A DNA stretch of 64,000 nt, taken from the NCBI RefSeq assembly GCF_900187265.1, contig NZ_LT906450.1, forward strand, positions 3,463,444-3,527,443. Direction: 5' to 3'. The notes beneath the pieces are model-generated. The model made no database searches. It was not told where the DNA came from and was given only the letters and a program-made list of their open reading frames with translations. The position numbers and the translations under genes were made by a program. The stretch is from Rhodococcus rhodochrous. Its GTDB lineage: Bacteria; Actinomycetota; Actinomycetes; Mycobacteriales; Mycobacteriaceae. This document shows positions 1-64,000 of the stretch, piece after piece; position 1 is the first letter of the stretch; the number at the start of each line of letters is the position of its first letter.

Positions 1-294
1 GTGCTCGAACAGCGATTTGACGAATGCGCGCGAATACTTCTCGAGCACCTCGGGCTCGTAGTAGTTCTCCTCGACGAGGTAGTCGAGCTTCTCGTCGAGG
101 TTGTGGAAGAAGACCGTGTTCTGGTTGACGTGCTGCAGGAAGTACTGACGGGCGGCGGCCACATCCTTGTCGAACTGGATCTCGCCGTTGGGGCCGTACA
201 GATTCAACATCGCGTTGAGCGCGTGGTAGTCGAGATCCTTGAGCGAATCGTCGAGGTGTGCGCTCGTGGCGGGAGCGGGATCGGTAATGGTCAC
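1..294 (-). CDS. nrdE: Ribonucleotide reductase class Ib alpha subunit (N-terminal part only)
   Basis: This is the first 98 codons of the large catalytic subunit of the class Ib ribonucleotide reductase, which turns ribonucleoside diphosphates into deoxyribonucleotides in the cytoplasm. The visible part has the NrdE-typical stretches [34 protein letters not shown] and [13 protein letters not shown]. The gene runs off the left edge, so none of the catalytic cysteines can be seen. A GTG start is chosen at 294 because homology begins a few codons later and no better start lies upstream. It lies downstream of nrdI and nrdH on the same strand, the usual nrdHIE order. nrdF would be expected outside the window. 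Confidence 0.93.
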
Positions 295-377
295 AGTGCT
301 GTCCCCACTTGTCGGAGTTAGGAAACGGCCGCGCAGTCACGTCCGCGACGCGCGTCGAATACGGATACGGATGTGGC

Positions 378-830
378 TCAGGCGTTCTGGAGAACGGACT
401 CCCAGAATCGGGCGAGACCGTCGCGGACACGCTCGACGTCGTCGGTCGTGCCCATCAACTCGAACCGGTACAGATACGGCACCTTGCACTTGCGCGAGAC
501 GATGTCTCCCGCGAAACAGTACGAGTCGCCGAAGTTGGTGTTACCCGCCGCGATGACACCGCGGATCAGGCTCCGATTGTGCTCGTTGTTGAGGAATCGG
601 ATGACCTGTTTGGGAACGTAGCGGGTATCGCGGCCCGTGGCGGTCGTCCCGCCACCGTAGGTCGGCACGATCAGTACGTACGGATCGCGGACCTCGAAAT
701 TCCCCTCACGATCGTGCAGCGGGATCCGGCTGGCCGGGATCCCGAGTTTCTGCACGAATCGGTGGGTGTTCTCGGATGTACTCGAGAAGTACACCAGCGA
801 TGTTCCCGGGATCGACCCCAGCGAAGCCAT
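378..830 (-). CDS. nrdI: NrdI flavodoxin-like protein
   Basis: This 150-residue protein is the flavodoxin-like NrdI that supplies the oxidant used to build the dimanganese-tyrosyl radical cofactor in NrdF of class Ib ribonucleotide reductase. The FMN phosphate loop is visible near residues 14-21 (YFSSTSENT). The central VPTYGGG and the region [16 protein letters not shown], typical of NrdI, follow. The length is normal for the family. It sits between nrdH and nrdE, 106 bases after nrdH and 83 bases before the nrdE start, so it is very probably in one operon. Confidence 0.95.
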
Positions 831-936
831 CGGTAGTCACCACTCTTCATTCGATTGCGAAGACCGGCCCGGGCGGACACGGAAGACGTCCGCCCGGAGA
901 CGACGACGATCGGGCCGCTGCGAACGCGGCCCGGGC

Positions 937-1167
937 TCAGGCAGCGACGGTGAGCGCCTTGATGCGATCGGGGCGGAAGCCCGACCAGTGGTCGTCGCCG
1001 GCGACGACGACGGGCGCCTGGAGGTATCCCAGCGCCATGACGTAGTCGCGGGCCTCGGGGTTCTCACTGATGTCGACGACGTCGTACTCGATGCCGGCCT
1101 TGTCGAGGGCGCGGTAGGTGGCAGTGCACTGGACGCAGGCAGGCTTGGTGTAGACGGTGATGTTCAT
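937..1167 (-). CDS. nrdH: NrdH glutaredoxin-like electron donor
   Basis: This 76-residue redoxin delivers electrons to the class Ib ribonucleotide reductase. The active-site motif CVQC is at residues 11-14, and the WSGFRPD segment near residue 61 is the NrdH hallmark that lets it accept electrons from thioredoxin reductase rather than from glutathione or mycothiol. It is the first gene of the nrdH-nrdI-nrdE set. A GGGGC-type ribosome site lies just upstream of the ATG, and two NrdR-like boxes sit about 130-180 bases before the start. Confidence 0.96.
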   Translation of the reverse strand: MNITVYTKPACVQCTATYRALDKAGIEYDVVDISENPEARDYVMALGYLQAPVVVAGDDHWSGFRPDRIKALTVAA

Positions 1168-1297
1168 GAATGCCCCTTTTCCGACGGCCGTGGGCGGCCT
1201 GACGACTGACTGCTGTGCGTTACCCGGAAGCCCACTTATCCGTCCGATCCCGCTTCCCCGAGAGATCGTCGGCGCTTGTGGCCCTCCAGCGGTCTAG

Positions 1298-1344
1298 ACA
1301 CTACACCTTGTGCCCGTCGGATACATAGAACCCAGGATGTTGTG
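1298..1344 (-). promoter_or_regulatory. Pair of NrdR-like boxes upstream of nrdH
   Basis: On the minus strand, CACAACATCCTGGGT (1344 to 1330) and CACAAGGTGTAGTGT (1312 to 1298) start exactly 32 bases apart, about three helical turns. That is the spacing known for paired NrdR boxes of bacterial nrd promoters. Each resembles the ACACWATATATWGTGT-like consensus only partly, the second better than the first. A weak -35 (TTGTAA) and a -10-like TCTATG overlap the first box, consistent with repression. The rest of the 408-base gap up to 1575 holds only a terminator. Confidence 0.5.
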
Positions 1345-1520
1345 ACTTACAAAGGTGATATTCCCAGGTCGCGACCCTCCCTCCACGGCGTTTCGGGCGT
1401 GTCTCGGCGTGTCGCCGCAGTGTGCCCGACAGAGACCTCGAGCACAGTGTGGCGGGTGCCACCGACAACTTCGCGAGGGCGCCGCAAGAACACCTCCCGA
1501 CTGCGCTGTGCGGGGAAGCC

Positions 1521-1564
1521 GGAGGCGGGACGAGCGACCACTTCCGATCGCTCGTCCCGCCTCC
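1521..1564 (-). terminator. Terminator of the molybdenum hydroxylase operon
   Basis: A perfect 17-bp inverted repeat (1521-1537 with 1548-1564) encloses a 10-base loop, 12 bases beyond the stop of the molybdopterin-subunit gene. It has no T-run, as is common in high-GC actinomycetes. Confidence 0.75.
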
Positions 1565-1575
1565 GATCCGGTGTG

Positions 1576-3699
1576 TCAGGGCAGTCCGGCCAGCAGGTCG
1601 TCGAGGCGGGCCGGCAGGTTCCGGACCCGCACCCCGGTCGCGTGCCACAGGGCGTTGACGACCGCCGCCGCGCTGCCCACGATCCCGATCTCACCGATCC
1701 CCCGCGACCCCATGGGGGTCGCATGCAGATCTTCGTCGTCGAGCCACTCCGCTTCGATTCCGCGGATGTCGGCGTGCGTCGGGACGTGGTACTCGGACAG
1801 GTCGTGGTTGACGACGTGCCCGAAACGGGCGTCACGGATGCTCTCTTCGAACAGCGCCATCGAGATCCCGAACGACATCCCGCCGATGAACTGCGACCGC
1901 GCCGTCCGCGGGTTGATGACCCGTCCCACGGAGAACAGCCCGAACATCCGGGGCACCCGGATCTCGCCGGTGTCGGCGTCGACGTGCACCTCGGCGAAGT
2001 GCACACCGAAGGACTGCGCGGTGTAGTGCTCGAGTTCGCGGTTCTCGGCTGCCGATGCGGACAGTTCGGCACCCACCGGCGGATCGTCGCCGAAGCGTTT
2101 GCCGAATTGCTCTGCGGCCGTGACGATCGCGGTTCCCCAGGACGAGGTGCCCGACGACCCGCCGGCCACCGTGCCGTTGGGCAGTGCGCTGTCGCCGATC
2201 TCGAGGTCCACGTCCTCCGGTCGGCATCCGAGTGCGTCGGCGGCGATGAGGGTCAGGGTCGTCCACGCACCCGTACCGAGGTCGGTCGCTCCGATGCGGA
2301 CGGAGTAGCGCCCCTCCCCGAGGTGCCGGATCTGGGCTTCCGAGCCGGGATTGACCATGTGGGGATAGGTCGCGACCGCCATGCCGGTACCGATCAGGGT
2401 GTTACCCTGCCGCCGGGTGCCGGGTTCGCGGTCGGACGGATCCCATCCGAATCGCTGTGCTCCTTCGCGGAGGCATTCGACGAGCCGGCGCGACGACCAC
2501 GGCTTCCCCGTCTCCGGATCGGACTCGGGTTCGTTGCGGATGCGCAGTTCGATCGGGTCGATCCCGAGTTCGGCGGCGAGCTCGTCCATCGCGACCTCGC
2601 CGGCGAACATGCCCGGCGCCTCGCCGGGAGCGCGCATCCAGAACGGCGCCGGCACGTCGAGGGTGATCGCGCGATGCGACGTGCGGGCGTTGGCGACGTC
2701 GTAGAGATTGCGCAGCGGCACCCCCGCCTGTTCGACGAATTCGGTGACCCGGGACGACTGGGCGAACGCCTCGTGCACGAGACCGGTGAGCTTGCCGTCA
2801 CTGTCGGCCGCGAGCCGGATGTGCGAGGCGGTCGGAGCCCGGTAACCGACGTAACCGAACATGTCGGGCCGGGAGACCGCGAACTTGATCGCCTTCCCCG
2901 GCAGGGCACGCGCCGCGAGTCCGCCGAGGACGTCGTGCGCGTGAGGACCGCCCTTGGAACCGAATCCCCCACCGATGTACGGACAGACCACCCGCATCCG
3001 GGCCGCGTCGAGACCGAAGACCGGCGCGAGGGTCTCGACGACACCGTGCGGATGCTGTGTCGAGGTGTACAGCGTCAGGGTGTGTGCGTCGGTCTCACCG
3101 TTCGACGGCACGACGTCGTTCCGCCAGATCGCGACCACGGTGTGCGGTTCGAGCGGGTTGTTGTGTTCCTCGGGGGTGGAGTACCACTGATCGACGACCG
3201 TCTCGGCGCGGGCGAACGCCGCGTCGACATCCCCTCGCTCGCTGTCGGGTTCGTAGCCGCCGTTGACGGTCTCGGGTGTGTACGCGTCGGGATGGTCGGC
3301 GCGGAAGAGCGCGTCGTGCGGTTCCTCGCTGTATTCGACCTCCAGGAGCGAACATGCCTCCCGGGCGATCTCGAAGCTCTCCGCGACGACCGCGCCGATG
3401 ATCTGGCCCCGGTACAGCACGTCGGGTGTCTGCAGGACGGAGTACTCGCCCTCGGCCTCCTCGGTGAGACGCGGGGCGTTCCAGGGAGTGAGGACCTTCA
3501 ACACCCCCGGCACCGCTTCGGCGGCGGCCGTGTCGATCCGGTCGACGCGTCCACGCACGATGGTGGAGGTGAGCGGTACGAGGTAGGTGGGATCGTCGAC
3601 CGGGTGCTCGTAGGCGTACGGCGCCGTCCCGGCGACCTTCGCCGGTCCGTCGATGCGCGCGGTGGAGCGTCCACCTGCTCGGATCGGCTCGGGGCTCAT
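1576..3699 (-). CDS. Molybdopterin-binding subunit of xanthine dehydrogenase-family hydroxylase (PaoC-like)
   Basis: This 707-residue protein is the large catalytic subunit of a molybdenum hydroxylase that inserts water-derived oxygen into an aldehyde or N-heterocycle. The aldehyde/xanthine dehydrogenase hammerhead region (about residues 15-120) is followed by the molybdopterin-binding domain, with the FGSKGGPH segment. Near the C-terminus GSRGIGEIG carries the expected catalytic glutamate (about residue 670). The length matches PaoC/YagR rather than fused xanthine dehydrogenases. The ATG is chosen because it overlaps the stop of the FAD-subunit gene (ATGA) and a longer reading adds only non-homologous sequence. 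The substrate cannot be read from the sequence. Cofactor genes lie 5-9 kb away. Confidence 0.93.
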   Translation of the reverse strand: MSPEPIRAGGRSTARIDGPAKVAGTAPYAYEHPVDDPTYLVPLTSTIVRGRVDRIDTAAAEAVPGVLKVLTPWNAPRLTEEAEGEYSVLQTPDVLYRGQIIGAVVAESFEIAREACSLLEVEYSEEPHDALFRADHPDAYTPETVNGGYEPDSERGDVDAAFARAETVVDQWYSTPEEHNNPLEPHTVVAIWRNDVVPSNGETDAHTLTLYTSTQHPHGVVETLAPVFGLDAARMRVVCPYIGGGFGSKGGPHAHDVLGGLAARALPGKAIKFAVSRPDMFGYVGYRAPTASHIRLAADSDGKLTGLVHEAFAQSSRVTEFVEQAGVPLRNLYDVANARTSHRAITLDVPAPFWMRAPGEAPGMFAGEVAMDELAAELGIDPIELRIRNEPESDPETGKPWSSRRLVECLREGAQRFGWDPSDREPGTRRQGNTLIGTGMAVATYPHMVNPGSEAQIRHLGEGRYSVRIGATDLGTGAWTTLTLIAADALGCRPEDVDLEIGDSALPNGTVAGGSSGTSSWGTAIVTAAEQFGKRFGDDPPVGAELSASAAENRELEHYTAQSFGVHFAEVHVDADTGEIRVPRMFGLFSVGRVINPRTARSQFIGGMSFGISMALFEESIRDARFGHVVNHDLSEYHVPTHADIRGIEAEWLDDEDLHATPMGSRGIGEIGIVGSAAAVVNALWHATGVRVRNLPARLDDLLAGLP

Positions 3700-4697
3700 G
3701 CGGATCCACCTCGTTCCCGTCGTTCGTCGAGTTCGCGCAGGGTCGCCACCACGGTGCGCCGCAGCAGCGGGATCTTGTACGCGTTGCCGTCGAGGGGACT
3801 CGCGTCGGCGAGTTCGGCCTCGGCCGCCGCGGCGAAGACCTCGTCGGAGGGCTGCTGCCCGAGGAGTGCTTCCTCCGCGCGGTGCGCCCGCCAGGGCCGG
3901 TGCGCGACCCCACCGAATGCGATGCGGCACCCGGTGATCGTCCCGTCCGCGACGGTCGTCTCGGCCGCCACGGAGACCAGCGCGAAGGCGTAGGACGCCC
4001 GGTCGCGCACCTTGCGATAGGTGGACAGCGAACTTTGCGCCGCGGGGATCTGCACGCCGACGATGAGGTCGTCGCGTTCGAGCACGGTGTCGCGCTCGGG
4101 TGTGTCACCGGGAAGGCGGTAGAAGTCCTCCACCGCGATGGCGCGCTCACCGTCCGGGCCGAGAACGAGGACTTCGGCGTCGAGCGCGAGCAGGGCGACC
4201 GCCATATCGGACGGATGGGTGGCCACGCAGTGCTCCGAGGCGCCGAGGATCGCGTGGTAGCGGGTATATCCGCCGATGGCGGAGCAGCCGCTGCCGGGTT
4301 CGCGCTTGTTGCAGGGGGTGCTCACGTCCCGGAAGTACGAGCACCGCGTGCGCTGGAGCAGGTTGCCGCCGGTGGTCGCGGTGTTCCGGAGCTGGGGCGA
4401 GGCACCGGCGAGCAGTGCACGCGACAGCACCGGATAGTTGCGCCGCACGAAGGGATGCGCCGCGAGGTCGCTGTTGCGGACATTGGCGCCCACCCGGATT
4501 CCCCCGTCGGCGGTCTCCTCGACGGTGTCGAGCGGAAGGTGCGAGACGTCGACGAGGAGGTCGGGGGTCGCGACGCCGAGTTTGAGGTGGTCGACCAGAT
4601 TCGTGCCGCCCGCGAGGAAGACCGCACCCGGTGTCTCGTGCACGACGGTGACGGCGGCGGCGGGATCTGCCGGTCGCTCGTAACGGAGGGAGCTCAT
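3696..4697 (-). CDS. FAD-binding subunit of molybdenum hydroxylase (PaoB-like)
   Basis: This 333-residue subunit carries FAD and passes electrons from the iron-sulfur clusters to the final acceptor. The FAD-binding segment FLAGGTNLVDHLK is near residues 27-39, and TATTGGNLLQRTRC is around residues 106-119. The central region holds the cysteine-rich insertion (RTRCSYFRD, TPCNKR, GSGCSAIGG, SEHC) that binds an extra 4Fe-4S cluster in PaoB/YagS-type proteins, so this enzyme belongs to that branch. It overlaps both neighbours by four bases, indicating translational coupling in a three-gene operon. Confidence 0.93.
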   Translation of the reverse strand: MSSLRYERPADPAAAVTVVHETPGAVFLAGGTNLVDHLKLGVATPDLLVDVSHLPLDTVEETADGGIRVGANVRNSDLAAHPFVRRNYPVLSRALLAGASPQLRNTATTGGNLLQRTRCSYFRDVSTPCNKREPGSGCSAIGGYTRYHAILGASEHCVATHPSDMAVALLALDAEVLVLGPDGERAIAVEDFYRLPGDTPERDTVLERDDLIVGVQIPAAQSSLSTYRKVRDRASYAFALVSVAAETTVADGTITGCRIAFGGVAHRPWRAHRAEEALLGQQPSDEVFAAAAEAELADASPLDGNAYKIPLLRRTVVATLRELDERRERGGSA

Positions 4698-5293
4698 CGC
4701 GTCTCCTCCGTATCGAGTCGGCTGTCGCCGGCACCGATTCGGCTGTCACCGGCGGCGACGGTGCGGATCGCCGAGACGATATTGGGATAGGCGGCGCAGC
4801 GGCACAGATTGCCACTCATGCGTTCCCGGATCTCGTCGTCGTCGAGTTCGGGTGCCCGGTCGAGATCGGCCGTGACGTGACTCGGTGCCCCGTCGGCGAA
4901 CTCGTCGAGCATGCCGACGGCGGAACAGATCTGGCCGGGGGTGCAGTAGCCGCACTGGAAGGCGTCGTCCTCGATGAACTGTGCCTGGAGCGGATGCATC
5001 TCCCCGTCGCCGAGTCCGGCGGCGGCGACGATCTCGGCGCCGTCGTGCGAGGCGGCGAGGGCCAGGCACGAGAGGATGCGCCGGCCGCCGATCAGCACGG
5101 TGCACGCTCCGCACTGACCGAGATCGCATCCCTTCTTCGGGGACGTGATCCCGAGGCGGTCGCGCAGTGCGTCGAGCACGGTGGTGCGGACGTCGATCGG
5201 GACGCGACGCTCCACCCCGTCGACGTGGAGAACTATGTCGAGATCGGGTCGGTGGCCGGTATCGGTCCTCGTATCCCCGCTTGTCATGGGCAA
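4694..5293 (-). CDS. 2Fe-2S subunit of molybdenum hydroxylase (PaoA-like)
   Basis: This 199-residue protein is the small electron-transfer subunit. The plant-type ferredoxin domain has cysteines in KKGCDLGQCGACTVL and further on in LSC. The second, helical 2Fe-2S domain has QCGYCTPGQ and NLCRCAAY. Unlike E. coli PaoA it has no twin-arginine signal peptide, so the complex should stay in the cytoplasm. It is the first gene of the operon. Starts at 5293 or 5287 (MTSGD) are both possible. Its C-terminal tail of about 20 residues contains a short repeat (GDSRIGAGDSRL). Confidence 0.93.
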   Translation of the reverse strand: MPMTSGDTRTDTGHRPDLDIVLHVDGVERRVPIDVRTTVLDALRDRLGITSPKKGCDLGQCGACTVLIGGRRILSCLALAASHDGAEIVAAAGLGDGEMHPLQAQFIEDDAFQCGYCTPGQICSAVGMLDEFADGAPSHVTADLDRAPELDDDEIRERMSGNLCRCAAYPNIVSAIRTVAAGDSRIGAGDSRLDTEETR

Positions 5294-5403
5294 ACCTCCG
5301 AACAGTGGGCTGTGTTCGGGGCATTCCCGCTGCAGGCGTCATCGAACCGTCGAGATGCGACGAGCGGAGCGTCCGCGGCTCGGCCGGACCCTGCGGATAC
5401 GCG

Positions 5404-5436
5404 CGGTGCCGGAGACCTCGCGGGTCTCCGGCACCG
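5404..5436 (-). terminator. Terminator after FMN reductase gene
   Basis: A perfect 14-bp inverted repeat (5404-5417 with 5423-5436) with a 5-base loop lies about 70 bases past the stop of the FMN reductase gene. It separates that gene from the hydroxylase operon. The rest of the 5294-5503 gap shows nothing else clear. Confidence 0.7.
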
Positions 5437-5503
5437 GGGTGTCGGTCGGTCCGGCGGCCGCTCTCGGTGCCGGCGGTACCGGCAGGGACGACGGACGTCT
5501 CGA

Positions 5504-6061
5504 TCAGGCGTTGGCGAGCACCTTGGTGGCGTCGGCCAGTGCGGTGACGACAGCTGCGATCTGCTGCGCGGTCTCGGCGTGCTCCTTGGCGTGGACGCCA
5601 CCGAACTTGCCGAAGGTCTCGCCGATCGACAGCGAGCCGCCCTCGACGATCGTTCCGCCGGCGATGCCGATGGCCTTGACCGCGTCCTCGAGCGCCCACT
5701 TCGCGGCGTTCTGGCTGGGCGACTGGCTGACGATCGCGACGGGCTTGCCGCTCAGTGCACCGGCACCGTAGGGGCGCGACAGCCAGTCGACGGCGTTCTT
5801 GAGGACCGCGGAGACGGTGCCGTTGTACTCGGGGGTGACGACCAGCACGGCATCGACATCGGCAGCGGCGTCACGCAGGGCAACGGCAGCAGCGGGGGCG
5901 GCCTCGCCGTCGAGGTCCTCGTTGTAGAACGGAACGTCGGCGAGGCCCTCGTAGAGGGCCACCTCGACGTTCTCGGCAGCGACCGCCGCGGCGGTCTCGG
6001 CGATCTGGCGGGAGACGGAGCCGTCGCGCAGGCTGCCGACGAGGGCGAGAACTCGGGTCAT
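5504..6061 (-). CDS. NADPH-dependent FMN reductase family protein
   Basis: This 185-residue flavodoxin-fold protein reduces FMN or small electrophiles such as quinones with NAD(P)H. The phosphate-binding loop GSLRDGSVSRQ is near residues 8-18. The family signature TPEYNGTVSAVLKNAVDWLSRP lies around residue 75-96, and ALSGKPVAIVSQSPSQ follows. The ATG at 6061 has a GAGGAT ribosome site. A longer upstream reading frame is not homologous. It is divergent from a TetR gene with a strong palindrome between them, so repression by that TetR protein is likely. Confidence 0.9.
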   Translation of the reverse strand: MTRVLALVGSLRDGSVSRQIAETAAAVAAENVEVALYEGLADVPFYNEDLDGEAAPAAAVALRDAAADVDAVLVVTPEYNGTVSAVLKNAVDWLSRPYGAGALSGKPVAIVSQSPSQNAAKWALEDAVKAIGIAGGTIVEGGSLSIGETFGKFGGVHAKEHAETAQQIAAVVTALADATKVLANA

Positions 6062-6101
6062 GGGAACATCCTCGGGTCGAAGTGGTTGACTACGCAATGT
6101 T

Positions 6102-6121
6102 AAACGGACCGCGGTCCGCTT
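6102..6121. promoter_or_regulatory. Palindromic operator between FMN reductase and tetR
   Basis: The 14-bp perfect palindrome CGGACCGCGGTCCG (6105-6118) is flanked by AAA and TTT arms, giving an extended operator AAACGGACCGCGGTCCGCTTT. It lies in the 89-base divergent gap and fits autoregulation by the adjacent TetR protein. Confidence 0.75.
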
Positions 6122-6150
6122 TATTCCCCGCCCCGCTAGAGTGTGACCTT

Positions 6151-6834
6151 GTGAACACTCGCCCCCTCCCGCACGCGGACGGTCGGGCGCTGCCTGCGGC
6201 GAACAGCCGGGCCCTCCCCCTGGCGGATGAGCGACTCTCCGAACGGGGCGACGCAGCGCGCAATCGTTCCCGTCTGCTCGACGCCGCCGCCCTGCTCGTC
6301 GCCGAACGGGGCGTCGACGCCGTGACGATGGACGCCGTCGCGGCGCGGGCCGGAGTCGGCAAGGGCACCGTCTTCCGCAGGTTCGGCTCCCGCGCCGGAC
6401 TCGTCCGGGCACTGCTCGACCACAGCGAGCGCGAGTTCCAGCAGGGCTTCCTGTTCGGCCCACCGCCGCTCGGCCCGGACGCCGAACCTCTGGCCCGGCT
6501 CATCGCGTTCGGTCGTGCGCGCATCGAACTCGTCGAGGTGCAGGGCGAACTGCTCCGCGCGGCCGAATCCGCCACCGACTCCCGCTACACCGCTCCCGCC
6601 CACCTGGTCTCGCTCGCCCACGTCGACACGTTGTTGCGTGCCGCCGGGGTCACCGGCGACACCCGATTGCTGGCGACCTCGCTGGTCGCGTCGCTCGAAG
6701 CCACCCTCGTCCTCCACCAGTGGCGCGAACTCGGTCATCCGCTCCGCCGACTCGCCGACAACTGGGCCGAACTTGCACACCGTGTCGTGACCGGACGAGG
6801 TACCCACGAAACCGGGTCGAGCGCCGTACCGTAA
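6151..6834 (+). CDS. TetR-family transcriptional regulator
   Basis: This 227-residue repressor has the N-terminal TetR helix-turn-helix, with ARNRSRLLDAAALLVAERG and TMDAVAARAGVGKGTVFRRF (about residues 33-73). A variable ligand-binding domain follows. The GTG at 6151 is chosen. Reading back to 6082 would run through the operator. It faces the FMN reductase gene across a strong palindrome and probably controls both. The ligand is unknown. An electrophile or quinone would fit the target. Confidence 0.88.
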   Translation: MNTRPLPHADGRALPAANSRALPLADERLSERGDAARNRSRLLDAAALLVAERGVDAVTMDAVAARAGVGKGTVFRRFGSRAGLVRALLDHSEREFQQGFLFGPPPLGPDAEPLARLIAFGRARIELVEVQGELLRAAESATDSRYTAPAHLVSLAHVDTLLRAAGVTGDTRLLATSLVASLEATLVLHQWRELGHPLRRLADNWAELAHRVVTGRGTHETGSSAVP

Positions 6835-6838
6835 CGGC

Positions 6839-7630
6839 ATGATTCGCACATTCCGGGTGCTCGCGTTCGTCTCCCTGGCAGCGGTGGCCGCCGCGTGCAG
6901 CACAGAGTCGGATTCGGCCGACACCAACTCCGCAGAGGACCTCACCGGTCGCACCTTCGTCTCGACGAGCGTGACCGGCACACAGATCCCGGGCGACGGA
7001 CCGCTGGTCGTCGAGTTCCCGGACGACGGACGCATCTCCGCGACCGCCGGCTGCAACCGCTTCGTCGGTGGCGTCGATCTGTCCGAGGGCAGAGTGAAGG
7101 CGTCGGACCTGGCGAGCACGATGATGGCCTGCCTGCCGGAACGCGAGGGAGCCGACGCCTGGCTCACCACGTTGTTCGACGCCGAGCCGCGCTGGTCGCT
7201 CGACGGGAACACCTTCACGCTCACCGGCGACGACATCACGGTCTCGCTCGAGGACGAGAAGGTCGTCGACCCCGATCTGCCGATCACCGGCACCGAATGG
7301 GTGGTGACCTCGCTGCGCACCGCCGACGCCGTCGTCAGGTCGATCGCCCTGGAGAACGCCGCGCCGACACTCACCCTGTCCGACGACGGCACCCTCACAG
7401 GGAACACGGGGTGCAACGAGTTCGGCGGCAGCGCCGAGGTCGGCAACGACGTCATCCTGTTCGAACCGCTCACCATGACCCGCGCGGCCTGCGCCGATCC
7501 CGAGCTCGCCGATGTCGAGACGCACATCCTGAACGTGCTCGCAGGTGAGACCACCTACACCGTCCAGGGCTCGTCGATGACCCTCACCGCGGCGAACGGC
7601 ACCGACGGACTGGAGTTCACGGCCCGCTGA
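6839..7630 (+). CDS. Lipoprotein with two META (HslJ-like) domains
   Basis: This 263-residue secreted lipoprotein starts with a signal peptide ending in the lipobox-like VAAAC at residue 20. Two META domains follow, at about residues 35-140 and 148-260. Each has the family pattern of a GCNRF/GCNEF core and an MACxPxR or RAACADPE motif. META/HslJ proteins are linked to stress resistance and cell-envelope function, but no activity is established here. It starts 4 bases after the TetR gene and is followed by a single-domain paralogue. Confidence 0.85.
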   Translation: MIRTFRVLAFVSLAAVAAACSTESDSADTNSAEDLTGRTFVSTSVTGTQIPGDGPLVVEFPDDGRISATAGCNRFVGGVDLSEGRVKASDLASTMMACLPEREGADAWLTTLFDAEPRWSLDGNTFTLTGDDITVSLEDEKVVDPDLPITGTEWVVTSLRTADAVVRSIALENAAPTLTLSDDGTLTGNTGCNEFGGSAEVGNDVILFEPLTMTRAACADPELADVETHILNVLAGETTYTVQGSSMTLTAANGTDGLEFTAR

Positions 7631-7645
7631 GCCCTCCTCGGTACC

Positions 7646-8074
7646 GTGAGACACATGCCGGGAGCAGTCCGCGTGGTCGTCGTCCTCGCACTGGGTGCGC
7701 TGCTGTCCGGGTGCGGGCTGTTCGGATCGTCGCCGTCCGACCCGATCGGCCGCCGTTACGTCTCGACCGAGGTCGAGGGGCGGCCGATCCCCGGCGGCGG
7801 CCCGCTCCAGTTGTCGTTCCCCGCCCGGGAACGGGTCGCGGCGTCCGCCGGATGCAACCGGTTCACCGGCACCGCCGACCTTTCCGGGGGCAGGATCCGT
7901 GCCGGGACGCTCGCGTCCACGAGGATGGCGTGCCCTCCCCCGCGCGACGGCGCCGACGACTGGGTGCGGACACTGTTCGCGGGCACACCCCGGTGGACTC
8001 TCGACGGAGAGGCGCTCACCCTCACCACCGGCGCGGTGACCGTCACCCTCACCGAACGCACGGACGAGCGCTGA
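7646..8074 (+). CDS. Lipoprotein with one META (HslJ-like) domain
   Basis: This 142-residue lipoprotein has a signal peptide with lipobox LSGC at about residue 23 and one META domain (residues 35-138) with the core AGCNRFTG and the later RMACPPPRDGADDW. It is clearly a paralogue of the first domain of the gene 15 bases upstream, sharing the order RRYVST-EVEGRPIPGGGPL. Either GTG 7646 or ATG 7655 could be the start. Its function is not known beyond the family. Confidence 0.82.
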   Translation: MRHMPGAVRVVVVLALGALLSGCGLFGSSPSDPIGRRYVSTEVEGRPIPGGGPLQLSFPARERVAASAGCNRFTGTADLSGGRIRAGTLASTRMACPPPRDGADDWVRTLFAGTPRWTLDGEALTLTTGAVTVTLTERTDER

Positions 8075-8098
8075 GGTCGGTCGTCCGGGGCGAATCGT

Positions 8099-8647
8099 TC
8101 AGTAGCGCTCGACGAGCCACCGCGCGAGTTCCCGTGCGCTGCGGTCGACCTGCTTCGGCCAGTCGAGCGCCGAATCGTCGGCCCGGTCGCTCACGTGCTT
8201 GACGAGCCGGCACCGCGCACCCATGCGACGGGCGGCGTAGGCGACCGCGAAACCCTCCATGTCGACGAGATCGGCGCGCGCGGACAGCGCGTCGCGGATC
8301 TCGGCGTCCGAGACGAACGAATCGCCGGTGGCGAGCACGCTGCCGTCACCGTCGTCGATCCGGACGACGTCCTGCACCGGGTGACCGAGGCTCTTCAGGA
8401 TCTCGCTGCTGATGTCGTGGTTGATCACGGCGGACGGCAGGAACAGTCCCGAGTGATGGGTGTGCAGCGCACCGGCGGTGCCGATGTTCACGACGAGCGG
8501 CCGAGCGTCGGCCGGATACGCCGCGAGCGCCGCGGTGACGGCGACCGCTGCGTCGACCTTCCCGATTCCGGTGATCACCGTCTCGTAGCGTTCCGGGACG
8601 TGCGCCGCCTCGGCGCGGGTTGCGGATACGACGAGGATCCCGTTCAC
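8099..8647 (-). CDS. Purine/uridine phosphorylase-fold nucleosidase
   Basis: This 182-residue protein belongs to the MTA/SAH nucleosidase and nucleoside phosphorylase fold. The segment VNIGTAGALHTHHSGLFLPSAVI (about residues 50-72) and DMEGFAVAYAARR (about residues 128-140), with the substrate-binding Met-Glu pair, are typical. It is shorter than E. coli Pfs. The GTG start overlaps the stop of the upstream kinase gene (GTGA), so the two are translationally coupled. The exact substrate is uncertain. Confidence 0.82.
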   Translation of the reverse strand: MNGILVVSATRAEAAHVPERYETVITGIGKVDAAVAVTAALAAYPADARPLVVNIGTAGALHTHHSGLFLPSAVINHDISSEILKSLGHPVQDVVRIDDGDGSVLATGDSFVSDAEIRDALSARADLVDMEGFAVAYAARRMGARCRLVKHVSDRADDSALDWPKQVDRSARELARWLVERY

Positions 8648-9420
8648 GTACTGCCTCCGAGTTCGAGGGTTGCGAGTGCCGCCCGGTGCAGCTCCCGCCC
8701 GTACCCGGCACCGTATCCCGCGGCGTGCACCGCCAGTGGATGCAGCTGGTGCACGGGCACCCGATGCTCCCAGCCGGCGCGCAGCGGATGCGCCGACTCG
8801 TAACCGTCGACGACCCGGCCCAGGTGCGGGCAGCCGAAGAGCGCGAGCATCGCCAGATCTGTCTCGCGGTGGCCGCCGTGTGCGGCCGGGTCGATCAGGA
8901 CGACGCCGCGCGGCGACCACAACACGTTGCCGTTCCACAGGTCTCCGTGCAGACGCGACGGCGGATCGTCGTCGTCGAAGGCTCCGGCCGCAACGAGATC
9001 GCAGGCGGCCTCGATGTCGCGGCACTGGCGGTCGGTGACGCTGCCCGCATCGACCGCGATGCGCAGGAAGGGCAGCACCCGCTCTGCGATGTAGAACGAT
9101 CCCCAGGTGGCGTGCACGGTACGGCTCATGGGGCGGCGGCCGATGAACAATTGCCCGTCGTAGTGGTCGGGTGCCGCACCGAAACCTGCGGCCCCCGCGT
9201 CGTGCATCCGGGCGAGTACCGCACCGAACTCACGTGCGGTCCCGGCGGACGGGGATGCCTCGGCGATCCGATCGAGTTCGATGTGGTCTTCGCTCACCGA
9301 CCGCACCGCCGCGACCGGCATACCGGCCTCGGCGAGCCAGGCCAGGCCGGCCGCCTCGGCCCGGAAGAAATCCGGATGTGCGTGCGGGTCGTGTTTGCGG
9401 AAGACGTCTCCGGTGCTCAC
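8644..9420 (-). CDS. Fructosamine kinase family protein
   Basis: This 258-residue protein belongs to the fructosamine-3-kinase family of aminoglycoside-kinase-like enzymes, which phosphorylate sugars attached to amines so that glycation products break down. The catalytic-loop motif RLHGDLWNGNVLW (about residues 160-172) and the metal-binding LIDPAAHGGHRETDLAM (about residues 178-194) are intact. The N-terminal FRKHDPHAH holds the nucleotide-binding region. The start is GTG at 9420; an upstream extension is low-complexity basic sequence. It is coupled to the nucleosidase gene by a 4-base overlap. Confidence 0.9.
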   Translation of the reverse strand: MSTGDVFRKHDPHAHPDFFRAEAAGLAWLAEAGMPVAAVRSVSEDHIELDRIAEASPSAGTAREFGAVLARMHDAGAAGFGAAPDHYDGQLFIGRRPMSRTVHATWGSFYIAERVLPFLRIAVDAGSVTDRQCRDIEAACDLVAAGAFDDDDPPSRLHGDLWNGNVLWSPRGVVLIDPAAHGGHRETDLAMLALFGCPHLGRVVDGYESAHPLRAGWEHRVPVHQLHPLAVHAAGYGAGYGRELHRAALATLELGGST

Positions 9421-9532
9421 CCCGAAGAGTCTGCCCGACCGCACTGTTCGTCTCGCATCTCTCCGCCCGGCCCTCATCCTTCCCGCCCTCTTCGCCGTTG
9501 TATCGCAGCAGTAACACGGGAACGCTAGGGTC

Positions 9533-10371
<839 letters not shown>

Positions 10372-10375
<4 letters not shown>

Positions 10376-10650
10376 CCACCCGCGAAGGGCGGCAGGACGT
10401 CCACCCGGGATCCGGCCGGTCGGCCGAGGTCCCGGGTGAGTTCGCCCGCGCCGCCGTCGCCGGGTTCGAGCAGGAAGGCCGCCACCGACAGGACCCGCTC
10501 CATGCCGGCCCCGTAACGGTCGACGAGGACGGCGCGCAGCGCGCCGAGATCGGCGCCCTCCGGTAGGTCGATCGTGTCCTTCTCGCGTCCGGCCGCATCT
10601 GCTGCGGCCGCGAAGTACCGCACCTCGATCCCGGTCGTCACCTCAGCCAC
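10372..10650 (-). CDS. moaD: Molybdopterin synthase small subunit MoaD
   Basis: This 92-residue ubiquitin-like protein carries the sulfur used to make the molybdopterin dithiolene. The C-terminal Gly-Gly (PPFAGG) that becomes the thiocarboxylate is intact. [13 protein letters not shown] and the LxxGAxLGALRxxL pattern are typical. It overlaps moaA by 8 bases on the same strand and converges on nadE with overlapping stops. Confidence 0.93.
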
Positions 10651-11701
10651 CGATAGCTCCCATGCTCCGCTGCGGCGGCGCGAAGTCCGCCGCGTCCATG
10701 CCGTGTCCGGCCCATTTGTTCCACATCGCCCCGCGCCACACCGCGGCGAGGTCCTCGTCGGTGGCGCCGCCGCGCAGAGCGGCGCGCAGGTCGGTCTCCC
10801 GGTCGCTGAACAGGCAGGACCGGACCGTTCCCTCGGCCGTCAACCGCGTGCGGTCGCAGTCGCTGCAGAACGACCGCGTCACCGACGCGATGATGCCGAC
10901 CGTCGCAGGTCCGCCGTCGACGAGCCAGCGTTCGGCCGGCGCGGACGGATCCTCCCGTTCGGTCTCCGTGAGCGTGAACCGTCGCCCGAGGACGTCGAGC
11001 AACTGCTGGGCAGGCACCATCTGCGAGCGCGCCCAGTTCTGATCGGCGTCGAGGGGCATCTGCTCGATGAACCGCAGTTCCACGCCCTCGTCCAGGCACC
11101 ACGCGAGCAGGTCGGCCGCGCCCTCGAGGGTCTCCGGCATCAGGACGGCGTTGACCTTGACCCGGCCGAGTCCGGCGGCCACCGCGGCCCGGATGCCGTC
11201 GAGCACCGAATCGAGCCGGTCGCGGCGCGTCAGGCGCGCGAAGTGCTCGCGGTCGATGGTGTCGAGGGAGATGTTCACGCGGGTCAGTCCGGCGTCCGCC
11301 AGCGCCCGCGCGCGGTGCCGGAGACCGACCGCATTGGTGGTCAGCGCGATCGGCAGCCCCGGGGTCTGCTGCGCACATCCGGCGACGATCTCCTCGAGAT
11401 CGCGGCGCATGAGCGGTTCCCCACCGGTGAAGCGCACCTCGTGGACACCGAGCCGGCCGGTCGCGATGCCCACCAGGCGCACGATCTCGGCGCTCGTGAG
11501 CAGCTTGTCGCGCGGAATCTCGGGAAGTCCCTCGGCCGGCATGCAGTAGGTACAGCGCAACGAGCACTTCTCGGTGAGGGATACACGCAGGTCGCGGGCG
11601 ATGCGACCGAAGCGATCGAGGAGCTCGGGCACGTCGGGCCGATCGGACACGTCGTCTGCGCGATCGCGCACGACCGGGATGCCCATGTCCACCGCTGTCA
11701 T
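10643..11701 (-). CDS. moaA: GTP 3',8-cyclase MoaA
   Basis: This 352-residue radical-SAM enzyme makes 3',8-cyclo-7,8-dihydro-GTP from GTP, the first step of molybdenum cofactor synthesis. The N-terminal 4Fe-4S motif C-x3-C-x2-C is in [15 protein letters not shown]. The second cluster is in the C-terminal [14 protein letters not shown] followed by SCLF. The protein ends in Gly-Gly, as active MoaA does. The ATG at 11701 is chosen over the longer upstream reading. It forms a two-gene unit with moaD and is divergent from moeA. Confidence 0.95.
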
Positions 11702-11830
11702 ACGACCATCGCTTTCATACAGCCCAGTATGCCCACAACCGCAGATCGTGACACCGCATCCGGACAGACGGGGCACACGCGGCGCGTCGTCGACGACGGG
11801 GCACGGCCTCCGTGTGCCTAGGATGGCGAC

Positions 11831-13036
11831 ATGACGAGCGGCAGGCGGTCCGTGGAGGAACACGAACAGCACGTGGCGGCGTTGCTCGACCCGTTGCGGA
11901 AGAAGGGCCCGTTGCGTGTGCCGCTCGCGCACGCGCTGCACCGCACCCTCGCGGAGGACATCGAGTCGCCGCTGGACCTGCCGCCCTTCCGCAACTCCCA
12001 GATGGACGGCTACGCGGTCCGCGCCGGCGATCTCGCGTCGACCCCCACGGACCTGCCCGTCCAGGGCGTCCTGGCCGCGGGCGACACCGCCGCGGCGCTC
12101 GAGCCGGGGCACGCACTGAAGATCATGACGGGCGCTCCCGTCCCGGACGGCGCCGACGCCGTCGTCCCGGTCGAGGACACCCACGCGACCGCCCCCGACC
12201 CGGACGGCGCCGGCACCGTGACCGTCGAGCGCAGCGTCACGCCCGGGACCTATGTGCGTGAGGCCGGAACCGACGTCCGTAAGGGCGATCTGCTGCTTCC
12301 CGCCGGCACGGTGCTCGCCGCCCGGCACATCGCCGCGCTCGCCGCCGTCGGGCTCACCTCGACCCCCGTCCACGCACGACCGCGGGTCGCGATCATCTCG
12401 ACCGGCAGCGAACTCGTCACGGCCGGGAGCGAACTCGGACCGGGCCAGATCTTCAACTCGAACGGGCCGGCGCTGGCCGCCAGCGCGTCGGCCAACGGCG
12501 CCGACGTCGTGACCATCGACCACTGCCACGACGATCCGGAGGAGTTCGTGACGATGCTCGAACACGCCGTGGGCGTCGCCGACGTCGTGTTCACCTCGGG
12601 CGGAGTGTCGAAGGGCGATTTCGAGGTCGTGAAGGACACGCTCGCGCCGCGGGGCGGACAGTTCGTCTCGGTGGCGATGCAGCCGGGCGGACCTCAGGGC
12701 ACCGCCGTGATCGACGACGTACCGATCCTGACCTTCCCCGGCAATCCCGTCAGCGCGCTCGTCTCGTTCGAGGTGTTCGCGCGCCCCGCACTGCGCGCCG
12801 CCGCCGGCTATCCGCCCGTCGTGTGCGAGAACCTGCCGCTCACCGAGGATCTCACGTCGATCCCGGGACGCCGGCAGTTCCTACGGGGACGACTCGACGA
12901 GAACGGGGTGACCCCCTTCCGCGGGCACGGTTCGCATCTCGTCGCCGGACTCGCCGCCGCCGACGTGCTCCTCGACATCCCCGCCGACACCACCTCCCTC
13001 GAAGCCGGAGACCTCGTGAAAGTACGGATCCTGTGA
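11831..13036 (+). CDS. moeA: Molybdopterin molybdotransferase (MoeA/Glp)
   Basis: This 401-residue enzyme inserts molybdate into adenylylated molybdopterin. The N-terminal [19 protein letters not shown], the central [19 protein letters not shown], and [23 protein letters not shown] and [13 protein letters not shown] of the MoaB-like domain are all present, as is [15 protein letters not shown]. The C-terminal domain IV is also present, so the length is normal. Its TGA overlaps the GTG start of the moaC-moaB fusion (GTGA). Confidence 0.95.
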
Positions 13037-14031
13037 CCGATCTCAGCCACCTGGACGATCAGGGACGCGCCCGCATGGTGGACGTCTCCTCGAAGACCGA
13101 CACCACGCGGATCGCCGTGGCGGCAGGCGAACTCGTCACCACTCCCGAGGTGATCGCGCTCGTCCGCGCCGACGACATGCCCAAGGCCGACGTCCTGGCC
13201 ACGGCCCGCATCGCCGGCATTGCGGCGGCGAAACGCACCTGGGAGCTCATCCCCCTGTGCCACCAGCTGGCACTGTCGTCGGTGAAGGTGATGTTCGATT
13301 TCACCGACACCTCGATCACGATCGAGGCCATGGCGAAGACCAAGGGCCCGACCGGAGTCGAGATGGAGGCCCTCACCGCGGTCGCCGTCGCCGGTCTGAC
13401 CCTGCACGACATGGTCAAGGCCGTGGATCCGGCGGCCGTTCTCGACGGCGTGCGGCTGATCTCCAAGGAGGGCGGCAAGCGCGGCCACTGGACCCGCGAC
13501 GAGGCACCCGGCCGGGGCGAGACCGCCGGCACCGACGAACAGCCCGTGGAGGAGTCCGGACGTTCCGCCACCGTGGTCGTCGCGTCGACCGGTGTCGCCG
13601 CAGGCACCCGCGAGGACCGCACCGGCCCGCTCATCGTGTCGTGGCTCGAGGACAAGGGATTCACGGTCCGCGGCCCCCTCGTCCACGCGGACGCCGACAT
13701 CGCCGCCGGTCTCGCCGACGCGGTCCGTCTGGGCCCTGCCCTGGTCGTCACGACCGGCGGAACCGGGGCCTCGCCGACCGACGCGACGCCCGAAGCGACT
13801 CTCGCACTGCTCGACCGTGAGCTGCCCGGCATCGCCGAGTCGATCCGGCAGCGCGGACTCGACGCCACCCCGCACGCCGTGCTCTCGCGCGGCGTCGCCG
13901 GTCTCGTCGGCCGCACGGTCGTCGTGAACCTGCCCGGCTCGCCCGGCGGGGTGAAGGACGGTCTCGCCGCCCTCGACCCGATCCTCGACCATCTGTTGGC
14001 ACAAGTCGCAGGAGGCGGCGCTCATGAGTGA
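13033..14031 (+). CDS. moaCB: Bifunctional MoaC-MoaB molybdenum cofactor protein
   Basis: This 332-residue protein joins two pathway enzymes. Residues 1-155 are MoaC (cyclic pyranopterin monophosphate synthase), with MVDVSSKTDTTR, AAKRTWELIPLCHQLALS and KTKGPTGVEMEALTAV. Residues 165-332 are a MoaB/Mog-type molybdopterin adenylyltransferase, with VVTTGGTGASPTDATPEAT and VVVNLPGSPGGVKDGL. A linker rich in Glu and Gly (about residues 156-172) separates them. The GTG start overlaps the moeA stop, and the 3' end overlaps moaE by 8 bases. The two domains act at non-consecutive steps. Confidence 0.94.
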   Translation: MTDLSHLDDQGRARMVDVSSKTDTTRIAVAAGELVTTPEVIALVRADDMPKADVLATARIAGIAAAKRTWELIPLCHQLALSSVKVMFDFTDTSITIEAMAKTKGPTGVEMEALTAVAVAGLTLHDMVKAVDPAAVLDGVRLISKEGGKRGHWTRDEAPGRGETAGTDEQPVEESGRSATVVVASTGVAAGTREDRTGPLIVSWLEDKGFTVRGPLVHADADIAAGLADAVRLGPALVVTTGGTGASPTDATPEATLALLDRELPGIAESIRQRGLDATPHAVLSRGVAGLVGRTVVVNLPGSPGGVKDGLAALDPILDHLLAQVAGGGAHE

Positions 14032-14437
14032 ACTACTGGCCCGGATCTCGACGGAGCCGCTCGACCCCGCAGCGGTGGACGCCGCGGTGGCGGGCGCCGA
14101 ACACGGTGCGGTGGTGCTGTTCACCGGTGTCGTCCGTAATCACGACGGCGGGCAGTCGGTGACCGCGCTGCAGTACCAGGCCCATCCGGATGCCGAAGCG
14201 TTCCTGCGGCGGTGCTGCGAGGACGTCGCGGCGAAGTCCGGGCTTCCGGTCGCCGCCGTGCATCGAGTGGGCGATCTCACCATCGGCGATCTCGCGCTCG
14301 TCGCGGCGGTCGCCGCCCCGCACCGCGCGGAAGCCTTCGCCACCTGCGCCGAACTGGTGGAACGCATCAAGGCCGAGGTGCCGATCTGGAAGCGTCAGCA
14401 CTTCACCGAGGGTGCCTCGGAATGGGTGGGTCTGTAA
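14024..14437 (+). CDS. moaE: Molybdopterin synthase large subunit MoaE
   Basis: This 137-residue subunit pairs with MoaD to add two sulfurs to cyclic pyranopterin monophosphate. AEHGAVVLFTGVVRNHDGG, LQYQAHPDAEAFL and the C-terminal VPIWKRQHFTEGASEWV, which holds the catalytic lysine region, are conserved. It is the last gene of moeA-moaCB-moaE, overlapping moaCB by 8 bases. Confidence 0.95.
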   Translation: MSELLARISTEPLDPAAVDAAVAGAEHGAVVLFTGVVRNHDGGQSVTALQYQAHPDAEAFLRRCCEDVAAKSGLPVAAVHRVGDLTIGDLALVAAVAAPHRAEAFATCAELVERIKAEVPIWKRQHFTEGASEWVGL

Positions 14438-14662
14438 CCGGAACGGGGGGTCGGACGTACCCCGTGCGGTAGGGTGACATGGTTCGGGCGTCACAACGAC
14501 GCCCACCGTCGTGGGATACCGGCGGCCCGGGATCGTGCCCGGCCCGCACGCACAGATGCAATACGCACAGATGCACCGGCTTTCCTTGCGGCGATCGCAC
14601 AGCACCACGGGCACACGGCCCGTCGAGTGCACACACGCCGCATCGAAAGGCAGCGCTGTTCC
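14438..14662 (+). promoter_or_regulatory. Long leader before the DEAD-box helicase gene
   Basis: A 225-base gap holds the promoter and probably a long 5' untranslated region. A TAGGGTGACAT stretch near 14471 resembles a -10 region. Several short G/C-rich hairpins follow, such as GGCGTC/GACGCC around 14487-14505 and CCGGG/CCCGG near 14528-14545. Helicase genes of this type are often controlled by their leaders, but no known riboswitch motif is recognised. Confidence 0.3.
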
Positions 14663-16060
14663 ATGACCACATCATTTTCCGATCTCGGGGTGCCCCGCCC
14701 GCTCGTCGCCACACTGAGCGACGCCGGGATCACCAGCCCCTTCCCCATCCAGGTGGACACCCTCCCCGACACCCTCGCCGGTCGCGACGTGCTCGGACGC
14801 GGACGCACGGGTAGCGGTAAGACCCTGGCCTTCTCGATCCCGCTGGCCGCGCGCCTCGCCGGCCGCAGCACCCGGGCGGCAGGCCGCCCGCGTGGCCTGA
14901 TCCTGGCTCCCACCCGCGAACTGGCGACCCAGATCGCCGCGGCCATCGAACCGCTCGCGCATTCGTCGGGTCTGAAGGTCACCACGATCTTCGGCGGCGT
15001 GTCGCAGAAGCGTCAGGTCGACGCCCTCCGTCGCGGTATCGACATCGTCATCGCCTGCCCGGGTCGCCTCGAGGACCTCATGCGCCAGAAGTTCGTCGTG
15101 CTCGACGACGTCGAGGTCACCGTGCTCGACGAGGCCGACCACATGGCCGATCTCGGCTTCCTGCCCGGCGTCACCCGCATCCTGACGGCGACGCCGAAAG
15201 ACGGTCAGCGCCTGCTGTTCTCGGCCACCCTGGACAACGGCGTCGACAAGCTCGTCAAGCGGTTCCTGAAGAACCCGGTCATGCACTCGGTCGACGAGGC
15301 CACCTCTCCCGTCGCCGCGATGACCCACCACGTCTTCGACGTCGCGGGCATGGATGCGAAGAAGGACCTCGTCCGCACCCTCGCATCGGGCACCGGTCGC
15401 CGAATCCTGTTCATGCGCACCAAGCATCAGGCCCGCAAGCTCGCCAAGCAGCTCACCGACTCGGGCATCCCGGCGGTGGACCTGCACGGCAACCTCTCCC
15501 AGAACGCCCGCGACCGCAATCTCGCCGCGTTCTCGTCGGGTGAGGCCCGGGTGCTCGTGGCGACGGACGTCGCCGCACGTGGTGTCCACGTCGACGACGT
15601 CGAACTCGTCGTGCACGTCGATCCCCCGGCCGAGCACAAGGCGTACCTGCACCGTTCCGGTCGCACGGCCCGCGCCGGCAGCACCGGCGACGTCGTCACC
15701 GTCGTCCTGCCCGACCAGCGCAGGGATCTCGCGGCCATCATGCGCAAGGCCGCCATCGACGTCACCCCCATCAAGGTGACCGCGGATTCCGAGCACGTGC
15801 TGAAGCTCGTCGGCGAGATCGCGCCGTACGTCGCGCCGGCACCGAAGCAGGCTGCCGCGCCGTCGCGTCCGCAGCGCAACGGTGGTAGCCGCCGTTCGCC
15901 GGCTCCCCGCCAGGGCTCCGGTCAGCGTTCCTCGTCGAGCGGACAGCGCTCCTCGGGCGGACAGCGCGCCGCCGGCGGTCAGCGGTCGGCCGGTCAGGGC
16001 GCCGCAACCGCAACCGGTGGTCGTCGTCGCCCCCAGCGCCGTACCTCCGCTGCACGCTGA
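14663..16060 (+). CDS. DEAD-box ATP-dependent RNA helicase (RhlE-like)
   Basis: This 465-residue helicase remodels RNA, typically in ribosome assembly, mRNA decay or cold adaptation. All core motifs are present: the Q motif (GITSPFPIQ), GRTGSGKT, PTRELATQ, GGVSQKRQ, CPGRLEDL, DEAD in LDEADHMADLGF, SAT, FMRTKHQARKLA, TDVAARGVHVD and HRSGRTARAG. The C-terminal tail (about residues 400-465) is disordered and basic, with repeated SGQRS/GGQR units that probably bind RNA. The ATG at 14663 is chosen because homology starts there. It is monocistronic and ends next to three direct repeats. Confidence 0.95.
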   Translation: MTTSFSDLGVPRPLVATLSDAGITSPFPIQVDTLPDTLAGRDVLGRGRTGSGKTLAFSIPLAARLAGRSTRAAGRPRGLILAPTRELATQIAAAIEPLAHSSGLKVTTIFGGVSQKRQVDALRRGIDIVIACPGRLEDLMRQKFVVLDDVEVTVLDEADHMADLGFLPGVTRILTATPKDGQRLLFSATLDNGVDKLVKRFLKNPVMHSVDEATSPVAAMTHHVFDVAGMDAKKDLVRTLASGTGRRILFMRTKHQARKLAKQLTDSGIPAVDLHGNLSQNARDRNLAAFSSGEARVLVATDVAARGVHVDDVELVVHVDPPAEHKAYLHRSGRTARAGSTGDVVTVVLPDQRRDLAAIMRKAAIDVTPIKVTADSEHVLKLVGEIAPYVAPAPKQAAAPSRPQRNGGSRRSPAPRQGSGQRSSSSGQRSSGGQRAAGGQRSAGQGAATATGGRRRPQRRTSAAR

Positions 16061-16070
16061 GCCGGAGGGC

Positions 16071-16145
16071 CGGCCTTCCGCCTCAGCGGGCATAAATCGG
16101 CCTTCCGCCTCAGCGGGTCGTGAATCGGCCTTCCGCCTCAGCGGG
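16071..16145. repeat. Three direct repeats between convergent genes
   Basis: The 20-bp unit CGGCCTTCCGCCTCAGCGGG occurs three times without change at 16071, 16098 and 16126, with spacers CATAAAT and TCGTGAAT. The last copy covers the stop codon of the GTPase gene. CCGCCTCAGCGG is itself partly self-complementary, so each unit could form a small hairpin. The array fills the gap between the helicase and GTPase stops and may act in termination. Confidence 0.85.
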
Positions 16146-17160
16146 GCGTGAACCGGTGTATCGCGTACATCGCGTCCGCGGACACCGGTTCGGTCGGAAC
16201 ACAACGGCGTAGGCGCTCGCGTACGTCGTCGGAGTCGAGATCGGCACCGATGACGACGAGCTGCGTCCCGTCGGGCACGTCGTCGCCGCGACCCGCCGGT
16301 TCGAACCGGATGTGGTCGCCGACGGTGTGCAACAGATAGGTGCCGGTATCCAGTCCGGCAGCGACTCGCACGTATCCCTTGATACGGAACACCCCTGCGG
16401 GCTGGTTCTCGAGGAAATCGACCAGCACGCGGGGGTGTAGTGCGTCTGAGGACTCGAAGGTGATCGCGTCGTAGCCGTCGTGCAGATGGGTGTGCTCGTG
16501 GTCGTCCTGCTCGTAGAGCAACCGGTCGAGGGTGAGCTGCTCCCCCGGCTGCGGATCCGGCCGCTCCGGGATGTCGAACAGCAACGCCGGGTCGATGAGG
16601 CCGTGATCGGTCGAGACGACGGCAGCGCGGGAATTGAGCCGGCACAGGCGGGTCAACAGATCGTCGTGGGCGTCGCCGTCGATCCGGTCGGTCTTGTTGA
16701 TCAGCACCAGATCGGCGAGCGCGACGTGTTGTTCGAGTTCGGGATGCTGCGCCGCGGTCGCGTCGAACTCCACCGCGTCGACGACCAGCACGAGCCCACC
16801 GTAGGAGACGTATTCGTTCTCCGAGCCGGCGACGAGCCGGATCATGTTGCGGGGCTCGGCGAGTCCGCTCGCCTCGACGACGATCACGTCGAGGTCGGAC
16901 GAGCGGTGGGCGAGCTTGTCGAGCATTGCATCCATGTCGCTGACATCGACTGCGCAGCACAGACATCCGTTGCTCAGCGAGACCATCGAATCGACCTGTC
17001 CCGCAACCATCATCGAATCGATGTTGACGGCACCGAAGTCGTTGACGATCACGCCGATCCGCGCACCACGGGTGTTGCGCAGCAGGTGGTTGAGCAGCGT
17101 CGTCTTTCCCGCGCCGAGAAATCCGGCCACGACGATCACCGGGATCTGCTTCTTCGCCAT
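16138..17160 (-). CDS. COG0523-type G3E GTPase (metal chaperone family)
   Basis: This 340-residue protein belongs to the CobW/ZNG-type GTPases, many of which move zinc or other metals to client enzymes. The Walker A motif GFLGAGKTT is near residues 13-21. The metal-binding CxCC motif is in SNGCLCC (about residues 62-68). VDAVEFDAT and NKTD follow, and a histidine-rich stretch DDHEHTHLHDG is near residue 222. The C-terminal CobW_C domain ends the protein. The ATG (MAKKQIPV) is chosen. The metal cannot be named because no Zur site is seen, and the client is unknown. Confidence 0.9.
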   Translation of the reverse strand: MAKKQIPVIVVAGFLGAGKTTLLNHLLRNTRGARIGVIVNDFGAVNIDSMMVAGQVDSMVSLSNGCLCCAVDVSDMDAMLDKLAHRSSDLDVIVVEASGLAEPRNMIRLVAGSENEYVSYGGLVLVVDAVEFDATAAQHPELEQHVALADLVLINKTDRIDGDAHDDLLTRLCRLNSRAAVVSTDHGLIDPALLFDIPERPDPQPGEQLTLDRLLYEQDDHEHTHLHDGYDAITFESSDALHPRVLVDFLENQPAGVFRIKGYVRVAAGLDTGTYLLHTVGDHIRFEPAGRGDDVPDGTQLVVIGADLDSDDVRERLRRCVPTEPVSADAMYAIHRFTPR

Positions 17161-17232
17161 GATGGTGAGACTAGCGGTGCGCTCGTGCGCGGTTCCGGCG
17201 GCGACCGCCACCGGAACCGCGCACCGGCGGCA

Positions 17233-17868
17233 TCAGCTTCCGCGCTTGATCCACTCCTCGAGATGCGGCGACTCGGTACCGATCGTGGTGCCGTCGCCGT
17301 GACCGGTGTGCACCTTCGTCTCCGCGGGCAGGGCGAACAGCTTGTCGCGGATCGACCCGATGATGGTCGGGAAGTCCGAGAACGAGCGGCCCGTCGCGCC
17401 CGGTCCGCCGGAGAACAGGGTGTCGCCGGTGAACAGCTCACCCGCTTCCGGCAGGTACAGGCAGGTCGAGCCCGGCGAGTGACCCGGCGTGGCAATCGCC
17501 TGGATGTCGGTGCCGGCCACCCGGATCCGCTCGCCGTCCTCGAGCGTGCCGTGCGCGACACCCGGGTGGGTCATCTCCCACAGCACGTCGTCGGCGGGGT
17601 TGAGCAGGATCGGCGCGTCGAGCTTCTCGGACAGCTCGGGCGCCACGGTGATGTGGTCGTTGTGGGCGTGCGTGCACACGATCGCCACGACCTTCCGTCC
17701 ACCGACGGCGTCGATGATCGGTTGCGCGGTGTGCGCGGCGTCGATCACGACCACCTCGGAGTCGTCGCCGACGAGCCAGATGTTGTTGTCGACCTCCCAT
17801 TCGCCACCGTCGAGCGCGAAGGTGCCCGACGTGACGACCCGGTCGACGCGGATCGGCGAGGTGCTCAC
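17233..17868 (-). CDS. Metallo-beta-lactamase fold hydrolase coupled to mscR
   Basis: This 211-residue metallo-hydrolase has the zinc motif THAHNDH at about residues 65-71, then [19 protein letters not shown] and [11 protein letters not shown], as in glyoxalase II-like thioesterases. Its GTG overlaps the stop of the mycothiol-dependent dehydrogenase gene (GTGA). This pairing is conserved in mycobacteria, where the hydrolase is thought to act on the S-formylmycothiol product. That role is inferred from neighbourhood and family. Confidence 0.88.
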
Positions 17869-18950
17869 AGGACCACCACCGAACGGAGGACCTCACCGCG
17901 GTGCATCGTCTCGAACGCCTTCTCGACGTCGTCGATGCCGATGCGCTCGGTGACGAACTTCTCGAGCGGCAGGCGCCCCTGCTGGTACAGGTCGACGTAG
18001 GTCGGGAAGTCGCGCTCGGGCAGGCAGTCGCCGTACCACGAGCTCTTGAGCGAGCCGCCGTGCGAGAAGAAGTCGATGAGCGGCATCTCGAGGGTCATGT
18101 CCGGCGTGGGCACGCCGACGAGGACGACGGTGCCGGCGAGGTCGCGGGCGTAGAAGGCCTGCTTGTACGTCTCCGGGCGGCCCACGGCCTCGATGACGAC
18201 GTCGGCGCCGAAACCGCCCGTCAGCTCCTTGATGGCCTCGACTGCATCGGTCGAGGTGGAGTTGACGGTGTGGGTGGCACCGAGGTCGGTGGCCCACTCG
18301 AGCTTCTTGTCGTCGCGGTCGACGGCGATGATCGTGCCGGCACCCGCCAGGCGCGCACCCATGATCGCGGCGTCGCCGACACCGCCGCAGCCGATGACGG
18401 CGACCGACTGGCCGCGGGTGACGCCGCCGGTGTTCACGGCGGCACCGAGACCGGCCATGACACCGCAGCCGAGCAGGCCGACGACGGCCGGATCGGCGCT
18501 CGGGTCGACCTTGGTGCACTGGCCGGCGTGGACGAGCGTCTTGTCGGCGAACGCGCCGATGCCCAGCGCCGGAGTGAGCTCGGTGCCGTCCTCGAGCGTC
18601 ATCTTCTGCGTGGCGTTGAAGGTGTCGAAGCAGTACTGCGGCCGGCCGCGCTTGCAGGCGCGACACTGGCCGCACACCGCGCGCCAGTTCAGGACCACGA
18701 AGTCGCCCACGGCGACCGAGTCGACGCCCTCACCGACGGATTCGACGACCCCGGCGGCCTCGTGGCCGAGCAGGAAGGGGAACTCGTCGTTGATGCCACC
18801 CTCGCGATAGTGCAGGTCGGTGTGGCACACACCGCACGCGGCGATCGCGACGACGACCTCGCCGGGTCCGGGATCGGGGATCACGATGGGCACGACCTCG
18901 ACGGGCGCTCCCTTCGAGCGAGCGACGACTCCGCGGACTGTTTGCGACAT
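17865..18950 (-). CDS. mscR: Mycothiol-dependent formaldehyde dehydrogenase / nitrosomycothiol reductase
   Basis: This 361-residue class III-type zinc alcohol dehydrogenase oxidises S-hydroxymethylmycothiol and reduces S-nitrosomycothiol. Catalytic-zinc ligands are in [14 protein letters not shown] and [15 protein letters not shown]. Structural-zinc cysteines are in [15 protein letters not shown]. The NAD-binding motif is [21 protein letters not shown]. It is the first gene of a two-gene unit with the metallo-hydrolase. The ATG at 18950 has a GGAGACACC ribosome site. Its presence implies a mycothiol-making actinomycete. Confidence 0.92.
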
Positions 18951-19271
18951 GGTGTCTCCGTTTCGTGATGCGACCGGCAGTGTCCGGTGTTTCCGACTTC
19001 CGGTGATTCCGACCCTAGCCACTCCCGCGGCGCTCTGCTCCTGATCGTTCGGCGGGCCCGACCCGGCCGAACGGCCAGTCGCGATCCGGTGAAGTCCAAT
19101 TGTCCGATTAGCGCATTTCCCTTGGATTCTGCGGCTCGACACTTCTCCGTCGCCACCTCGGCAAACCCGTGTCGATGTAACGCTGCGAGCGACCTTCACG
19201 AAATCCGTTACGACCCGCCGCACTTCGGCGGGCCGGTAATTCCTCGGTCAGAAACGGATTGGTAGAGGCCC
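18951..19271. other. Divergent intergenic region mscR / cutinase-like gene
   Basis: No gene is seen in these 321 bases. It should contain both promoters. A GTAACG (19177) and an inverted CGTTAC (19206) lie upstream of the cutinase-like gene and might be response-regulator half-sites. A G/C-rich inverted repeat, GTTCGGC with GCCGAAC, lies near 19046-19073. Confidence 0.3.
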
Positions 19272-21047
19272 ATGGCACTTCGAAAGTCGCTGTCGCGTCG
19301 GCGGATTCTCGCCGGCGTCTTCGCCCCCACCGCGCTCGGAGTCGTGGCAGCGGCCGCGATCGTGCTTCCACAACAGGACGCCCCCACCGTTGCCGACCCG
19401 TATCTTGCCGGCCTCGCGAAGACCACCGAATGTCACGACATGGTGAGCCTGGGCATCGGCGGTCGCGGCGACATCCCTCGCGACGAGTCGAAGATGCTCG
19501 TCGACGAGAAAGGCAACCGCCTTCCCGCCGCCCAGCAGGGTGCCTACCGCAGCCACTGGGTCGAGCCGGTCATCAGCGCACCGCTCGAGAACCACGAGGC
19601 GGGCAACGGCTACGCCGCCATCTACATCGAGTACCCGGCCGACCTCGCGAGCTACGAGAACGCCGTGAACCAGGGCGCCGAGAACACCATCGAGGTCATG
19701 AAGGCCATCCGGCGGTCCTGCCCGAACACCCAGTTCGCCATCGTGGGCTTCAGTGAGGGCGCCGACGTCGCGCGCCGCGCCGCGATGCAGATCGGTGCGC
19801 AGGAGCAGGGCGAGGACGGTTCCTGGGACATCATCGATCCTGATTCCGTCAGCGGCGTGGTCATCCTCTCCGACGCCGGCCGGGAAGCAGGAGAAGGCTT
19901 CTTCCCCGGCGCGGAGAACGGCGCCAACCCCGACGGTTTCGACCGCCCCTACCAGCCGGGCAGCGACCCCGTCCCCGGACGCGGCGTCCTCCCCGACACC
20001 AACGGCGGTTTCGGGCATCTCGCCGGCAAGGTCGCCTCGTTCTGCTCCGAGGGCGACTTCACGTGCTCGGCACCCGAGAACATCGCGCTGATCGAACTGC
20101 TCGCGAACGTGGGCCGTCAGGTCAACGGCGATGCGCTCGAGCGCGAGGGTCTCACCCCCGCAACCGGCGCCGATCTCGCCCAGGTCGTCGGCCGGGTCGC
20201 GTTGCTCGCTCTCGCCGACATCTCGGCGAACCCGGACTGGATGCGGTCGGACGAGACCTTCCTCGAGGTGCTGATCAAGGTCTCCGACCCGAGTTACGAT
20301 CCCGCCACCGCCCGCCCCACCACGCCTGTGGCCGCCGATGCCGATGCCACCGGCGAGGACGGTGCCGAGGCGCCCATCCCCGCGGAGCGTCTGTCGAACC
20401 TCGCGTATCTGCCGGAGAAGATCGTCAAGGAGGTCGTCGGGTTCATCCGGAGCAACCAGAACACCCTCGCGGTGGTGCTCGCCGACCCGTACGACCAGAC
20501 CTTCGGCTACGACCGTGAGAACGACGACCACTACGGTCACCACTTCGACTACTGGGACGACGACATCGACGGTAAGGGCACGTCCACCGTCGAGTACGCC
20601 GCCGCCTGGCTCGAGCACCTGGCCCGCGAGGCCAAGGAGGGCAAGAAGGTCGATCCGAAGAAGGTCGACCAGACCGCGGTCCTCATGATCGCCGAGGAGA
20701 CGGCGAAGGCCGAGACCACCGAGGTCTCCACCACGCCGGAGACCTTGCCGTCCTCGACCGTGACCGACGACGCGACGGTCGCCGACAGCAGCGTGCCTGC
20801 CCCGGTCGACGGTGCCCCGGCACCCGCGGGCGACCCGGCCGCCCCGGTGGACCCGCTCGCGCCCGACGCCGGCGCACCGGTGGCCACCACCCCGGTGACC
20901 ACCACGGCTCCGGTCCCCACCCCGTCGGAGACCACGACTCCGGCCACGGGCGAGACCACCACGGACGCCGGGTCGACGACCTCCTCCGGAACGCCCACGA
21001 CGACGGTCGCCCCGACGACGACCACGTCGCAGGCACCCGCTGCCTGA
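19272..21047 (+). CDS. Secreted cutinase-family serine esterase with Thr/Pro-rich tail
   Basis: This 591-residue protein is a large member of the cutinase-like carboxylesterases of mycolic-acid bacteria. The N-terminus SLSRRRILAGVF with a hydrophobic stretch is a signal peptide or signal anchor, possibly twin-arginine. The nucleophile elbow is GFSEGAD (about residues 159-165) instead of the usual GYSQG. FCSEGDFTC (about residues 257-265) supplies the expected aspartate. The catalytic histidine is not certain. GFGHLAG and GHHFDYW are candidates. Residues 485-591 are a Thr/Pro/Ala-rich, low-complexity tail likely to lie in the cell wall. It is much longer than plain cutinases (about 220). Confidence 0.82.
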   Translation: MALRKSLSRRRILAGVFAPTALGVVAAAAIVLPQQDAPTVADPYLAGLAKTTECHDMVSLGIGGRGDIPRDESKMLVDEKGNRLPAAQQGAYRSHWVEPVISAPLENHEAGNGYAAIYIEYPADLASYENAVNQGAENTIEVMKAIRRSCPNTQFAIVGFSEGADVARRAAMQIGAQEQGEDGSWDIIDPDSVSGVVILSDAGREAGEGFFPGAENGANPDGFDRPYQPGSDPVPGRGVLPDTNGGFGHLAGKVASFCSEGDFTCSAPENIALIELLANVGRQVNGDALEREGLTPATGADLAQVVGRVALLALADISANPDWMRSDETFLEVLIKVSDPSYDPATARPTTPVAADADATGEDGAEAPIPAERLSNLAYLPEKIVKEVVGFIRSNQNTLAVVLADPYDQTFGYDRENDDHYGHHFDYWDDDIDGKGTSTVEYAAAWLEHLAREAKEGKKVDPKKVDQTAVLMIAEETAKAETTEVSTTPETLPSSTVTDDATVADSSVPAPVDGAPAPAGDPAAPVDPLAPDAGAPVATTPVTTTAPVPTPSETTTPATGETTTDAGSTTSSGTPTTTVAPTTTTSQAPAA

Positions 21048-21086
21048 CCGTCCTCGACGGGTTACCCGACGACCGAGAACTCGGCG

Positions 21087-22364
21087 TCAGCCCGCGGCGC
21101 GGACCCCGGCCTCTGCACCGAGAGCCGCGGCCTCACCGCGAGTGCTGACGCCGAGTTTTCGTAGTACGCCGGCCACGTGGAACTTCACGGTCGATTCGCT
21201 CACGCCGAGGCGTTCGGCGATGACGCGGTTGCGTCGTCCGGCCACGAGATGTTCGAGGACCTCGATCTCCCGCGGCGCGAGAGCGGCGAGCGCATCGAGG
21301 GCGGGACCGTCCGTCGCGGCGATCGGCAGGTCGAGCGGGAAGCTCACCGCGATCCGCGTGCCCCAGCCGGGCGTCGACTCGGATTCGATTCCACCGCCGA
21401 GGGTTTCGACGCGGTCGCGGAGCTGGCGCCCGAGTTCGACGACGTCGATCTCGCCGTTGCCGTCGTCGCGCACGTCCACCAGCAGGGTCGAGTCGTCGCA
21501 GGTCCATGCGACGCGCACCCGCGTCACGTCGGCCTGACCGGACATCGCCAGCACCGCACCCCGGGCGATCGCGCGGGCCGCGTGCGCGACCTCGCCCGGC
21601 AGTCCGCGCCCACCCACCGGCGGAGCGACCATCTGCAGGTCGAGCGAACGGTGCCGCACCAGATCGCGCAGCTCGCCGTGCAGCCGGGCGAACGCGGTGG
21701 TCAGCGCCTCCTCCGCGAGTTCGCGGTGCAGGTCCACCGCCGATCGCAGGCCGATCAGGGCCTCGGTCGCCGTCTCCCGCGCCGTGGTGCGGGCACGGGT
21801 GTCGTCGAGATCCTTCGACCGCAGCGTGGCGAGGATGGTCTCGAGCGTCACGGCATGGGATTCGGTGAGCTCGGCGACGGTGCGGGCCCGCTCCGCCGAG
21901 GCGGCCCGCGACTCCGCGAGATAGGCCGGACTGGCGGTGTGCACCTGCAACCGGATGCCGGTGGCCACCACGCCGAACGCCGCCCGCACGAGGTCGAGGG
22001 CGGCGGACGTCGCCCGAGTCCCGCGGGGTACGAAGACCAGGAGTGTGTCGGTGCTGTCGAGGATCGCGCACACTTCACGATCGCGACCGGCGAGACGGAA
22101 GCCGTCGCGGCGGATCTCCCCCGCGGCGAGCTCGTTGCGCACCCGATCCAGCTCGGCGATGGTCACCCGGTCGACGATCGACGGGTCGCCGGCCACCTTC
22201 CGCGGCCGGCCGGTGCATTCCCTCGTGAAGATCACCATGGCGCTGTGGGGAGCGAGGTCGTCGACCCAGGTGGAGAACCGCTGCGCGATTTCCGCGAGCG
22301 GACCGGTCAGGACGTCGCGCAGCTCGGCGATCAGGACGTCGGGACGACGCGCAACGGGACTCAC
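21087..22364 (-). CDS. Kinase-like ATPase fused to a LuxR-type DNA-binding domain
   Basis: This 425-residue protein ends in a LuxR/NarL helix-turn-helix (about residues 355-420: LAPREIEVLEHL through STVKFHVAGVLRKLGV). Before it lies a GHKL/HATPase-like region with the G-box VDVRDDGNGEID and GWGTRIAVSF (about residues 240-345), as in NarL-type histidine kinases. A helical segment rich in Arg and Thr (about residues 165-235) stands where the dimerisation helices would be, but no HR-x-L-H phospho-acceptor motif is seen. Residues 1-155 are a sensor-like region without clear membrane segments. The GTG at 22364 is chosen. It is divergent from an acyl-CoA ligase-like gene it may control. Confidence 0.75.
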   Translation of the reverse strand: MSPVARRPDVLIAELRDVLTGPLAEIAQRFSTWVDDLAPHSAMVIFTRECTGRPRKVAGDPSIVDRVTIAELDRVRNELAAGEIRRDGFRLAGRDREVCAILDSTDTLLVFVPRGTRATSAALDLVRAAFGVVATGIRLQVHTASPAYLAESRAASAERARTVAELTESHAVTLETILATLRSKDLDDTRARTTARETATEALIGLRSAVDLHRELAEEALTTAFARLHGELRDLVRHRSLDLQMVAPPVGGRGLPGEVAHAARAIARGAVLAMSGQADVTRVRVAWTCDDSTLLVDVRDDGNGEIDVVELGRQLRDRVETLGGGIESESTPGWGTRIAVSFPLDLPIAATDGPALDALAALAPREIEVLEHLVAGRRNRVIAERLGVSESTVKFHVAGVLRKLGVSTRGEAAALGAEAGVRAAG

Positions 22365-22530
22365 GTGCCCACGATATCGGCGTCCGCCGGCGCCCTCCGC
22401 CGGGAGCCGCTCCCTCGCCGACGCGAGCATCGCGTACTGCTCCACTTCGGCCCCTCGGACCGCGACCGGCGGTAACATTCCGACCACTGGGGCGACTTCG
22501 ATTCCTCGTCCGTGGGAGGTGCTGCGAACC

Positions 22531-24108
22531 GTGGCGGACCCCCGCTCGACGACGGGCACCGCGACCGCGATCGACGGTCGCGACGGGTTCCCCGCGACCG
22601 TGCCGGGTCTGCTGCTCGACCGGGTGTCCCGCTCCCCCGACTCCGTCGCCTACCTGCGTCCCGACGGCGAGCGGTGGCGCCCCTCGACGTGGACGGACGT
22701 TCGACGGGAGGTCTTCGATCTCGCGGCGGGACTGATCGGCCGGGGTGTGGACGCCGGATCGCGGGTCGCGATCTGCGCGACGACCTGTTACCGGACCGTC
22801 GTCGCCGACCTCGCGATCGCGTGCGCGGGCGGCGCCACCGTCCCGATCTACCCCGCGACCCGTGACGACGAGGTGCGGGCGCAGATCCGACGTGCGCACG
22901 CCGTCCTCACCGTCACCGACCGGCCCGTCGCCGCCACCGACATCCTGGGCATCGACGGACTCGACGAACTCGCCGCCGAAGGGCGCCGTCTGCTGCGCAC
23001 CGACCCCGGCCTCGTGGAGCGACGCATCGCGGCGCTGTCCCCTGACGACGAGGCCGCGCTGATCTACACGGCGTGCGAGGACGGCCGCACCAAGGGCGCG
23101 TGCCTGACCCACCGGGGCACGACCTACGGTGCCCGCGCCGTCGCGCAGACCGGCATGATCTCGTCGTCCGACCGTCAGTTGCTGTGGTTGCCGCTCGCGC
23201 ACGTCTTCGGCCGGTCGTTGCTGCTCATGGCCGTGCACACGGGCGTGAGCACCGCTGTCGACGGGCGCGCCGACCGGGTCACCGCGAATCTGCGGACGGT
23301 CCGGCCGACCTTCCTGGGGTCGGTCCCGCATGTGCTCGAGAAGATTTCCCGGCTGGAACGGGACGAGCTCGGCGGCCGGCTCCGCTTCGTCATCTCCGGA
23401 TCGGCGCGGCTGTCCGAGGCGGTCGCGCGGCGGTTCGAGCGGCTCGGTGTACCGGTGCTCGAGTGCTACGGGATCACGGAGACCTCGGGACCGTCGTGTG
23501 CGAACCTGCTCGGCGCGCACCGGCCCGGCACGGTCGGCCGGCCGTTGCGCGGAACGGAGGTCCGGATCGCCGACACCGGCGAACTCCTCATCCGGAGTCC
23601 CGGTGTGATGACCGGATACCACGACGATCCCGCGGAGACCGCCGCCGCGCTCGACACCGAGGGTTGGTTCCACACGGGCGATCTCGCCGAGATCGACGCC
23701 GACGGATTCGTCGTCGTGACCGGTCACCGCAAGGACACCTTCAAGACCAGCACCGGAAAGTACGTCGGTCCCACCGCGCTCGCCGACCGCTGGCGCCGGG
23801 TGTGTCCGGGCAGTGAACTCGTCGTGGCCGGGGAGCTGCGCCCGTACTGCGTCGGCCTCGTGTTCACCACCGCGCCGGAGCCGGTCGTCGCGGCCGCGCT
23901 GGAGCAACTCAACGCCCGGTCGGATCCGTGGGAACGCATCCGTCGATTCGTCACGGTGAACACGCCACCGGACGCCGACGATCTCGACCAGGCAGGGCGC
24001 CCGATCCGTCATCGCGTGCTCGCCCGGTACGCCGATCTCGTCGACGAGATGTACGCGAACGGTCGCCGCGCGGGCAAGGACGGGTCGCGGCAGTCGAATG
24101 CCGTCTGA
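22531..24108 (+). CDS. AMP-binding acyl-CoA ligase-like protein with altered signature
   Basis: This 525-residue protein has the ANL (acyl-CoA synthetase) fold of the FadD15 type. LECYGITETSG, GYHDDPAETAAA, WFHTGDLAEIDADG, VTGHRKDTFKT and GKYVGPTAL (with the catalytic lysine) are present. The phosphate-binding signature, normally YTSGTTGxPKG, reads YTACEDGRTKGACLTH (about residues 178-193), losing the Ser/Thr/Gly pattern. The start is GTG 22531 with GGAGG 12 bases upstream. It faces the kinase/LuxR fusion gene and is followed by a siderophore-interacting protein gene. Ligase activity is doubtful. It may be an altered or non-catalytic relative. Confidence 0.82.
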   Translation: MADPRSTTGTATAIDGRDGFPATVPGLLLDRVSRSPDSVAYLRPDGERWRPSTWTDVRREVFDLAAGLIGRGVDAGSRVAICATTCYRTVVADLAIACAGGATVPIYPATRDDEVRAQIRRAHAVLTVTDRPVAATDILGIDGLDELAAEGRRLLRTDPGLVERRIAALSPDDEAALIYTACEDGRTKGACLTHRGTTYGARAVAQTGMISSSDRQLLWLPLAHVFGRSLLLMAVHTGVSTAVDGRADRVTANLRTVRPTFLGSVPHVLEKISRLERDELGGRLRFVISGSARLSEAVARRFERLGVPVLECYGITETSGPSCANLLGAHRPGTVGRPLRGTEVRIADTGELLIRSPGVMTGYHDDPAETAAALDTEGWFHTGDLAEIDADGFVVVTGHRKDTFKTSTGKYVGPTALADRWRRVCPGSELVVAGELRPYCVGLVFTTAPEPVVAAALEQLNARSDPWERIRRFVTVNTPPDADDLDQAGRPIRHRVLARYADLVDEMYANGRRAGKDGSRQSNAV

Positions 24109-24110
24109 AG

Positions 24111-24124
24111 TAAGGTTCGCCTAA
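24111..24124 (+). promoter_or_regulatory. Possible IdeR/DtxR iron box
   Basis: TAAGGTTCGCCTAA begins two bases after the stop of the ligase-like gene and 74 bases before the siderophore-interacting protein start. AGGTTnGnCTAA matches 11 of the 15 central positions of the IdeR consensus TTAGGTTAGGCTAACCTAA. The downstream gene is an iron-acquisition gene, which supports the call. Confidence 0.5.
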
Positions 24125-24197
24125 GCGCAGGTCACCGCGCGGCCGGACATGCCGGTCGTTCCGCCGTCCACGATCCCCTGCCGAGGAGAACGCACCC

Positions 24198-26081
24198 ATG
24201 GTCCGTAGTCTTCGCCCCATCGAGGTCTTCCCGATCACCACGCGGTACCTGAAGGTGCTCCGCGTGACGGACGTGAGCCCCGGGATGCGGCGGGTGACCC
24301 TCGGGGGCGAACAGTTGCAGGCGCACGTCGCGCCGAACGGATTCCCGGTGGAGGCGTTCCGGTCCGACGGTGTGGACGACGAGTTCAAGTTGATGTTCAA
24401 GCACCCCGACCTCGACGAGGCCCTCGGCCCCACCCAGGCGGACGGCGTGGTGAACTGGCCGCGCGATCCGAAACTGCTCATGCGCACCTACACCGTCCGA
24501 CGCTGGGATCCGGTCGCCGGCGAGATCGACGTGGACTTCGTGCGCCACGGCGTGGGTCCCGCGTCGAGCTGGTCGTACCGCGCGGAACCCGGTGAGACGA
24601 TCCAGATCGCCGGACCGAAATCGTCGGCCGGGCACCCCCAGGGCGTGGACTGGACACTCGTGGCGGGCGACGAGACGGCGCTGCCGGCCATCGGGCGCTG
24701 GCTCGAGAACTGGCCGGAGGGTGCACGCGGCCGGATCTTCGTCGAGATCGCCGACGATTCGCATCGGCAGGATCTTCCCGTTCCCGACGGAGTGGAGCTG
24801 ACCTGGCTGAGCCGCGACGGCGCCGAACCGGGCACGACGACCCTGTTGTTCGATGCCATCCGGAGCGCCGAGTGGTGGGGCGGCACGGTCTTCGCGTGGG
24901 TGGCCGGTGAAGCCCTCACGCTCACCCCCATCCGGCGGTGGCTGCGGAACGAGAAGGGTCTGCCCAAGGAACAGGTGGAGGTCACCGGTTACTGGCGTCG
25001 TCAGGAGGTCTCGGTCTCGGAAACCGACGCCTCCCTGCCCGATTTCGAGGCGACCGAGGACGAACGCGACCGCTTCGACGAACTGGCCGAGATCGCCCCA
25101 GGTTTCGCGCTGCGGGTCGCGGCGACCATCGGACTGGCGACGGCCTTCGACGCGTCACCGCGCACCCTCGACGAACTCGTGGCCAAGACGGGGACAAATC
25201 GCACCGGCCTCGGCAAACTTCTCCGCTATCTCGTCGCCGTGGGTGTGGCCGAAGATCTCGGCGAGGGCCGATTCGGGCTCACCGGCGTCGGGCGTGAACT
25301 CGAGGACGACCACCACATCGAGGAACTGCGACTCGACGGCGTGCATGCGCAACGGGAACTGGCGGGCATGCACGCACTGCTCACGGCCGTCCGCACCGGT
25401 CGCGGGGACGACGCACAGCGGTTCGGGAAGAGCTTCGCGCAGCGCGTCGCAGACGACACCGCTCTTCTGACGGATCGGTACGAGCAGGAAGCCGAGACGG
25501 CCGTCTACTTCGCCCGTGCTCTCGCAGCGAAGGTGCCCTCCGATGTCTCGACGATCGTGGTCTCCGGTGAGGCGGCCGGTTCCTATGCCCACGCGTTCGT
25601 CACGGCGAATCCGTCGGCACGGGCGACCGTGGTGGCCGCGCCGTCGGAGATCGAGGTGCTGCGTCGCGTCCACGGCGAGCACGAGCGGGTCGGCTACGCG
25701 CCGGGCAGCATGCTCGAAGTCCGGCCCGAACCGGTCGACGCGGTGCTGCTGAGCGGGCGGTTGAACGAACTGCCCGAGGCCGACGTCATGCACGTGCTGC
25801 AGCAGGCGGCCGCCGGACTGAATCCGGGCGGCCGGATCCTCGTCTTCGGCAATGTGCTCGACGACGTCGCCCGTGAGCACGACTACGAGGACGATCTCAT
25901 CGACTTCGCGCTCACCGGTGGCGGTGGCCGTACGCACGAGGACCACCTGGCACTGTTCGAGGCGGCCGGCCTCGCGGAACCCGAGCGCACGACGGTGGGA
26001 TGGGGCATGACGCTGTACACGTCCGTCGGTCGGCCCGCTCGGCGCGCGGAGGAACGGGGGTCGGGTTCAGTGTACGAGTAG
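24198..26081 (+). CDS. Siderophore-interacting FAD protein fused to a methyltransferase-like domain
   Basis: This 627-residue protein begins with a siderophore-interacting (ViuB/YqjH) ferric reductase module. The FAD-binding part is residues 1-130, with LLMRTYTVRRWD (R-x-Y-T). The NAD(P)H-binding part is about residues 135-270, with WTLVAGDETALPAIGRWLE and FAWVAGEALTLTPIRRWL. Residues 290-620 are a second module resembling the O-methyltransferase family 2: a winged-helix-like segment (RTLDELVAKTGTNRTGLGKLLRYL) and a Rossmann-like region. The SAM motif I position, VVSGEAAGSYAHAF, lacks the usual DxGGGxG, so SAM binding is doubtful. An iron-box-like site precedes the gene. The ATG at 24198 has GAGGAGA upstream. 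Confidence 0.85.
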   Translation: MVRSLRPIEVFPITTRYLKVLRVTDVSPGMRRVTLGGEQLQAHVAPNGFPVEAFRSDGVDDEFKLMFKHPDLDEALGPTQADGVVNWPRDPKLLMRTYTVRRWDPVAGEIDVDFVRHGVGPASSWSYRAEPGETIQIAGPKSSAGHPQGVDWTLVAGDETALPAIGRWLENWPEGARGRIFVEIADDSHRQDLPVPDGVELTWLSRDGAEPGTTTLLFDAIRSAEWWGGTVFAWVAGEALTLTPIRRWLRNEKGLPKEQVEVTGYWRRQEVSVSETDASLPDFEATEDERDRFDELAEIAPGFALRVAATIGLATAFDASPRTLDELVAKTGTNRTGLGKLLRYLVAVGVAEDLGEGRFGLTGVGRELEDDHHIEELRLDGVHAQRELAGMHALLTAVRTGRGDDAQRFGKSFAQRVADDTALLTDRYEQEAETAVYFARALAAKVPSDVSTIVVSGEAAGSYAHAFVTANPSARATVVAAPSEIEVLRRVHGEHERVGYAPGSMLEVRPEPVDAVLLSGRLNELPEADVMHVLQQAAAGLNPGGRILVFGNVLDDVAREHDYEDDLIDFALTGGGGRTHEDHLALFEAAGLAEPERTTVGWGMTLYTSVGRPARRAEERGSGSVYE

Positions 26082-26241
26082 GGGCACGACGGCGCGGGCG
26101 AACTCGGCCGGCTCGGCACTGGCGCCCACGTGGTTGCCGGGCACATCGATCAGAGGGAGTCCGAGCCGGTCGGCAAGTGCTTCGGTCACCGCGCCGGCCG
26201 CGCATGACGCCGCGAACCACGCAGGAGCCTCCTGCATTCGA
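26067..26241 (-). pseudogene. C-terminal remnant of an alpha/beta hydrolase
   Basis: The minus strand encodes about 58 residues, with ALADRLGLPLIDVPGNHVG and PAEFARAVVPLL, ending in TGA at 26067. That matches the usual C-terminal end of small alpha/beta hydrolases, where this histidine is catalytic. The preceding 200 or more residues, including the nucleophile elbow, are missing, and the TetR gene abuts directly. It overlaps the 3' end of the siderophore-interacting gene by 15 bases. It is probably a deletion scar. Confidence 0.6.
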
Positions 26242-26244
26242 CGC

Positions 26245-26808
26245 TCACCGGTTCGCGTACCGCGCACTCAGTTCGGCCACGCGATCCGCACGACTCTCGG
26301 GTCTCATCCGACCGGCACGTTCCAACAGGTGCATTCCGTGAAGTGCCGCCCAGAACGTCTCCGTCGCGCACCCTCTCGCGTCGTCACCGATGGTCTCGGC
26401 GAGAACGTCGAATCCCGCTCGCATGTCCGCCGGGGTGTGGGCGACGGCGAACTCCGCGTCGATGGACTGCTGGAACATCGCCTCGTAGACGGCGGGATGG
26501 GAGCGGGCGAAGTCGAGGTAGGCGTCGGCCACCGACTCGACCCTGCCTCGTGCTTCGGCATCGTCGAGCGCCGCGCGACACCGCCGTGTCAACTCGACGA
26601 AGCCCTCCATGGCGACGGTCAGCACGATCTCCGCCTTGCCTCCCGGGAAATGCCCGTAGAGCACCGGTTGCGAATACCCGATGGCTTCGGCGAGATGCCT
26701 GGTGGTGACGGCGGCCCATCCCTCGTCGTCCGCGCGGTGGCGAGCCGCGTCGACGATCGCGCGACGTCGCTCCTCGTACCGCCTTTCACGGGGGGACTGT
26801 TCGTTCAT
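26245..26808 (-). CDS. TetR-family transcriptional regulator
   Basis: This 187-residue regulator has the TetR helix-turn-helix RRAIVDAARHRADDEGWAAVTTRHLAEAIGYSQPVLYGHF (about residues 16-53, shown in family layout), then a TetR_C ligand domain (WAALHGMHLLERAGR). The ATG at 26808 is chosen because GGAGG lies six bases upstream. A four-codon-earlier ATG overlaps that ribosome site. It is divergent from a small membrane protein gene, with CTAG-rich palindromes between them, and very likely represses it and itself. Confidence 0.88.
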   Translation of the reverse strand: MNEQSPRERRYEERRRAIVDAARHRADDEGWAAVTTRHLAEAIGYSQPVLYGHFPGGKAEIVLTVAMEGFVELTRRCRAALDDAEARGRVESVADAYLDFARSHPAVYEAMFQQSIDAEFAVAHTPADMRAGFDVLAETIGDDARGCATETFWAALHGMHLLERAGRMRPESRADRVAELSARYANR

Positions 26809-26845
26809 CGAAACCTCCATTGCGCCGAACCACGATCAGGCCTAG

Positions 26846-26869
26846 TCTAGCAGTACTAGAAATTCTAGT
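26846..26869. promoter_or_regulatory. CTAG-type palindromes between tetR and DUF1772 gene
   Basis: ACTAGAAATTCTAGT (26855-26869) is a perfect 15-bp palindrome. It shares an arm with a second inverted repeat, TCTAGcagtaCTAGA (26846-26860). The pair lies in the 80-base divergent gap and fits a two-dimer TetR operator. CTAG is otherwise rare in this high-GC sequence. Confidence 0.75.
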
Positions 26870-26888
26870 GCCGATAGAAGGAGTCGCC

Positions 26889-27341
26889 ATGTCCCCCTCG
26901 CTCTCGGTGATCACCACCGTCGTCGTCGGATTGATGGTCGGTGTCGAGTTCTCGGTCGCATTCGTCATCAACCCGATCACACTGGCGCTGCCCGCACCGG
27001 CCTCGATGGCCGCCAGATCACACGGCGCACGGATGATGGGCCGCGCGATGCCCTTCTGGTACTTCGGCTCATTGATCCTCACCGGCGTACTCGCCGTGAC
27101 CACGTGGGGCACGACAGCATCGGTCGCAGCGCTCGCGGCGGCGGCCCTGCTGGCGGTGAGCGTCATCATGTCGATCGCACTGCTCGTTCCGATCAACAAC
27201 CGGTCGGCGAGCTGGACGGACGAGACCTACCCGGAGGACTGGCGCGAACAGACGCAGCGCTGGGACAACCTCCACTACATCAGGGTCGCGATCATCGTCG
27301 GAGCGTTCGCCCTGGTCGCGGTCGCCGCGACGTCCCTGTGA
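26889..27341 (+). CDS. DUF1772-type small integral membrane protein
   Basis: This 150-residue protein has four hydrophobic segments (about residues 6-32, 58-76, 80-102 and 130-148). The polar stretch before the last one, RSASWTDETYPEDWREQTQRWDNLHYIR, is the motif region of DUF1772 (anthrone oxygenase-like) proteins. Such genes are often paired with a TetR gene, as here. GAAGGAG lies before the ATG. The function is not known. It is followed at once by a strong terminator. Confidence 0.82.
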   Translation: MSPSLSVITTVVVGLMVGVEFSVAFVINPITLALPAPASMAARSHGARMMGRAMPFWYFGSLILTGVLAVTTWGTTASVAALAAAALLAVSVIMSIALLVPINNRSASWTDETYPEDWREQTQRWDNLHYIRVAIIVGAFALVAVAATSL

Positions 27342-27393
27342 CCGAGAGAGCACCCGCAGCAGAGCTCGGCCCGCACATCGCACGGAACGCAAA

Positions 27394-27433
27394 CGACGAC
27401 ACCCGTTCCGAATCATCGGAACGGGTGTCGTCG
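27394..27433 (+). terminator. Strong terminator after DUF1772 gene
   Basis: A perfect 18-bp inverted repeat (27394-27411 with 27416-27433) has a 4-base ATCA loop, 52 bases past the DUF1772 stop. It marks the last core feature before the accessory island. Confidence 0.85.
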
Positions 27434-27437
27434 TGGA

Positions 27438-27899
27438 GTGGACCTTGGGGGACCTTACTACAACCCTGAAACCGCAGGGAGAAGCCCTGAAACGCCGGCA
27501 GAAGCCCTGGAGTTTCTGATCCAGAAGCTACCCGACCCGACAAGTCCGGCCCCGCCACCCGTGGAGCACCCCAAACCCCGGCGGGTACGGCAACTCGACG
27601 CCGAGGAAGTCGCAGAGCTGATCACCGGATACAAGGCCGGAGCGACCGTGTACGAACTGGCCAACCGATTTGGTATCGAACGACGCACAGTCAGCGGCAT
27701 CCTCCACCGACACGATGTACCGATGCGCCGCCGGGGCCTGTCCCCCGACCAGGTCGACACTGCCATCCATCTCTATAGGCTCGGCTGGCCACTCGCAAAG
27801 GTCGGCAACCATCTCGACGTCAACCACACAACCGTTCTGGCCGCACTGCGTCGACGCGGAGTACCCACGAGGGATTCTCAGGGACGGGCGCGTCGGTGA
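27438..27899 (+). CDS. Protein with two helix-turn-helix segments (resolvase/transposase-type)
   Basis: This 153-residue reading frame contains two Hin/resolvase-like DNA-binding segments. The first is [19 protein letters not shown] and [18 protein letters not shown] (about residues 56-92). The second is [19 protein letters not shown] followed by [21 protein letters not shown] (about residues 102-141). Such small proteins are common in actinomycete accessory regions, often as remnants of recombinases, and the catalytic domain is absent. The N-terminal 40 codons are Pro-rich and contain CCCTGAAAC repeats, so the true start may be further in. A homologous fragment lies at the opposite end of the island. 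Confidence 0.6.
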
Positions 27900-28059
27900 T
27901 CGACACCGAACCGGGTCGCGGCCGACTCGACCTTGCCTCGACAGCTTTCGGTCGAGCTCGTCGGCTGTCGAGTAGACCACGCGCGGGCGCGCAGGATCAG
28001 GCAGGTGGTGGTGGCGTGGGAGACTCGGTTGCATGAGCGCCGACGTCGGCCCGCATCGG

Positions 28060-28235
28060 CAACCCCGCCGCAACGATCCGCTCGAGGTGGGCGATGCCTT
28101 GCACATGAGAAAAGCCCATGTCCGGTCCAATCCCCGTGTTGTGACAGCCTTTTTCGTCCGGCATAGCTTCGGTGTAGGCGAGCCGGGCAGAAGCCGTCGA
28201 CCGCGGAGTGCAGGTAGAGACATCCAGCCATTGCT
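28060..28235 (-). pseudogene. Degraded IS481-type transposase fragment
   Basis: On the minus strand, LYLHSAVDGF is followed, after a one-base frameshift near 28192, by RLAYTEAMPDEK and, further on, HVQGIAHLERIV. These align with YVYLHSAVDGFSRLAYTEALADEK and AAHGIVHIHRVV of the intact IS481-family transposase at 44.2-45.2 kb. Only about 60 codons remain. The surrounding 27900-28389 otherwise shows no recognisable gene. Confidence 0.65.
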
Positions 28236-28560
28236 CCGAGCCGTTTGGCTGCGTCGGCGGTTCCAGATGGCGCGGAACCGCGACCGTGGGCCCGCCGGCC
28301 GCCGCCATCGACGATTATCCGGGCCGGGGCATCGGCGGTGGTGGCGAGATAGTGCCGTTGGTGGTGAACCATGATCAGGTCATTCTGCCCTAACCGATCC
28401 GGCTGATCCCCGACCACAGGTCGCAATGATGCTCGGCGGCGAAGGAATCGGCGGTGCTGATCCCAGAGCTGCTCATTTCGAGAGTGGAGCCGGGGGTGGT
28501 CGGCCAGTCGGCGAAGTCCGCTGTCACCGGATCGCCGGTGTGGGCGAAACGTGCCCAGCT

Positions 28561-29988
28561 CTACTGGATGCGGCGGGAGAGCTGGTCGCCTGCCGGGGGA
28601 AGCGGGATCGGGATGCCGAGCAGCTCGGTGAACACGTAAGGAAGTTCGGCCGCGTGAAAGGCGCCGGGAAGCACCGGGTTCTGACCGAGCGGCGCTTCGT
28701 TGAAGCGGTATTGCCAGACCTCGGCCCCACCGGCACGCGCGGCCTCGGTAGTGAACAGTGCTGGGCACGCGAAGAATCCGTCGGTGAGCACCTTCTCCTT
28801 CGCCTTGACCGGGGAGGAGAAATCGACTGGCGGGTATTGGCGCAAAACCTGGCCCGCGTTGTCGCCGAACAGTTCCTGGGCCCAAGCCAGGTAATCGGAT
28901 TCATCGGGGATCATGCCTTTCAGGTAGTCGAGCAGGGCGATGAAAGTGGCGCCTTCGTCGGCGTTGCTGCCTACCAGGAGCGGCATGTCGCGGGCGGCTC
29001 CGGCGGCGAGCGCCTGTTCTGGAGCGGAGGTCAACACGACGCCGTCCTGTACGGGGCTCCAGGCGACCGCCATCGAATGCAGTTCGGCGCTGGGCGAATC
29101 CAGCAGCTTCCCGACCGGAAGAGCGCGCAGGCAGTTCAGTCGCGTGTGCGGATCGCGGCAACCGAGGCTCGCCGCGTAGTCGGCCGACCGCTGGAAGGCG
29201 AGTTCGGAGTCCGGAGGTGACAGCGGGCTGCGCGCGCATGAGCCGCTCTGGATGATCGCCCGGTGGAAAAGGCCCCGCGCCAGCGGCGAAGCGAGCTGCG
29301 TGCACACACTCATTCCGCCGGCCGATTCGCCGAAGAGGGTGACATTGCCGGGGTCGCCACCGAACGCGGCCGCATTCTCCTGGATCCAGCGCAGCGCGGC
29401 CTGTTGATCGAGTGTGCCGTAGGTCCCGGTGATGCCGCCGGTGCTGTCGGCCAGTTCGGGTAGCGCAAGGAAACCGAACGGGCCGACCCGGTAACTGGGG
29501 ATAGCCACGATGACCTTGTCCTCACGCACCAGCCGGTCGGGGGAGTCGTACTGGGCGTTGGAGCCGAGTACGAAGGCGCCACCGTAAATCCACACCATCA
29601 CCGGAAGAACCGCGCCCGCAGAGTTCTCCGGCACATAGATATCGATACTCAGGCAGTCCTCGCTCGATTCTTGCACCGCCAGCCCGAACGGCGCCGGAGA
29701 CGCCTGCGGGCACTGCGGCCCATGCGCGTGGGTCGCAGGTACACCCGTCCACGGAGCGACCGGTTGTGGTGGTGCGAAACGGTTTTCACCCGAGGTGGGT
29801 GCGGCAAACGGAACACCGAGGTATTCGACAATCCCATTGGCGTGCCGACCGCTGATGGGTCCGCCCGTGACAGTGACTACCGTGTCGTCGGGTGCCGCCG
29901 CGGCGGGCGGAACCACCACTGCCGCACTGGCACTCATGAGGACTGCGGCTGCCACCAGCAGTCGACGGAAGGATCTCGGGTTCCGCAA
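28561..29988 (-). CDS. Secreted type B carboxylesterase, cut short by an in-frame amber codon
   Basis: This esterase of about 475 residues has a signal peptide (RRLLVAAAVLMSASAAVVV, then PPAAAAPDD). It has the oxyanion segment WIYGGAFVLGS, the nucleophile GESAGG, the acidic residue in GSNADEGATF and the catalytic histidine in GAFHAAELPYVF. Translation stops at TAG (28561-28563) after LSRRIQ. The frame then stays open for 56 codons (SWARFAHTGDP through AAEHHCDLW, to 28390), exactly the C-terminal end expected for the family. The triad is intact, so a shortened enzyme is possible. Start: TTG 29988 with GGGAG seven bases upstream fits best. ATG 29937 would cut the signal peptide. Confidence 0.75.
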   Translation of the reverse strand: MRNPRSFRRLLVAAAVLMSASAAVVVPPAAAAPDDTVVTVTGGPISGRHANGIVEYLGVPFAAPTSGENRFAPPQPVAPWTGVPATHAHGPQCPQASPAPFGLAVQESSEDCLSIDIYVPENSAGAVLPVMVWIYGGAFVLGSNAQYDSPDRLVREDKVIVAIPSYRVGPFGFLALPELADSTGGITGTYGTLDQQAALRWIQENAAAFGGDPGNVTLFGESAGGMSVCTQLASPLARGLFHRAIIQSGSCARSPLSPPDSELAFQRSADYAASLGCRDPHTRLNCLRALPVGKLLDSPSAELHSMAVAWSPVQDGVVLTSAPEQALAAGAARDMPLLVGSNADEGATFIALLDYLKGMIPDESDYLAWAQELFGDNAGQVLRQYPPVDFSSPVKAKEKVLTDGFFACPALFTTEAARAGGAEVWQYRFNEAPLGQNPVLPGAFHAAELPYVFTELLGIPIPLPPAGDQLSRRIQ

Positions 29989-30067
29989 CGCAACGCTCCC
30001 GCAGTAAAATACTTTTGGAACAAAACCACTGTAGGTGACCGGCCTCACAGAGGGAAGAGTGCGCGAC

Positions 30068-30499
30068 TTATTCGTCCAGCACGGACAGCAATCGCCGCAA
30101 GGCCGGAACCGCGGATTCCAGGACTTGCTGATCCTCTGGTGACAGTTTCGCCAGCGAGTCCCGTAGCATCGACGCACTGGCCCGGTCGTACCTGGCCAAC
30201 AGTTCCTTGGCCCGCGCCGTCGCGACAAGCACCACCCCGCGCCCATCCTCGGACGACGGCACCCGATCCACCAGATCCGCCATCGTCCGCACCAGATTGC
30301 TCACCGTCGACTGCGCCACCTTGAGCTCGAACGCCGCCCGCCCCGGCGCCAGACCATCCTGCGACACCAGCAATCTCAGCAGTTCGATCTGCGCCTCCGG
30401 CAAATCGGGCAATCCCTCCAGCACCCGCGTCCGTCGCAGCACCGCTCGCCGCAACGGTCCGAGCAACGCACTCAACTGAGCTTCGACCCCACCTGCCAT
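30068..30499 (-). CDS. MarR-family transcriptional regulator
   Basis: This 143-residue protein has the MarR winged-helix pattern: LPEAQIELLRLLVSQDGLAPGRAAFELKVAQ (helix-turn-helix, about residues 34-64), STVSNLVRTMADLVDRVP and the wing SSEDGRGVVLVATARAKEL. The ATG at 30499 is chosen because homology starts soon after. It precedes the carboxylesterase gene on the same strand and may control it. The IS3-family element begins about 60 bases upstream of its start and could have displaced its promoter. Confidence 0.85.
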   Translation of the reverse strand: MAGGVEAQLSALLGPLRRAVLRRTRVLEGLPDLPEAQIELLRLLVSQDGLAPGRAAFELKVAQSTVSNLVRTMADLVDRVPSSEDGRGVVLVATARAKELLARYDRASASMLRDSLAKLSPEDQQVLESAVPALRRLLSVLDE

Positions 30500-30627
30500 C
30501 CCACCATTCTCCCGGCCTCGCACGAAAGGCTGTGCGTGGTGTCCCGCGGGAAGCCCAGGGGCCTTGACCCCGGTTCTTGGACACGCTGAATCCAGCATCT
30601 GCTGGGGAAGCGAGATGATCTTCAGTC

Positions 30628-30993
30628 ATGTCACGAAAGAACTACTCGGAGGAGTTCCGGCGCCAGGCGGTCGAGTTGTACGAGTCCACGCCGGGCGCGA
30701 CGATCCGAGGTATCGCCGCTGACCTCGGGGTCGTGCGCGGCACCTTGACAGGCTGGATCGACCAGTACGGGACCGGCACCAAAACCCACGTCGACGGCAC
30801 CCGGGTGCATACTCCGGCACGGCCCCACAACCCGAGCCCCGGCACGGGTAGCGAATCGGAGACCGTCGAGCAGAAACTCGCCCGTCTCGAAGCCGAGAAC
30901 GCCGCCCTACGAGCGGAAGCAACCAAGCTCACCACCGAACGCGAGATCCTTCGTAAGGCGGCCAAGTATTTCGCCGGGGAGACGAACTGGTGA
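30628..30993 (+). CDS. IS3-family transposase OrfA
   Basis: This 121-residue protein has the IS3 OrfA helix-turn-helix (SEEFRRQAVELYESTPGATI, then RGIAADLGVVRGTLTGWI). It ends with a leucine-zipper-like coiled coil (EQKLARLEAENAALRAEATKL) and the typical ILRKAAKYFA. Its stop overlaps the orfB start (GTGA) rather than showing a clear slippery frameshift run, so OrfB may be made by coupled initiation. Confidence 0.92.
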   Translation: MSRKNYSEEFRRQAVELYESTPGATIRGIAADLGVVRGTLTGWIDQYGTGTKTHVDGTRVHTPARPHNPSPGTGSESETVEQKLARLEAENAALRAEATKLTTEREILRKAAKYFAGETNW

Positions 30994-31886
30994 CCCGCTT
31001 CCAGTTCGTCGCCGACCACTCCGACACCTATCAGGTGAAGCGGTTGTGCGAGCTCGTCGAGCTCGAGCGTTCGTCCTACTACGCCTGGAAGTCCGCCGAG
31101 CCGGACAGGACCGCTCGCGCCGCGGCCGACGCGCAGCTGGCCGAACGAATCCGGGCGATCCATACCGAGGACAACACCTACGGAGCACCCAGGATCACCG
31201 CAGAACTCAACGATGGCGTCACCGTGAACGAGAGGGTCAACCACAAGCGGGTGGCCCGGGTGATGCGTCAGAACAGCATTGTCGGCTACCGCCGTCGACG
31301 ACGGGTCACGACCACCGTCCCAGAACCTGCGGACCAGAAGGTGCCCGACCTGCTCGAGCGGGACTTCACCGCCCCTGCACCGAACTGTATCTACGTCGGC
31401 GACATTACATATTTACCGATCGAGGGCGGTGCCAACCTGCATCTGGCGACGGTGATCGATTGCTACTCCCGCAAACTCGCCGGCTGGGCGATCGCCGACC
31501 ATATGCGCACCGACCTCGTCGCCGACGCTCTCCTTGCTGCTCATGGAGATCGTAATGGATTGTCCGGGTCTATCTTTCACTCCGATCACGGCGCGCAATA
31601 CACCTCGAAGGATTTCGCTTCCCTCTGCGCCGACCTCGGCGTCACCCAGTCGATGGGTAAAGTCGGCACGAGCGCCGACAACAGTCTCGCCGAATCCTTC
31701 AACGCCGCCCTCAAACGAGAAGTCCTCCAGAACGCGAACGTCTGGTCGGACGAAGCCACGTGCCGGCGTCAGGTGTTCCGTTGGGTCACCCGCTACAACA
31801 CCCGACGACGACATTCCTGGTGCGGACACCGGTCCCCGAACACCTACGAGACCCTCTACATCGCTACGCTGGCATCCGCGGTGTAA
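30990..31886 (+). CDS. IS3-family transposase OrfB (DDE integrase)
   Basis: This 298-residue protein has the HTH_21 region (YGAPRITAELN, RVARVMRQNSIVGY) and an integrase core with all three acidic residues: D in YVGDITYLPIEGG, D in FHSDHGAQYTSKDF and E in NSLAESFNAALKREV. The final RYNTRRRHSWCGHRSPNTYE is typical of the IS3 family. It appears intact and could be active. Confidence 0.93.
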   Translation: MTRFQFVADHSDTYQVKRLCELVELERSSYYAWKSAEPDRTARAAADAQLAERIRAIHTEDNTYGAPRITAELNDGVTVNERVNHKRVARVMRQNSIVGYRRRRRVTTTVPEPADQKVPDLLERDFTAPAPNCIYVGDITYLPIEGGANLHLATVIDCYSRKLAGWAIADHMRTDLVADALLAAHGDRNGLSGSIFHSDHGAQYTSKDFASLCADLGVTQSMGKVGTSADNSLAESFNAALKREVLQNANVWSDEATCRRQVFRWVTRYNTRRRHSWCGHRSPNTYETLYIATLASAV

Positions 31887-32118
31887 TCCACCACCCGTGT
31901 CCTTTTGCTGGGGGTAAGGCCCACGCCGGCGGGCGCCGGGAATGGACAGCGGTATCGGGCATGGTCGATCCCTTCGAGTTCCGCTCCCACCGGATCGGTT
32001 GCCGCTCGGGGGTCTATCGGCCGACTGCGGCGAGCGAACTCGTACAGCTGTCCGATCGGTCGGGGGAGGGCGGTCGGTTCAGTGATGGACTCCCATCGCC
32101 GTACCACCGAGACATTGA

Positions 32119-32176
32119 TGATGATATCGTCACATGCGACGCAAGTCTCAGTCAAGTAGATATGACGAATTCGTCA
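32119..32176. promoter_or_regulatory. Left copy of the paired-operator region
   Basis: Two palindromes, TGATGATATCGTCA (32119-32132) and the perfect TGACGAATTCGTCA (32163-32176), start 44 bases apart. CAGTCAAG lies between them. The arrangement repeats the operator region beside the TetR gene at 38 kb. No intact gene starts next to it now. Sequence left of it ends at the IS3-family element, so the gene it once served was probably lost. Apart from this and the terminator at 32408, the gap 31923-32446 shows no recognisable gene. Confidence 0.65.
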
Positions 32177-32407
32177 CTATATGGTGCGCACACCCATGTG
32201 CCATGGATTTCACGGCCAACCTCAGGCGATCGATGAGACGTGGATCTTCCGGCATCAGCAGCGCCGGAGCCGGATCTGCACCGCCCGTCGCCGCGCGGCC
32301 GGCAGCCTCGACGACCGGATACGATGCGAGGTTCGTGTGTGGACGGGTCGATCCGAGCTGGAGAGCGGGCGTGACGTAGGTGCGGATCGGGTTGCGCCGA
32401 CCTCGAA

Positions 32408-32435
32408 CACCTCCCGGCCGACCGGCCGGGAGGTG
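32408..32435 (-). terminator. Terminator of the catabolic operon
   Basis: A perfect 12-bp inverted repeat (32408-32419 with 32424-32435) with loop GACC lies 12 bases past the stop of the FAD monooxygenase gene, the last gene of the operon. Confidence 0.75.
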
Positions 32436-32446
32436 AGGGGAAACCG

Positions 32447-34048
32447 TTACCGGATTCCCCCTGCTTCGGCCGCATCGTGGGCACCGTCCGACCAACTACA
32501 GCGGTCGCGATAGACCACTTTGCAACAGGTGTCCGATACCGGCAGGCGGACAACCGCGTCGCACAGACGTGACAGGTCACGGCCGGCGCACTGAACGGTG
32601 CCGTCGGGGCGGATCAGCGCAGCGCGGGCGCGCCCCTGGCGCAGCCAACGATGGAGTTCCTCCCCTGCGTTGGTGATGATCAGGACCGCAGCGCGGTCCT
32701 CCACCATCGCGCGCTGGGCCGCGGTCGGTGTCCGCGAGGTGATGAGGGCGAACCGGCCCGTGATGAGGTCGTCAAGTCGCCGGCCGTCCGGTAGTGGTGG
32801 ATTCGGAACGAGTCGTCCAGCGAGGCTGGTGAAGCGCGCAGTCTTGGTCACCAGGCTGCTGTGGTGGAGCGCGGGGGTCTCGCCATTTATGAAACGCCGG
32901 TCGAACCCGGGCATGCGGTGCACATGCGGTGCGAAGACCCGGCGAGCTCGGCTACCGATCTCACCACCGGCGGTCATCGATGCGCCGAGCAGCATCGCGA
33001 TCCGAATCATCGCCTGCGCGTGCGGCTTTCGTTCGATTTCGTAGCTGTCGAGGGCGTCGTCGCCGAGCTCGCCACTGAGTACCGCGGCCAGCTTCCAGCT
33101 CAAGTTCGCGGCATCTCGGAGTCCGGCGCCCATGCCCTGGCCGATGAAGGGTGGTGTCAGGTGCGCCGCGTCGCCCAGCAGAAAGGTGCGCCGGGAGCGC
33201 CACTGCTGGGCGACCCGTGCACAAAAGGTGTACTCGGCCACCCGAAGCAGCTCGAAATCGGCGAGCGCGACCGACTCGGTCCAGGGCCGGATCAACGGCA
33301 GCAGATCCTCCATCTTCTGATAGTCGGAGGCGGATTCGTTCGGCAGCAGCTGAAATTCCCAGCGATATCGCTGTTCCCCGATACGCATGAAGGTGGCGGC
33401 CCGGTTCGGGTCGCTGACCTGGTGTATACCGTCCCACTGTGCCAGTTCGGCGCTGGTGGCCACATCCACGACCAGCCAGCGTTGCCGGAAACCGAAGTCT
33501 CGCATGCCGACGCCCATCGATGTGCGCACGATACTGTTCGCACCGTCGCAGCCGAGCAGGTACCGGCCGCGGATCGAATTCCGAGCACCGGTCCGGCGGT
33601 CGATGTAATCGACACGGACACAATCAATTTCATCGACAGATCCGATGACCTCCACCTCGCCACGGATAGTGACCTCGGAGCGGTGACCGGCATTTTCGCG
33701 CAGTATCGCTTCCAGCTCCGGTTGATCGAACAGATTGGCCTCGGGATGCCCGTTGCGGCCCGGGTTGGGGTCACGATCGAACTGCGCCAGTACATGACGC
33801 CCGACTCCGTCGATCAAGCGCAGCCCGAGCGCGGGCCGGGAGATGGCATCGAATGCGGTGCCCACCCGCAACCGGGTCAGTATCCGGCGGACCTCACCGT
33901 CGAGATGCACCGCGCGGGGTTGCGGATAGACGCCGTTCCAGCGCTCCAAGACAACCGTTTCGATACCGTACTGCGCGAGCAGGGTCGCGGCCGTCAACCC
34001 GCTGGGCCCCGCGCCGACGACCACGACCGGAACTGCGGCAGTGCTCAT
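32447..34048 (-). CDS. FAD-dependent aromatic monooxygenase (MhpA-like)
   Basis: This 533-residue flavin hydroxylase adds a hydroxyl group to a phenolic ring using NAD(P)H and oxygen. The dinucleotide motif is VVGAGPSGLTAATLLAQYG (about residues 10-28). The DG motif is LLGCDGANSIVRTS (about residues 164-177). The second FAD motif is FLLGDAAHLTPPFIGQGMGAGLRDAANL (about residues 290-317). Overall it resembles 3-(3-hydroxyphenyl)propionate hydroxylase, including a thioredoxin-like C-terminal part. It is the last gene of the operon, two bases after the FAH-family gene. It would prepare a catechol for the extradiol dioxygenase. Confidence 0.87.
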   Translation of the reverse strand: MSTAAVPVVVVGAGPSGLTAATLLAQYGIETVVLERWNGVYPQPRAVHLDGEVRRILTRLRVGTAFDAISRPALGLRLIDGVGRHVLAQFDRDPNPGRNGHPEANLFDQPELEAILRENAGHRSEVTIRGEVEVIGSVDEIDCVRVDYIDRRTGARNSIRGRYLLGCDGANSIVRTSMGVGMRDFGFRQRWLVVDVATSAELAQWDGIHQVSDPNRAATFMRIGEQRYRWEFQLLPNESASDYQKMEDLLPLIRPWTESVALADFELLRVAEYTFCARVAQQWRSRRTFLLGDAAHLTPPFIGQGMGAGLRDAANLSWKLAAVLSGELGDDALDSYEIERKPHAQAMIRIAMLLGASMTAGGEIGSRARRVFAPHVHRMPGFDRRFINGETPALHHSSLVTKTARFTSLAGRLVPNPPLPDGRRLDDLITGRFALITSRTPTAAQRAMVEDRAAVLIITNAGEELHRWLRQGRARAALIRPDGTVQCAGRDLSRLCDAVVRLPVSDTCCKVVYRDRCSWSDGAHDAAEAGGIR

Positions 34049-34049
34049 C

Positions 34050-35018
34050 TCAGCGCGCGCCTCGCACGGTGGTGCGCTGGGTACCGAGGTCGATGGCTCC
34101 GTCGTCGGTGCCGATAAATACTTCGATGAGGTCCCCGGGTTGGAGGTACTTCGGATTCTTGGCCTGGCGGTCGAAGAATATCTTCCATTTCAGCTTCGGC
34201 GGCAGCAGCGACCCGATCATCTCCACGGGCTTGGGTGGTGCACTGAGCGCAGTGCCGATCGGCGTCCCGGTCAGCAACAGATCCCCGGCATCCATACGCT
34301 GGAACCGAGTCAGGCTTCGCAGAGTCTCGACCGGCTTGTAAATCATGTCGGTCACCGTCATATCCTGGCGGATATCGCCGTTGACCCACAGTCGCAGCCT
34401 CAGTTCGTCGAATCGCTTCAACTCGTCGGCGTCCATGAGCACCAGCGCCGGACCGACCGGAGTGAAAGTCGGATATGACTTTCCCTCGTAGAACTGGGTT
34501 TTGGGGAGTTGCACATCGCGTGCGGAGATGTCGTTCGTGACAACCAGGCCGGCGATGTAGTCGGCCAGATTCGCTGCGTCGATGTGCGATCCGACCGGCA
34601 TCGCCCGGCCGAAGACGAGCCCGATCTCGACCTCGTAGTCGAGCAATCGCACATGCTCGGGGCGAATCACATCGTCATAAGGCCCACTCACCGAACCGGA
34701 TGTCTTGCGGAAGAACGTGAGCGGAACCGACTCCGGATCGCCTCCCGAATCCTTGACATGCGACGCGAAATTCGTCATCTGCGCCACAACCCGGCACGGA
34801 GCGGTCACCGGCGACACCAGCGCGAGTTCACTGACCGGAACCAATTGCGGCGCGAGTTCGCTGATGGGAACAACTTCGCTGTTGCGGCACGCGGCGTTGA
34901 TCGCGGGCCGGACAGCGAGAAGTTCGGCGGTGGTTGTCGCATCCGTATCGATCCGGGCCGCTCCTGCGGGTGTTTGCACCCACCAGGCATCGGCGGTGCG
35001 AAGAACAGTCACAGTCAT
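34050..35018 (-). CDS. Fumarylacetoacetate hydrolase family protein
   Basis: This 322-residue enzyme belongs to the FAH family, which cleaves or hydrates keto-enol acids made by ring fission. The metal-site pattern is visible in LLDYEVEIGLVFGR (with E-x-E) and in VVTNDISARDVQ. GKSYPTFTPVGPALV and GDLLLTGTPIGTA follow, as in 2-hydroxyhepta-2,4-diene-dioate isomerase or acylpyruvate hydrolases. Its start overlaps the stop of the dioxygenase gene by four bases. In this operon it should act on the meta-cleavage product, replacing the more usual MhpC-type hydrolase and MhpD hydratase. Confidence 0.87.
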   Translation of the reverse strand: MTVTVLRTADAWWVQTPAGAARIDTDATTTAELLAVRPAINAACRNSEVVPISELAPQLVPVSELALVSPVTAPCRVVAQMTNFASHVKDSGGDPESVPLTFFRKTSGSVSGPYDDVIRPEHVRLLDYEVEIGLVFGRAMPVGSHIDAANLADYIAGLVVTNDISARDVQLPKTQFYEGKSYPTFTPVGPALVLMDADELKRFDELRLRLWVNGDIRQDMTVTDMIYKPVETLRSLTRFQRMDAGDLLLTGTPIGTALSAPPKPVEMIGSLLPPKLKWKIFFDRQAKNPKYLQPGDLIEVFIGTDDGAIDLGTQRTTVRGAR

Positions 35019-36151
35019 GTACGGGCTACTTTCATCAGGCCGAATAACCGGCGAAGGTCGAATTCGTTGTCGTTCCCACCGACTGCGCGAAATATCGAAA
35101 GCAGCTCACGCAGCGATTCCGGGCCGGGCGATATCCCCAGGAAATCTCGCGTCGCCGGTGGACCCCATTGAGACAGGCCGGAGGCCGTCATGGGAGCCCA
35201 ACCTGGCTCGAGGGTGTTGTCGAACATGTCACCGTCGCTGAAATGCTCGACCAGGAAGCCGTCGGGATCGCGCCAGTAATCGAAGATCTGGCTCCCTTGA
35301 ATATGCCGCCCGATACCCCATGACCGGCGATATCCGTGATCCTGGAGATATTCACCGCCCGCAGCGAGTGTGTCCAGGTCGGCCACCTGAAAAGCCGAGT
35401 GGACGTATCGATTCGAGGGACCGAGGGTCAGCGCGAGCGTATGGTGATCGACCGGGATCGACCCCTGATCGCATCGGATGAAACTCATGACCGGGCCACG
35501 ATCCCGCTGCCCCGGGAAAAACAGGAAATCGCTGACGATCAAGCCTAGGTACTGCAGGTACCAATCGAGCGTCTGCCGATACCGTGTCGTCTGGACGACT
35601 ACGTGCCCCAGACGCTGAATACGCGCCGGCGCTCGCGGGGAACGCTGCGTGCTGTTGATCCGAGTCAGGCGTTCCCCGAAGTTGAGGCTCAACGGAGGGG
35701 GTGCCGGTAACGCATCGAGTTCACGGGTGTCGCAGACAACTCTGACGCGAAGCCCGCTCGGGTCGACGAGCGTAACCGCCATCCCACCGATCGATTCGGG
35801 TAGCGCCACAACTCGCGACCCCACTGCGTCGCCGAGTCGCTTCAGATCCGACCTTTCGGCGGCGCGAAATGCCGGACCGAGGAATCGGGAGCGGGGAGCG
35901 CGGCGTACCCGAATGCATGGTGAACCAGGTTCGGTTCCACGGAGCTGCAACTCGGCCTCGGTCCGGGACGCGGTCGCGAACCCGAACGCATGGGCGAACG
36001 CCTCGGCCCGGCGAAGGTCGGGTTTTTCGAACTCCAGCCAGGCCAGATCCACGACCTTCACCACCGGGTTCACTGCCCGTCCCAGGTGTTCACCCGGCCG
36101 GGCGCCCTCAGCGCTGTGCAGACCCGCATGAGCGTCATGACGACCGTTCAT
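35015..36151 (-). CDS. Extradiol ring-cleavage dioxygenase (VOC family)
   Basis: This 378-residue protein has two vicinal-oxygen-chelate domains, about residues 30-140 and 180-315. The C-terminal one carries the iron ligands: His in RLGHVVVQ, His in YVHSAFQVADL and Glu in FLVEHFSDG. The N-terminal domain is divergent, as in BphC-type enzymes. A C-terminal extension of about 60 residues ends the protein. It is coupled to both neighbours by four-base overlaps. It should cleave a catechol made by the FAD monooxygenase. The ring substituent is not known. Confidence 0.84.
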   Translation of the reverse strand: MNGRHDAHAGLHSAEGARPGEHLGRAVNPVVKVVDLAWLEFEKPDLRRAEAFAHAFGFATASRTEAELQLRGTEPGSPCIRVRRAPRSRFLGPAFRAAERSDLKRLGDAVGSRVVALPESIGGMAVTLVDPSGLRVRVVCDTRELDALPAPPPLSLNFGERLTRINSTQRSPRAPARIQRLGHVVVQTTRYRQTLDWYLQYLGLIVSDFLFFPGQRDRGPVMSFIRCDQGSIPVDHHTLALTLGPSNRYVHSAFQVADLDTLAAGGEYLQDHGYRRSWGIGRHIQGSQIFDYWRDPDGFLVEHFSDGDMFDNTLEPGWAPMTASGLSQWGPPATRDFLGISPGPESLRELLSIFRAVGGNDNEFDLRRLFGLMKVART

Positions 36152-37929
36152 CGGAGTGCGCCCGCCTGGTCGCTGTAGATACCCTCGATCGTCTCGGCGT
36201 AATTGCGGAGCACAACGGCGCGTTTCACCTTGAGGCTCGGGGTGAGTTCGCCGGATTCCACGGTCAGATCGCGTGGCAGTATCCGGTACTGTTTGATCGT
36301 TTCCCAGCGGTTGAGCCTGCAGTTGACCTCGGAGATTGCCTGCTCGACTGCTGTCGACACTGCATCGTCCGGCAGGTCACCGCGCACTTCGGGGTCGATG
36401 GTCAGCAGAATGCTCACGAAGTTTCGTCCGTCGGCGACCACAACTGCCTGCGACACCAGTGGGCAGGTGGCCACTACCGCCGATTCGATCAGGGCCGGTG
36501 CGATGAACTTTCCACCGCTGGTCTTGACCAGATCCTTTTTACGATCGGTGATCTTCAGGAACCCGTCGGCATCGACCTCACCGATATCACCGGTGGCGAA
36601 CCACCCGTCGGCGTCGATGACCTCGGCAGTTTGCTCTGGTAGACCGTGGTAGCCGCGCATGATCCCGGGCCCCCGCAGCATGATCTCTCCGTCATCGGCG
36701 ATGCGGACCTCGGTTCCCGGGAAGGGCTGTCCGACGGTGCCGATACGAATATCGCCCGGCCGGTTCACGAATGCGGCGCCCGTGGTCTCGGTGAGGCCGT
36801 ATCCCTCGTTGATCGCCAGGCCGATGGCCGCGAACCACTCGGCGATCTGCGGCGACAATGCTGCACTACCGGAGACGAGGTACTCGATCCGTCCGCCGAA
36901 ACCGCGCCGGATCCGCGCGAAAACGAGCCGGTCAGCAACGAAGAGTTGCATCCGTTGCAGCACCGTGGCCCGACCGGCCGAGCGTCGGCGAACAGCGTCG
37001 ACCCCGACCGCGATAGCCCAGTCGAAAAGGGCTTTCCGCATGCCCCCCTGGGCAGTGACCATGCTGACGACCCGGGCGTGAATCTTCTCGAAAACGCGCG
37101 GTGCAGCGGCCATGAAGGTCGGCCGGATGATCGGCAGGTTGTCGACGATCCGGTCTATCCGGCCGTCCACCGCCGTAACGAACCCCGTTTCGTACTGGGC
37201 GGCGAGCAGCAACTTGCCGAAGACATGGGACAACGGCAGCCACAGAAACTGCACGTGGTCGGGCCGGACAACGTCCTCACTCGCCACCGCCGCGCCCAAG
37301 TAGAGCCAGTTGGCATGGGTCAACTCCACCCCTTTGGGTCGTCCCGTGGTGCCCGAGGTGTAGATGATCGTCGCGAGTTGATCGCGACCGACCGCCCGCA
37401 CGGACTTGACAACAGCATCCGCGTCTTCTCGAAGATGCCTGCGGCCGAGCAGCGCCAGTTGCGCAAGCGTGAGGACCGAATCATCGGCAGCGTCGGCGTC
37501 GCCGTCGAACAGCACAACATGGCGCACCGCGGTTTCGGAGGCTCGAATCTTTGCCAGCTGATCACGATCCTCGGCGAAGACGACGACAGCGCCGGCGTCC
37601 GCCAGGATGTAGCCGACACCTTCGGCGTTCGTACTCGGGTACACAGTGGTGGTCGCCGCGCCGGCCAGCGCAATGGCGAGATCGGCAAGGATCCATTCCA
37701 GACGGGTCGAGCCGGCAATGGCAACCCGGTCTTCCGCGAGCACACCCAAGGCAAGCAAACCTGCGGCGAGGTCCGTGGCACGCCGAGCAGTCTCCGACCA
37801 CGTCAAGGTCAGCCAGCCCGTATCCGTCTCATTGGGCGCACGGAACGCCGGTGCATGCGGCGCCCTCCCGGCCTGAGCGAGGAAACACGCGCCGACCGAG
37901 TCAAATTTGTCAACGGCGAGAGTGGTCAT
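36148..37929 (-). CDS. Long-chain-type acyl-CoA ligase (FadD15-like)
   Basis: This 593-residue AMP-forming ligase activates a carboxylic acid as its CoA ester. The complete signature IIYTSGTTGRPKGVELTHANW is present, with NEGYGLTETTGA, GYHGLPEQTAEV, FATGDIGEVDADG, ITDRKKDLVKTSGGKFIAP and a C-terminal lysine region (LKVKRAVVL). The ATG at 37929 (MTTLAVDKF) is chosen. A longer reading runs into the operator region. It is the first gene of the operon, reading away from the TetR gene. It suggests the pathway starts with, or produces, an aromatic or aliphatic acid. Confidence 0.9.
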   Translation of the reverse strand: MTTLAVDKFDSVGACFLAQAGRAPHAPAFRAPNETDTGWLTLTWSETARRATDLAAGLLALGVLAEDRVAIAGSTRLEWILADLAIALAGAATTTVYPSTNAEGVGYILADAGAVVVFAEDRDQLAKIRASETAVRHVVLFDGDADAADDSVLTLAQLALLGRRHLREDADAVVKSVRAVGRDQLATIIYTSGTTGRPKGVELTHANWLYLGAAVASEDVVRPDHVQFLWLPLSHVFGKLLLAAQYETGFVTAVDGRIDRIVDNLPIIRPTFMAAAPRVFEKIHARVVSMVTAQGGMRKALFDWAIAVGVDAVRRRSAGRATVLQRMQLFVADRLVFARIRRGFGGRIEYLVSGSAALSPQIAEWFAAIGLAINEGYGLTETTGAAFVNRPGDIRIGTVGQPFPGTEVRIADDGEIMLRGPGIMRGYHGLPEQTAEVIDADGWFATGDIGEVDADGFLKITDRKKDLVKTSGGKFIAPALIESAVVATCPLVSQAVVVADGRNFVSILLTIDPEVRGDLPDDAVSTAVEQAISEVNCRLNRWETIKQYRILPRDLTVESGELTPSLKVKRAVVLRNYAETIEGIYSDQAGALR

Positions 37930-38035
37930 GTCACAGCTTTCGTGTGGTGTTGCGAAAGACGGAAGGGACGCCGGACCCCATGCGAGATCGCAGCGCGTGC
38001 CGTGATGGTCGGCCATCGTCACCAACCTTCACTGA

Positions 38036-38092
38036 TGACGATATCGTCACCTACGAACAGCACGTCAGTCAAGACAATTGACAGAATCGTCA
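38036..38092. promoter_or_regulatory. Right copy of the paired-operator region (catabolic operon / tetR)
   Basis: The perfect palindrome TGACGATATCGTCA (38036-38049) and the related TGACAGAATCGTCA (38079-38092) start 43 bases apart in the 182-base divergent gap between the acyl-CoA ligase and tetR genes. TTGACT on the minus strand between them may be the -35 of the operon promoter, so repressor binding would flank the promoter. A near-copy lies at 32119-32176. Confidence 0.75.
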
Positions 38093-38111
38093 TTACTGAC
38101 GCCACGCAGGT

Positions 38112-38774
38112 ATGATCGACCGAGTGACCGCTCCCCAGAATCGGCTCGAACGCCGCAAGCTGAGAACTCGGACAGCACTCATCAGCGCTGCCCAATCACT
38201 GCTCGCGGCAGGGAATCAGAACGTGCCCGTCCTGCAGATCACGCAGCTCGCCGACGTCGGGATGGGTTCCTTCTACAATCACTTCGAAACGAAGGAACAG
38301 CTGTTCGAAGCAGCGGTCGACAACGCGCTAGAGGCGCTCGGCGATGTACTCGATGCGCTGACCGACCACCTGACCGATCCGGCAGAAATCTTCGCGCAAT
38401 CCCTCCGGTTGACCGGACGCCTGCATCGACTCGCACCAAAGATGAGCAAGGTCGTACTCTCGGCAGCACCCGGCCAGATGTCATCGGATCGCGGACTTGC
38501 CGCACGCGCCCGCCGCGACCTCGCCAGCGGCATCGAAGCCGGCCGCTTCTCGATCCCCGACCTCGACCTCACGCTCGTTGTGGTGTCCGGAGCCGTCGTG
38601 TTCCTCGGTCAACTGCTGCACGACCAGCCCGACCGCGACGACGCGGCCGCCAGCGACCGAATCACCGAGGATCTACTGCGTTTCGTCGGAGTTCCCGATG
38701 AGGAAGCACGTGCGATCTGCGCTCAACCACTCCCCGACCTACAACAGCTGCTCGCGGACACCGCGATCTGTTGA
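38112..38774 (+). CDS. TetR-family regulator of the catabolic operon
   Basis: This 220-residue regulator has the TetR helix-turn-helix (RRKLRTRTALISAAQSLLAA, then VLQITQLADVGMGSFYNHFETKE with the recognition helix; about residues 14-64). A ligand domain follows. It lies divergent from the acyl-CoA ligase gene with two TGACGnnnnCGTCA palindromes between them, so it very likely represses the operon until a pathway intermediate, perhaps a CoA ester, binds. The start at 38112 (ATG) has a GCAGG upstream. Confidence 0.88.
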   Translation: MIDRVTAPQNRLERRKLRTRTALISAAQSLLAAGNQNVPVLQITQLADVGMGSFYNHFETKEQLFEAAVDNALEALGDVLDALTDHLTDPAEIFAQSLRLTGRLHRLAPKMSKVVLSAAPGQMSSDRGLAARARRDLASGIEAGRFSIPDLDLTLVVVSGAVVFLGQLLHDQPDRDDAAASDRITEDLLRFVGVPDEEARAICAQPLPDLQQLLADTAIC

Positions 38775-38790
38775 TCAGTGGGCACGGTAA

Positions 38791-38971
38791 TGCTCGGTCA
38801 CGATCGTTCGCCGGACCCCGGATCTGGTACAGCTCACGGTCACCTACCCGGACAGCTACGCATCCAAATTCGACCTCGGCGTGTTCTGGCACGCGCAGTC
38901 GCCAGCGCTGCTAGAGGTCGGACCCGTCCTGCACCCCGACTACGCGGTAGCCGGCAATATGGACGCCCTGT
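38791..38971 (+). pseudogene. Unrecognised gene fragment
   Basis: A frame open from 38791 reads RRTPDLVQLTVTYPDSYA and then SKFDLGVFWHAQSPALLEVG with HPDYAVAGNMDALF. Its codon use looks like real coding sequence, but there is no start codon before the fragment. It then runs into the HTH remnant in another frame. I do not recognise the family. It may be the middle of a gene broken when the island formed. Confidence 0.3.
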
Positions 38972-39154
38972 TCAACCGAACAAGCCGACCACGCGATCGA
39001 CCTCTACAGCCGAGGCTGGTCCCTGGCCAAGGTAGCCCGACACATCGCCGTCAACCCGACCACAGTCCTGACCCGACTGCGCGAACGCGGCGTCCGAACT
39101 CGCGACAACCCACGGACGAACCCGGCCCTGACAACCGACAGCCAGCTGGCCTGA
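38972..39154 (+). pseudogene. HTH protein remnant, related to the gene at the other end of the island
   Basis: About 60 codons read EQADHAIDLYSRGWSLAKVA, then HIAVNPTTVLTRLRERGVRTRDN, and end in TGA at 39152. This aligns with the second helix-turn-helix of the protein at 27438-27899. The first helix-turn-helix and the start are missing. It is probably a truncated copy of the same family rather than a working gene. Confidence 0.6.
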
Positions 39155-39282
39155 AGGCAGCCGAGTCCTCCCGACCTAATCAACACCAGGAGCAACGAAG
39201 ACACTTTAGGGGAACTAGAACCCTCACAACCAGGATTTCCCCTGCTCAGCGCCACGTCCAGATTGAGCGTCCAGTAGCAACA

Positions 39283-39315
39283 GTGAACCCCCAAGTCTCT
39301 GACCTGGGGGTTCAC
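39283..39315 (-). terminator. Terminator after tRNA-Ala copy 1
   Basis: An 11-bp inverted repeat (39283-39293 with 39305-39315) immediately follows the 3' end of the tRNA on the minus strand. Confidence 0.7.
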
Positions 39316-39318
39316 CTA

Positions 39319-39394
39319 TGGTGGAGCTAAGGGGACTCGAACCCCTGACCCCCACACTGCCAGTGTGGTGCGCTACCAGCTGCGCCATAGCCCC
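39319..39394 (-). tRNA. tRNA-Ala (GGC), CCA encoded
   Basis: The minus strand folds as a cloverleaf: acceptor GGGGCTA with TAGCTCC, anticodon loop CTGGCAG (anticodon GGC), T-arm GGTTCGAGTCC. The discriminator A is followed by an encoded CCA (complement of 39319-39321). It is identical to the second copy over 73 bases, except that the second copy lacks CCA. Confidence 0.95.
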
Positions 39395-39427
39395 TTGCAC
39401 GGCCCTGACGGGGACCGCCACCGAAGA

Positions 39428-39459
39428 CTACAGGCGAGAGCGTGAACTCTCGCCTGTAG
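39428..39459 (-). terminator. Terminator after tRNA-Ala copy 2
   Basis: A perfect 13-bp inverted repeat (39428-39440 with 39447-39459) with loop CGTGAA lies just after the 3' end of the upstream tRNA copy. The two tRNA genes are therefore likely to be separate transcription units. Confidence 0.75.
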
Positions 39460-39467
39460 CGATCTTG

Positions 39468-39540
39468 TGGAGCTAAGGGGACTCGAACCCCTGACCCCCA
39501 CACTGCCAGTGTGGTGCGCTACCAGCTGCGCCATAGCCCC
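39468..39540 (-). tRNA. tRNA-Ala (GGC), CCA not encoded
   Basis: The body has the same 73 bases as the copy at 39319-39394, with anticodon GGC. The sequence after the discriminator A is CAAG on the tRNA strand, so CCA must be added after transcription. A recent tandem duplication is the simplest origin. Confidence 0.95.
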
Positions 39541-39686
39541 GTACTCGGTTGTACCGTCGCGCTCCAGTAACCACTTCGCGCTGAAAGAAAACTACACCAT
39601 CGCGCTCGGCGCCAACAAATCGGCTGGTAGACGGCGTGACCGTGGCGGGAGCACGCATCCTGCGCGGACTCCCGCCACCGCGTCGT

Positions 39687-40436
39687 CTATCCGACGAGTT
39701 CGCTCACCCAGTTCTCGTTGCCGAGCGCGTCGACGACTGTTCCCTCGTACACGACGGCCGGGGTGCCGGCCGCGCCGGTCGTGGCCAGGAGCTGGCGTCC
39801 TGCCTCCGCGTCGGCCGAGGCCTGTTCGATCCGGGCACCGTCGGTGATGCACTGTGCGACGTCCTCGGATGCACCCGCGTCGCGGGCCATCTGCGCGAGA
39901 CCCGCATTGTCGATGTCACCCTTGCCGCCCTCGGCCGGCTGGTTGTCGGGCGACAGCAGGGCGTCGTGGAATGCGGAGAACGCGCGGGCGTCCCCGCTCT
40001 CGGCGACACACTGCGCCGCCGCTACGGCGCGGGTCGAGTAGTCGCCGCTGCTCGACGCCCGGTCGAGGAAGGCGAGCATCCGGTACCGCACCGCCAGCTG
40101 CCCGTCGTCGATCGCCTGGGCGAGTTCCTGCGAGTGCTTGTGTTCGAGTTCGGCGCAGTAGGGGCACATCGGGTCCTCGAACAGGTCGACGGTCCGCGAG
40201 GCATCGGGACGGCCCAGCAGGATCGCGCCGTCGTCCTCGATCGTGACCTCCACCGCGGTGTTCTGCACGGAGCCGTAACCGTCGTTGCGGGGATCGCTGC
40301 CACCCGACGACCACAGGACCCCACCGACGACGAGCGCACCGATCACCAGGATCGCGATGCCACCGAGAATGTAGGTGAACCTGTTCGACGTCGGCTCCGG
40401 TGTGTACTTACCGGATGAGACCTTCTTCGCGCTCAC
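39687..40436 (-). CDS. Membrane-anchored DsbA-like thiol-disulfide oxidoreductase
   Basis: This 249-residue protein has an N-terminal membrane anchor (about residues 25-47: FTYILGGIAILVIGALVVGG) and an extracytoplasmic thioredoxin fold with active site CPYC in FEDPMCPYCAELE (about residues 98-110). The later TPAVVYEGTVVD holds the cis-proline. It should form or shuffle disulfides in secreted proteins. It sits beside a MauE/DoxX-type membrane protein gene, a pairing seen with VKOR- or MauE-supported disulfide systems. The start is GTG 40436; further upstream the frame is non-homologous. Confidence 0.87.
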   Translation of the reverse strand: MSAKKVSSGKYTPEPTSNRFTYILGGIAILVIGALVVGGVLWSSGGSDPRNDGYGSVQNTAVEVTIEDDGAILLGRPDASRTVDLFEDPMCPYCAELEHKHSQELAQAIDDGQLAVRYRMLAFLDRASSSGDYSTRAVAAAQCVAESGDARAFSAFHDALLSPDNQPAEGGKGDIDNAGLAQMARDAGASEDVAQCITDGARIEQASADAEAGRQLLATTGAAGTPAVVYEGTVVDALGNENWVSELVG

Positions 40437-40476
40437 GGATGCTGCCTCTGCTGCTCGTCGGTGGGAAAGGACGATC

Positions 40477-40968
40477 TCACTCTGCCATCGACGGCTGAGG
40501 GGCTGCTGAGAGGGAAACCCGTGAGCCCGGACCGAGCGCGAACCAGGTGCGCGGCCGGACGACCAGCCATATCGACATCGCCAGGAAACCGACGTCGCGG
40601 GCGATCTCGACGGCATAGTCGCGTCCGTCGACACCCTCGACCACGCCTCCTCCCCCGAAGCAGCCGCAGTCGATCGACAGACCGCGCGCCCATGCCGAGG
40701 CGATCGCGGCGACGAGCGCGACCAGTCCCAGGGCGCTGACGAGCGCTGCGCAGCGCGTCGCGAGACCGACGAGCAGGACCAGCCCGAGGGCCAACTCCAG
40801 CACAGGGAAGACGGTGGCGAACGGCCGCACCCAGTCGGTCGGCAGGATCTGGTACGCCCGTACCGCCACGACGGTCTGCGTCGGGTCCGAGAACTTCACC
40901 CAACCGGAGACGAGCCACACCGCCGCGAGACCGTATCGGGCGAGCGTGGAGACGTGACCGACCCACAT
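40477..40968 (-). CDS. MauE/DoxX-family membrane protein
   Basis: This 163-residue protein has four hydrophobic segments. SGWVKFSDPTQTVVAVRAYQIL and ELALGLVLLVGLATR resemble the MauE/DoxX family, and a cysteine pair in SIDCGCFG is placed as in MauE-type redox partners. It lies 40 bases upstream of the DsbA-like gene on the same strand and may recycle it. The start ATG 40968 is the most likely of several. Confidence 0.8.
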   Translation of the reverse strand: MWVGHVSTLARYGLAAVWLVSGWVKFSDPTQTVVAVRAYQILPTDWVRPFATVFPVLELALGLVLLVGLATRCAALVSALGLVALVAAIASAWARGLSIDCGCFGGGGVVEGVDGRDYAVEIARDVGFLAMSIWLVVRPRTWFALGPGSRVSLSAAPQPSMAE

Positions 40969-40994
40969 GCGGGCGACAGTACCGGGCGGTCGTC

Positions 40995-42212
40995 TCACCG
41001 TGCCGTGTCGTCGGTCACCGGTGTCGCCTGCTCCGCGACACGGGGGCGTCCGGCGAGGAACCACGGCAGGGTCGCCGCCAGCATGATGACGCCCGTGACC
41101 GCGAAGGCCGTCGAGTACGACAACCGGTCCGCGAGGAAGCCGGCGGCGACCGGGCCGATCACCGCGCCGACATCGGCGACCATCTGGAAGGTCGCGAGCA
41201 CCGGTCCGCCCCGGGCCTTGCTGCCCACGACGTCCGCCACAGCGGCCTGCTGCGAGGGGTTCGACAGTCCGGACCCCATACCCGCCACGAACGACGTGAT
41301 GAGGAACCAGACGACGCTCTCGGTGAAGCCCATCGCGATCGTGCTGACCCCGCACACCACCAGGCCGGCCAGGACGAAGGGGCGCCGCCCGAACCGGTCG
41401 GACAGCTTGCCCGACTTGATGAGGACCAGAGCGTTGCCCACTGCGAAGGCGGTCAGCGCGACACCTGCGAACGCCTCACCCTCGTCGAGGGCCTCGACGA
41501 CGAACAGCGGCACCATCGCCACGCGGACCCCGAACACCACCCAGCCGTTGGCGAAGTTCGATCCCAGCGCGGCGCGGTAGATCGGCGAGCGCAGCGCGTC
41601 GCGCAGGCGCATGACGGGCACGCCGTCCCCGCTGTCGGGACGGGCGAGCTCCGACGAACGCAGGCTGATCCCCACGACCGAGGCAGCCACGAGCAACGCC
41701 ACGGCGTAGATGAGGAAGGGTGCGCGCAGCCCCAGTCCGATCAGGGCACCGCCGAAGAGCGGGCCGAGGATGTTGCCCATGAGGAAGCTGGTCGCGTACA
41801 GGCCGGAGACGCGCCCGCGGGCGTCTGGGGGCGCGATCCGCACGATCAGACCGAGCGCCGACACCGTGAACATCGTCGACCCGATGCCGCCGAGCGCACG
41901 GAAGACGAGCAGCTGCCAGTAGCTCGCCGCGAACGCGCACGCACCCGTCGACAGGGCGACGATGAGCAGGCCCGTGATGTAGACGGGCCGCTCCCCCAGC
42001 TTCTGCACCAGCGACCCGCTCGCGGGTGCGAAGAGCAGCCGCATCGCCGCGAACGACGAGACGACGACCGTCGCCGCCGTCACACCGACGTCGAAGCTGC
42101 GCGCGAACTGGGGCAGCGCGGGAGCGACGAGACCGAAGCCGAGCGCGATCACGAAACTCGCGACGACCAGAACCCAGATTTCCCGCGGCAACGCCGCGTC
42201 ACGTGTCCGCAT
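40995..42212 (-). CDS. MFS transporter (drug-efflux type)
   Basis: This 405-residue protein has 12 predicted membrane helices of the major facilitator superfamily. The loop 2-3 motif is present as GSLVQKLGERPVYITG. Motif C-like RALGGIGSTMF and GPLFGGALIG fall in the N-terminal half, and GKLSDRFGRRPFVLAG marks the equivalent loop in the second half. It probably exports drugs or other small molecules by proton exchange. The substrate is unknown. The ATG at 42212 is preferred. A GTG at 42239 would add nine residues. Confidence 0.87.
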   Translation of the reverse strand: MRTRDAALPREIWVLVVASFVIALGFGLVAPALPQFARSFDVGVTAATVVVSSFAAMRLLFAPASGSLVQKLGERPVYITGLLIVALSTGACAFAASYWQLLVFRALGGIGSTMFTVSALGLIVRIAPPDARGRVSGLYATSFLMGNILGPLFGGALIGLGLRAPFLIYAVALLVAASVVGISLRSSELARPDSGDGVPVMRLRDALRSPIYRAALGSNFANGWVVFGVRVAMVPLFVVEALDEGEAFAGVALTAFAVGNALVLIKSGKLSDRFGRRPFVLAGLVVCGVSTIAMGFTESVVWFLITSFVAGMGSGLSNPSQQAAVADVVGSKARGGPVLATFQMVADVGAVIGPVAAGFLADRLSYSTAFAVTGVIMLAATLPWFLAGRPRVAEQATPVTDDTAR

Positions 42213-42272
42213 GATGTCCACGATGTTAGCGAGGCGCACGACCTCGCCCGGTCGCGCGGTGGGCGAGCGGAC

Positions 42273-43901
42273 TCAGGACAGGACGGACGAGACGAGTTCG
42301 CGTGCCGCCTGCTGGACCTCGGCGAGATGATCGGGGCCGCGGAACGATTCGGCGTAGATCTTGTAGACGTCCTCGGTTCCGGAGGGGCGGGCGGCGAACC
42401 ACGCGTTCTCGGTGGTGACCTTCAGGCCGCCGATCGCGGCGCCGTTGCCGGGAGCCTCGGTGAGCGTCGCGGTGATCGGTTCGCCGGCCAGTTCGGTGGC
42501 GCCGACCTGCTCCGGCGACAGCTTCGACAGCACCGCCTTCTGCTCGCGCGTCGCCGGGGCGTCCACACGCGCATAGGCGGGGTCGCCGTACCGATCGACG
42601 AGATCGGCGTAGTAGCGGGACGGGCTCTTCTCCGTCACTGCGGTGATCTCCGCTGCGAGCAGGGCGAGGACGATGCCGTCCTTGTCGGTGGTCCACACCG
42701 AGCCGTCGCGCCGGAGGAAGGACGCACCGGCACTCTCCTCCCCACCGAAGCCCAGCGACCCGTCGCTCAGCCCGGGCACGAACCACTTGAAGCCCACCGG
42801 CACCTCGAGCAGGTCGCGGCCGAGACCGGCGGCGACCCGGTCGATCATCGACGAGCTCACGAGCGTCTTGCCCACCTTGCTCGACTCCGCCCAGCCCGGG
42901 CGGTTCCGGAACAGATAGTCGATCGCGACGGCGAGATAGTGGTTCGGATTGAGCAGACCGGCATCGGGGGTGACGATGCCGTGCCGGTCGGCGTCGGCGT
43001 CGTTGCCCGTCGCGAGGTCGTAGGCCCCGCGATTGCTGATCAGCGACGCCATGGCGTTCGGCGACGAGCAGTCCATCCGGATCTTCCCGTCGGTGTCGAG
43101 CGTCATGAACCGCCAGGTGGCGTCGACGAGCGGATTGACGACGGTGAGGTCGAGCGCGTGCCGTTCGGCGATCTCGCCCCAATAGTCGACGCTCGCACCA
43201 CCCAACGGGTCGGCACCGATCCGTATCCCGGCGGCGCGGACGACGTCGAGATCGACGATGTTCGGCAGATCGTCGATGTACGCGGCGAGGAAGTCGTGTC
43301 GTCCTGCCGAGGCGAGGGCCGAGGAGAGCGGCACCCGCTTCACTCCGTCGAGTCCGGCGGCGAGCAGTTCGTTGGCGCGGGCGGCGATGACCGACGTCGC
43401 ATCGCTGTCGGCCGGCCCGCCCGACGGCGGGTTGTACTTGAAGCCGCCGTCGCGCGGAGGGTTGTGAGAGGGGGTGACGACGATGCCGTCGGCGCGGGCA
43501 CCCGACCCGGAATTGTGCTGCAGGATCGCATGACTGACGGCCGGGGTCGGGGTGTAACGGTCGCGGGAGTCGACGACCACCTCGACGTCGTTCGCGACGA
43601 GCACTTCGAGTGCACTCGCCCACGCCGGTTCGGACAGGGCGTGCGTGTCGCGGCCGAGGAACAGCGGGCCCGATGTGCCCTGCTGGGCGCGATATTCGAC
43701 GATGGCCTGGGTGGTCGCGAGGATGTGGGCTTCGTTGAACGCACCGTCGAGGCTCGAGCCGCGATGGCCGGACGTACCGAAAGCCACCTGCTGCGAAGCA
43801 TTCTCGGGATCCGGTTGCACGGTGTAGTAGGCGGTGACAAGGTGTGCGAGATCTTCGAGATCCGCCGCGGTGGCCGGCTGTCCCGCTCGTTCGTGCGCCA
43901 T
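42273..43901 (-). CDS. pgm: Phosphoglucomutase (alpha-D-glucose phosphate-specific)
   Basis: This 542-residue enzyme interconverts glucose 1-phosphate and glucose 6-phosphate for glycogen, trehalose and cell-wall sugar synthesis. The phosphoserine loop [11 protein letters not shown], substrate motif [10 protein letters not shown], metal loop DADADRHG and C-terminal phosphate site [12 protein letters not shown] are all intact. The length matches E. coli Pgm. It is monocistronic. The IS481-family element inserted about 175 bases upstream of its start, so its promoter region could be affected. Confidence 0.95.
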
Positions 43902-44076
43902 GTGCTCTCCTCGTCGAAGGTGGTGTTCTCATCTTGCCGCCGATCCGCGGCACGCGCGGGATGAGTACCCCGATCCGCGCGTCGATACGGACAACGGACG
44001 AAATGGTCATCGCGGCCGCGGGACCAAAGTTTCTGACTCGAAAGTAATGTTGGTGCTCACAATTAGGTGGGCTAAC

Positions 44077-45187
44077 TGTTGCGGGTCATGACGTTGTAGA
44101 CACCACCAGGGGCTGACGAAGGCGGACGGGCCTTCCGACGGCAGGATGGGAAGTACCACCAACTCATCCGCCGAACGAAAGAACCCGTCCGTGCTCCACC
44201 GTAACGCCCCACTGTCCGTCGAAGGTCGCCGCCGTCTCGTCGAGCGGTGCCAGACTCGTCCGCTGTCCCATGTCGCCGCCGAGATGGGGATCTCCCGGGC
44301 CTGCGCCAGCAAATGGATGGCCCGCTACCGCGAACACGGTGAACTCGGCCTGCTCGACCGCCCCAGCGTCCCGCACCACCAGCCCACCGCGACCCCGGCC
44401 GAGACCGTGGCGCGGATCGAGACCCTGCGACGGAAGCACAAGTGGTCCGCGGCTCGTATCGCACACGAGCTCGCCGCCGACGGCATCAGCATCCCGGTAC
44501 GCACCGTCAGCCGGCACCTCGCTCACCTCGGCTTGAACCGGCGCAGGTTCCTCGATCCGAACGGCGAGAACAACCGCCAGCCACGCCGGATCATCGCCCG
44601 CTGGCCCGGCCACATGGTGCACGTCGACATCAAAAAAGTCGGCCGAATCCCCGACGGCGGTGGCTGGCGGGTCCACGGCAAGGGCTCGGATCAGGCCAAG
44701 AAAGTCGAGCGCGCCAAGACCGCCGGTGCCCGCGCCGGCTACGTCTACCTGCACTCGGCGGTCGACGGGTTCTCCCGCCTCGCCTACACCGAGGCCCTGG
44801 CCGACGAGAAAGCCGCCACGGCAATCGGGTTCATGCACCGGGCGAGAGTGTTCTTCGCCGCCCACGGCATCGTGCACATCCACCGGGTGGTCACCGACAA
44901 CGGGTCCTGCTACCGGGCGAAGGACTTCGCGAAAGTGCTCCACGGTGGCCGGCATCAACGGATCACCCCGTACACCCCTCGTCACAACGGGAAGGTCGAG
45001 CGCTACAACCGGATTCTGGCCGAGGAGTTCCTCTACGCCCGCGTCTGGGTCAGCGAACGGCAACGCGCCCAGGCGCTACAGGTGTGGAATGTGCACTACA
45101 ACTATCATCGTCCGCATACTGCCGTCGGTAATCGGCCGCCCGCGAGCAAACTCCGGACCGGTGTCACCAACGTCATGGCCTCATACA
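44077..45187 (+). mobile_element. IS481-family insertion sequence, intact
   Basis: This 1111-bp element has 28-bp inverted repeats starting TGT (44077-44104 and 45160-45187, 21 of 28 identical, both ending GACACC on their inner side). It is flanked by a perfect 6-bp direct repeat GCTAAC (44071-44076 and 45188-45193). Intact ends, target duplication and transposase point to a recent insertion. Confidence 0.92.
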
Positions 45188-45192
45188 GCTAA
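44191..45192 (+). CDS. IS481-family transposase
   Basis: This 333-residue DDE transposase has an N-terminal helix-turn-helix (HVAAEMGISRACASKWMARYREHG) and an integrase core: D in MVHVDIKKVG, D in VVTDNGSCY and E in NGKVERYNRILAEEF. The GTG at 44191 (VLHRNAPLSVEGR) matches the usual family start. The last codons lie at the IS end, and the TAA stop (45190-45192) lies in the duplicated target GCTAAC, outside the element. Thus the site of insertion determines where translation ends. Confidence 0.92.
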   Translation: MLHRNAPLSVEGRRRLVERCQTRPLSHVAAEMGISRACASKWMARYREHGELGLLDRPSVPHHQPTATPAETVARIETLRRKHKWSAARIAHELAADGISIPVRTVSRHLAHLGLNRRRFLDPNGENNRQPRRIIARWPGHMVHVDIKKVGRIPDGGGWRVHGKGSDQAKKVERAKTAGARAGYVYLHSAVDGFSRLAYTEALADEKAATAIGFMHRARVFFAAHGIVHIHRVVTDNGSCYRAKDFAKVLHGGRHQRITPYTPRHNGKVERYNRILAEEFLYARVWVSERQRAQALQVWNVHYNYHRPHTAVGNRPPASKLRTGVTNVMASYS

Positions 45193-45336
45193 CTTCAGTG
45201 AACGAAATGAAGACGATGCCGGGGAGGACATTTCTTCGTTTCGCTCTCGCTGTTTCGGCGTCGTCTCCGACGTCTCCGGGACCGACAGCGACCGCGCCCG
45301 CCGTCGAGAACACTCACACCCTGAGTCTCGGACGGC

Positions 45337-45403
45337 GGGCACCGCTGTTTCCAGGGCACTGCTGTTTCCAGGGCACTGCCGCTTCTCGGGCACTGCCCTT
45401 CCT
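45337..45403. repeat. Four-unit 17-bp minisatellite
   Basis: Units GGGCACCGCTGTTTCCA, GGGCACTGCTGTTTCCA, GGGCACTGCCGCTTCTC and GGGCACTGCCCTTCCT follow head to tail in the 45194-45438 gap. The first two differ by one base. No gene is seen in that gap. Confidence 0.8.
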
Positions 45404-45438
45404 GCCACTGCCGATCCGGCCACCCCGAACAAAACGAA

Positions 45439-45478
45439 ACCCGGGTAGGTGATCGAATGGTCGATCTCCTACCCGGGT
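45439..45478 (-). terminator. Terminator of ssrA
   Basis: An 18-bp inverted repeat with one mismatch (45439-45456 with 45461-45478) and loop ATGG is followed on the minus strand by a T-rich run (TTTCGTTTTGTT). It starts four bases after the tmRNA 3' end. Confidence 0.9.
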
Positions 45479-45481
45479 CGA

Positions 45482-45850
45482 TGGTGGAGCTGCCGGGAAT
45501 CGAACCCGGGTCCTCCGCCGCCTCGCGAGGGCTTCTCCGTGTGCAGTTCGCTATGTCTCTACTCGGATCTCCCGTTCTCGCGAACAAGACGAGATGACGA
45601 TCCCAGTCGCTGTTTGTTGTCCCGCACGTCTCCGCGACCGAGCCGTACGGTAGAGCTCTCTAGTCGATGCCAGGAACCGGGTCGAGAGCAAACCCGGGCT
45701 GACAGAGACGCGCTCGCTTAGGCAGCGAGGGCGTACTCGCGCTGAGTGGACTCGGCGCTTAATTGGTTGCAGCGACGCTTACGGTGGTCTCTTGCCTGCA
45801 CCGACACGCTTCCCCTTGCTCAACGTACGCAGTCGAAACCGTTCAGCCCC
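45482..45850 (-). ncRNA. ssrA: tmRNA (ssrA)
   Basis: The 369-base transfer-messenger RNA rescues stalled ribosomes with SmpB. Its 5' end GGGGCTGAACGGTTTCGACTG and 3' end with GGTTCGATTCC and encoded CCA form the tRNA-like part. The tag frame reads AESTQREYALAA followed by TAA (around 45720-45757), close to the mycobacterial tag. The smpB gene lies 1.5 kb away on the same strand. Confidence 0.96.
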
Positions 45851-45964
45851 GTACGCGCCTGCGACCTTCGCAGGACTACCTACTGTAACGACCCGAAGGC
45901 CCGATGTCATTCCCATTTCCGGAAACGATTCGCGGCCGGGTCATGAGCCTGCTCACACCGCCGC

Positions 45965-46387
45965 TCACCAGCCACGGAACCGGGCCGGGGTGACCCGGAC
46001 GGGGACGGAGTAATCGGCCCGGAAGGCGTCCGGACTGTAGTCGAGCGAGCGCATACCCGCTGCGTACTTGTCGACGTACCGCCGCCACTCGTCGTCGTCG
46101 ACGCTCTCGGTGACCGCGGCCGTCCCGGTGAACACCGCGACGTGCCCGCCACCGCTGTCGGCTTCGAGGTTGACGGCGACCCGTGGGCGGGCGGTGATGT
46201 TGGCGAGCTTGGCCGTGCCGGGCTGCGAGAAGAACAGGAAACTATCACCGGACCACAGGAACCACACGGGCGTGGGGACGGGTCCGCCGTGGCGGTCGAC
46301 GGTGGTCAGCCAGACCACGGATTCGTCGGTCAGTCGCTTCAGGACCGCATCGGGAATCGAGAGGGTGGAAGAAACGGTTTCGGTCAT
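45965..46387 (-). CDS. PPOX-class (F420-/FMN-dependent) oxidoreductase family protein
   Basis: This 140-residue split-barrel protein resembles actinobacterial PPOX-class proteins that use F420 or FMN (Rv3369-like). VVWLTTVDRHGGPVPTPVWFLWSGDSFLFFSQ and the later RPRVAVNLEAD are typical. The ATG at 46387 is chosen, with a GAGGACA site. It stands alone between ssrA and the EamA-like gene. Cofactor and substrate cannot be told from sequence. Confidence 0.83.
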   Translation of the reverse strand: MTETVSSTLSIPDAVLKRLTDESVVWLTTVDRHGGPVPTPVWFLWSGDSFLFFSQPGTAKLANITARPRVAVNLEADSGGGHVAVFTGTAAVTESVDDDEWRRYVDKYAAGMRSLDYSPDAFRADYSVPVRVTPARFRGW

Positions 46388-46510
46388 GTTGTCCTCGGCT
46401 TTCTCCGAGTCCGGCGTCGCCGGGTGTTGTCCGTAGTGCTCCGTCCGACGACGCGCTTTCCGCGATGCCGGGTCCAACGCCTCCAGGATTCGTGTTCTTC
46501 CCACCCCGGA

Positions 46511-47368
46511 TCAGCCGGGCAGGCTGACGAGTGCGACGGCCAGTCCGGCTGCGAGCAGGCCGAGCAGTTTCACCCGGCTCACGCGCTCACCGAGCACGAT
46601 GACGGCGAGCAGCACCGTCACCGCCGGATACAGCGCCGCGATCACGCTCACCAGCGACAGCAGGCCGTGCTGGTAGGCGAACAGCAGTGCACCGTTCGCG
46701 ATCACGTCGATCGCGCCGATCCCGATCAGGATCGGCAGGAGCGACCGGATCGGCCACACCACGGTGCGCCACGAGAAAGCGATCACCAGCCAGACCACGA
46801 GGGTGGCGGTCGCGCGGGAAGCGGCGAGCGGCCACAGACCGGTACCGGTGCCGACCTGACCGAGGCCGATGAACGACAACGCGAAGGCGATGCCCGATCC
46901 GACCGTCCACCACGCGATCCTCGACGTGAAGCGCGGGTGTCCGACACCGGTGACGGTCTCGTCGGATTCGCGGCTGACCAGCCCCACCGCGATCACCGCG
47001 ACGACGATGCCGAGATAGGCGAGCAGACCGGGCCGGTCCCCCGTCGCGATCCCGACCAGCACGGGGATCCCGGCCACGACGACAGCGGTGACCGGTGAGA
47101 CGACCGACATCGGCCCGTTCGCCAGTGCGAGATAGAACCACCAGACGGCGATGCCGCCGGCCACGCCCGCTGCGGCACCCCACGCGAGGGACGCCGCGGT
47201 GAGGTCGCCGCCGACGATCGACGCGGCGATCAGGGACACGACGAGCGACACCGGATAGGTGACGGCTACGACGCCGAGTGCGCTCGCGCGACGGGAGGCG
47301 GCACCCCCGGCGAAATCGCTGAGGCCGTACCCGACCGCCGCGAGCAGCGCGAGCGCGACCGCGATCAG
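46511..47368 (-). CDS. EamA/DMT-family transporter, probable CTG start
   Basis: This protein of about 285 residues has ten hydrophobic segments in two EamA halves (first helix [21 protein letters not shown]; the last ends [18 protein letters not shown]). It is probably an exporter of a metabolite or amino acid. The homologous first helix has no ATG, GTG or TTG before it. An in-frame TGA lies shortly upstream, and the only candidate is CTG at 47366-47368. That codon overlaps the smpB stop as CTGA, exactly like the ATGA overlaps elsewhere. A GTG at 47251 would remove the first membrane helix. Confidence 0.72.
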
Positions 47369-47841
47369 CGGCTCATGCCCTTCACCCGCCGGCCGAGCTC
47401 GCGGGTCACCTCACGTTCGGCGGTCCGGCGGGCGAGATCCTGACGCTTGTCGTAGTCCTGCTTGCCCTTGGCAAGCGCGAGCTCGACCTTGACCTTGCCG
47501 TCGGAGAAGTACATCGACAGCGGCACGAGGGTCTGGTTGCCCTCCCGGGTCTTGCCGACGAGCGCGTCGATCTCGCGACGGTGCAGCAGCAGCTTGCGGG
47601 TGCGGCGCGGAGCATGGTTGGTCCATGTGCCGTGCCCGTATTCCGGAATGTGCAGACCCCGCAACCACACCTCGCCGTCGTCGACGGTCGCGAATGCGTC
47701 GACCAGGGAGGCCTTCCCCTCCCGCAGGCTCTTGACCTCGGTACCGACGAGGGCGATGCCCGCCTCGTAGGTATCGAGGATGGTGTAGTTGTGGCGCGCC
47801 TTCCGGTTGGTCGCGATGACCTTCCGGCCCTTTTCCTTCAC
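47365..47841 (-). CDS. smpB: SsrA-binding protein SmpB
   Basis: This 158-residue protein binds the tRNA-like part of tmRNA and brings it to stalled ribosomes. [37 protein letters not shown] and the later [30 protein letters not shown] are family-typical. The basic tail ([18 protein letters not shown]) decodes the empty A site. The start is GTG 47841. It lies just downstream of ftsE-ftsX, as in mycobacteria. Confidence 0.96.
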
Positions 47842-47910
47842 GTGCAGGCCTTTCCGGTCCACGATCGATCGAACAGAACACCGTCCAGCATAGGAACCTC
47901 GCACAACACC

Positions 47911-48816
47911 TTATTCACGCACGTACAGACGCAAGGTCACATACGAGGTGAGAGCGGCCATTCCCACACCCATGAGGACCAGGAACGGCGAAACCAGAAG
48001 GATGTCGCTGTCGGTGATGCGGGCGACGATGTTCGCGTCGTAGACCTCGGTGAGCATGTCGTCGACGAACATGCTCTTGGCGACGAAGAGGCCTCCGATG
48101 GCGAGTGCGGCACCCACGATCGCGGCGATCACCGCTTCGAGGAGGAAGGGCAGCTGCGTGTACCAGCGGGTCGCGCCGACCAGCCGCATGATGCCGACCT
48201 CGGTGCGACGGGTGAAGGCCGCGATCTGCACCATGTTGGCGATCAGGAGCACGGCCGCGATCGCCTGGATCGTGGCGATGGCGAACGCGCCGTTGCGGAT
48301 GCCGCCGAGCACGCCGAACAGACGCTCGACGAGATCCTGCTGGTTGAGCACGCTGTCGACGCCGGGCCTGGTACCGAAGTCGTCCTGGATCGCCGCGAAT
48401 CGATCCGGATCGGACATCTTGATCTTGAAGGAGGCGGGGAAGCTGTCGGCACTCACGAGTTCGGCGAGTTCGGGCTGATCGGCGAAGACACGATCGGTGG
48501 CGTCGAGGACGGCGTCGTCGCGGCTCAGGTACTGGACCGACACCACGTCGTCGGTGCTCTCGAGGTCGCTGCGCAGGTCGGAGCAGAGATCCTGCTCGCA
48601 CTCCGGATCGAGCGAGGAGATGTCCTCGGTCAGGAACACCTGCACCTCGACCCGGTCGAGGAAGATCCGTTCCGTCTTGCCCGCCATCTGGACCACGAGC
48701 AGCCCCGCACCGAACAGCGCGAGGGAGATCGCCGTGGTGAGGATCATCGCGATGGTCATGGTGAGGTTGCGGCGCAGGCCGGTGGTGACCTCGCTGAACA
48801 GGAAGCTGGCACGCAT
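47911..48816 (-). CDS. ftsX: Cell division protein FtsX
   Basis: This 301-residue membrane protein is the permease-like partner of FtsE. It controls peptidoglycan hydrolases at the septum. It has an N-terminal cytoplasmic segment, one membrane helix (about residues 20-45), a large outer loop with a cysteine pair (DPECEQDLC) that should form a disulfide, and three C-terminal helices. RRTEVGIMRLVGATRWYTQLPFLLEA is the family signature. It lies 49 bases after ftsE. Confidence 0.95.
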   Translation of the reverse strand: MRASFLFSEVTTGLRRNLTMTIAMILTTAISLALFGAGLLVVQMAGKTERIFLDRVEVQVFLTEDISSLDPECEQDLCSDLRSDLESTDDVVSVQYLSRDDAVLDATDRVFADQPELAELVSADSFPASFKIKMSDPDRFAAIQDDFGTRPGVDSVLNQQDLVERLFGVLGGIRNGAFAIATIQAIAAVLLIANMVQIAAFTRRTEVGIMRLVGATRWYTQLPFLLEAVIAAIVGAALAIGGLFVAKSMFVDDMLTEVYDANIVARITDSDILLVSPFLVLMGVGMAALTSYVTLRLYVRE

Positions 48817-48865
48817 CGGGTGGGATTCCTTCGGTTGCCTGGTGGGGATGCTCGGGTGACGGGAT

Positions 48866-49555
<690 letters not shown>

Positions 49556-49610
49556 GTGGACATGCTAACCGTTACCGGACGGTGACCTACGGCACCGGCT
49601 CGTCGGCGCT

Positions 49611-50093
49611 CTACGACGACGGAGTGTCGGTGTCCTCGGTCACCGTCGGATCCTGCTGGTCGTTCAGTCCGGGGATCGTGGGCAGGTCGAACGGGAACTG
49701 CCTGTTCGTCGCGGTGGGGGGCGCTGTCGTCGTGGCATCCTGCGACGGCGTCCCGCCCTGTTCCCTGCCCGGCACGCCGGTCGCCGTCGTCGGCGGATAG
49801 GGCGTGTCGGTGGTCTCCGGCACGAACTCCTCCTGCGGAACCGTGGTCGCCGGCGGCACGTACGGCACGTAGGGCGTCTCGGAGATGATCACGGCGGTCG
49901 ACGGCGCATCGGGGGTGTCCTCGGGCTGGTTGAGGAACAGGTAGGTCACCCACAGGGCGAGCCACAGGGTGCACAACGCGAAGGTCGTGGTCCTGATCCG
50001 CCCACCGAGGAGGTGTGACGGGATGCGCCTGCGGTGCGGCTCCTCCGGCTCGGTCGCCGGACCGCCACCCGATGCCCCTCCACCCGATGTCAC
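49611..50093 (-). CDS. Single-pass membrane protein with Pro/Thr-rich outer region
   Basis: This 160-residue protein of unknown function has a short basic cytoplasmic N-terminus, one hydrophobic helix (about residues 36-54) and an outer part rich in Pro, Thr and acidic residues. The GTG start overlaps the mscS stop (GTGA), so it is co-translated with the channel. It lies between mscS and ftsE. The low-complexity outer region suggests a cell-wall spacer. I recognise no domain. Confidence 0.7.
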   Translation of the reverse strand: MTSGGGASGGGPATEPEEPHRRRIPSHLLGGRIRTTTFALCTLWLALWVTYLFLNQPEDTPDAPSTAVIISETPYVPYVPPATTVPQEEFVPETTDTPYPPTTATGVPGREQGGTPSQDATTTAPPTATNRQFPFDLPTIPGLNDQQDPTVTEDTDTPSS

Positions 50094-50977
50094 TGTGCCT
50101 CCACCCGATCGACCACGCTGGCGGTGTCGAGCTGGGGCGTGACGGTGATGCCCTGTTCACGCAGCGCCCGCGCGATCCGTGCACGCAGCAGACGACCCAC
50201 CTGGAACTGCTTGCCGGGCAGCGTGCGCGCGACCATGCGGACGCTGAGCTGATCCACCTCGAGGCTCTCGACACCCATCACGCTCGGCTGGTCGAGCAGC
50301 AGCTCCCGCAAGCGGGGTTCCTTGTACGCAGCGACGCCCAGTTCGCGCAGGATCTCGGTGACGTCGGCGATGTCGGCGGTCACCGGGATCGGCACGTCCA
50401 CGACGGCGCGCGCCCAGTCCTTCGACAGGTTGACGGCCTTGTTGATCTGCCCGTTGGGGACGGTGATGACCTCACCCGCCGTGCTGCGCACCCGGGTGAC
50501 GCGCAGCGTGACATCCTCGACGGTGCCGATCGCGTCCTCGGACGCACCGGTCACGGAGATCTGCACGGTGTCGCCGAAGCCGTACTGCCGTTCGGTGATG
50601 ATGAAGAAGCCCGCGAGGATGTCCTGCACGATGCGCTGGGCACCGAAGCCGAGCGCGGCGCCGAGCACGGTCGCCGGCGCGACCAGGCTGCCGATGGGTA
50701 GCTGGAGATAGTCGAACACCTTCAGGGTCGCGACGATGTACACGAACGAGATCGCCATCCACGTGACGACCTGGGCGACCGAGTGGCGGTGCTTCGTCGC
50801 CTCGGAACGTACGAGGTCGTCGGACTGGGTGTAGCGATCGTCGATGCGCCGCGTGATGCGGCTACCGATCCACGAGATGAACCGGGCGATGAGGACAGCA
50901 CCCAGAACGGTGAGCGCGATCAGCAACCCACTCGTCGACAGCCAGTCGAGCAGTCTAGCTCCGGGAAGGAACGGCAC
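50090..50977 (-). CDS. MscS-type mechanosensitive channel
   Basis: This 295-residue protein is a small-conductance mechanosensitive channel that opens on membrane tension during osmotic downshift. Three N-terminal hydrophobic helices are followed by the MscS beta domain. PATVLGAALGFGAQRIVQDILAGFFIITERQYGFGDTVQI covers the pore-lining helix and start of the beta domain, and VPNGQINKAVNLSKDW is conserved. The length matches E. coli MscS (286). It lies between prfB and the small membrane protein gene. Confidence 0.92.
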   Translation of the reverse strand: MPFLPGARLLDWLSTSGLLIALTVLGAVLIARFISWIGSRITRRIDDRYTQSDDLVRSEATKHRHSVAQVVTWMAISFVYIVATLKVFDYLQLPIGSLVAPATVLGAALGFGAQRIVQDILAGFFIITERQYGFGDTVQISVTGASEDAIGTVEDVTLRVTRVRSTAGEVITVPNGQINKAVNLSKDWARAVVDVPIPVTADIADVTEILRELGVAAYKEPRLRELLLDQPSVMGVESLEVDQLSVRMVARTLPGKQFQVGRLLRARIARALREQGITVTPQLDTASVVDRVEAQ

Positions 50978-50998
50978 AGGCCCCTCTCCTGTTTCCGA

Positions 50999-52117
50999 TC
51001 ACGACTTCTGCTCTTCACGCATACGCCAGCGGATGCCGGCCTCGAGGAATCCGTCGATGTCGCCGTCGAGCACCGCCGAGGGGTTGTTGACCTCGTACTC
51101 GGTGCGCAGGTCCTTGACCATCTGGTAGGGATGCAGCACGTACGAGCGCATCTGGTTGCCCCACGAGCTGCCGCCGTCGCCCTTGAGCGCATCCATCTCG
51201 GCGCGCTCCTCCTGGCGCTTGCGCTCGAGGAGCTTGGCCTGCAGGACGCGCATGGCCGCGACCTTGTTCTGCAGCTGCGACTTCTCGTTCTGACAGGTGA
51301 CGACGATGCCGGTCGGGATGTGCGTCAGGCGCACGGCGGAGTCGGTGGTGTTGACCGACTGGCCACCCGGGCCGGACGAGCGGTAGACGTCGACGCGGAC
51401 GTCGTTCTCGTCGATGTCGATGTGGTCGGTGGTCTCGACGACGGGCAGCACCTCGACCTCGGCGAAGGAGGTCTGGCGGCGGCCCTGGTTGTCGAAGGGG
51501 CTGATGCGGACGAGACGGTGCGTGCCCATCTCGACCGACAGGGTCCCGTAGGTGTAGGGCGCCTTGACGGCGAAGGTGGCGGACTTGATGCCGGCTTCTT
51601 CCGCGTAGGAGGTGTCGTAGACCTCGACGCCGTAGCCGTGTTTGTCGGCCCAGCGGATGTACATGCGCATGAGCATCTCGGCCCAGTCGGCGGCGTCGAC
51701 GCCACCGGCGCCCGCGCGGATGTTGACGAGCGCGTCGCGCTGGTCGTACTCGCCGGACAGCAGCGTGCGCACCTCCATCGCCTCGATGTCGGCGCGCAGG
51801 CTCTCGCGTTCGGCCTCGGCGTCGGCCAGGGCGGCGGTGCGGGCCTCGCCCTCCTCGCCCTCGGCGAGCTCGTACAGAACCGGGAGATCCTCGAGCCGCT
51901 GGCGCAGGCCCTCGACCCGGCGCAGCTCGCCCTGTGCGTGCGACAGTTCGCTGGTGACCTTCTGGGCGTGGTCCTGGTCGTTCCACAGCTCGGGGTCGGC
52001 GGCCTGGTGTTCGAGTTCGTCGATGCGCCGTCGAAGCTCCTCGACGTCGAGGACCGACTCCACGGTGCGGAGGGTCGTGTCGAGCTCGGTCAGGGCTGCG
52101 GAAACGTCGGGATGCAC
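50999..52117 (-). CDS. prfB: Peptide chain release factor 2
   Basis: This 372-residue factor ends translation at UGA and UAA. The stop-recognition tripeptide SPF is in [15 protein letters not shown]. The catalytic GGQ is in [21 protein letters not shown]. No internal TGA or slippery site is present in the first 30 codons, so the programmed +1 frameshift of E. coli prfB is absent, as in other actinomycetes. The start is GTG 52117. Confidence 0.96.
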
Positions 52118-52263
52118 GATTCAACAGGTTACCGGAGCGACGAACCGGCCCGCCGTGGGCAGCGATCGACACGGCAGTGCCCCGGGCGGGTCGAGCACCG
52201 CGCCGACCCCGGAGTGGGCGGCAAGCTGCTCGGCCCCGGGCGACGGCGGCTAGCGTTTCCGTC

Positions 52264-53049
52264 ATGACCACCGACTACACCGCCGACCTGGACCTCGCCC
52301 TCCGACTCGCCGACGCGTCCGACGCCATCACCCGCGACCGCTTCGGTGCGCTGGACCTGAAGGTGGACGACAAGCCGGACCTGAGCCCGGTCTCCGACGC
52401 CGACCTCGCCGTCGAGCGCACCATCCGCGAGATGCTCGGCGAGCAGCGACCGGACGACGCGGTGCTCGGCGAGGAGTTCGGCGGCGACGCGGTCTTCCGC
52501 GGGCGGCAGTGGGTCGTCGATCCGATCGACGGCACGAAGAACTTCGTGCGTGGCGTACCGGTCTGGGCGAGCCTGATCTCGCTCCTCGAGGACGGCGTGC
52601 CCGTCGTGGGCGTGGTCAGCGCCCCGGCACTGAACCGTCGGTGGTGGGCGGCCGCGGACGGCGGCGCCTGGGTGTCGCACGACGGTGCCGAGCCCCGGCG
52701 CATCTCGGTGTCGGAGGTGACCGACCTCGCGTCGGCGTCGCTGAGCTTCTCGAGCCTGAGCGGATGGCACGAGCGTGGCATCCGTGATCGTTTCGTCGCC
52801 CTGACCGACGACGTGTGGCGGGTGCGCGCCTACGGCGACTTCTTCTCCTACTGCCTGCTCGCCGAGGGCGCCCTCGAGATCGCGCTCGAACCCGAGGTGT
52901 CACTGTGGGATCTGGCCGCGCTCGACGTGCTGGTGCGCGAGGCCGGTGGACGGTTCACGAACCTCGAGGGTGCGGACGGTCCGCACGGCGGCAGCGCGGT
53001 CGCGACCAACGGCACGCTGCACGACGAGGTGCTCGGTCGACTGAAGTGA
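52264..53049 (+). CDS. hisN: Histidinol-phosphatase (inositol monophosphatase family)
   Basis: This 261-residue phosphatase has the metal motif [21 protein letters not shown] (about residues 80-100), an acidic EEFGGD upstream, and [16 protein letters not shown] near residue 217. Its position beside prfB and ahead of fadE genes matches Rv3137 of M. tuberculosis, identified as the histidinol-phosphate phosphatase HisN. The family alone would also allow inositol monophosphatase. It faces prfB divergently. Confidence 0.88.
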
Positions 53050-53053
53050 GTGG

Positions 53054-53089
53054 CCGGCCCCACGCGCGGATGGTCACTCGTGGGGCCGG
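53054..53089. terminator. Bidirectional terminator between hisN and merR-type gene
   Basis: A perfect 11-bp inverted repeat (53054-53064 with 53079-53089) fills the 45-base gap between convergent genes. Confidence 0.75.
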
Positions 53090-53094
53090 GTTCG

Positions 53095-53931
53095 TCAGCG
53101 GACCGGGAGATGCACAGCGGTCTCGAGGTCGGCTTCGTTCGTGACGCCCGGATCATCGAGATAGACGTTGAAGTGGTGGGTGGCCACGTCGTCGTCGACC
53201 CGCGCCGCGGACAGGCCGTGTTCGGCCAGGAATGCGGCGATGGCCTCGTGGGCACGCGGGATCGATTCGGCGTACGGCCCGGTCACGGTGGCGACGACCG
53301 CCCGGCGTGCGGGGAACTCGTGGACCGTCAGCGGCTCGCGAGCCGTGGTTCCCGGCGCCACCGGCAGGAACACGGATTCGTCGACGTCCGACTCGCGGAA
53401 CTCGCCGTCGTGTTCGATGCATCCACCGGGCCCGGTCGGGACGATGCCCTGCTCCTGCAGTGCGGGCATGAAGCGTTGCCACAGTTCCCCTTCGGCCGAG
53501 TAGTCGGCGACGGTGCCGCGGAGGCAGACGTAGGTCTGCGGCGGAATCTCGGTCAGTTCGATTCGGGTCATGATGGTGTCCTCCGGTATCTCGTCGAGCA
53601 TGCGGTCCAGGGCTCTCAGTCGCATGCGGCCGAGTTCGAGCTCCTCTTCCAACACGCGGCGCTGCAGTCGCAGAGCCTGCGTGTAGGCGGGAGTTCCGGC
53701 CGTCGCCAGTAGCGCCCCGATGGCGGACACGCCGAAGCCGACGTCGCGCAGACGGCGGATGCGCGCGGCATCGGCGGTCTGCTCGGGCAGGTATCGGCGG
53801 TAACCGCTGACCTCGTCGACCACGGCGGGGATCAGCACTCCGTGCGAGTCGTAGTGGCGCAGCATCCGCACGCTGATCCGGGTCAGGGACGAGAACTCTC
53901 CGATGGACATCAACCTGGTGGTGTCGGTCAT
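53095..53931 (-). CDS. MerR-family regulator with GyrI-like effector domain
   Basis: This 278-residue regulator has the MerR winged helix-turn-helix (MSIGEFSSLTRISVRMLRHYDSHG and RYLPEQTADAARIRRLRDVG, about residues 8-60). A short coiled-coil linker follows, then a GyrI-like ligand domain (about residues 125-278). This is the BmrR/TipAL-like layout of drug-sensing activators. The target is not obvious; the adjacent upstream gap leads to the fadE operon on the other strand. Confidence 0.85.
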   Translation of the reverse strand: MTDTTRLMSIGEFSSLTRISVRMLRHYDSHGVLIPAVVDEVSGYRRYLPEQTADAARIRRLRDVGFGVSAIGALLATAGTPAYTQALRLQRRVLEEELELGRMRLRALDRMLDEIPEDTIMTRIELTEIPPQTYVCLRGTVADYSAEGELWQRFMPALQEQGIVPTGPGGCIEHDGEFRESDVDESVFLPVAPGTTAREPLTVHEFPARRAVVATVTGPYAESIPRAHEAIAAFLAEHGLSAARVDDDVATHHFNVYLDDPGVTNEADLETAVHLPVR

Positions 53932-54020
53932 GGCGCCGAGTCTGCGACCTCACACGGTGTGAGAGTCAACTCGTGCTCGCGACACGACGGACGATGCTGG
54001 CGACACGCGTCCACGGCGGA

Positions 54021-54059
54021 ACTTACTGCGCGGTAGACAGTGACCTTACTCGGAAGTAA
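54021..54059 (+). promoter_or_regulatory. Possible operator upstream of the fadE pair
   Basis: CTTACTCGGAAGTAAG (54044-54059) is an inverted repeat with 6-bp arms. CTTACTGCGCGGTA (54021-54034) is a related, imperfect copy 23 bases upstream. They lie 30-80 bases before the first acyl-CoA dehydrogenase gene and look like a TetR-type fatty-acid regulator site. The regulator is not identified. Confidence 0.5.
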
Positions 54060-54102
54060 GATCGGGAGTGTCCGCTGCCGCATCGAGAGACTTATGGTGA
54101 TC

Positions 54103-55491
54103 ATGAGCAAGCAAGACAGCGTGGCCCGCCACACGCCTCGCGACACGTCCGCCGTCGGCCTCAATCCGATCAAACGCGACGCCATGGGTGCTGCCATGCG
54201 CGTGCTCACCCGGATCACGGGTTCCGAACTGGCCGACCGGTACAAGATCCGCGAGACGATCGACCGGATCACGTACCAGTCCACGAAGACCGGCTTCAAG
54301 ACCCTCGGCGCCGCCACGCGCACCTTCAAGAAGATGTCCGGCGGCGCGAGCGGCCCGCAGCGTCTCGCCACCGCGAAGAACGCCGACTTCTTCGATCTCA
54401 CCCCCACCGACGATCAGCAGATGATCACGGAGACGGTGCGTGAGTTCGCCGCCGAGATCCTGCGGCCCGCCGCGCACGACGCCGACGAGGCCGCCGCGGC
54501 CCCGGCCGATCTGCTCGCGCGCGCAGCCGAACTCGGCATCACCATGGTCAACGTGCCCGAGGCGTTCGACGGCGCCGCCGACGAGCGCGGCGTGGTCACC
54601 AACGTGTTGGTCGCCGAGGCCCTCGCGCACGGCGACATGGGCCTGGCCCTGCCGATCCTCGCGCCGAGCGGTGTGGCCGTGGCTCTCACACAGTGGGGCA
54701 CCGAGGACCAACAGAAGACCTACCTGCCGGCCTTCGCCGGCGACGATGTCCCCCAGGCGTCGGTCGTCATCGCCGAGCCGCGCGCCCTGTTCGATCCCTT
54801 CGCGTTGCAGACCAAGGCGGTGCGCTCCCCCAGCGGCTACCGGCTCAACGGCGTGAAGTCGTTCGTCCCGGCGGCGGGCAGCGCCGAACTGTTCGTCGTG
54901 GCAGCCGAACTCGACGGTAAGCCGTCCCTCTTCCTCGTCGAGGCGAAGAGCAAGGGCGTCGTGATCGAGGCCGATCCGGGCATGGGCCTGCGCGCCGCCG
55001 GACTGGGCCGCCTTCTGCTCGAGGACGTCGCGGTGCCGGAATCGGCACGCCTCGGCGACGACGACGCCGACGTCCGCGCCGAGCAGTACGCCGACGCCGT
55101 GCGCCTGTCGCGCCTGGGCTGGGCAGCTCTGGCGATGGGCACCGGTCAGGCCGTGCTCGACTACGTGGTCCCCTACGTCAACGAGCGCGAGGCGTTCGGC
55201 GAGCCCATCAGCCACCGGCAGGCGGTGGCGTTCATGGTAGCCAACATCAAGATCGAGCTCGACGGTCTGCGTCTGGTCACCCTGCGCGGTGCGTCGCGGG
55301 CCGAGCAGGGCCTGTCGTTCGCTCGCGAGGCGGCCCTGGCCCGCAAGCTCGCCACCGACAAGGGCATGCAGTTCGGCCTCGACGGCGTCCAGCTGCTCGG
55401 CGGCCACGGCTACACCAAGGAACACCCCGTCGAACGTTGGTACCGCGACCTGCGAGCAATCGGAGTCGCCGAGGGCGTCGTCCTCGTCTGA
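54103..55491 (+). CDS. Acyl-CoA dehydrogenase (FadE24-like)
   Basis: This 462-residue flavoprotein has the acyl-CoA dehydrogenase fold (about residues 105-455): FFDLTPTDDQQMITETVREFAAE, NVPEAFDGAADE, then AEPRALFDPF at the usual FAD-binding loop, and a C-terminal helical domain ending LDGVQLLGGHGYTKEHPVERWYRDLRA. It has an N-terminal extension of about 100 residues. The normal TEPxxGSD loop is altered to AEPRALFDP, and the expected catalytic glutamate is not clear, so it may serve as partner of the next gene product, as in two-gene ACAD heteromers. ATG 54094 is also possible. Confidence 0.87.
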   Translation: MSKQDSVARHTPRDTSAVGLNPIKRDAMGAAMRVLTRITGSELADRYKIRETIDRITYQSTKTGFKTLGAATRTFKKMSGGASGPQRLATAKNADFFDLTPTDDQQMITETVREFAAEILRPAAHDADEAAAAPADLLARAAELGITMVNVPEAFDGAADERGVVTNVLVAEALAHGDMGLALPILAPSGVAVALTQWGTEDQQKTYLPAFAGDDVPQASVVIAEPRALFDPFALQTKAVRSPSGYRLNGVKSFVPAAGSAELFVVAAELDGKPSLFLVEAKSKGVVIEADPGMGLRAAGLGRLLLEDVAVPESARLGDDDADVRAEQYADAVRLSRLGWAALAMGTGQAVLDYVVPYVNEREAFGEPISHRQAVAFMVANIKIELDGLRLVTLRGASRAEQGLSFAREAALARKLATDKGMQFGLDGVQLLGGHGYTKEHPVERWYRDLRAIGVAEGVVLV

Positions 55492-55519
55492 TCGGCCCGA
55501 CCCGAACAAGGAACCTGTG

Positions 55520-56734
55520 ATGATCAATCTCGAACTTCCCCGGAAGCTCAAGGCTTCCGCGAACCAGGCCCATCAGGTCGCCGCGCAGATCTTCCGGCCG
55601 ATCTCCCGCAAGTACGACCTCGCCGAGCACGAGTACCCCGTCGAACTCGACACCATGGCCGCGATGGTCGAAGGGCTCAACGACTCCGGCCAGGGCGCGG
55701 CGGGTGCCACACTCGGCCGCGACAGCAAGGCCAAGCAGGACGGCCCCGCCGGAAATGCCAACGGCGGCAACATGGCCGGACTCCTCAATGTCATCGAGAC
55801 GTGCTGGGGCGACGTCGGCCTGACCCTGTCGATCCCCTACCAGGGCCTGGGCAATTCCGCGATCGCCGCGGTGGCCACCGACGAGCAGCTCGAACGCTTC
55901 GGCAAGGTGTGGGCCTCCATGGCGATCACCGAGCCCGGTTTCGGATCCGATTCGGCGGCCGTGACGACCACGGCCGTGCTCGACGGCGACGAGTGGGTCC
56001 TCAACGGTGAGAAGATCTTCGTCACCGCCGGTGAGCGTTCCACGCACATCGTCGTGTGGGCGTCCGTCGACAGGTCGAAGGGCCGCGCCGCGATCAAGTC
56101 GTTCGTCGTGCCGCGCGAGGCTCCCGGACTCTCGGTCGCGCGTCTCGAGAAGAAGCTCGGCATCAAGGCATCCGACACCGCGGTGCTCGTGCTCGACAAC
56201 TGCCGCATTCCGAAGGACAACATCCTCGGCTCCCCGGAGGTGAACACCGAGAAGGGGTTCGCCGGGGTCATGCAGACCTTCGACAACACGCGTCCGATCG
56301 TGGCCGGCATGGCCGTGGGTCTCGGTCGTGCGGTACTCGAGGAGCTGCGCACGATCCTGAAGGAGGCGGGCGTCGAGGTCTCCTACGACATCCCCGCCAA
56401 CAACCAGCACGCCGCGGCAGCCGAGTTCCTCGCGCTCGAGGCCGACTGGGAGGCCGCCTACCTGCTCGCGCTGCGCGCGACGTGGATGGCCGACAACAAG
56501 AAGCCCAACTCCCTCGAGGCGTCGGTGTCGAAGGCGAAGGCCGGCCGCACCGGCACCGCGGTCTCGCTCAAGGCCGTCGAACTCGCCGGAACCTACGGGT
56601 ATTCGCAGCGGCCGCTACTCGAGAAGTGGGCACGCGATTCCAAGATTCTCGACATCTTCGAGGGCACCCAGCAGATCCAGCAGCTCATCGTCGCTCGGCG
56701 GGTGCTCGGAAAGTCGTCCTCCGAACTGAAATAA
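55520..56734 (+). CDS. Acyl-CoA dehydrogenase (FadE23-like)
   Basis: This 404-residue protein keeps the FAD-binding loop MAITEPGFGSDSAAVTT and the second signature GTYGYSQRPLLEKWARDSKI through IFEGTQQIQQLI. It is a complete ACAD of usual length. It starts 28 bases after the partner ACAD gene on the same strand. Paired fadE24-fadE23 genes are conserved next to hisN in mycobacteria. The pair probably forms a heteromeric dehydrogenase acting on fatty-acid or sterol-side-chain CoA esters; the substrate is not known. Confidence 0.9.
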   Translation: MINLELPRKLKASANQAHQVAAQIFRPISRKYDLAEHEYPVELDTMAAMVEGLNDSGQGAAGATLGRDSKAKQDGPAGNANGGNMAGLLNVIETCWGDVGLTLSIPYQGLGNSAIAAVATDEQLERFGKVWASMAITEPGFGSDSAAVTTTAVLDGDEWVLNGEKIFVTAGERSTHIVVWASVDRSKGRAAIKSFVVPREAPGLSVARLEKKLGIKASDTAVLVLDNCRIPKDNILGSPEVNTEKGFAGVMQTFDNTRPIVAGMAVGLGRAVLEELRTILKEAGVEVSYDIPANNQHAAAAEFLALEADWEAAYLLALRATWMADNKKPNSLEASVSKAKAGRTGTAVSLKAVELAGTYGYSQRPLLEKWARDSKILDIFEGTQQIQQLIVARRVLGKSSSELK

Positions 56735-56827
56735 CGCCCGGGGCATGGGGTCCGTCCGCGGGCGCCGGAGGGATGGGACCGGTGCCTGCGCACGGTACCG
56801 GGCGTGTCGGAGGATCCATCGGGGGAC

Positions 56828-56857
56828 GAGCCCTCGCCGCAGGCGCGGCGAGGGCTC
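56828..56857 (+). terminator. Terminator after the fadE pair
   Basis: A perfect 13-bp inverted repeat (56828-56840 with 56845-56857) with loop AGGC lies 94 bases past the second fadE stop. The rest of the gap to 56956 should hold the acyl-CoA ligase promoter. It contains GTGTGTGCTGACGCCGACACAC, an inverted repeat near 56921-56942. Confidence 0.7.
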
Positions 56858-56956
56858 TACCCGTTCCAGGAAGATCATCCGGAGAAGATTGCCTGGAATG
56901 TGAGCTACGTCACGGCTACTGTGTGTGCTGACGCCGACACACAGCTAGGGGGACGG

Positions 56957-58660
56957 ATGCTCGGTCAGGACATTCTCGGCAGGATCACGGGTGGGCGGAT
57001 CACGCTCGACGACACGATCGACCAGGTCAAGGACACCCTCGGATCACTCGCGGTACTCCATCGCGCAGGTCTGCTGCACTTTCCGCGCGTGGACCACAGC
57101 ATCGGGACGATCATGGCGGCCAACAAGTACGGCCCCTTCGCCGGCGCCGTGCACGCACAGGCCGAACGCGGTCTCGACGCCGTCGCCCTGATCGACGAGG
57201 CCGGCGATGTCACCTACAAGGAACTCGAGGCCCGCTCCAATGCCCTCGTGCGGGCGTGGCAGCGCGCCGGCGTGGAGCCGGGATCGGTCATGGGCATCAT
57301 GGCCCGCAATCACCGCGGTCTCGTGTTGACGATGCTCGCCACCGCCAAGCTCGGTGTGCGGCTGGTGATGATGAACACCGGTTTCGCGCCGCGGCAACTC
57401 GTCGATGTCGCAGCGCGCGAACAGGTCTCGACGTTCGTCTTCGACAGCGAATTCGCCGAGGTCGCAGCCGCGCTCCCCGACGACGTGCGCCGGTACGTCT
57501 CCTGGGTGGACGACGAGGTCCCCGGCATCCCGACGCTGGAGCAGTCGATCGACGGGCTGGACGGCTCGTCCCTGCCCGCGCCGGAGGTCTTCGGTGGATT
57601 CGTATTGCTCACCAGCGGCACCACCGGCACCCCGAAAGGCGCGCCGCGCGGCCGCACGTCGCCGTTCGCGTCGGCCCAGTTCCTCGACCGGGTTCCGCTG
57701 CGCCCCGGGCAGACGATGCTCATGGCCGCCCCGGCCTTCCACGGCACCGGCGTCTCGCAGTTCGCGCTCGCCCTCGCACTGGGTCAGACCGTGGTGATGA
57801 TGCGGCGCTTCTCCCCCGTCGACACCCTGGGCCTCGTCGAGCAGCACGGAGCGAACGTGCTGGTGGTGGTCCCGACGATGCTGCAGCGGATCCTCGACCT
57901 CGGACCGGAGAAGATCGCCGAGTACGACACCTCGAGCCTGAAGATCGTCTTCTCCGCGGGTTCGTCGCTCTCGCCCGACGTGTGTCGCCGGACGACGGAG
58001 GCGTTCGGGCACGTGCTCTACAACCTGTACGGCTCCACCGAATGCGCCGTCGCGACGGTCGCGACCCCCGACGACATCCGGCAGGCCCCCGGCACGGCCG
58101 GTCGCCCTCCCGTGACGTGTCGGGTGGTGCTGTTCGACGACGACGGCAACCGCATCACCGAACCGCACGTCCCCGGCCGCATATTCGTCTCGAGCGGCCT
58201 GTCCTTCGCCGGCTACACCGACGGTCGCGACAAGGAACGCATCGACGGGCTGCTGTCGATCGGCGACATCGGGCACTGGGACGAGAACGGCCTGCTCTTC
58301 GTCGACGGTCGCGACGACGACATGATCGTCTCCGGCGGCGAGAACGTCTATCCGCTCGAGGTCGAGAACCTGCTCGCCGAGCGGGAGGACGTACTCGACG
58401 CCGCCGTGGTGGGTGTCCCCGATCCCGAGTTCGGGCAGCGGCTGCGAGCCTTCGTGGTCCCCTCCCCCGACTCCTCCCGCGACGCCGAGGACATCAAGGC
58501 GTTCGTGAAGTCGAATCTCGCCCGGTACAAGGTTCCGCGCGAGGTGGTCTTCCTCGATGAGCTGCCGCGCAACGCCACCGGGAAGCTGCTGCGCCGGGTG
58601 CTGGTGGAGATGGATCTGCCCGAGAATCCCGAGAAGGGGTACACCACCGCTCGGGGGTGA
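56957..58660 (+). CDS. Acyl-CoA ligase (FadD-type AMP-binding enzyme)
   Basis: This 567-residue ANL-family ligase has the intact signature VLLTSGTTGTPKGAPRG (about residues 216-232), LYNLYGSTECA, a GDIGHWDENGLLFVDGRDDDMIVSGGENVYP core and the C-terminal catalytic lysine in PRNATGKLLRRVL. It should activate fatty or related acids for degradation. The ATG at 56957 has an AGGGGGA ribosome site. A longer reading from 56804 would pass through the terminator and promoter region. It probably works with the two dehydrogenases upstream. Confidence 0.92.
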   Translation: MLGQDILGRITGGRITLDDTIDQVKDTLGSLAVLHRAGLLHFPRVDHSIGTIMAANKYGPFAGAVHAQAERGLDAVALIDEAGDVTYKELEARSNALVRAWQRAGVEPGSVMGIMARNHRGLVLTMLATAKLGVRLVMMNTGFAPRQLVDVAAREQVSTFVFDSEFAEVAAALPDDVRRYVSWVDDEVPGIPTLEQSIDGLDGSSLPAPEVFGGFVLLTSGTTGTPKGAPRGRTSPFASAQFLDRVPLRPGQTMLMAAPAFHGTGVSQFALALALGQTVVMMRRFSPVDTLGLVEQHGANVLVVVPTMLQRILDLGPEKIAEYDTSSLKIVFSAGSSLSPDVCRRTTEAFGHVLYNLYGSTECAVATVATPDDIRQAPGTAGRPPVTCRVVLFDDDGNRITEPHVPGRIFVSSGLSFAGYTDGRDKERIDGLLSIGDIGHWDENGLLFVDGRDDDMIVSGGENVYPLEVENLLAEREDVLDAAVVGVPDPEFGQRLRAFVVPSPDSSRDAEDIKAFVKSNLARYKVPREVVFLDELPRNATGKLLRRVLVEMDLPENPEKGYTTARG

Positions 58661-58674
58661 CCCCCTCGAATGAA

Positions 58675-58707
58675 CGAAGGCCGGTCGTCCGAGACGACCG
58701 GCCTTCG
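58675..58707. terminator. Terminator between fadD-type gene and tRNA-fMet
   Basis: A perfect 14-bp inverted repeat (58675-58688 with 58694-58707), 15 bases after the ligase stop and 4 bases from the tRNA 3' end, can serve both strands. Confidence 0.85.
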
Positions 58708-58710
58708 TGG

Positions 58711-58787
58711 TGGTAGCGGGGACAGGATTTGAACCTGCGACCTCTGGGTTATGAGCCCAGCGAGCTACCGAGCTGCTCCACCCCGCG
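58711..58787 (-). tRNA. Initiator tRNA-Met (CAT), CCA encoded
   Basis: The minus strand gives CGCGGGG... with anticodon loop CTCATAA. Three G-C pairs (GGG/CCC) close the anticodon stem, and the first acceptor pair is mismatched (C1 with U72). Both are hallmarks of initiator tRNA. The 3' CCA is encoded (58711-58713). Confidence 0.94.
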
Positions 58788-58899
58788 TTGCATGAATGAA
58801 CCTACACGAGCACGGAAACGGAATGCAAATCGCCTCGTCGGACGCGGATGAGCCTCGACGACAACCGGAATCGCACCTCCCCGGGGTGTCCCGGTTCAC

Positions 58900-59780
<881 letters not shown>

Positions 59781-59798
59781 CACAGACCGCCTCCACGA

Positions 59799-59842
59799 AC
59801 ACGACGAAGGCCCGCGGTGCGAACCGCGGGCCTTCGTCGTGT
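59799..59842. terminator. Bidirectional terminator between rpf and UPF0182 gene
   Basis: A perfect 20-bp inverted repeat (59799-59818 with 59823-59842) with a 4-base loop fills the gap between the convergent stops. Confidence 0.9.
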
Positions 59843-59859
59843 CGATCTCCGTTACCGGA

Positions 59860-62859
59860 TCAGCCGCCGGTGGATTCGTAGGCGTCGACGGCCTGCTGCA
59901 CCCGCCGCAGCGCCCGACCGTAGGCCTCGAAATCGCCGCTGGTCTGAGCGTTGGCCAGCTCCGCGAGTGCCGAATCGAGCTCCGCCACCGCGGCATCTCG
60001 ATTCGCGGGAGTCGTCGGCGCCGGCGAGGTGGGCTGCTGTTGCTGCTGATCGGAAGGCTGGTTCTCGTCCGTGGTGCCCTCGATCACCTCGCCCCGCGTC
60101 TCGTCCTCGACCTCGGCGGTGGGCAGCGCCTCGCCACCGGGAGCGGTGGCCGCGTCGCCGACGCCGGGACCGAACACCTGGTCGAGCGCACCGGCGAGAG
60201 TCGGTGCGTAACCGATCCGGACGCCACCGCTGGCACCCGGCTCCCGGTAGCTGACGAGCACGCGCGACAGCTGCGGGAAGGTCGACGTGCTGCCCGCCGT
60301 CGCGTTGCGCTCGGTGTACATCGGCTGGACGTACAGGATGCCGCCGTCCGCGATGGGCAGGGTGAGCAGGTTGCCGTACTGGATCCGGTTGGACCGTTCG
60401 AGCAGGGTCCGTTCCGAAGCCACTCGGGTGTCGGAGATCATCGCGTTCTGCGTCTGCTCCGGACCGAAGGTCTGCGTATCCGTCGGCAGCTGCAGGATCG
60501 TGAACTTCCCGTAGTTCTCCGGATCGGATTCGACCGAGATGTACGCCGACAGGAACTGCCGGTTGTAACCCACCATCGCCGAGGTCAGACGGAACCGGGG
60601 ATCCGCCGTTTCACGATCGCCCATGAGCAGGTAGTAGGGCGGCTGGTTCGCGCTGGTGTCGACCGTCGGGTCCGCCGGTACCGACCAGAACGCGTTGTTC
60701 GTGAAGAACTCGCGCGGGTCGTCGACGTGGTACTTGGCGAGCATCTCGCGCTGCACCTTGAACAGATCCTCCGGGTACCGGAAGTGCGCCCGCAGCTCGT
60801 CGGAGATCTGGTCCTGCGGGGTCACCGCATCGGGGAAGACACCCATCCACGCCTTCAGGACCGGGTCTTCATCGTCGACCTGGTAGAGCGTGACCGTGCC
60901 GTCGTAGGCATCGACCGTCGCCTTGACCGAGTTGCGGATGTACGAGACCTCCTTGCGGGGCAGCAGGCGACCGGTGTTCTGGTCGATGCTGTCCTCGACG
61001 AGGCCCTCGAGCGACGCGCGCTGCGCGTACGGGTAGTAGTCGAGCGTGGTGTACGCGTCGACGACCCACTTGATGCGGCCGTCGATCGCCGCCGGATAGG
61101 CGTCGCCGTCGGCCGTCAGCCACGGCGCGACCTTCGTCACGCGCTCACGCGGGTCGCGGTTGAACAGGATCTTCGAGTCGCTGCCGATGGCGCTCGAGAA
61201 CAGGATGTTGCGTTCGCCGTACTTCGCGGCGAAGGCGAGGCGGTTGAACCAGTTGCCGATGTCGACACCACCCGTACCGGTGTAGGTGTACTTCTCGGTG
61301 TCGGTGTCGTACTCACGCGGTCCGGACGAATCGGCACTGTTACCGACGATCGCGTAGTCCGGATCGGCTTCGGCGATGACCTCGCCGTAGTAGATGCGGG
61401 GCTGCTCGACGGGGATGACCTGGTTCTCCGCGGCGAGCGACGCCAGGTCGCTGACGAAGTAGACGGGATAACCGCTGTTGCTGTTGGCGGCCTCCTCCGC
61501 CGAGGCGCTCGCGGCGGCGTTCACGCGGTTGGCGGGCGCCGCGACGAGACCGTTGCCGTGCGTGTACACGGTGTGCCGGTTGATCCAGTCGGTCTGGTTG
61601 CCGGTCAGGCTCGTCGGCGAGAGCTCACGTGCCGCGACGATGTAGTCCTCCATACGACCGTCGAGCTCGTACCGGTCGATGTCGAGCGACTCGGGGTAAC
61701 CGTAGAAGTTCTTCAGCTGCGTCTGCTGCGTGAACGTGCGGGGAAGCACGTTCGGGTCGAGCAGGCGGGCGTTCGCGATCGTGGTGATGTCGGCCGGGAT
61801 GTTCTCGGGCGAGGTGGTGCCCACACCCGGGTAGTCCTCGTACGCCACCTTGTCGTCGGTGATGCCGTACGCCTCGCGGGTCGCGGCGATGTTGCGCTCG
61901 ATGTACTCGCTCTCCTTGTCGGCAGCGTTCGGGCGCACCGAGAACTGCTCGACCATGAGCGGGTACACCGCGCCGACGAGGATCGACGAGAGCACGAGCA
62001 GTGCCGTCGCGAGTGCGGGGATCCGCAGGTCGCGCAGGAAGATCGCGGCGAAGAACGCGATCGCGCAGATGACGGCGATCGCGAGCAGGATGAGCTTGGC
62101 CGGCAACACCGCGTTGATATCGGTGAAGCCACCACCGGTGAAGGTGGGTTCCTTGCGGCTGCTCCACAGCAGTTCGTACCGGTCGAGCCAGTAGGCGACC
62201 GCCTTGAACGCGACGAACAGGCCGGCGAGCTGCACACGCGAGGCCGTCGACATGCTTCCACCGCGACCGGCGAGGCGGATGCCGCCGAAGATGTAGTGGG
62301 TGACGAGGTTCGCGATGAACCCGAGCACGATCGCGACGAAGAACCAGTTGAGCACGAAACGGTAGAACGGCAGGTCGAAGGCGTAGAAGCCCACGTCGAG
62401 ACCGAACTGCGGATCGGTGGTGCCGAAGTCGCCGCCGTTGAAGAACATCTGCACGGTGACCCAGCCGGCCTGGGCGACCAGACCGGAGAGCACACCGAGC
62501 ACGACCGGGATACCGATCCCGAAGGCGCGCATGCGCGTCATCACCGTGGTGCGGTAGCGCGCCACCGGATCGTTGGGTCCGGTGGTCGGCACGAAGACCG
62601 GGCGCGACCGGTAGGCGAGCAGCATCGTCAGCCAGACGACACCGCCGATGAACAACCCGACCACCAGGAACAGTGCGATCCGGGTCAGGAGAACTTTGAC
62701 GTATACGTCCCGGAAGTCGACCTCGCCGAACCAGAGCCAGTTGGTGTAGGTGTCCACCAACCGTGGTCCGAGCAGGAGCAGCACTGCGGCCACCACTGCC
62801 AGGATCAGCAGAACTCTGCTCCGCTTCGACAATGTAGGTACTCCGGTCGGGGGCCTCAT
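59860..62859 (-). CDS. UPF0182 family large membrane protein
   Basis: This 999-residue protein of unknown function has about seven membrane helices in the first 300 residues (the first near residues 17-36) and a large outer domain. That outer domain holds conserved stretches such as NFYGYPESLDIDRYEL, NQTDWINRHTVYTHGNG, WVVDAYTTLDYYPYAQR and ERTLLERSNRIQYGNLLTLP. It ends in an acidic, Gln/Pro-rich linker and a helical tail. The length fits the family (about 980-1000). The ATG at 62859 (MRPPTGVPTL) is chosen. Homologues lie beside the PPA1309 and YlbL genes in mycobacteria, as here. Confidence 0.92.
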   Translation of the reverse strand: MRPPTGVPTLSKRSRVLLILAVVAAVLLLLGPRLVDTYTNWLWFGEVDFRDVYVKVLLTRIALFLVVGLFIGGVVWLTMLLAYRSRPVFVPTTGPNDPVARYRTTVMTRMRAFGIGIPVVLGVLSGLVAQAGWVTVQMFFNGGDFGTTDPQFGLDVGFYAFDLPFYRFVLNWFFVAIVLGFIANLVTHYIFGGIRLAGRGGSMSTASRVQLAGLFVAFKAVAYWLDRYELLWSSRKEPTFTGGGFTDINAVLPAKLILLAIAVICAIAFFAAIFLRDLRIPALATALLVLSSILVGAVYPLMVEQFSVRPNAADKESEYIERNIAATREAYGITDDKVAYEDYPGVGTTSPENIPADITTIANARLLDPNVLPRTFTQQTQLKNFYGYPESLDIDRYELDGRMEDYIVAARELSPTSLTGNQTDWINRHTVYTHGNGLVAAPANRVNAAASASAEEAANSNSGYPVYFVSDLASLAAENQVIPVEQPRIYYGEVIAEADPDYAIVGNSADSSGPREYDTDTEKYTYTGTGGVDIGNWFNRLAFAAKYGERNILFSSAIGSDSKILFNRDPRERVTKVAPWLTADGDAYPAAIDGRIKWVVDAYTTLDYYPYAQRASLEGLVEDSIDQNTGRLLPRKEVSYIRNSVKATVDAYDGTVTLYQVDDEDPVLKAWMGVFPDAVTPQDQISDELRAHFRYPEDLFKVQREMLAKYHVDDPREFFTNNAFWSVPADPTVDTSANQPPYYLLMGDRETADPRFRLTSAMVGYNRQFLSAYISVESDPENYGKFTILQLPTDTQTFGPEQTQNAMISDTRVASERTLLERSNRIQYGNLLTLPIADGGILYVQPMYTERNATAGSTSTFPQLSRVLVSYREPGASGGVRIGYAPTLAGALDQVFGPGVGDAATAPGGEALPTAEVEDETRGEVIEGTTDENQPSDQQQQQPTSPAPTTPANRDAAVAELDSALAELANAQTSGDFEAYGRALRRVQQAVDAYESTGG

Positions 62860-63057
62860 GCCCACGTGCCACGCTCCCAACTCGTCCGGCGGCGCGATCG
62901 CACCGCATCTGTACATCTCGCGCTCGACGAACGCGTGCGAGCACGCCTCGTTCTCACGGAGTGCCCGTTTCGCCCCACTCTACGGAATCCTCGTACCGGG
63001 GGTCGCACGACGCAGGTCCGGCAGCGCACACCCGCGTACGGGTGCCAGGATAGGCCG

Positions 63058-63663
63058 GTGAACCAACGTCTTCCCGTACCTTCCGAACAAGGACTCGCGC
63101 GCGCCGTCCACGAGATCATCGATTTCGCGGACGCGGAGGGTTGGGACCGCCCTCCCGTCATGTTCGCGCTCGTCCCGACCGTGCTTCTCGCAGCCGCCGA
63201 ACCCGCCCTCGCCGACCAACTCGACGAAGGACACGAGTACACCCCGATCGCGCAGGAATCCCTCCCCGACGACGTCGAGGGCGGCAGTCCCGCACTCGAG
63301 GAGTTCCTCGCCACGACCACCTGGCCCGGATCGGTTGCCGGGTGCGCGCTCGTGCAGGAGGTGGTCGTGCTGCCGCCGAGCGCCGAGAACGAACTCGACG
63401 ACGCCTTCACGCCGTTGCTCGCCGACGCCCACGCGGCGGACGAGGCGGCCCGGCTCGCAGCGCACAGTCACCCGGAACGACGCGCCGCCCGCCTCATCTC
63501 CGCGGTCCTGCGCGACGGGCCGTCGCTCTCACTCCTGCAGTTGCGTCCCCTCGACGACGACGATCCGTTCGCGGGCGCTGAACTGCGGACCTACGACAAC
63601 CTCGCCCCGCACGTCGTGGCTGCGTTGTACGCGACCCTCGAGGCAAGCGACGACGACTACTGA
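63058..63663 (+). CDS. PPA1309-family conserved actinobacterial protein
   Basis: This 201-residue soluble protein of unknown function has the features of the PPA1309 family of actinomycetes: ALVPTVLLAAAEPALADQL, EYTPIAQESLPDD, TTWPGSVAGCALVQEVVVLPP and, near the C-terminus, LRTYDNLAPHVVAALYATLE. It is divergent from the UPF0182 gene and convergent with the YlbL gene. The start is GTG 63058. Confidence 0.85.
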   Translation: MNQRLPVPSEQGLARAVHEIIDFADAEGWDRPPVMFALVPTVLLAAAEPALADQLDEGHEYTPIAQESLPDDVEGGSPALEEFLATTTWPGSVAGCALVQEVVVLPPSAENELDDAFTPLLADAHAADEAARLAAHSHPERRAARLISAVLRDGPSLSLLQLRPLDDDDPFAGAELRTYDNLAPHVVAALYATLEASDDDY

Positions 63664-63723
63664 GAGGGCGATCACCTGAGAGGGCGATCACCGCGCTGCC
63701 GATCCCCCGTGCGGCGGGTGGGA

Positions 63724-64000
63724 TCAGCTGCAGGCGGGCGCGTCGCGTCCGTCCGCGATCGCTGCCAGCGCGTCGATCGCACCCTCGAGCGTCTCGACCT
63801 TCACGAGCTGCACACCCTCGGGGGCGCCGCTCTGCGCCTCCGCGCAGTTCTCGGCGGGCACCAGGAAGACGGTCGCGCCGTCCTCCGACGCCGCGGTGAG
63901 CTTGTGGGTGATCCCGCCGATCGGCCCGACCATCCCGTCCGAGTCGATGGTGCCGGTACCGGCGACGTCCAGGCCGCCGTTGAGCAGGCCAGGGCTGAGC
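63724..64000 (-). CDS. YlbL/S16-type PDZ protease (C-terminal part only)
   Basis: The last 91 codons of a Lon-like (S16) secreted protease with a PDZ domain. The visible GTGTIDSDGMVGPIGGITHKLTAA, with the catalytic lysine after GGIT, and FLVPAENCAEAQ are family-typical. The PDZ domain and the catalytic serine lie beyond the right edge. It is next to the PPA1309 and UPF0182 genes, as in mycobacteria. Confidence 0.88.
   Translation of the reverse strand, partial: LSPGLLNGGLDVAGTGTIDSDGMVGPIGGITHKLTAASEDGATVFLVPAENCAEAQSGAPEGVQLVKVETLEGAIDALAAIADGRDAPACS

Follow-up and report, generated by a model that had tools for sequence, protein, structure and literature searches.

What is a putative promoter-operator doing behind the last gene of an operon, where no intact gene follows it? 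The question arises in a window of DNA (64,000 nucleotides from Rhodococcus rhodochrous) in which a preliminary description had placed two-palindrome regions at both ends of an aromatic catabolic operon. All four palindromes are indeed there: O1, TGATGATATCGTCA, at 32119-32132 and O2, TGACGAATTCGTCA, at 32163-32176 in the left copy (OO_L; starts 44 apart), and O1, TGACGATATCGTCA, at 38036-38049 and O2, TGACAGAATCGTCA, at 38079-38092 in the right copy (OO_R; starts 43 apart), with the stretch CAGTCAAG common to both copies between them. The features concerned, numbered along the window, are these:

26035..39318, no strand: accessory island of about 13.3 kb, between the end of a core gene and tRNA-Ala(GGC)
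30559..31922, plus strand: IS3-family element of 1364 bp, with ends GGGCC...GGCCC
31923..32118, no strand: gap of 196 bp from OO_L to the IS, with no homologue recognised except the possible gene start within it
32082..32096, minus strand: what may remain of the start of a lost dioxygenase gene, in degenerate form: ATG GGA GTC CAT CAC, then the stop codon TGA
32119..32176, minus strand: OO_L, putative left promoter-operator, with palindromes and family layout
32408..32435, minus strand: hairpin with 12-bp arms that follows the stop codon of the monooxygenase by 11 bp and probably terminates the operon
32447..34048, minus strand: MOX, FAD-binding aromatic hydroxylase
34050..35018, minus strand: FAH, fumarylacetoacetate-hydrolase family protein
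35015..36151, minus strand: DOX, extradiol-type ring-cleavage dioxygenase of the glyoxalase superfamily, with its own N terminus MNGRHDAHAGLHS
36148..38016, minus strand: acyl-CoA synthetase ACS32, with a probable native start at the ATG at 37929
38036..38092, minus strand: OO_R, putative right promoter-operator, with the layout of OO_L
38112..38774, plus strand: TetR regulator of the RolR subfamily, read divergently from the operon

Allowing up to two mismatches to TGACGAWWTCGTCA, the window holds five matches against 0.65 expected (at most three in 100 shuffles), the fifth being an isolated site at 43996. Across the 5.27-Mb genome the pattern TGAYRRWWTCRTCA matches only four times – at the four palindromes of the two copies – and its reversed form, used as a control, not at all. 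Of 301 family genomes, 41 carry the paired pattern (this genome is one of them) and none the control pattern; lone palindromes elsewhere were not entered in these pair counts. Within the genus, a RolR-like TetR occurs in 5 of 18 genomes and the pair in all five (the strict pattern finds it in four, and a relaxed scan adds G001), while the strict pattern found no pair in the 13 other genus genomes, the relaxed scan having covered G001 rather than these. A search of other genomes, which the preliminary description had recommended for finding the missing gene, recovered the double palindrome, but no match put a name to that gene.

In 69 of 70 operator pairs (66 loci from relatives), TTGAC/GTCAA stands between the palindromes; the one pair without it, L085:14851, was excluded from the oriented counts (69). 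The recurring order is O2, 6-9 bp, TTGAC, 18 bp and GACGAT within O1: counting from TTGACN to the hexamer at O1+1, 66 of 67 distinct sequences have a spacer of 18, and 62 of the 67 have GACGAT as the hexamer, both window copies being counted each time. Given this order (O2-TTGACt-18 bp-GACGAT in O1), the promoter would lie inside the operator and fire away from O2. OO_L and OO_R both retain TTGACT, the 18-bp spacer and GACGAT – in OO_L as a -35 between the palindromes on the minus strand and a -10-like element within O1 – and the double palindromes have the appearance of promoter-operators for a TetR regulator of the RolR subfamily. OO_R would drive its operon leftward; OO_L, too, would drive transcription leftward, from beyond the operon's probable terminator into 196 bp followed by the IS3 element. 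Where the layout recurs, it mostly precedes an extradiol-dioxygenase operon. The sample of loci is biased, L103-L113 having been picked by likeness to OO_L and L119-L127 mostly by likeness to MOX.

The candidate regulator is the only RolR-like TetR encoded in the genome at E <= 1e-20, and likewise at E <= 1e-25. It aligns with RolR (3aqs) over residues 8-211 (phmmer, E 4.6e-34) and carries the helix-turn-helix motif described for the RolR subfamily, IxxxAxxGxGxFYxxF (PMC3086911), as ITQLADVGMGSFYNHF; counterparts of the effector-pocket residues given there for RolR, Asp94, Arg145, Arg148 and Asp149 (PMC3086911), were read by eye from the 3aqs alignment, the numbering being shifted by 16 via the motif. 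Like RolR, the resorcinol repressor of Corynebacterium glutamicum (PDB 3AQS/3AQT), it adjoins an aromatic-hydroxylase operon, although here, unlike in the RolR system, an extradiol-type dioxygenase and an FAH protein are among the enzymes. The operators differ as well. In PMC9210681, rolO is described as a single 29-bp site (TGAAC-N4-GTTCA plus TTCAT-N2-ATGAA) downstream of the start site, repressing as a roadblock, whereas the window has TGACGA-WW-TCGTCA pairs around a putative -35/-10, the putative promoter being embraced by two 14-bp palindromes that are separate from each other and 43-44 bp apart. Other members of the TetR family – QacR, CgmR and EthR – bind as several dimers sharing one 28- to 55-bp operator site (PMC9210681). 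As far as that account goes, the window resembles them in having, by prediction, more than one dimer per operator region, and departs from them in that its two 14-bp sites are separated by about four helical turns and enclose the -35 box.

We propose that OO_L and OO_R are promoter-operators of the RolR-like TetR at 38112-38774, with one dimer on each palindrome. Because O2 adjoins the -35 TTGACT on its upstream side and O1 covers the -10 box, bound TetR would block RNA polymerase, and an aromatic effector would release it and lift the block, as the biology of TetR proteins and of RolR suggests. OO_R would drive ACS-DOX-FAH-MOX, and OO_L would formerly have headed a second leftward transcription unit.

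The gene starts bear on what that unit may have been. A promoter of the dioxygenase-operon class should be followed, 17-25 nt after O1, by a gene start that codes a DOX-like N terminus. OO_R is so followed: ACS32 is preceded in frame by the dioxygenase-like start MADHHGTRCDL at 38016; scored over -12..+18, +1..+18 and -12..+15, only 1, 1 and 2 of 3763 starts, itself counted, do as well. The test is blunt: the window's intact DOX start – from a gene that matches extradiol models below their curated cut-offs – comes out at 61, 5 and 356 of 3763 over the same three intervals. Beside OO_L, the ATG of the possible start stands 22 nt after O1, and 6 of 3763 ATG/GTG codons score as high over -12..+15, an interval fixed after the stop codon had been seen, with 123 and 182 of 3763 over -12..+18 and +1..+18; we regard this dioxygenase-like start as suggestive only. 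The preliminary description was right that similarity extends leftward from the palindromes, but it is short and weak and consists mostly of a dioxygenase gene start (M-x-x-H-H). When the two copies are aligned, the likeness reaches past the operator but fades within about 25-40 bp. A third inverted repeat next to both copies, GATGG-N4-CCATC, was rejected as an operator, as it sits at the start codon and is missing from the other 69 pairs. When the leader of ACS was compared with the 3' end of a monooxygenase plus spacer, as a remnant of the kind in G032 and G058, the local alignment did not reach significance, with 50 of 300 and 202 of 300 shuffles scoring as well.

The distant copy had also been said to lack an intact gene and to have the IS3 element just beyond it, which holds: 196 bp separate the end of the IS, at 31922, from the left palindrome. 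Searched by tblastn with 841 queries from 50 loci, the DNA left of OO_L gave nothing better than E 4e-4; the proteins of 70 loci against 31923-32446 gave nothing at E <= 1e-4, and a search of plasmids returned no matches. As DNA, 31925-32446 compared with 401 family genomes returned the operator and short pieces only, with no identity for the lost gene. Short GC-rich pieces around 32249-32320 matched in some two dozen of the 401 (best E 8.7e-6), the hairpin region matched too, and so did two short pieces left of OO_L (E 1.6e-4 and 5.3e-4); all are taken as chance. An open frame of 63 residues at 31919-32107, overlapping the final four bases of the IS, was set aside: its matches in 58 other genomes at E <= 0.05 (best 0.0016, 301 searched) show no consistent partner and are read as chance.

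On the operon side, the hairpin folds with z -4.58 over a 66-nt stretch (0 of 200 shuffles fold as well) and probably ends the operon ahead of OO_L, separating the two. On the other side, the IS3 element is flanked by CCAG and ACGC, with no target duplication, and its sister copy at G000:C1:5160720-5162083 by TGA and TGA in a by-eye reading; as the sister is near-identical, the copy beside OO_L is judged recent. The target duplication absent here, set against TGA/TGA at the sister copy, speaks for loss of the second unit at the IS.

What, then, is OO_L? We think it fairly probable that it is the relic promoter of a second leftward unit – most likely a dioxygenase-type operon of the same family – lost by deletion. 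The junction would lie near the unit's first codons, with the IS3 element now closing the gap and the operator left an orphan. This retains the preliminary proposal of one regulator for two units, one since destroyed, insofar as there is a single RolR-like tetR and both copies have the family layout; the destruction itself stands as the best reading, with a cleaner precedent in a genome of another genus. There (G061), a single RolR-like tetR is flanked by two outward operator pairs, the second of which aligns with the second operon of G277, a genome of the same family with two dioxygenase operons, for 101 bp (81%) that cover the operator and the opening dioxygenase codons; about 3.85 kb are then skipped, and the alignment resumes at a YflT-domain gene (539 columns, 85%). 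Regulator type and paired operator are as in the window, and G061, as in our reading of the window, has retained the second operator after loss of DOX-FAH-MOX; unlike the window, with only 196 bp and the IS, its relic operator still precedes the YflT-domain gene. The orientation of the promoters, their link to dioxygenase start codons, the terminator-like hairpin, the absent target duplication of the IS and the island all go beyond the preliminary description.

OO_L might instead be a duplicate of OO_R, or of the entire operon, within the island. Orientation and promoter elements are equal, a dioxygenase-like start follows in both (weakly so for OO_L), and a tandem copy cut by the IS would, we infer, yield ACS-DOX-FAH-MOX and then an operator pair. 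Yet the spacings are 44 and 43, similarity is soon gone outside the operator, and OO_L is 81% identical to OO_R (0.81) and up to 90% identical to an operator of another genus (0.897, L103), OO_R being only the 9th best of 70 for OO_L, and OO_L the 16th of 70 for OO_R. Since OO_L lies nearer to the operators of other genera than to OO_R, a recent duplication – the other suggestion of the preliminary description – is unlikely and finds no support, and we consider a duplicate origin, which might be an old one, decidedly improbable. Unlikely, too, is that OO_L once stood before a unit of a different sort, such as a P450, SDR or hydrolase gene, that the same regulator controlled and that has since disappeared. 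Elsewhere P450-cluster genes (L051, L069-L071, L073, L074, L076, L078, L079, L113) or alpha/beta hydrolase genes (L062 and L067) follow some pairs, the P450-like start of L051 comes 23 nt after O1, near the ATG distance at OO_L, and past codon 5 no dioxygenase coding is recognised beside OO_L. However, the remaining P450 loci start 35-55 nt after O1 with unlike first codons (two were placed at 0, probably wrongly), the OO_L ATG begins M-x-x-H-H like many dioxygenase starts, and the five best matches to OO_L all stand before dioxygenase operons, albeit in a set partly gathered by likeness to OO_L.

We find it very improbable that OO_L is still used, be it for a small leftward transcript, control of a MarR-like gene and a carboxylesterase, looping with OO_R or titration of TetR. 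Its promoter and operator elements are all intact despite the absence of a gene after them, and the MarR-like gene (best model just under the Pfam cut-off) and the carboxylesterase, both leftward, lie beyond the IS; in six loci of genus g6 with a pair before a P450, a carboxylesterase 31-33% identical to this one stands about 3-7 kb from the pair. But the IS that intervenes is recent and in the opposite orientation, and among the 70 mapped loci the G061 remnant is the only comparable second copy without an operon. The six g6 carboxylesterases, moreover, and the P450 genes lie on opposite strands. The MarR-like gene and carboxylesterase were not adopted as the unit of OO_L; outside this genome, the carboxylesterase has only 37-38% identical matches in the genus, in 3 of 17 other genomes.

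Returning to deletion as the preferred origin, we entertain tentatively, and with considerable doubt, that the operator-promoter and first dioxygenase codons form a recurrent capture cassette, with deletions that begin shortly after the start of the dioxygenase gene. Downstream DNA would then be fused to the switch and its start codon – ACS at OO_R, YflT in G061, nothing yet at OO_L – and such fusions would bring new genes under the RolR-like regulator. The relic reading would mean that such operators can persist after their operons are gone, and the orphan OO_L would be a naturally occurring case in which to ask whether binding by TetR is enough on its own to preserve an operator. With the pair, a widespread branch of RolR-type regulators gains a putative operator that is precise and testable, and arranged differently from rolO, the only operator of a RolR-type member that we found described.

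The paired-operator locus sits on a 13.3-kb island beside tRNA-Ala, and of the five close relatives retrieved, four have an empty site at this place.

The features to which this analysis refers are, in window coordinates:

26035-39318, accessory island of 13.3 kb, adjoining tRNA-Ala(GGC)
30559-31922, IS3 element
32119-32176, left copy of the paired operator (OO_L), two 14-bp palindromes, O1 and O2
32408-32435, strong hairpin
38036-38092, right copy (OO_R), of the same composition
38112-38774, tetR, divergent from the operon
leftward of tetR, in this order: acyl-CoA synthetase, extradiol-type dioxygenase (DOX), fumarylacetoacetate-hydrolase (FAH) family protein, FAD hydroxylase (MOX)

The four palindrome positions given in the preliminary description proved correct when re-read in the window sequence. 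Matches with at most two mismatches number five in the 64-kb window against 0.65 expected – a count reached by none of 100 shuffles – and the pattern TGAYRRWWTCRTCA occurs at these four sites only in the whole 5.27-Mb genome, where a reversed-pattern control gives 0 matches. The search for the double palindrome in other Rhodococcus genomes, which that description had proposed, found the pair in 5 of 18 genomes of the genus and in 41 of 301 of the family (window genome counted), with 0 control matches. The five are the genus genomes that encode a RolR-like TetR (four recognised by the strict pattern, G001 by a relaxed scan); in the 13 without such a regulator the strict pattern, the one scan applied to them, gives no pair. 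The operon is also found in Nocardia niigatensis, Rhodococcus jostii and Mycobacterium yunnanensis. A search of the open-access literature found no description of this paired operator; the ipp cluster presented in PMC12442392 is a different cluster from this locus.

Among solved structures, RolR of Corynebacterium glutamicum (3aqs) is the sole strong match to the tetR product (E 4.6e-34; next 7.3e-05). Aligned to RolR, this product shows the motif of that subfamily; four effector-pocket residues, those named in PMC3086911, are also conserved when the alignment is read by eye. Extradiol models match the window dioxygenase below their cut-offs. Four genomes of one genus (g6: G149, L071/L072; G186, L079/L080; G195, L077/L078; G262, L074/L075) each contain two RolR-like tetR genes, one by a dioxygenase operon and the other by a P450/ferredoxin-reductase cluster, with a paired operator at each.

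The arrangement of promoter and operator is recurrent in the family. Across 70 pairs from 66 loci, the window locus being left out, TTGAC or its complement lies between the palindromes in 69, although this was not a search criterion. Among 67 distinct oriented sequences (both window copies counted), TTGACN and the hexamer at O1+1 are separated by 18 bp in 66 and by 17 bp in the remaining one; the hexamer reads GACGAT in 62. The TTGAC between the palindromes, the near-constant spacing and GACGAT at O1 together indicate that a promoter probably lies inside the operator, firing away from O2. A tetR gene is labelled as divergent on the O2 side in 51 of 69 oriented pairs; some of the 18 misses arose because the simple gene caller ran tetR through the operator (e.g. 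L013, L110) or overlooked it (L072, L075), and others have a different gene or none on that side (e.g. L050, L107, L113). Class frequencies in this sample are biased, since L103-L113 were fetched by likeness to OO_L and L119-L127 mostly by likeness to MOX. Both window copies retain all elements of the layout, and the predicted firing direction is leftward for each, so that OO_L would fire away from the operon.

If the regulator works like other TetR repressors and RolR, its dimers on O1 and O2 would shut out polymerase, O1 covering the -10 element and O2 adjoining the -35, and an aromatic effector would release them. This differs from RolR's own operator, described in PMC9210681 as a 29-bp site downstream of the transcription start that represses as a roadblock. 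A similar single palindrome, TGACGAATTCCTCA, occurs at L106 8474, L111 5456, L122 4107 and L123 15833. In these loci tetR and the paired operator have an additional gene of ~540-680 bp between them, and the palindrome lies in the gap from tetR to this gene; it may be a third operator, serving tetR.

The start of the dioxygenase gene in relatives stands 17-25 nt past O1, with one outlier at 3, among 44 starts picked by a DOX-like motif out of 69 pairs (first residues e.g. MSDHHDPHTGLHSEQGAL). The preliminary description had noted similarity extending beyond the palindromes, and at OO_R this is mostly a clear dioxygenase-like gene start: ATG GCC GAC CAT CAC, continuing as MADHHGTRCDL, whose score is matched by no other of 3763 window starts in two of three scoring windows and by one other in the third. 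At 37929-38016 this start now heads the reading frame of the acyl-CoA synthetase, to which it is joined in frame, and it seems to have been captured from another gene; the true dioxygenase gene lies beyond and begins with an N terminus of its own. At OO_L, ATG GGA GTC CAT CAC TGA follows at 22 nt; scores as high occur at 6 of 3763 starts for -12..+15, a window fixed after the stop codon had been seen, and at 123 and 182 in the other two, and the resemblance is suggestive only. As a control, the intact window dioxygenase start gives 61, 5 and 356 of 3763 for -12..+18, +1..+18 and -12..+15.

OO_L lies beyond the operon's probable terminator, the hairpin at 32408-32435, which lies 11 bp past the last stop codon (folding z -4.58). 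In the 196 bp from OO_L to the IS element, protein and DNA comparisons with family loci, family genomes and plasmids recognised no gene. Short GC-rich pieces at 32249-32320, between OO_L and the operon end, have matches (best E 8.7e-6) in about two dozen genomes of the family, and these were taken as chance. A sister copy of the IS element at 5160720-5162083, identical at a rounded 100% and not letter for letter, is bordered by TGA on both sides (flanks read by eye); the window copy, flanked by CCAG and ACGC, has no target duplication, which fits a deletion or rearrangement adjoining it.

As to how OO_L arose, the suggestion that the operon was duplicated at its promoter is not borne out as a recent event. 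The closest relatives of OO_L are L103 (0.897) and L104 and L050 (both 0.862), with OO_R only 9th of 70 (0.81; median 0.776), while OO_R is closest to L080 (0.877) and ranks OO_L 16th of 70; since other loci are closer to each copy than the copies are to each other, recent duplication appears unlikely. The alternative suggestion, of two transcription units with one since destroyed, fares better: most likely, OO_L was left orphaned when a second operon was lost, as the absent duplication at the IS element and a precedent in G061 suggest. There, the sole RolR-like tetR has an outward pair on each side; one of these, the second, aligns to G277's second operon for 101 bp (81%), a stretch that holds the operator and first dioxygenase codons, before the alignment skips ~3.85 kb to a YflT-domain gene (85%, 539 columns). 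G277 has two such operons with a pair each, the second with DOX, FAH and MOX; of the first, the features observed are its pair, the start of a dioxygenase gene and, 4-6 kb further along, a monooxygenase. The 3.85-kb jump therefore indicates that an operator left by DOX-FAH-MOX deletion does occur.

That the lost unit was of another kind, with OO_L heading a P450 or hydrolase gene, is less likely; pairs elsewhere do stand before such genes, and in L051 the gap from O1 to a P450-like start is 23 nt, as short as that to the ATG at OO_L. The unlikely idea that OO_L is still in use, for the carboxylesterase and MarR-like gene on the far side of the IS element, gains a little from six g6 loci in which carboxylesterase relatives lie 3-7 kb from a pair, although there they occupy the other strand from the P450 genes.

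The whole locus sits on the accessory island, whose site is empty in four of the five close relatives fetched (G008, G005, G013 and G003), whose core sequence reaches ~26024-26034 and picks up at 39320-39321, exactly at tRNA-Ala(GGC); in the fifth, G007, the right match also resumes at the tRNA, and the left stops at 22383. Two HTH-type reading frames, similar when compared by eye, lie near the island's two ends (27438-27899, with weak matches to Cbp1 and IS481 models, and ~38950-39155), and may be remnants of whatever element delivered the island.
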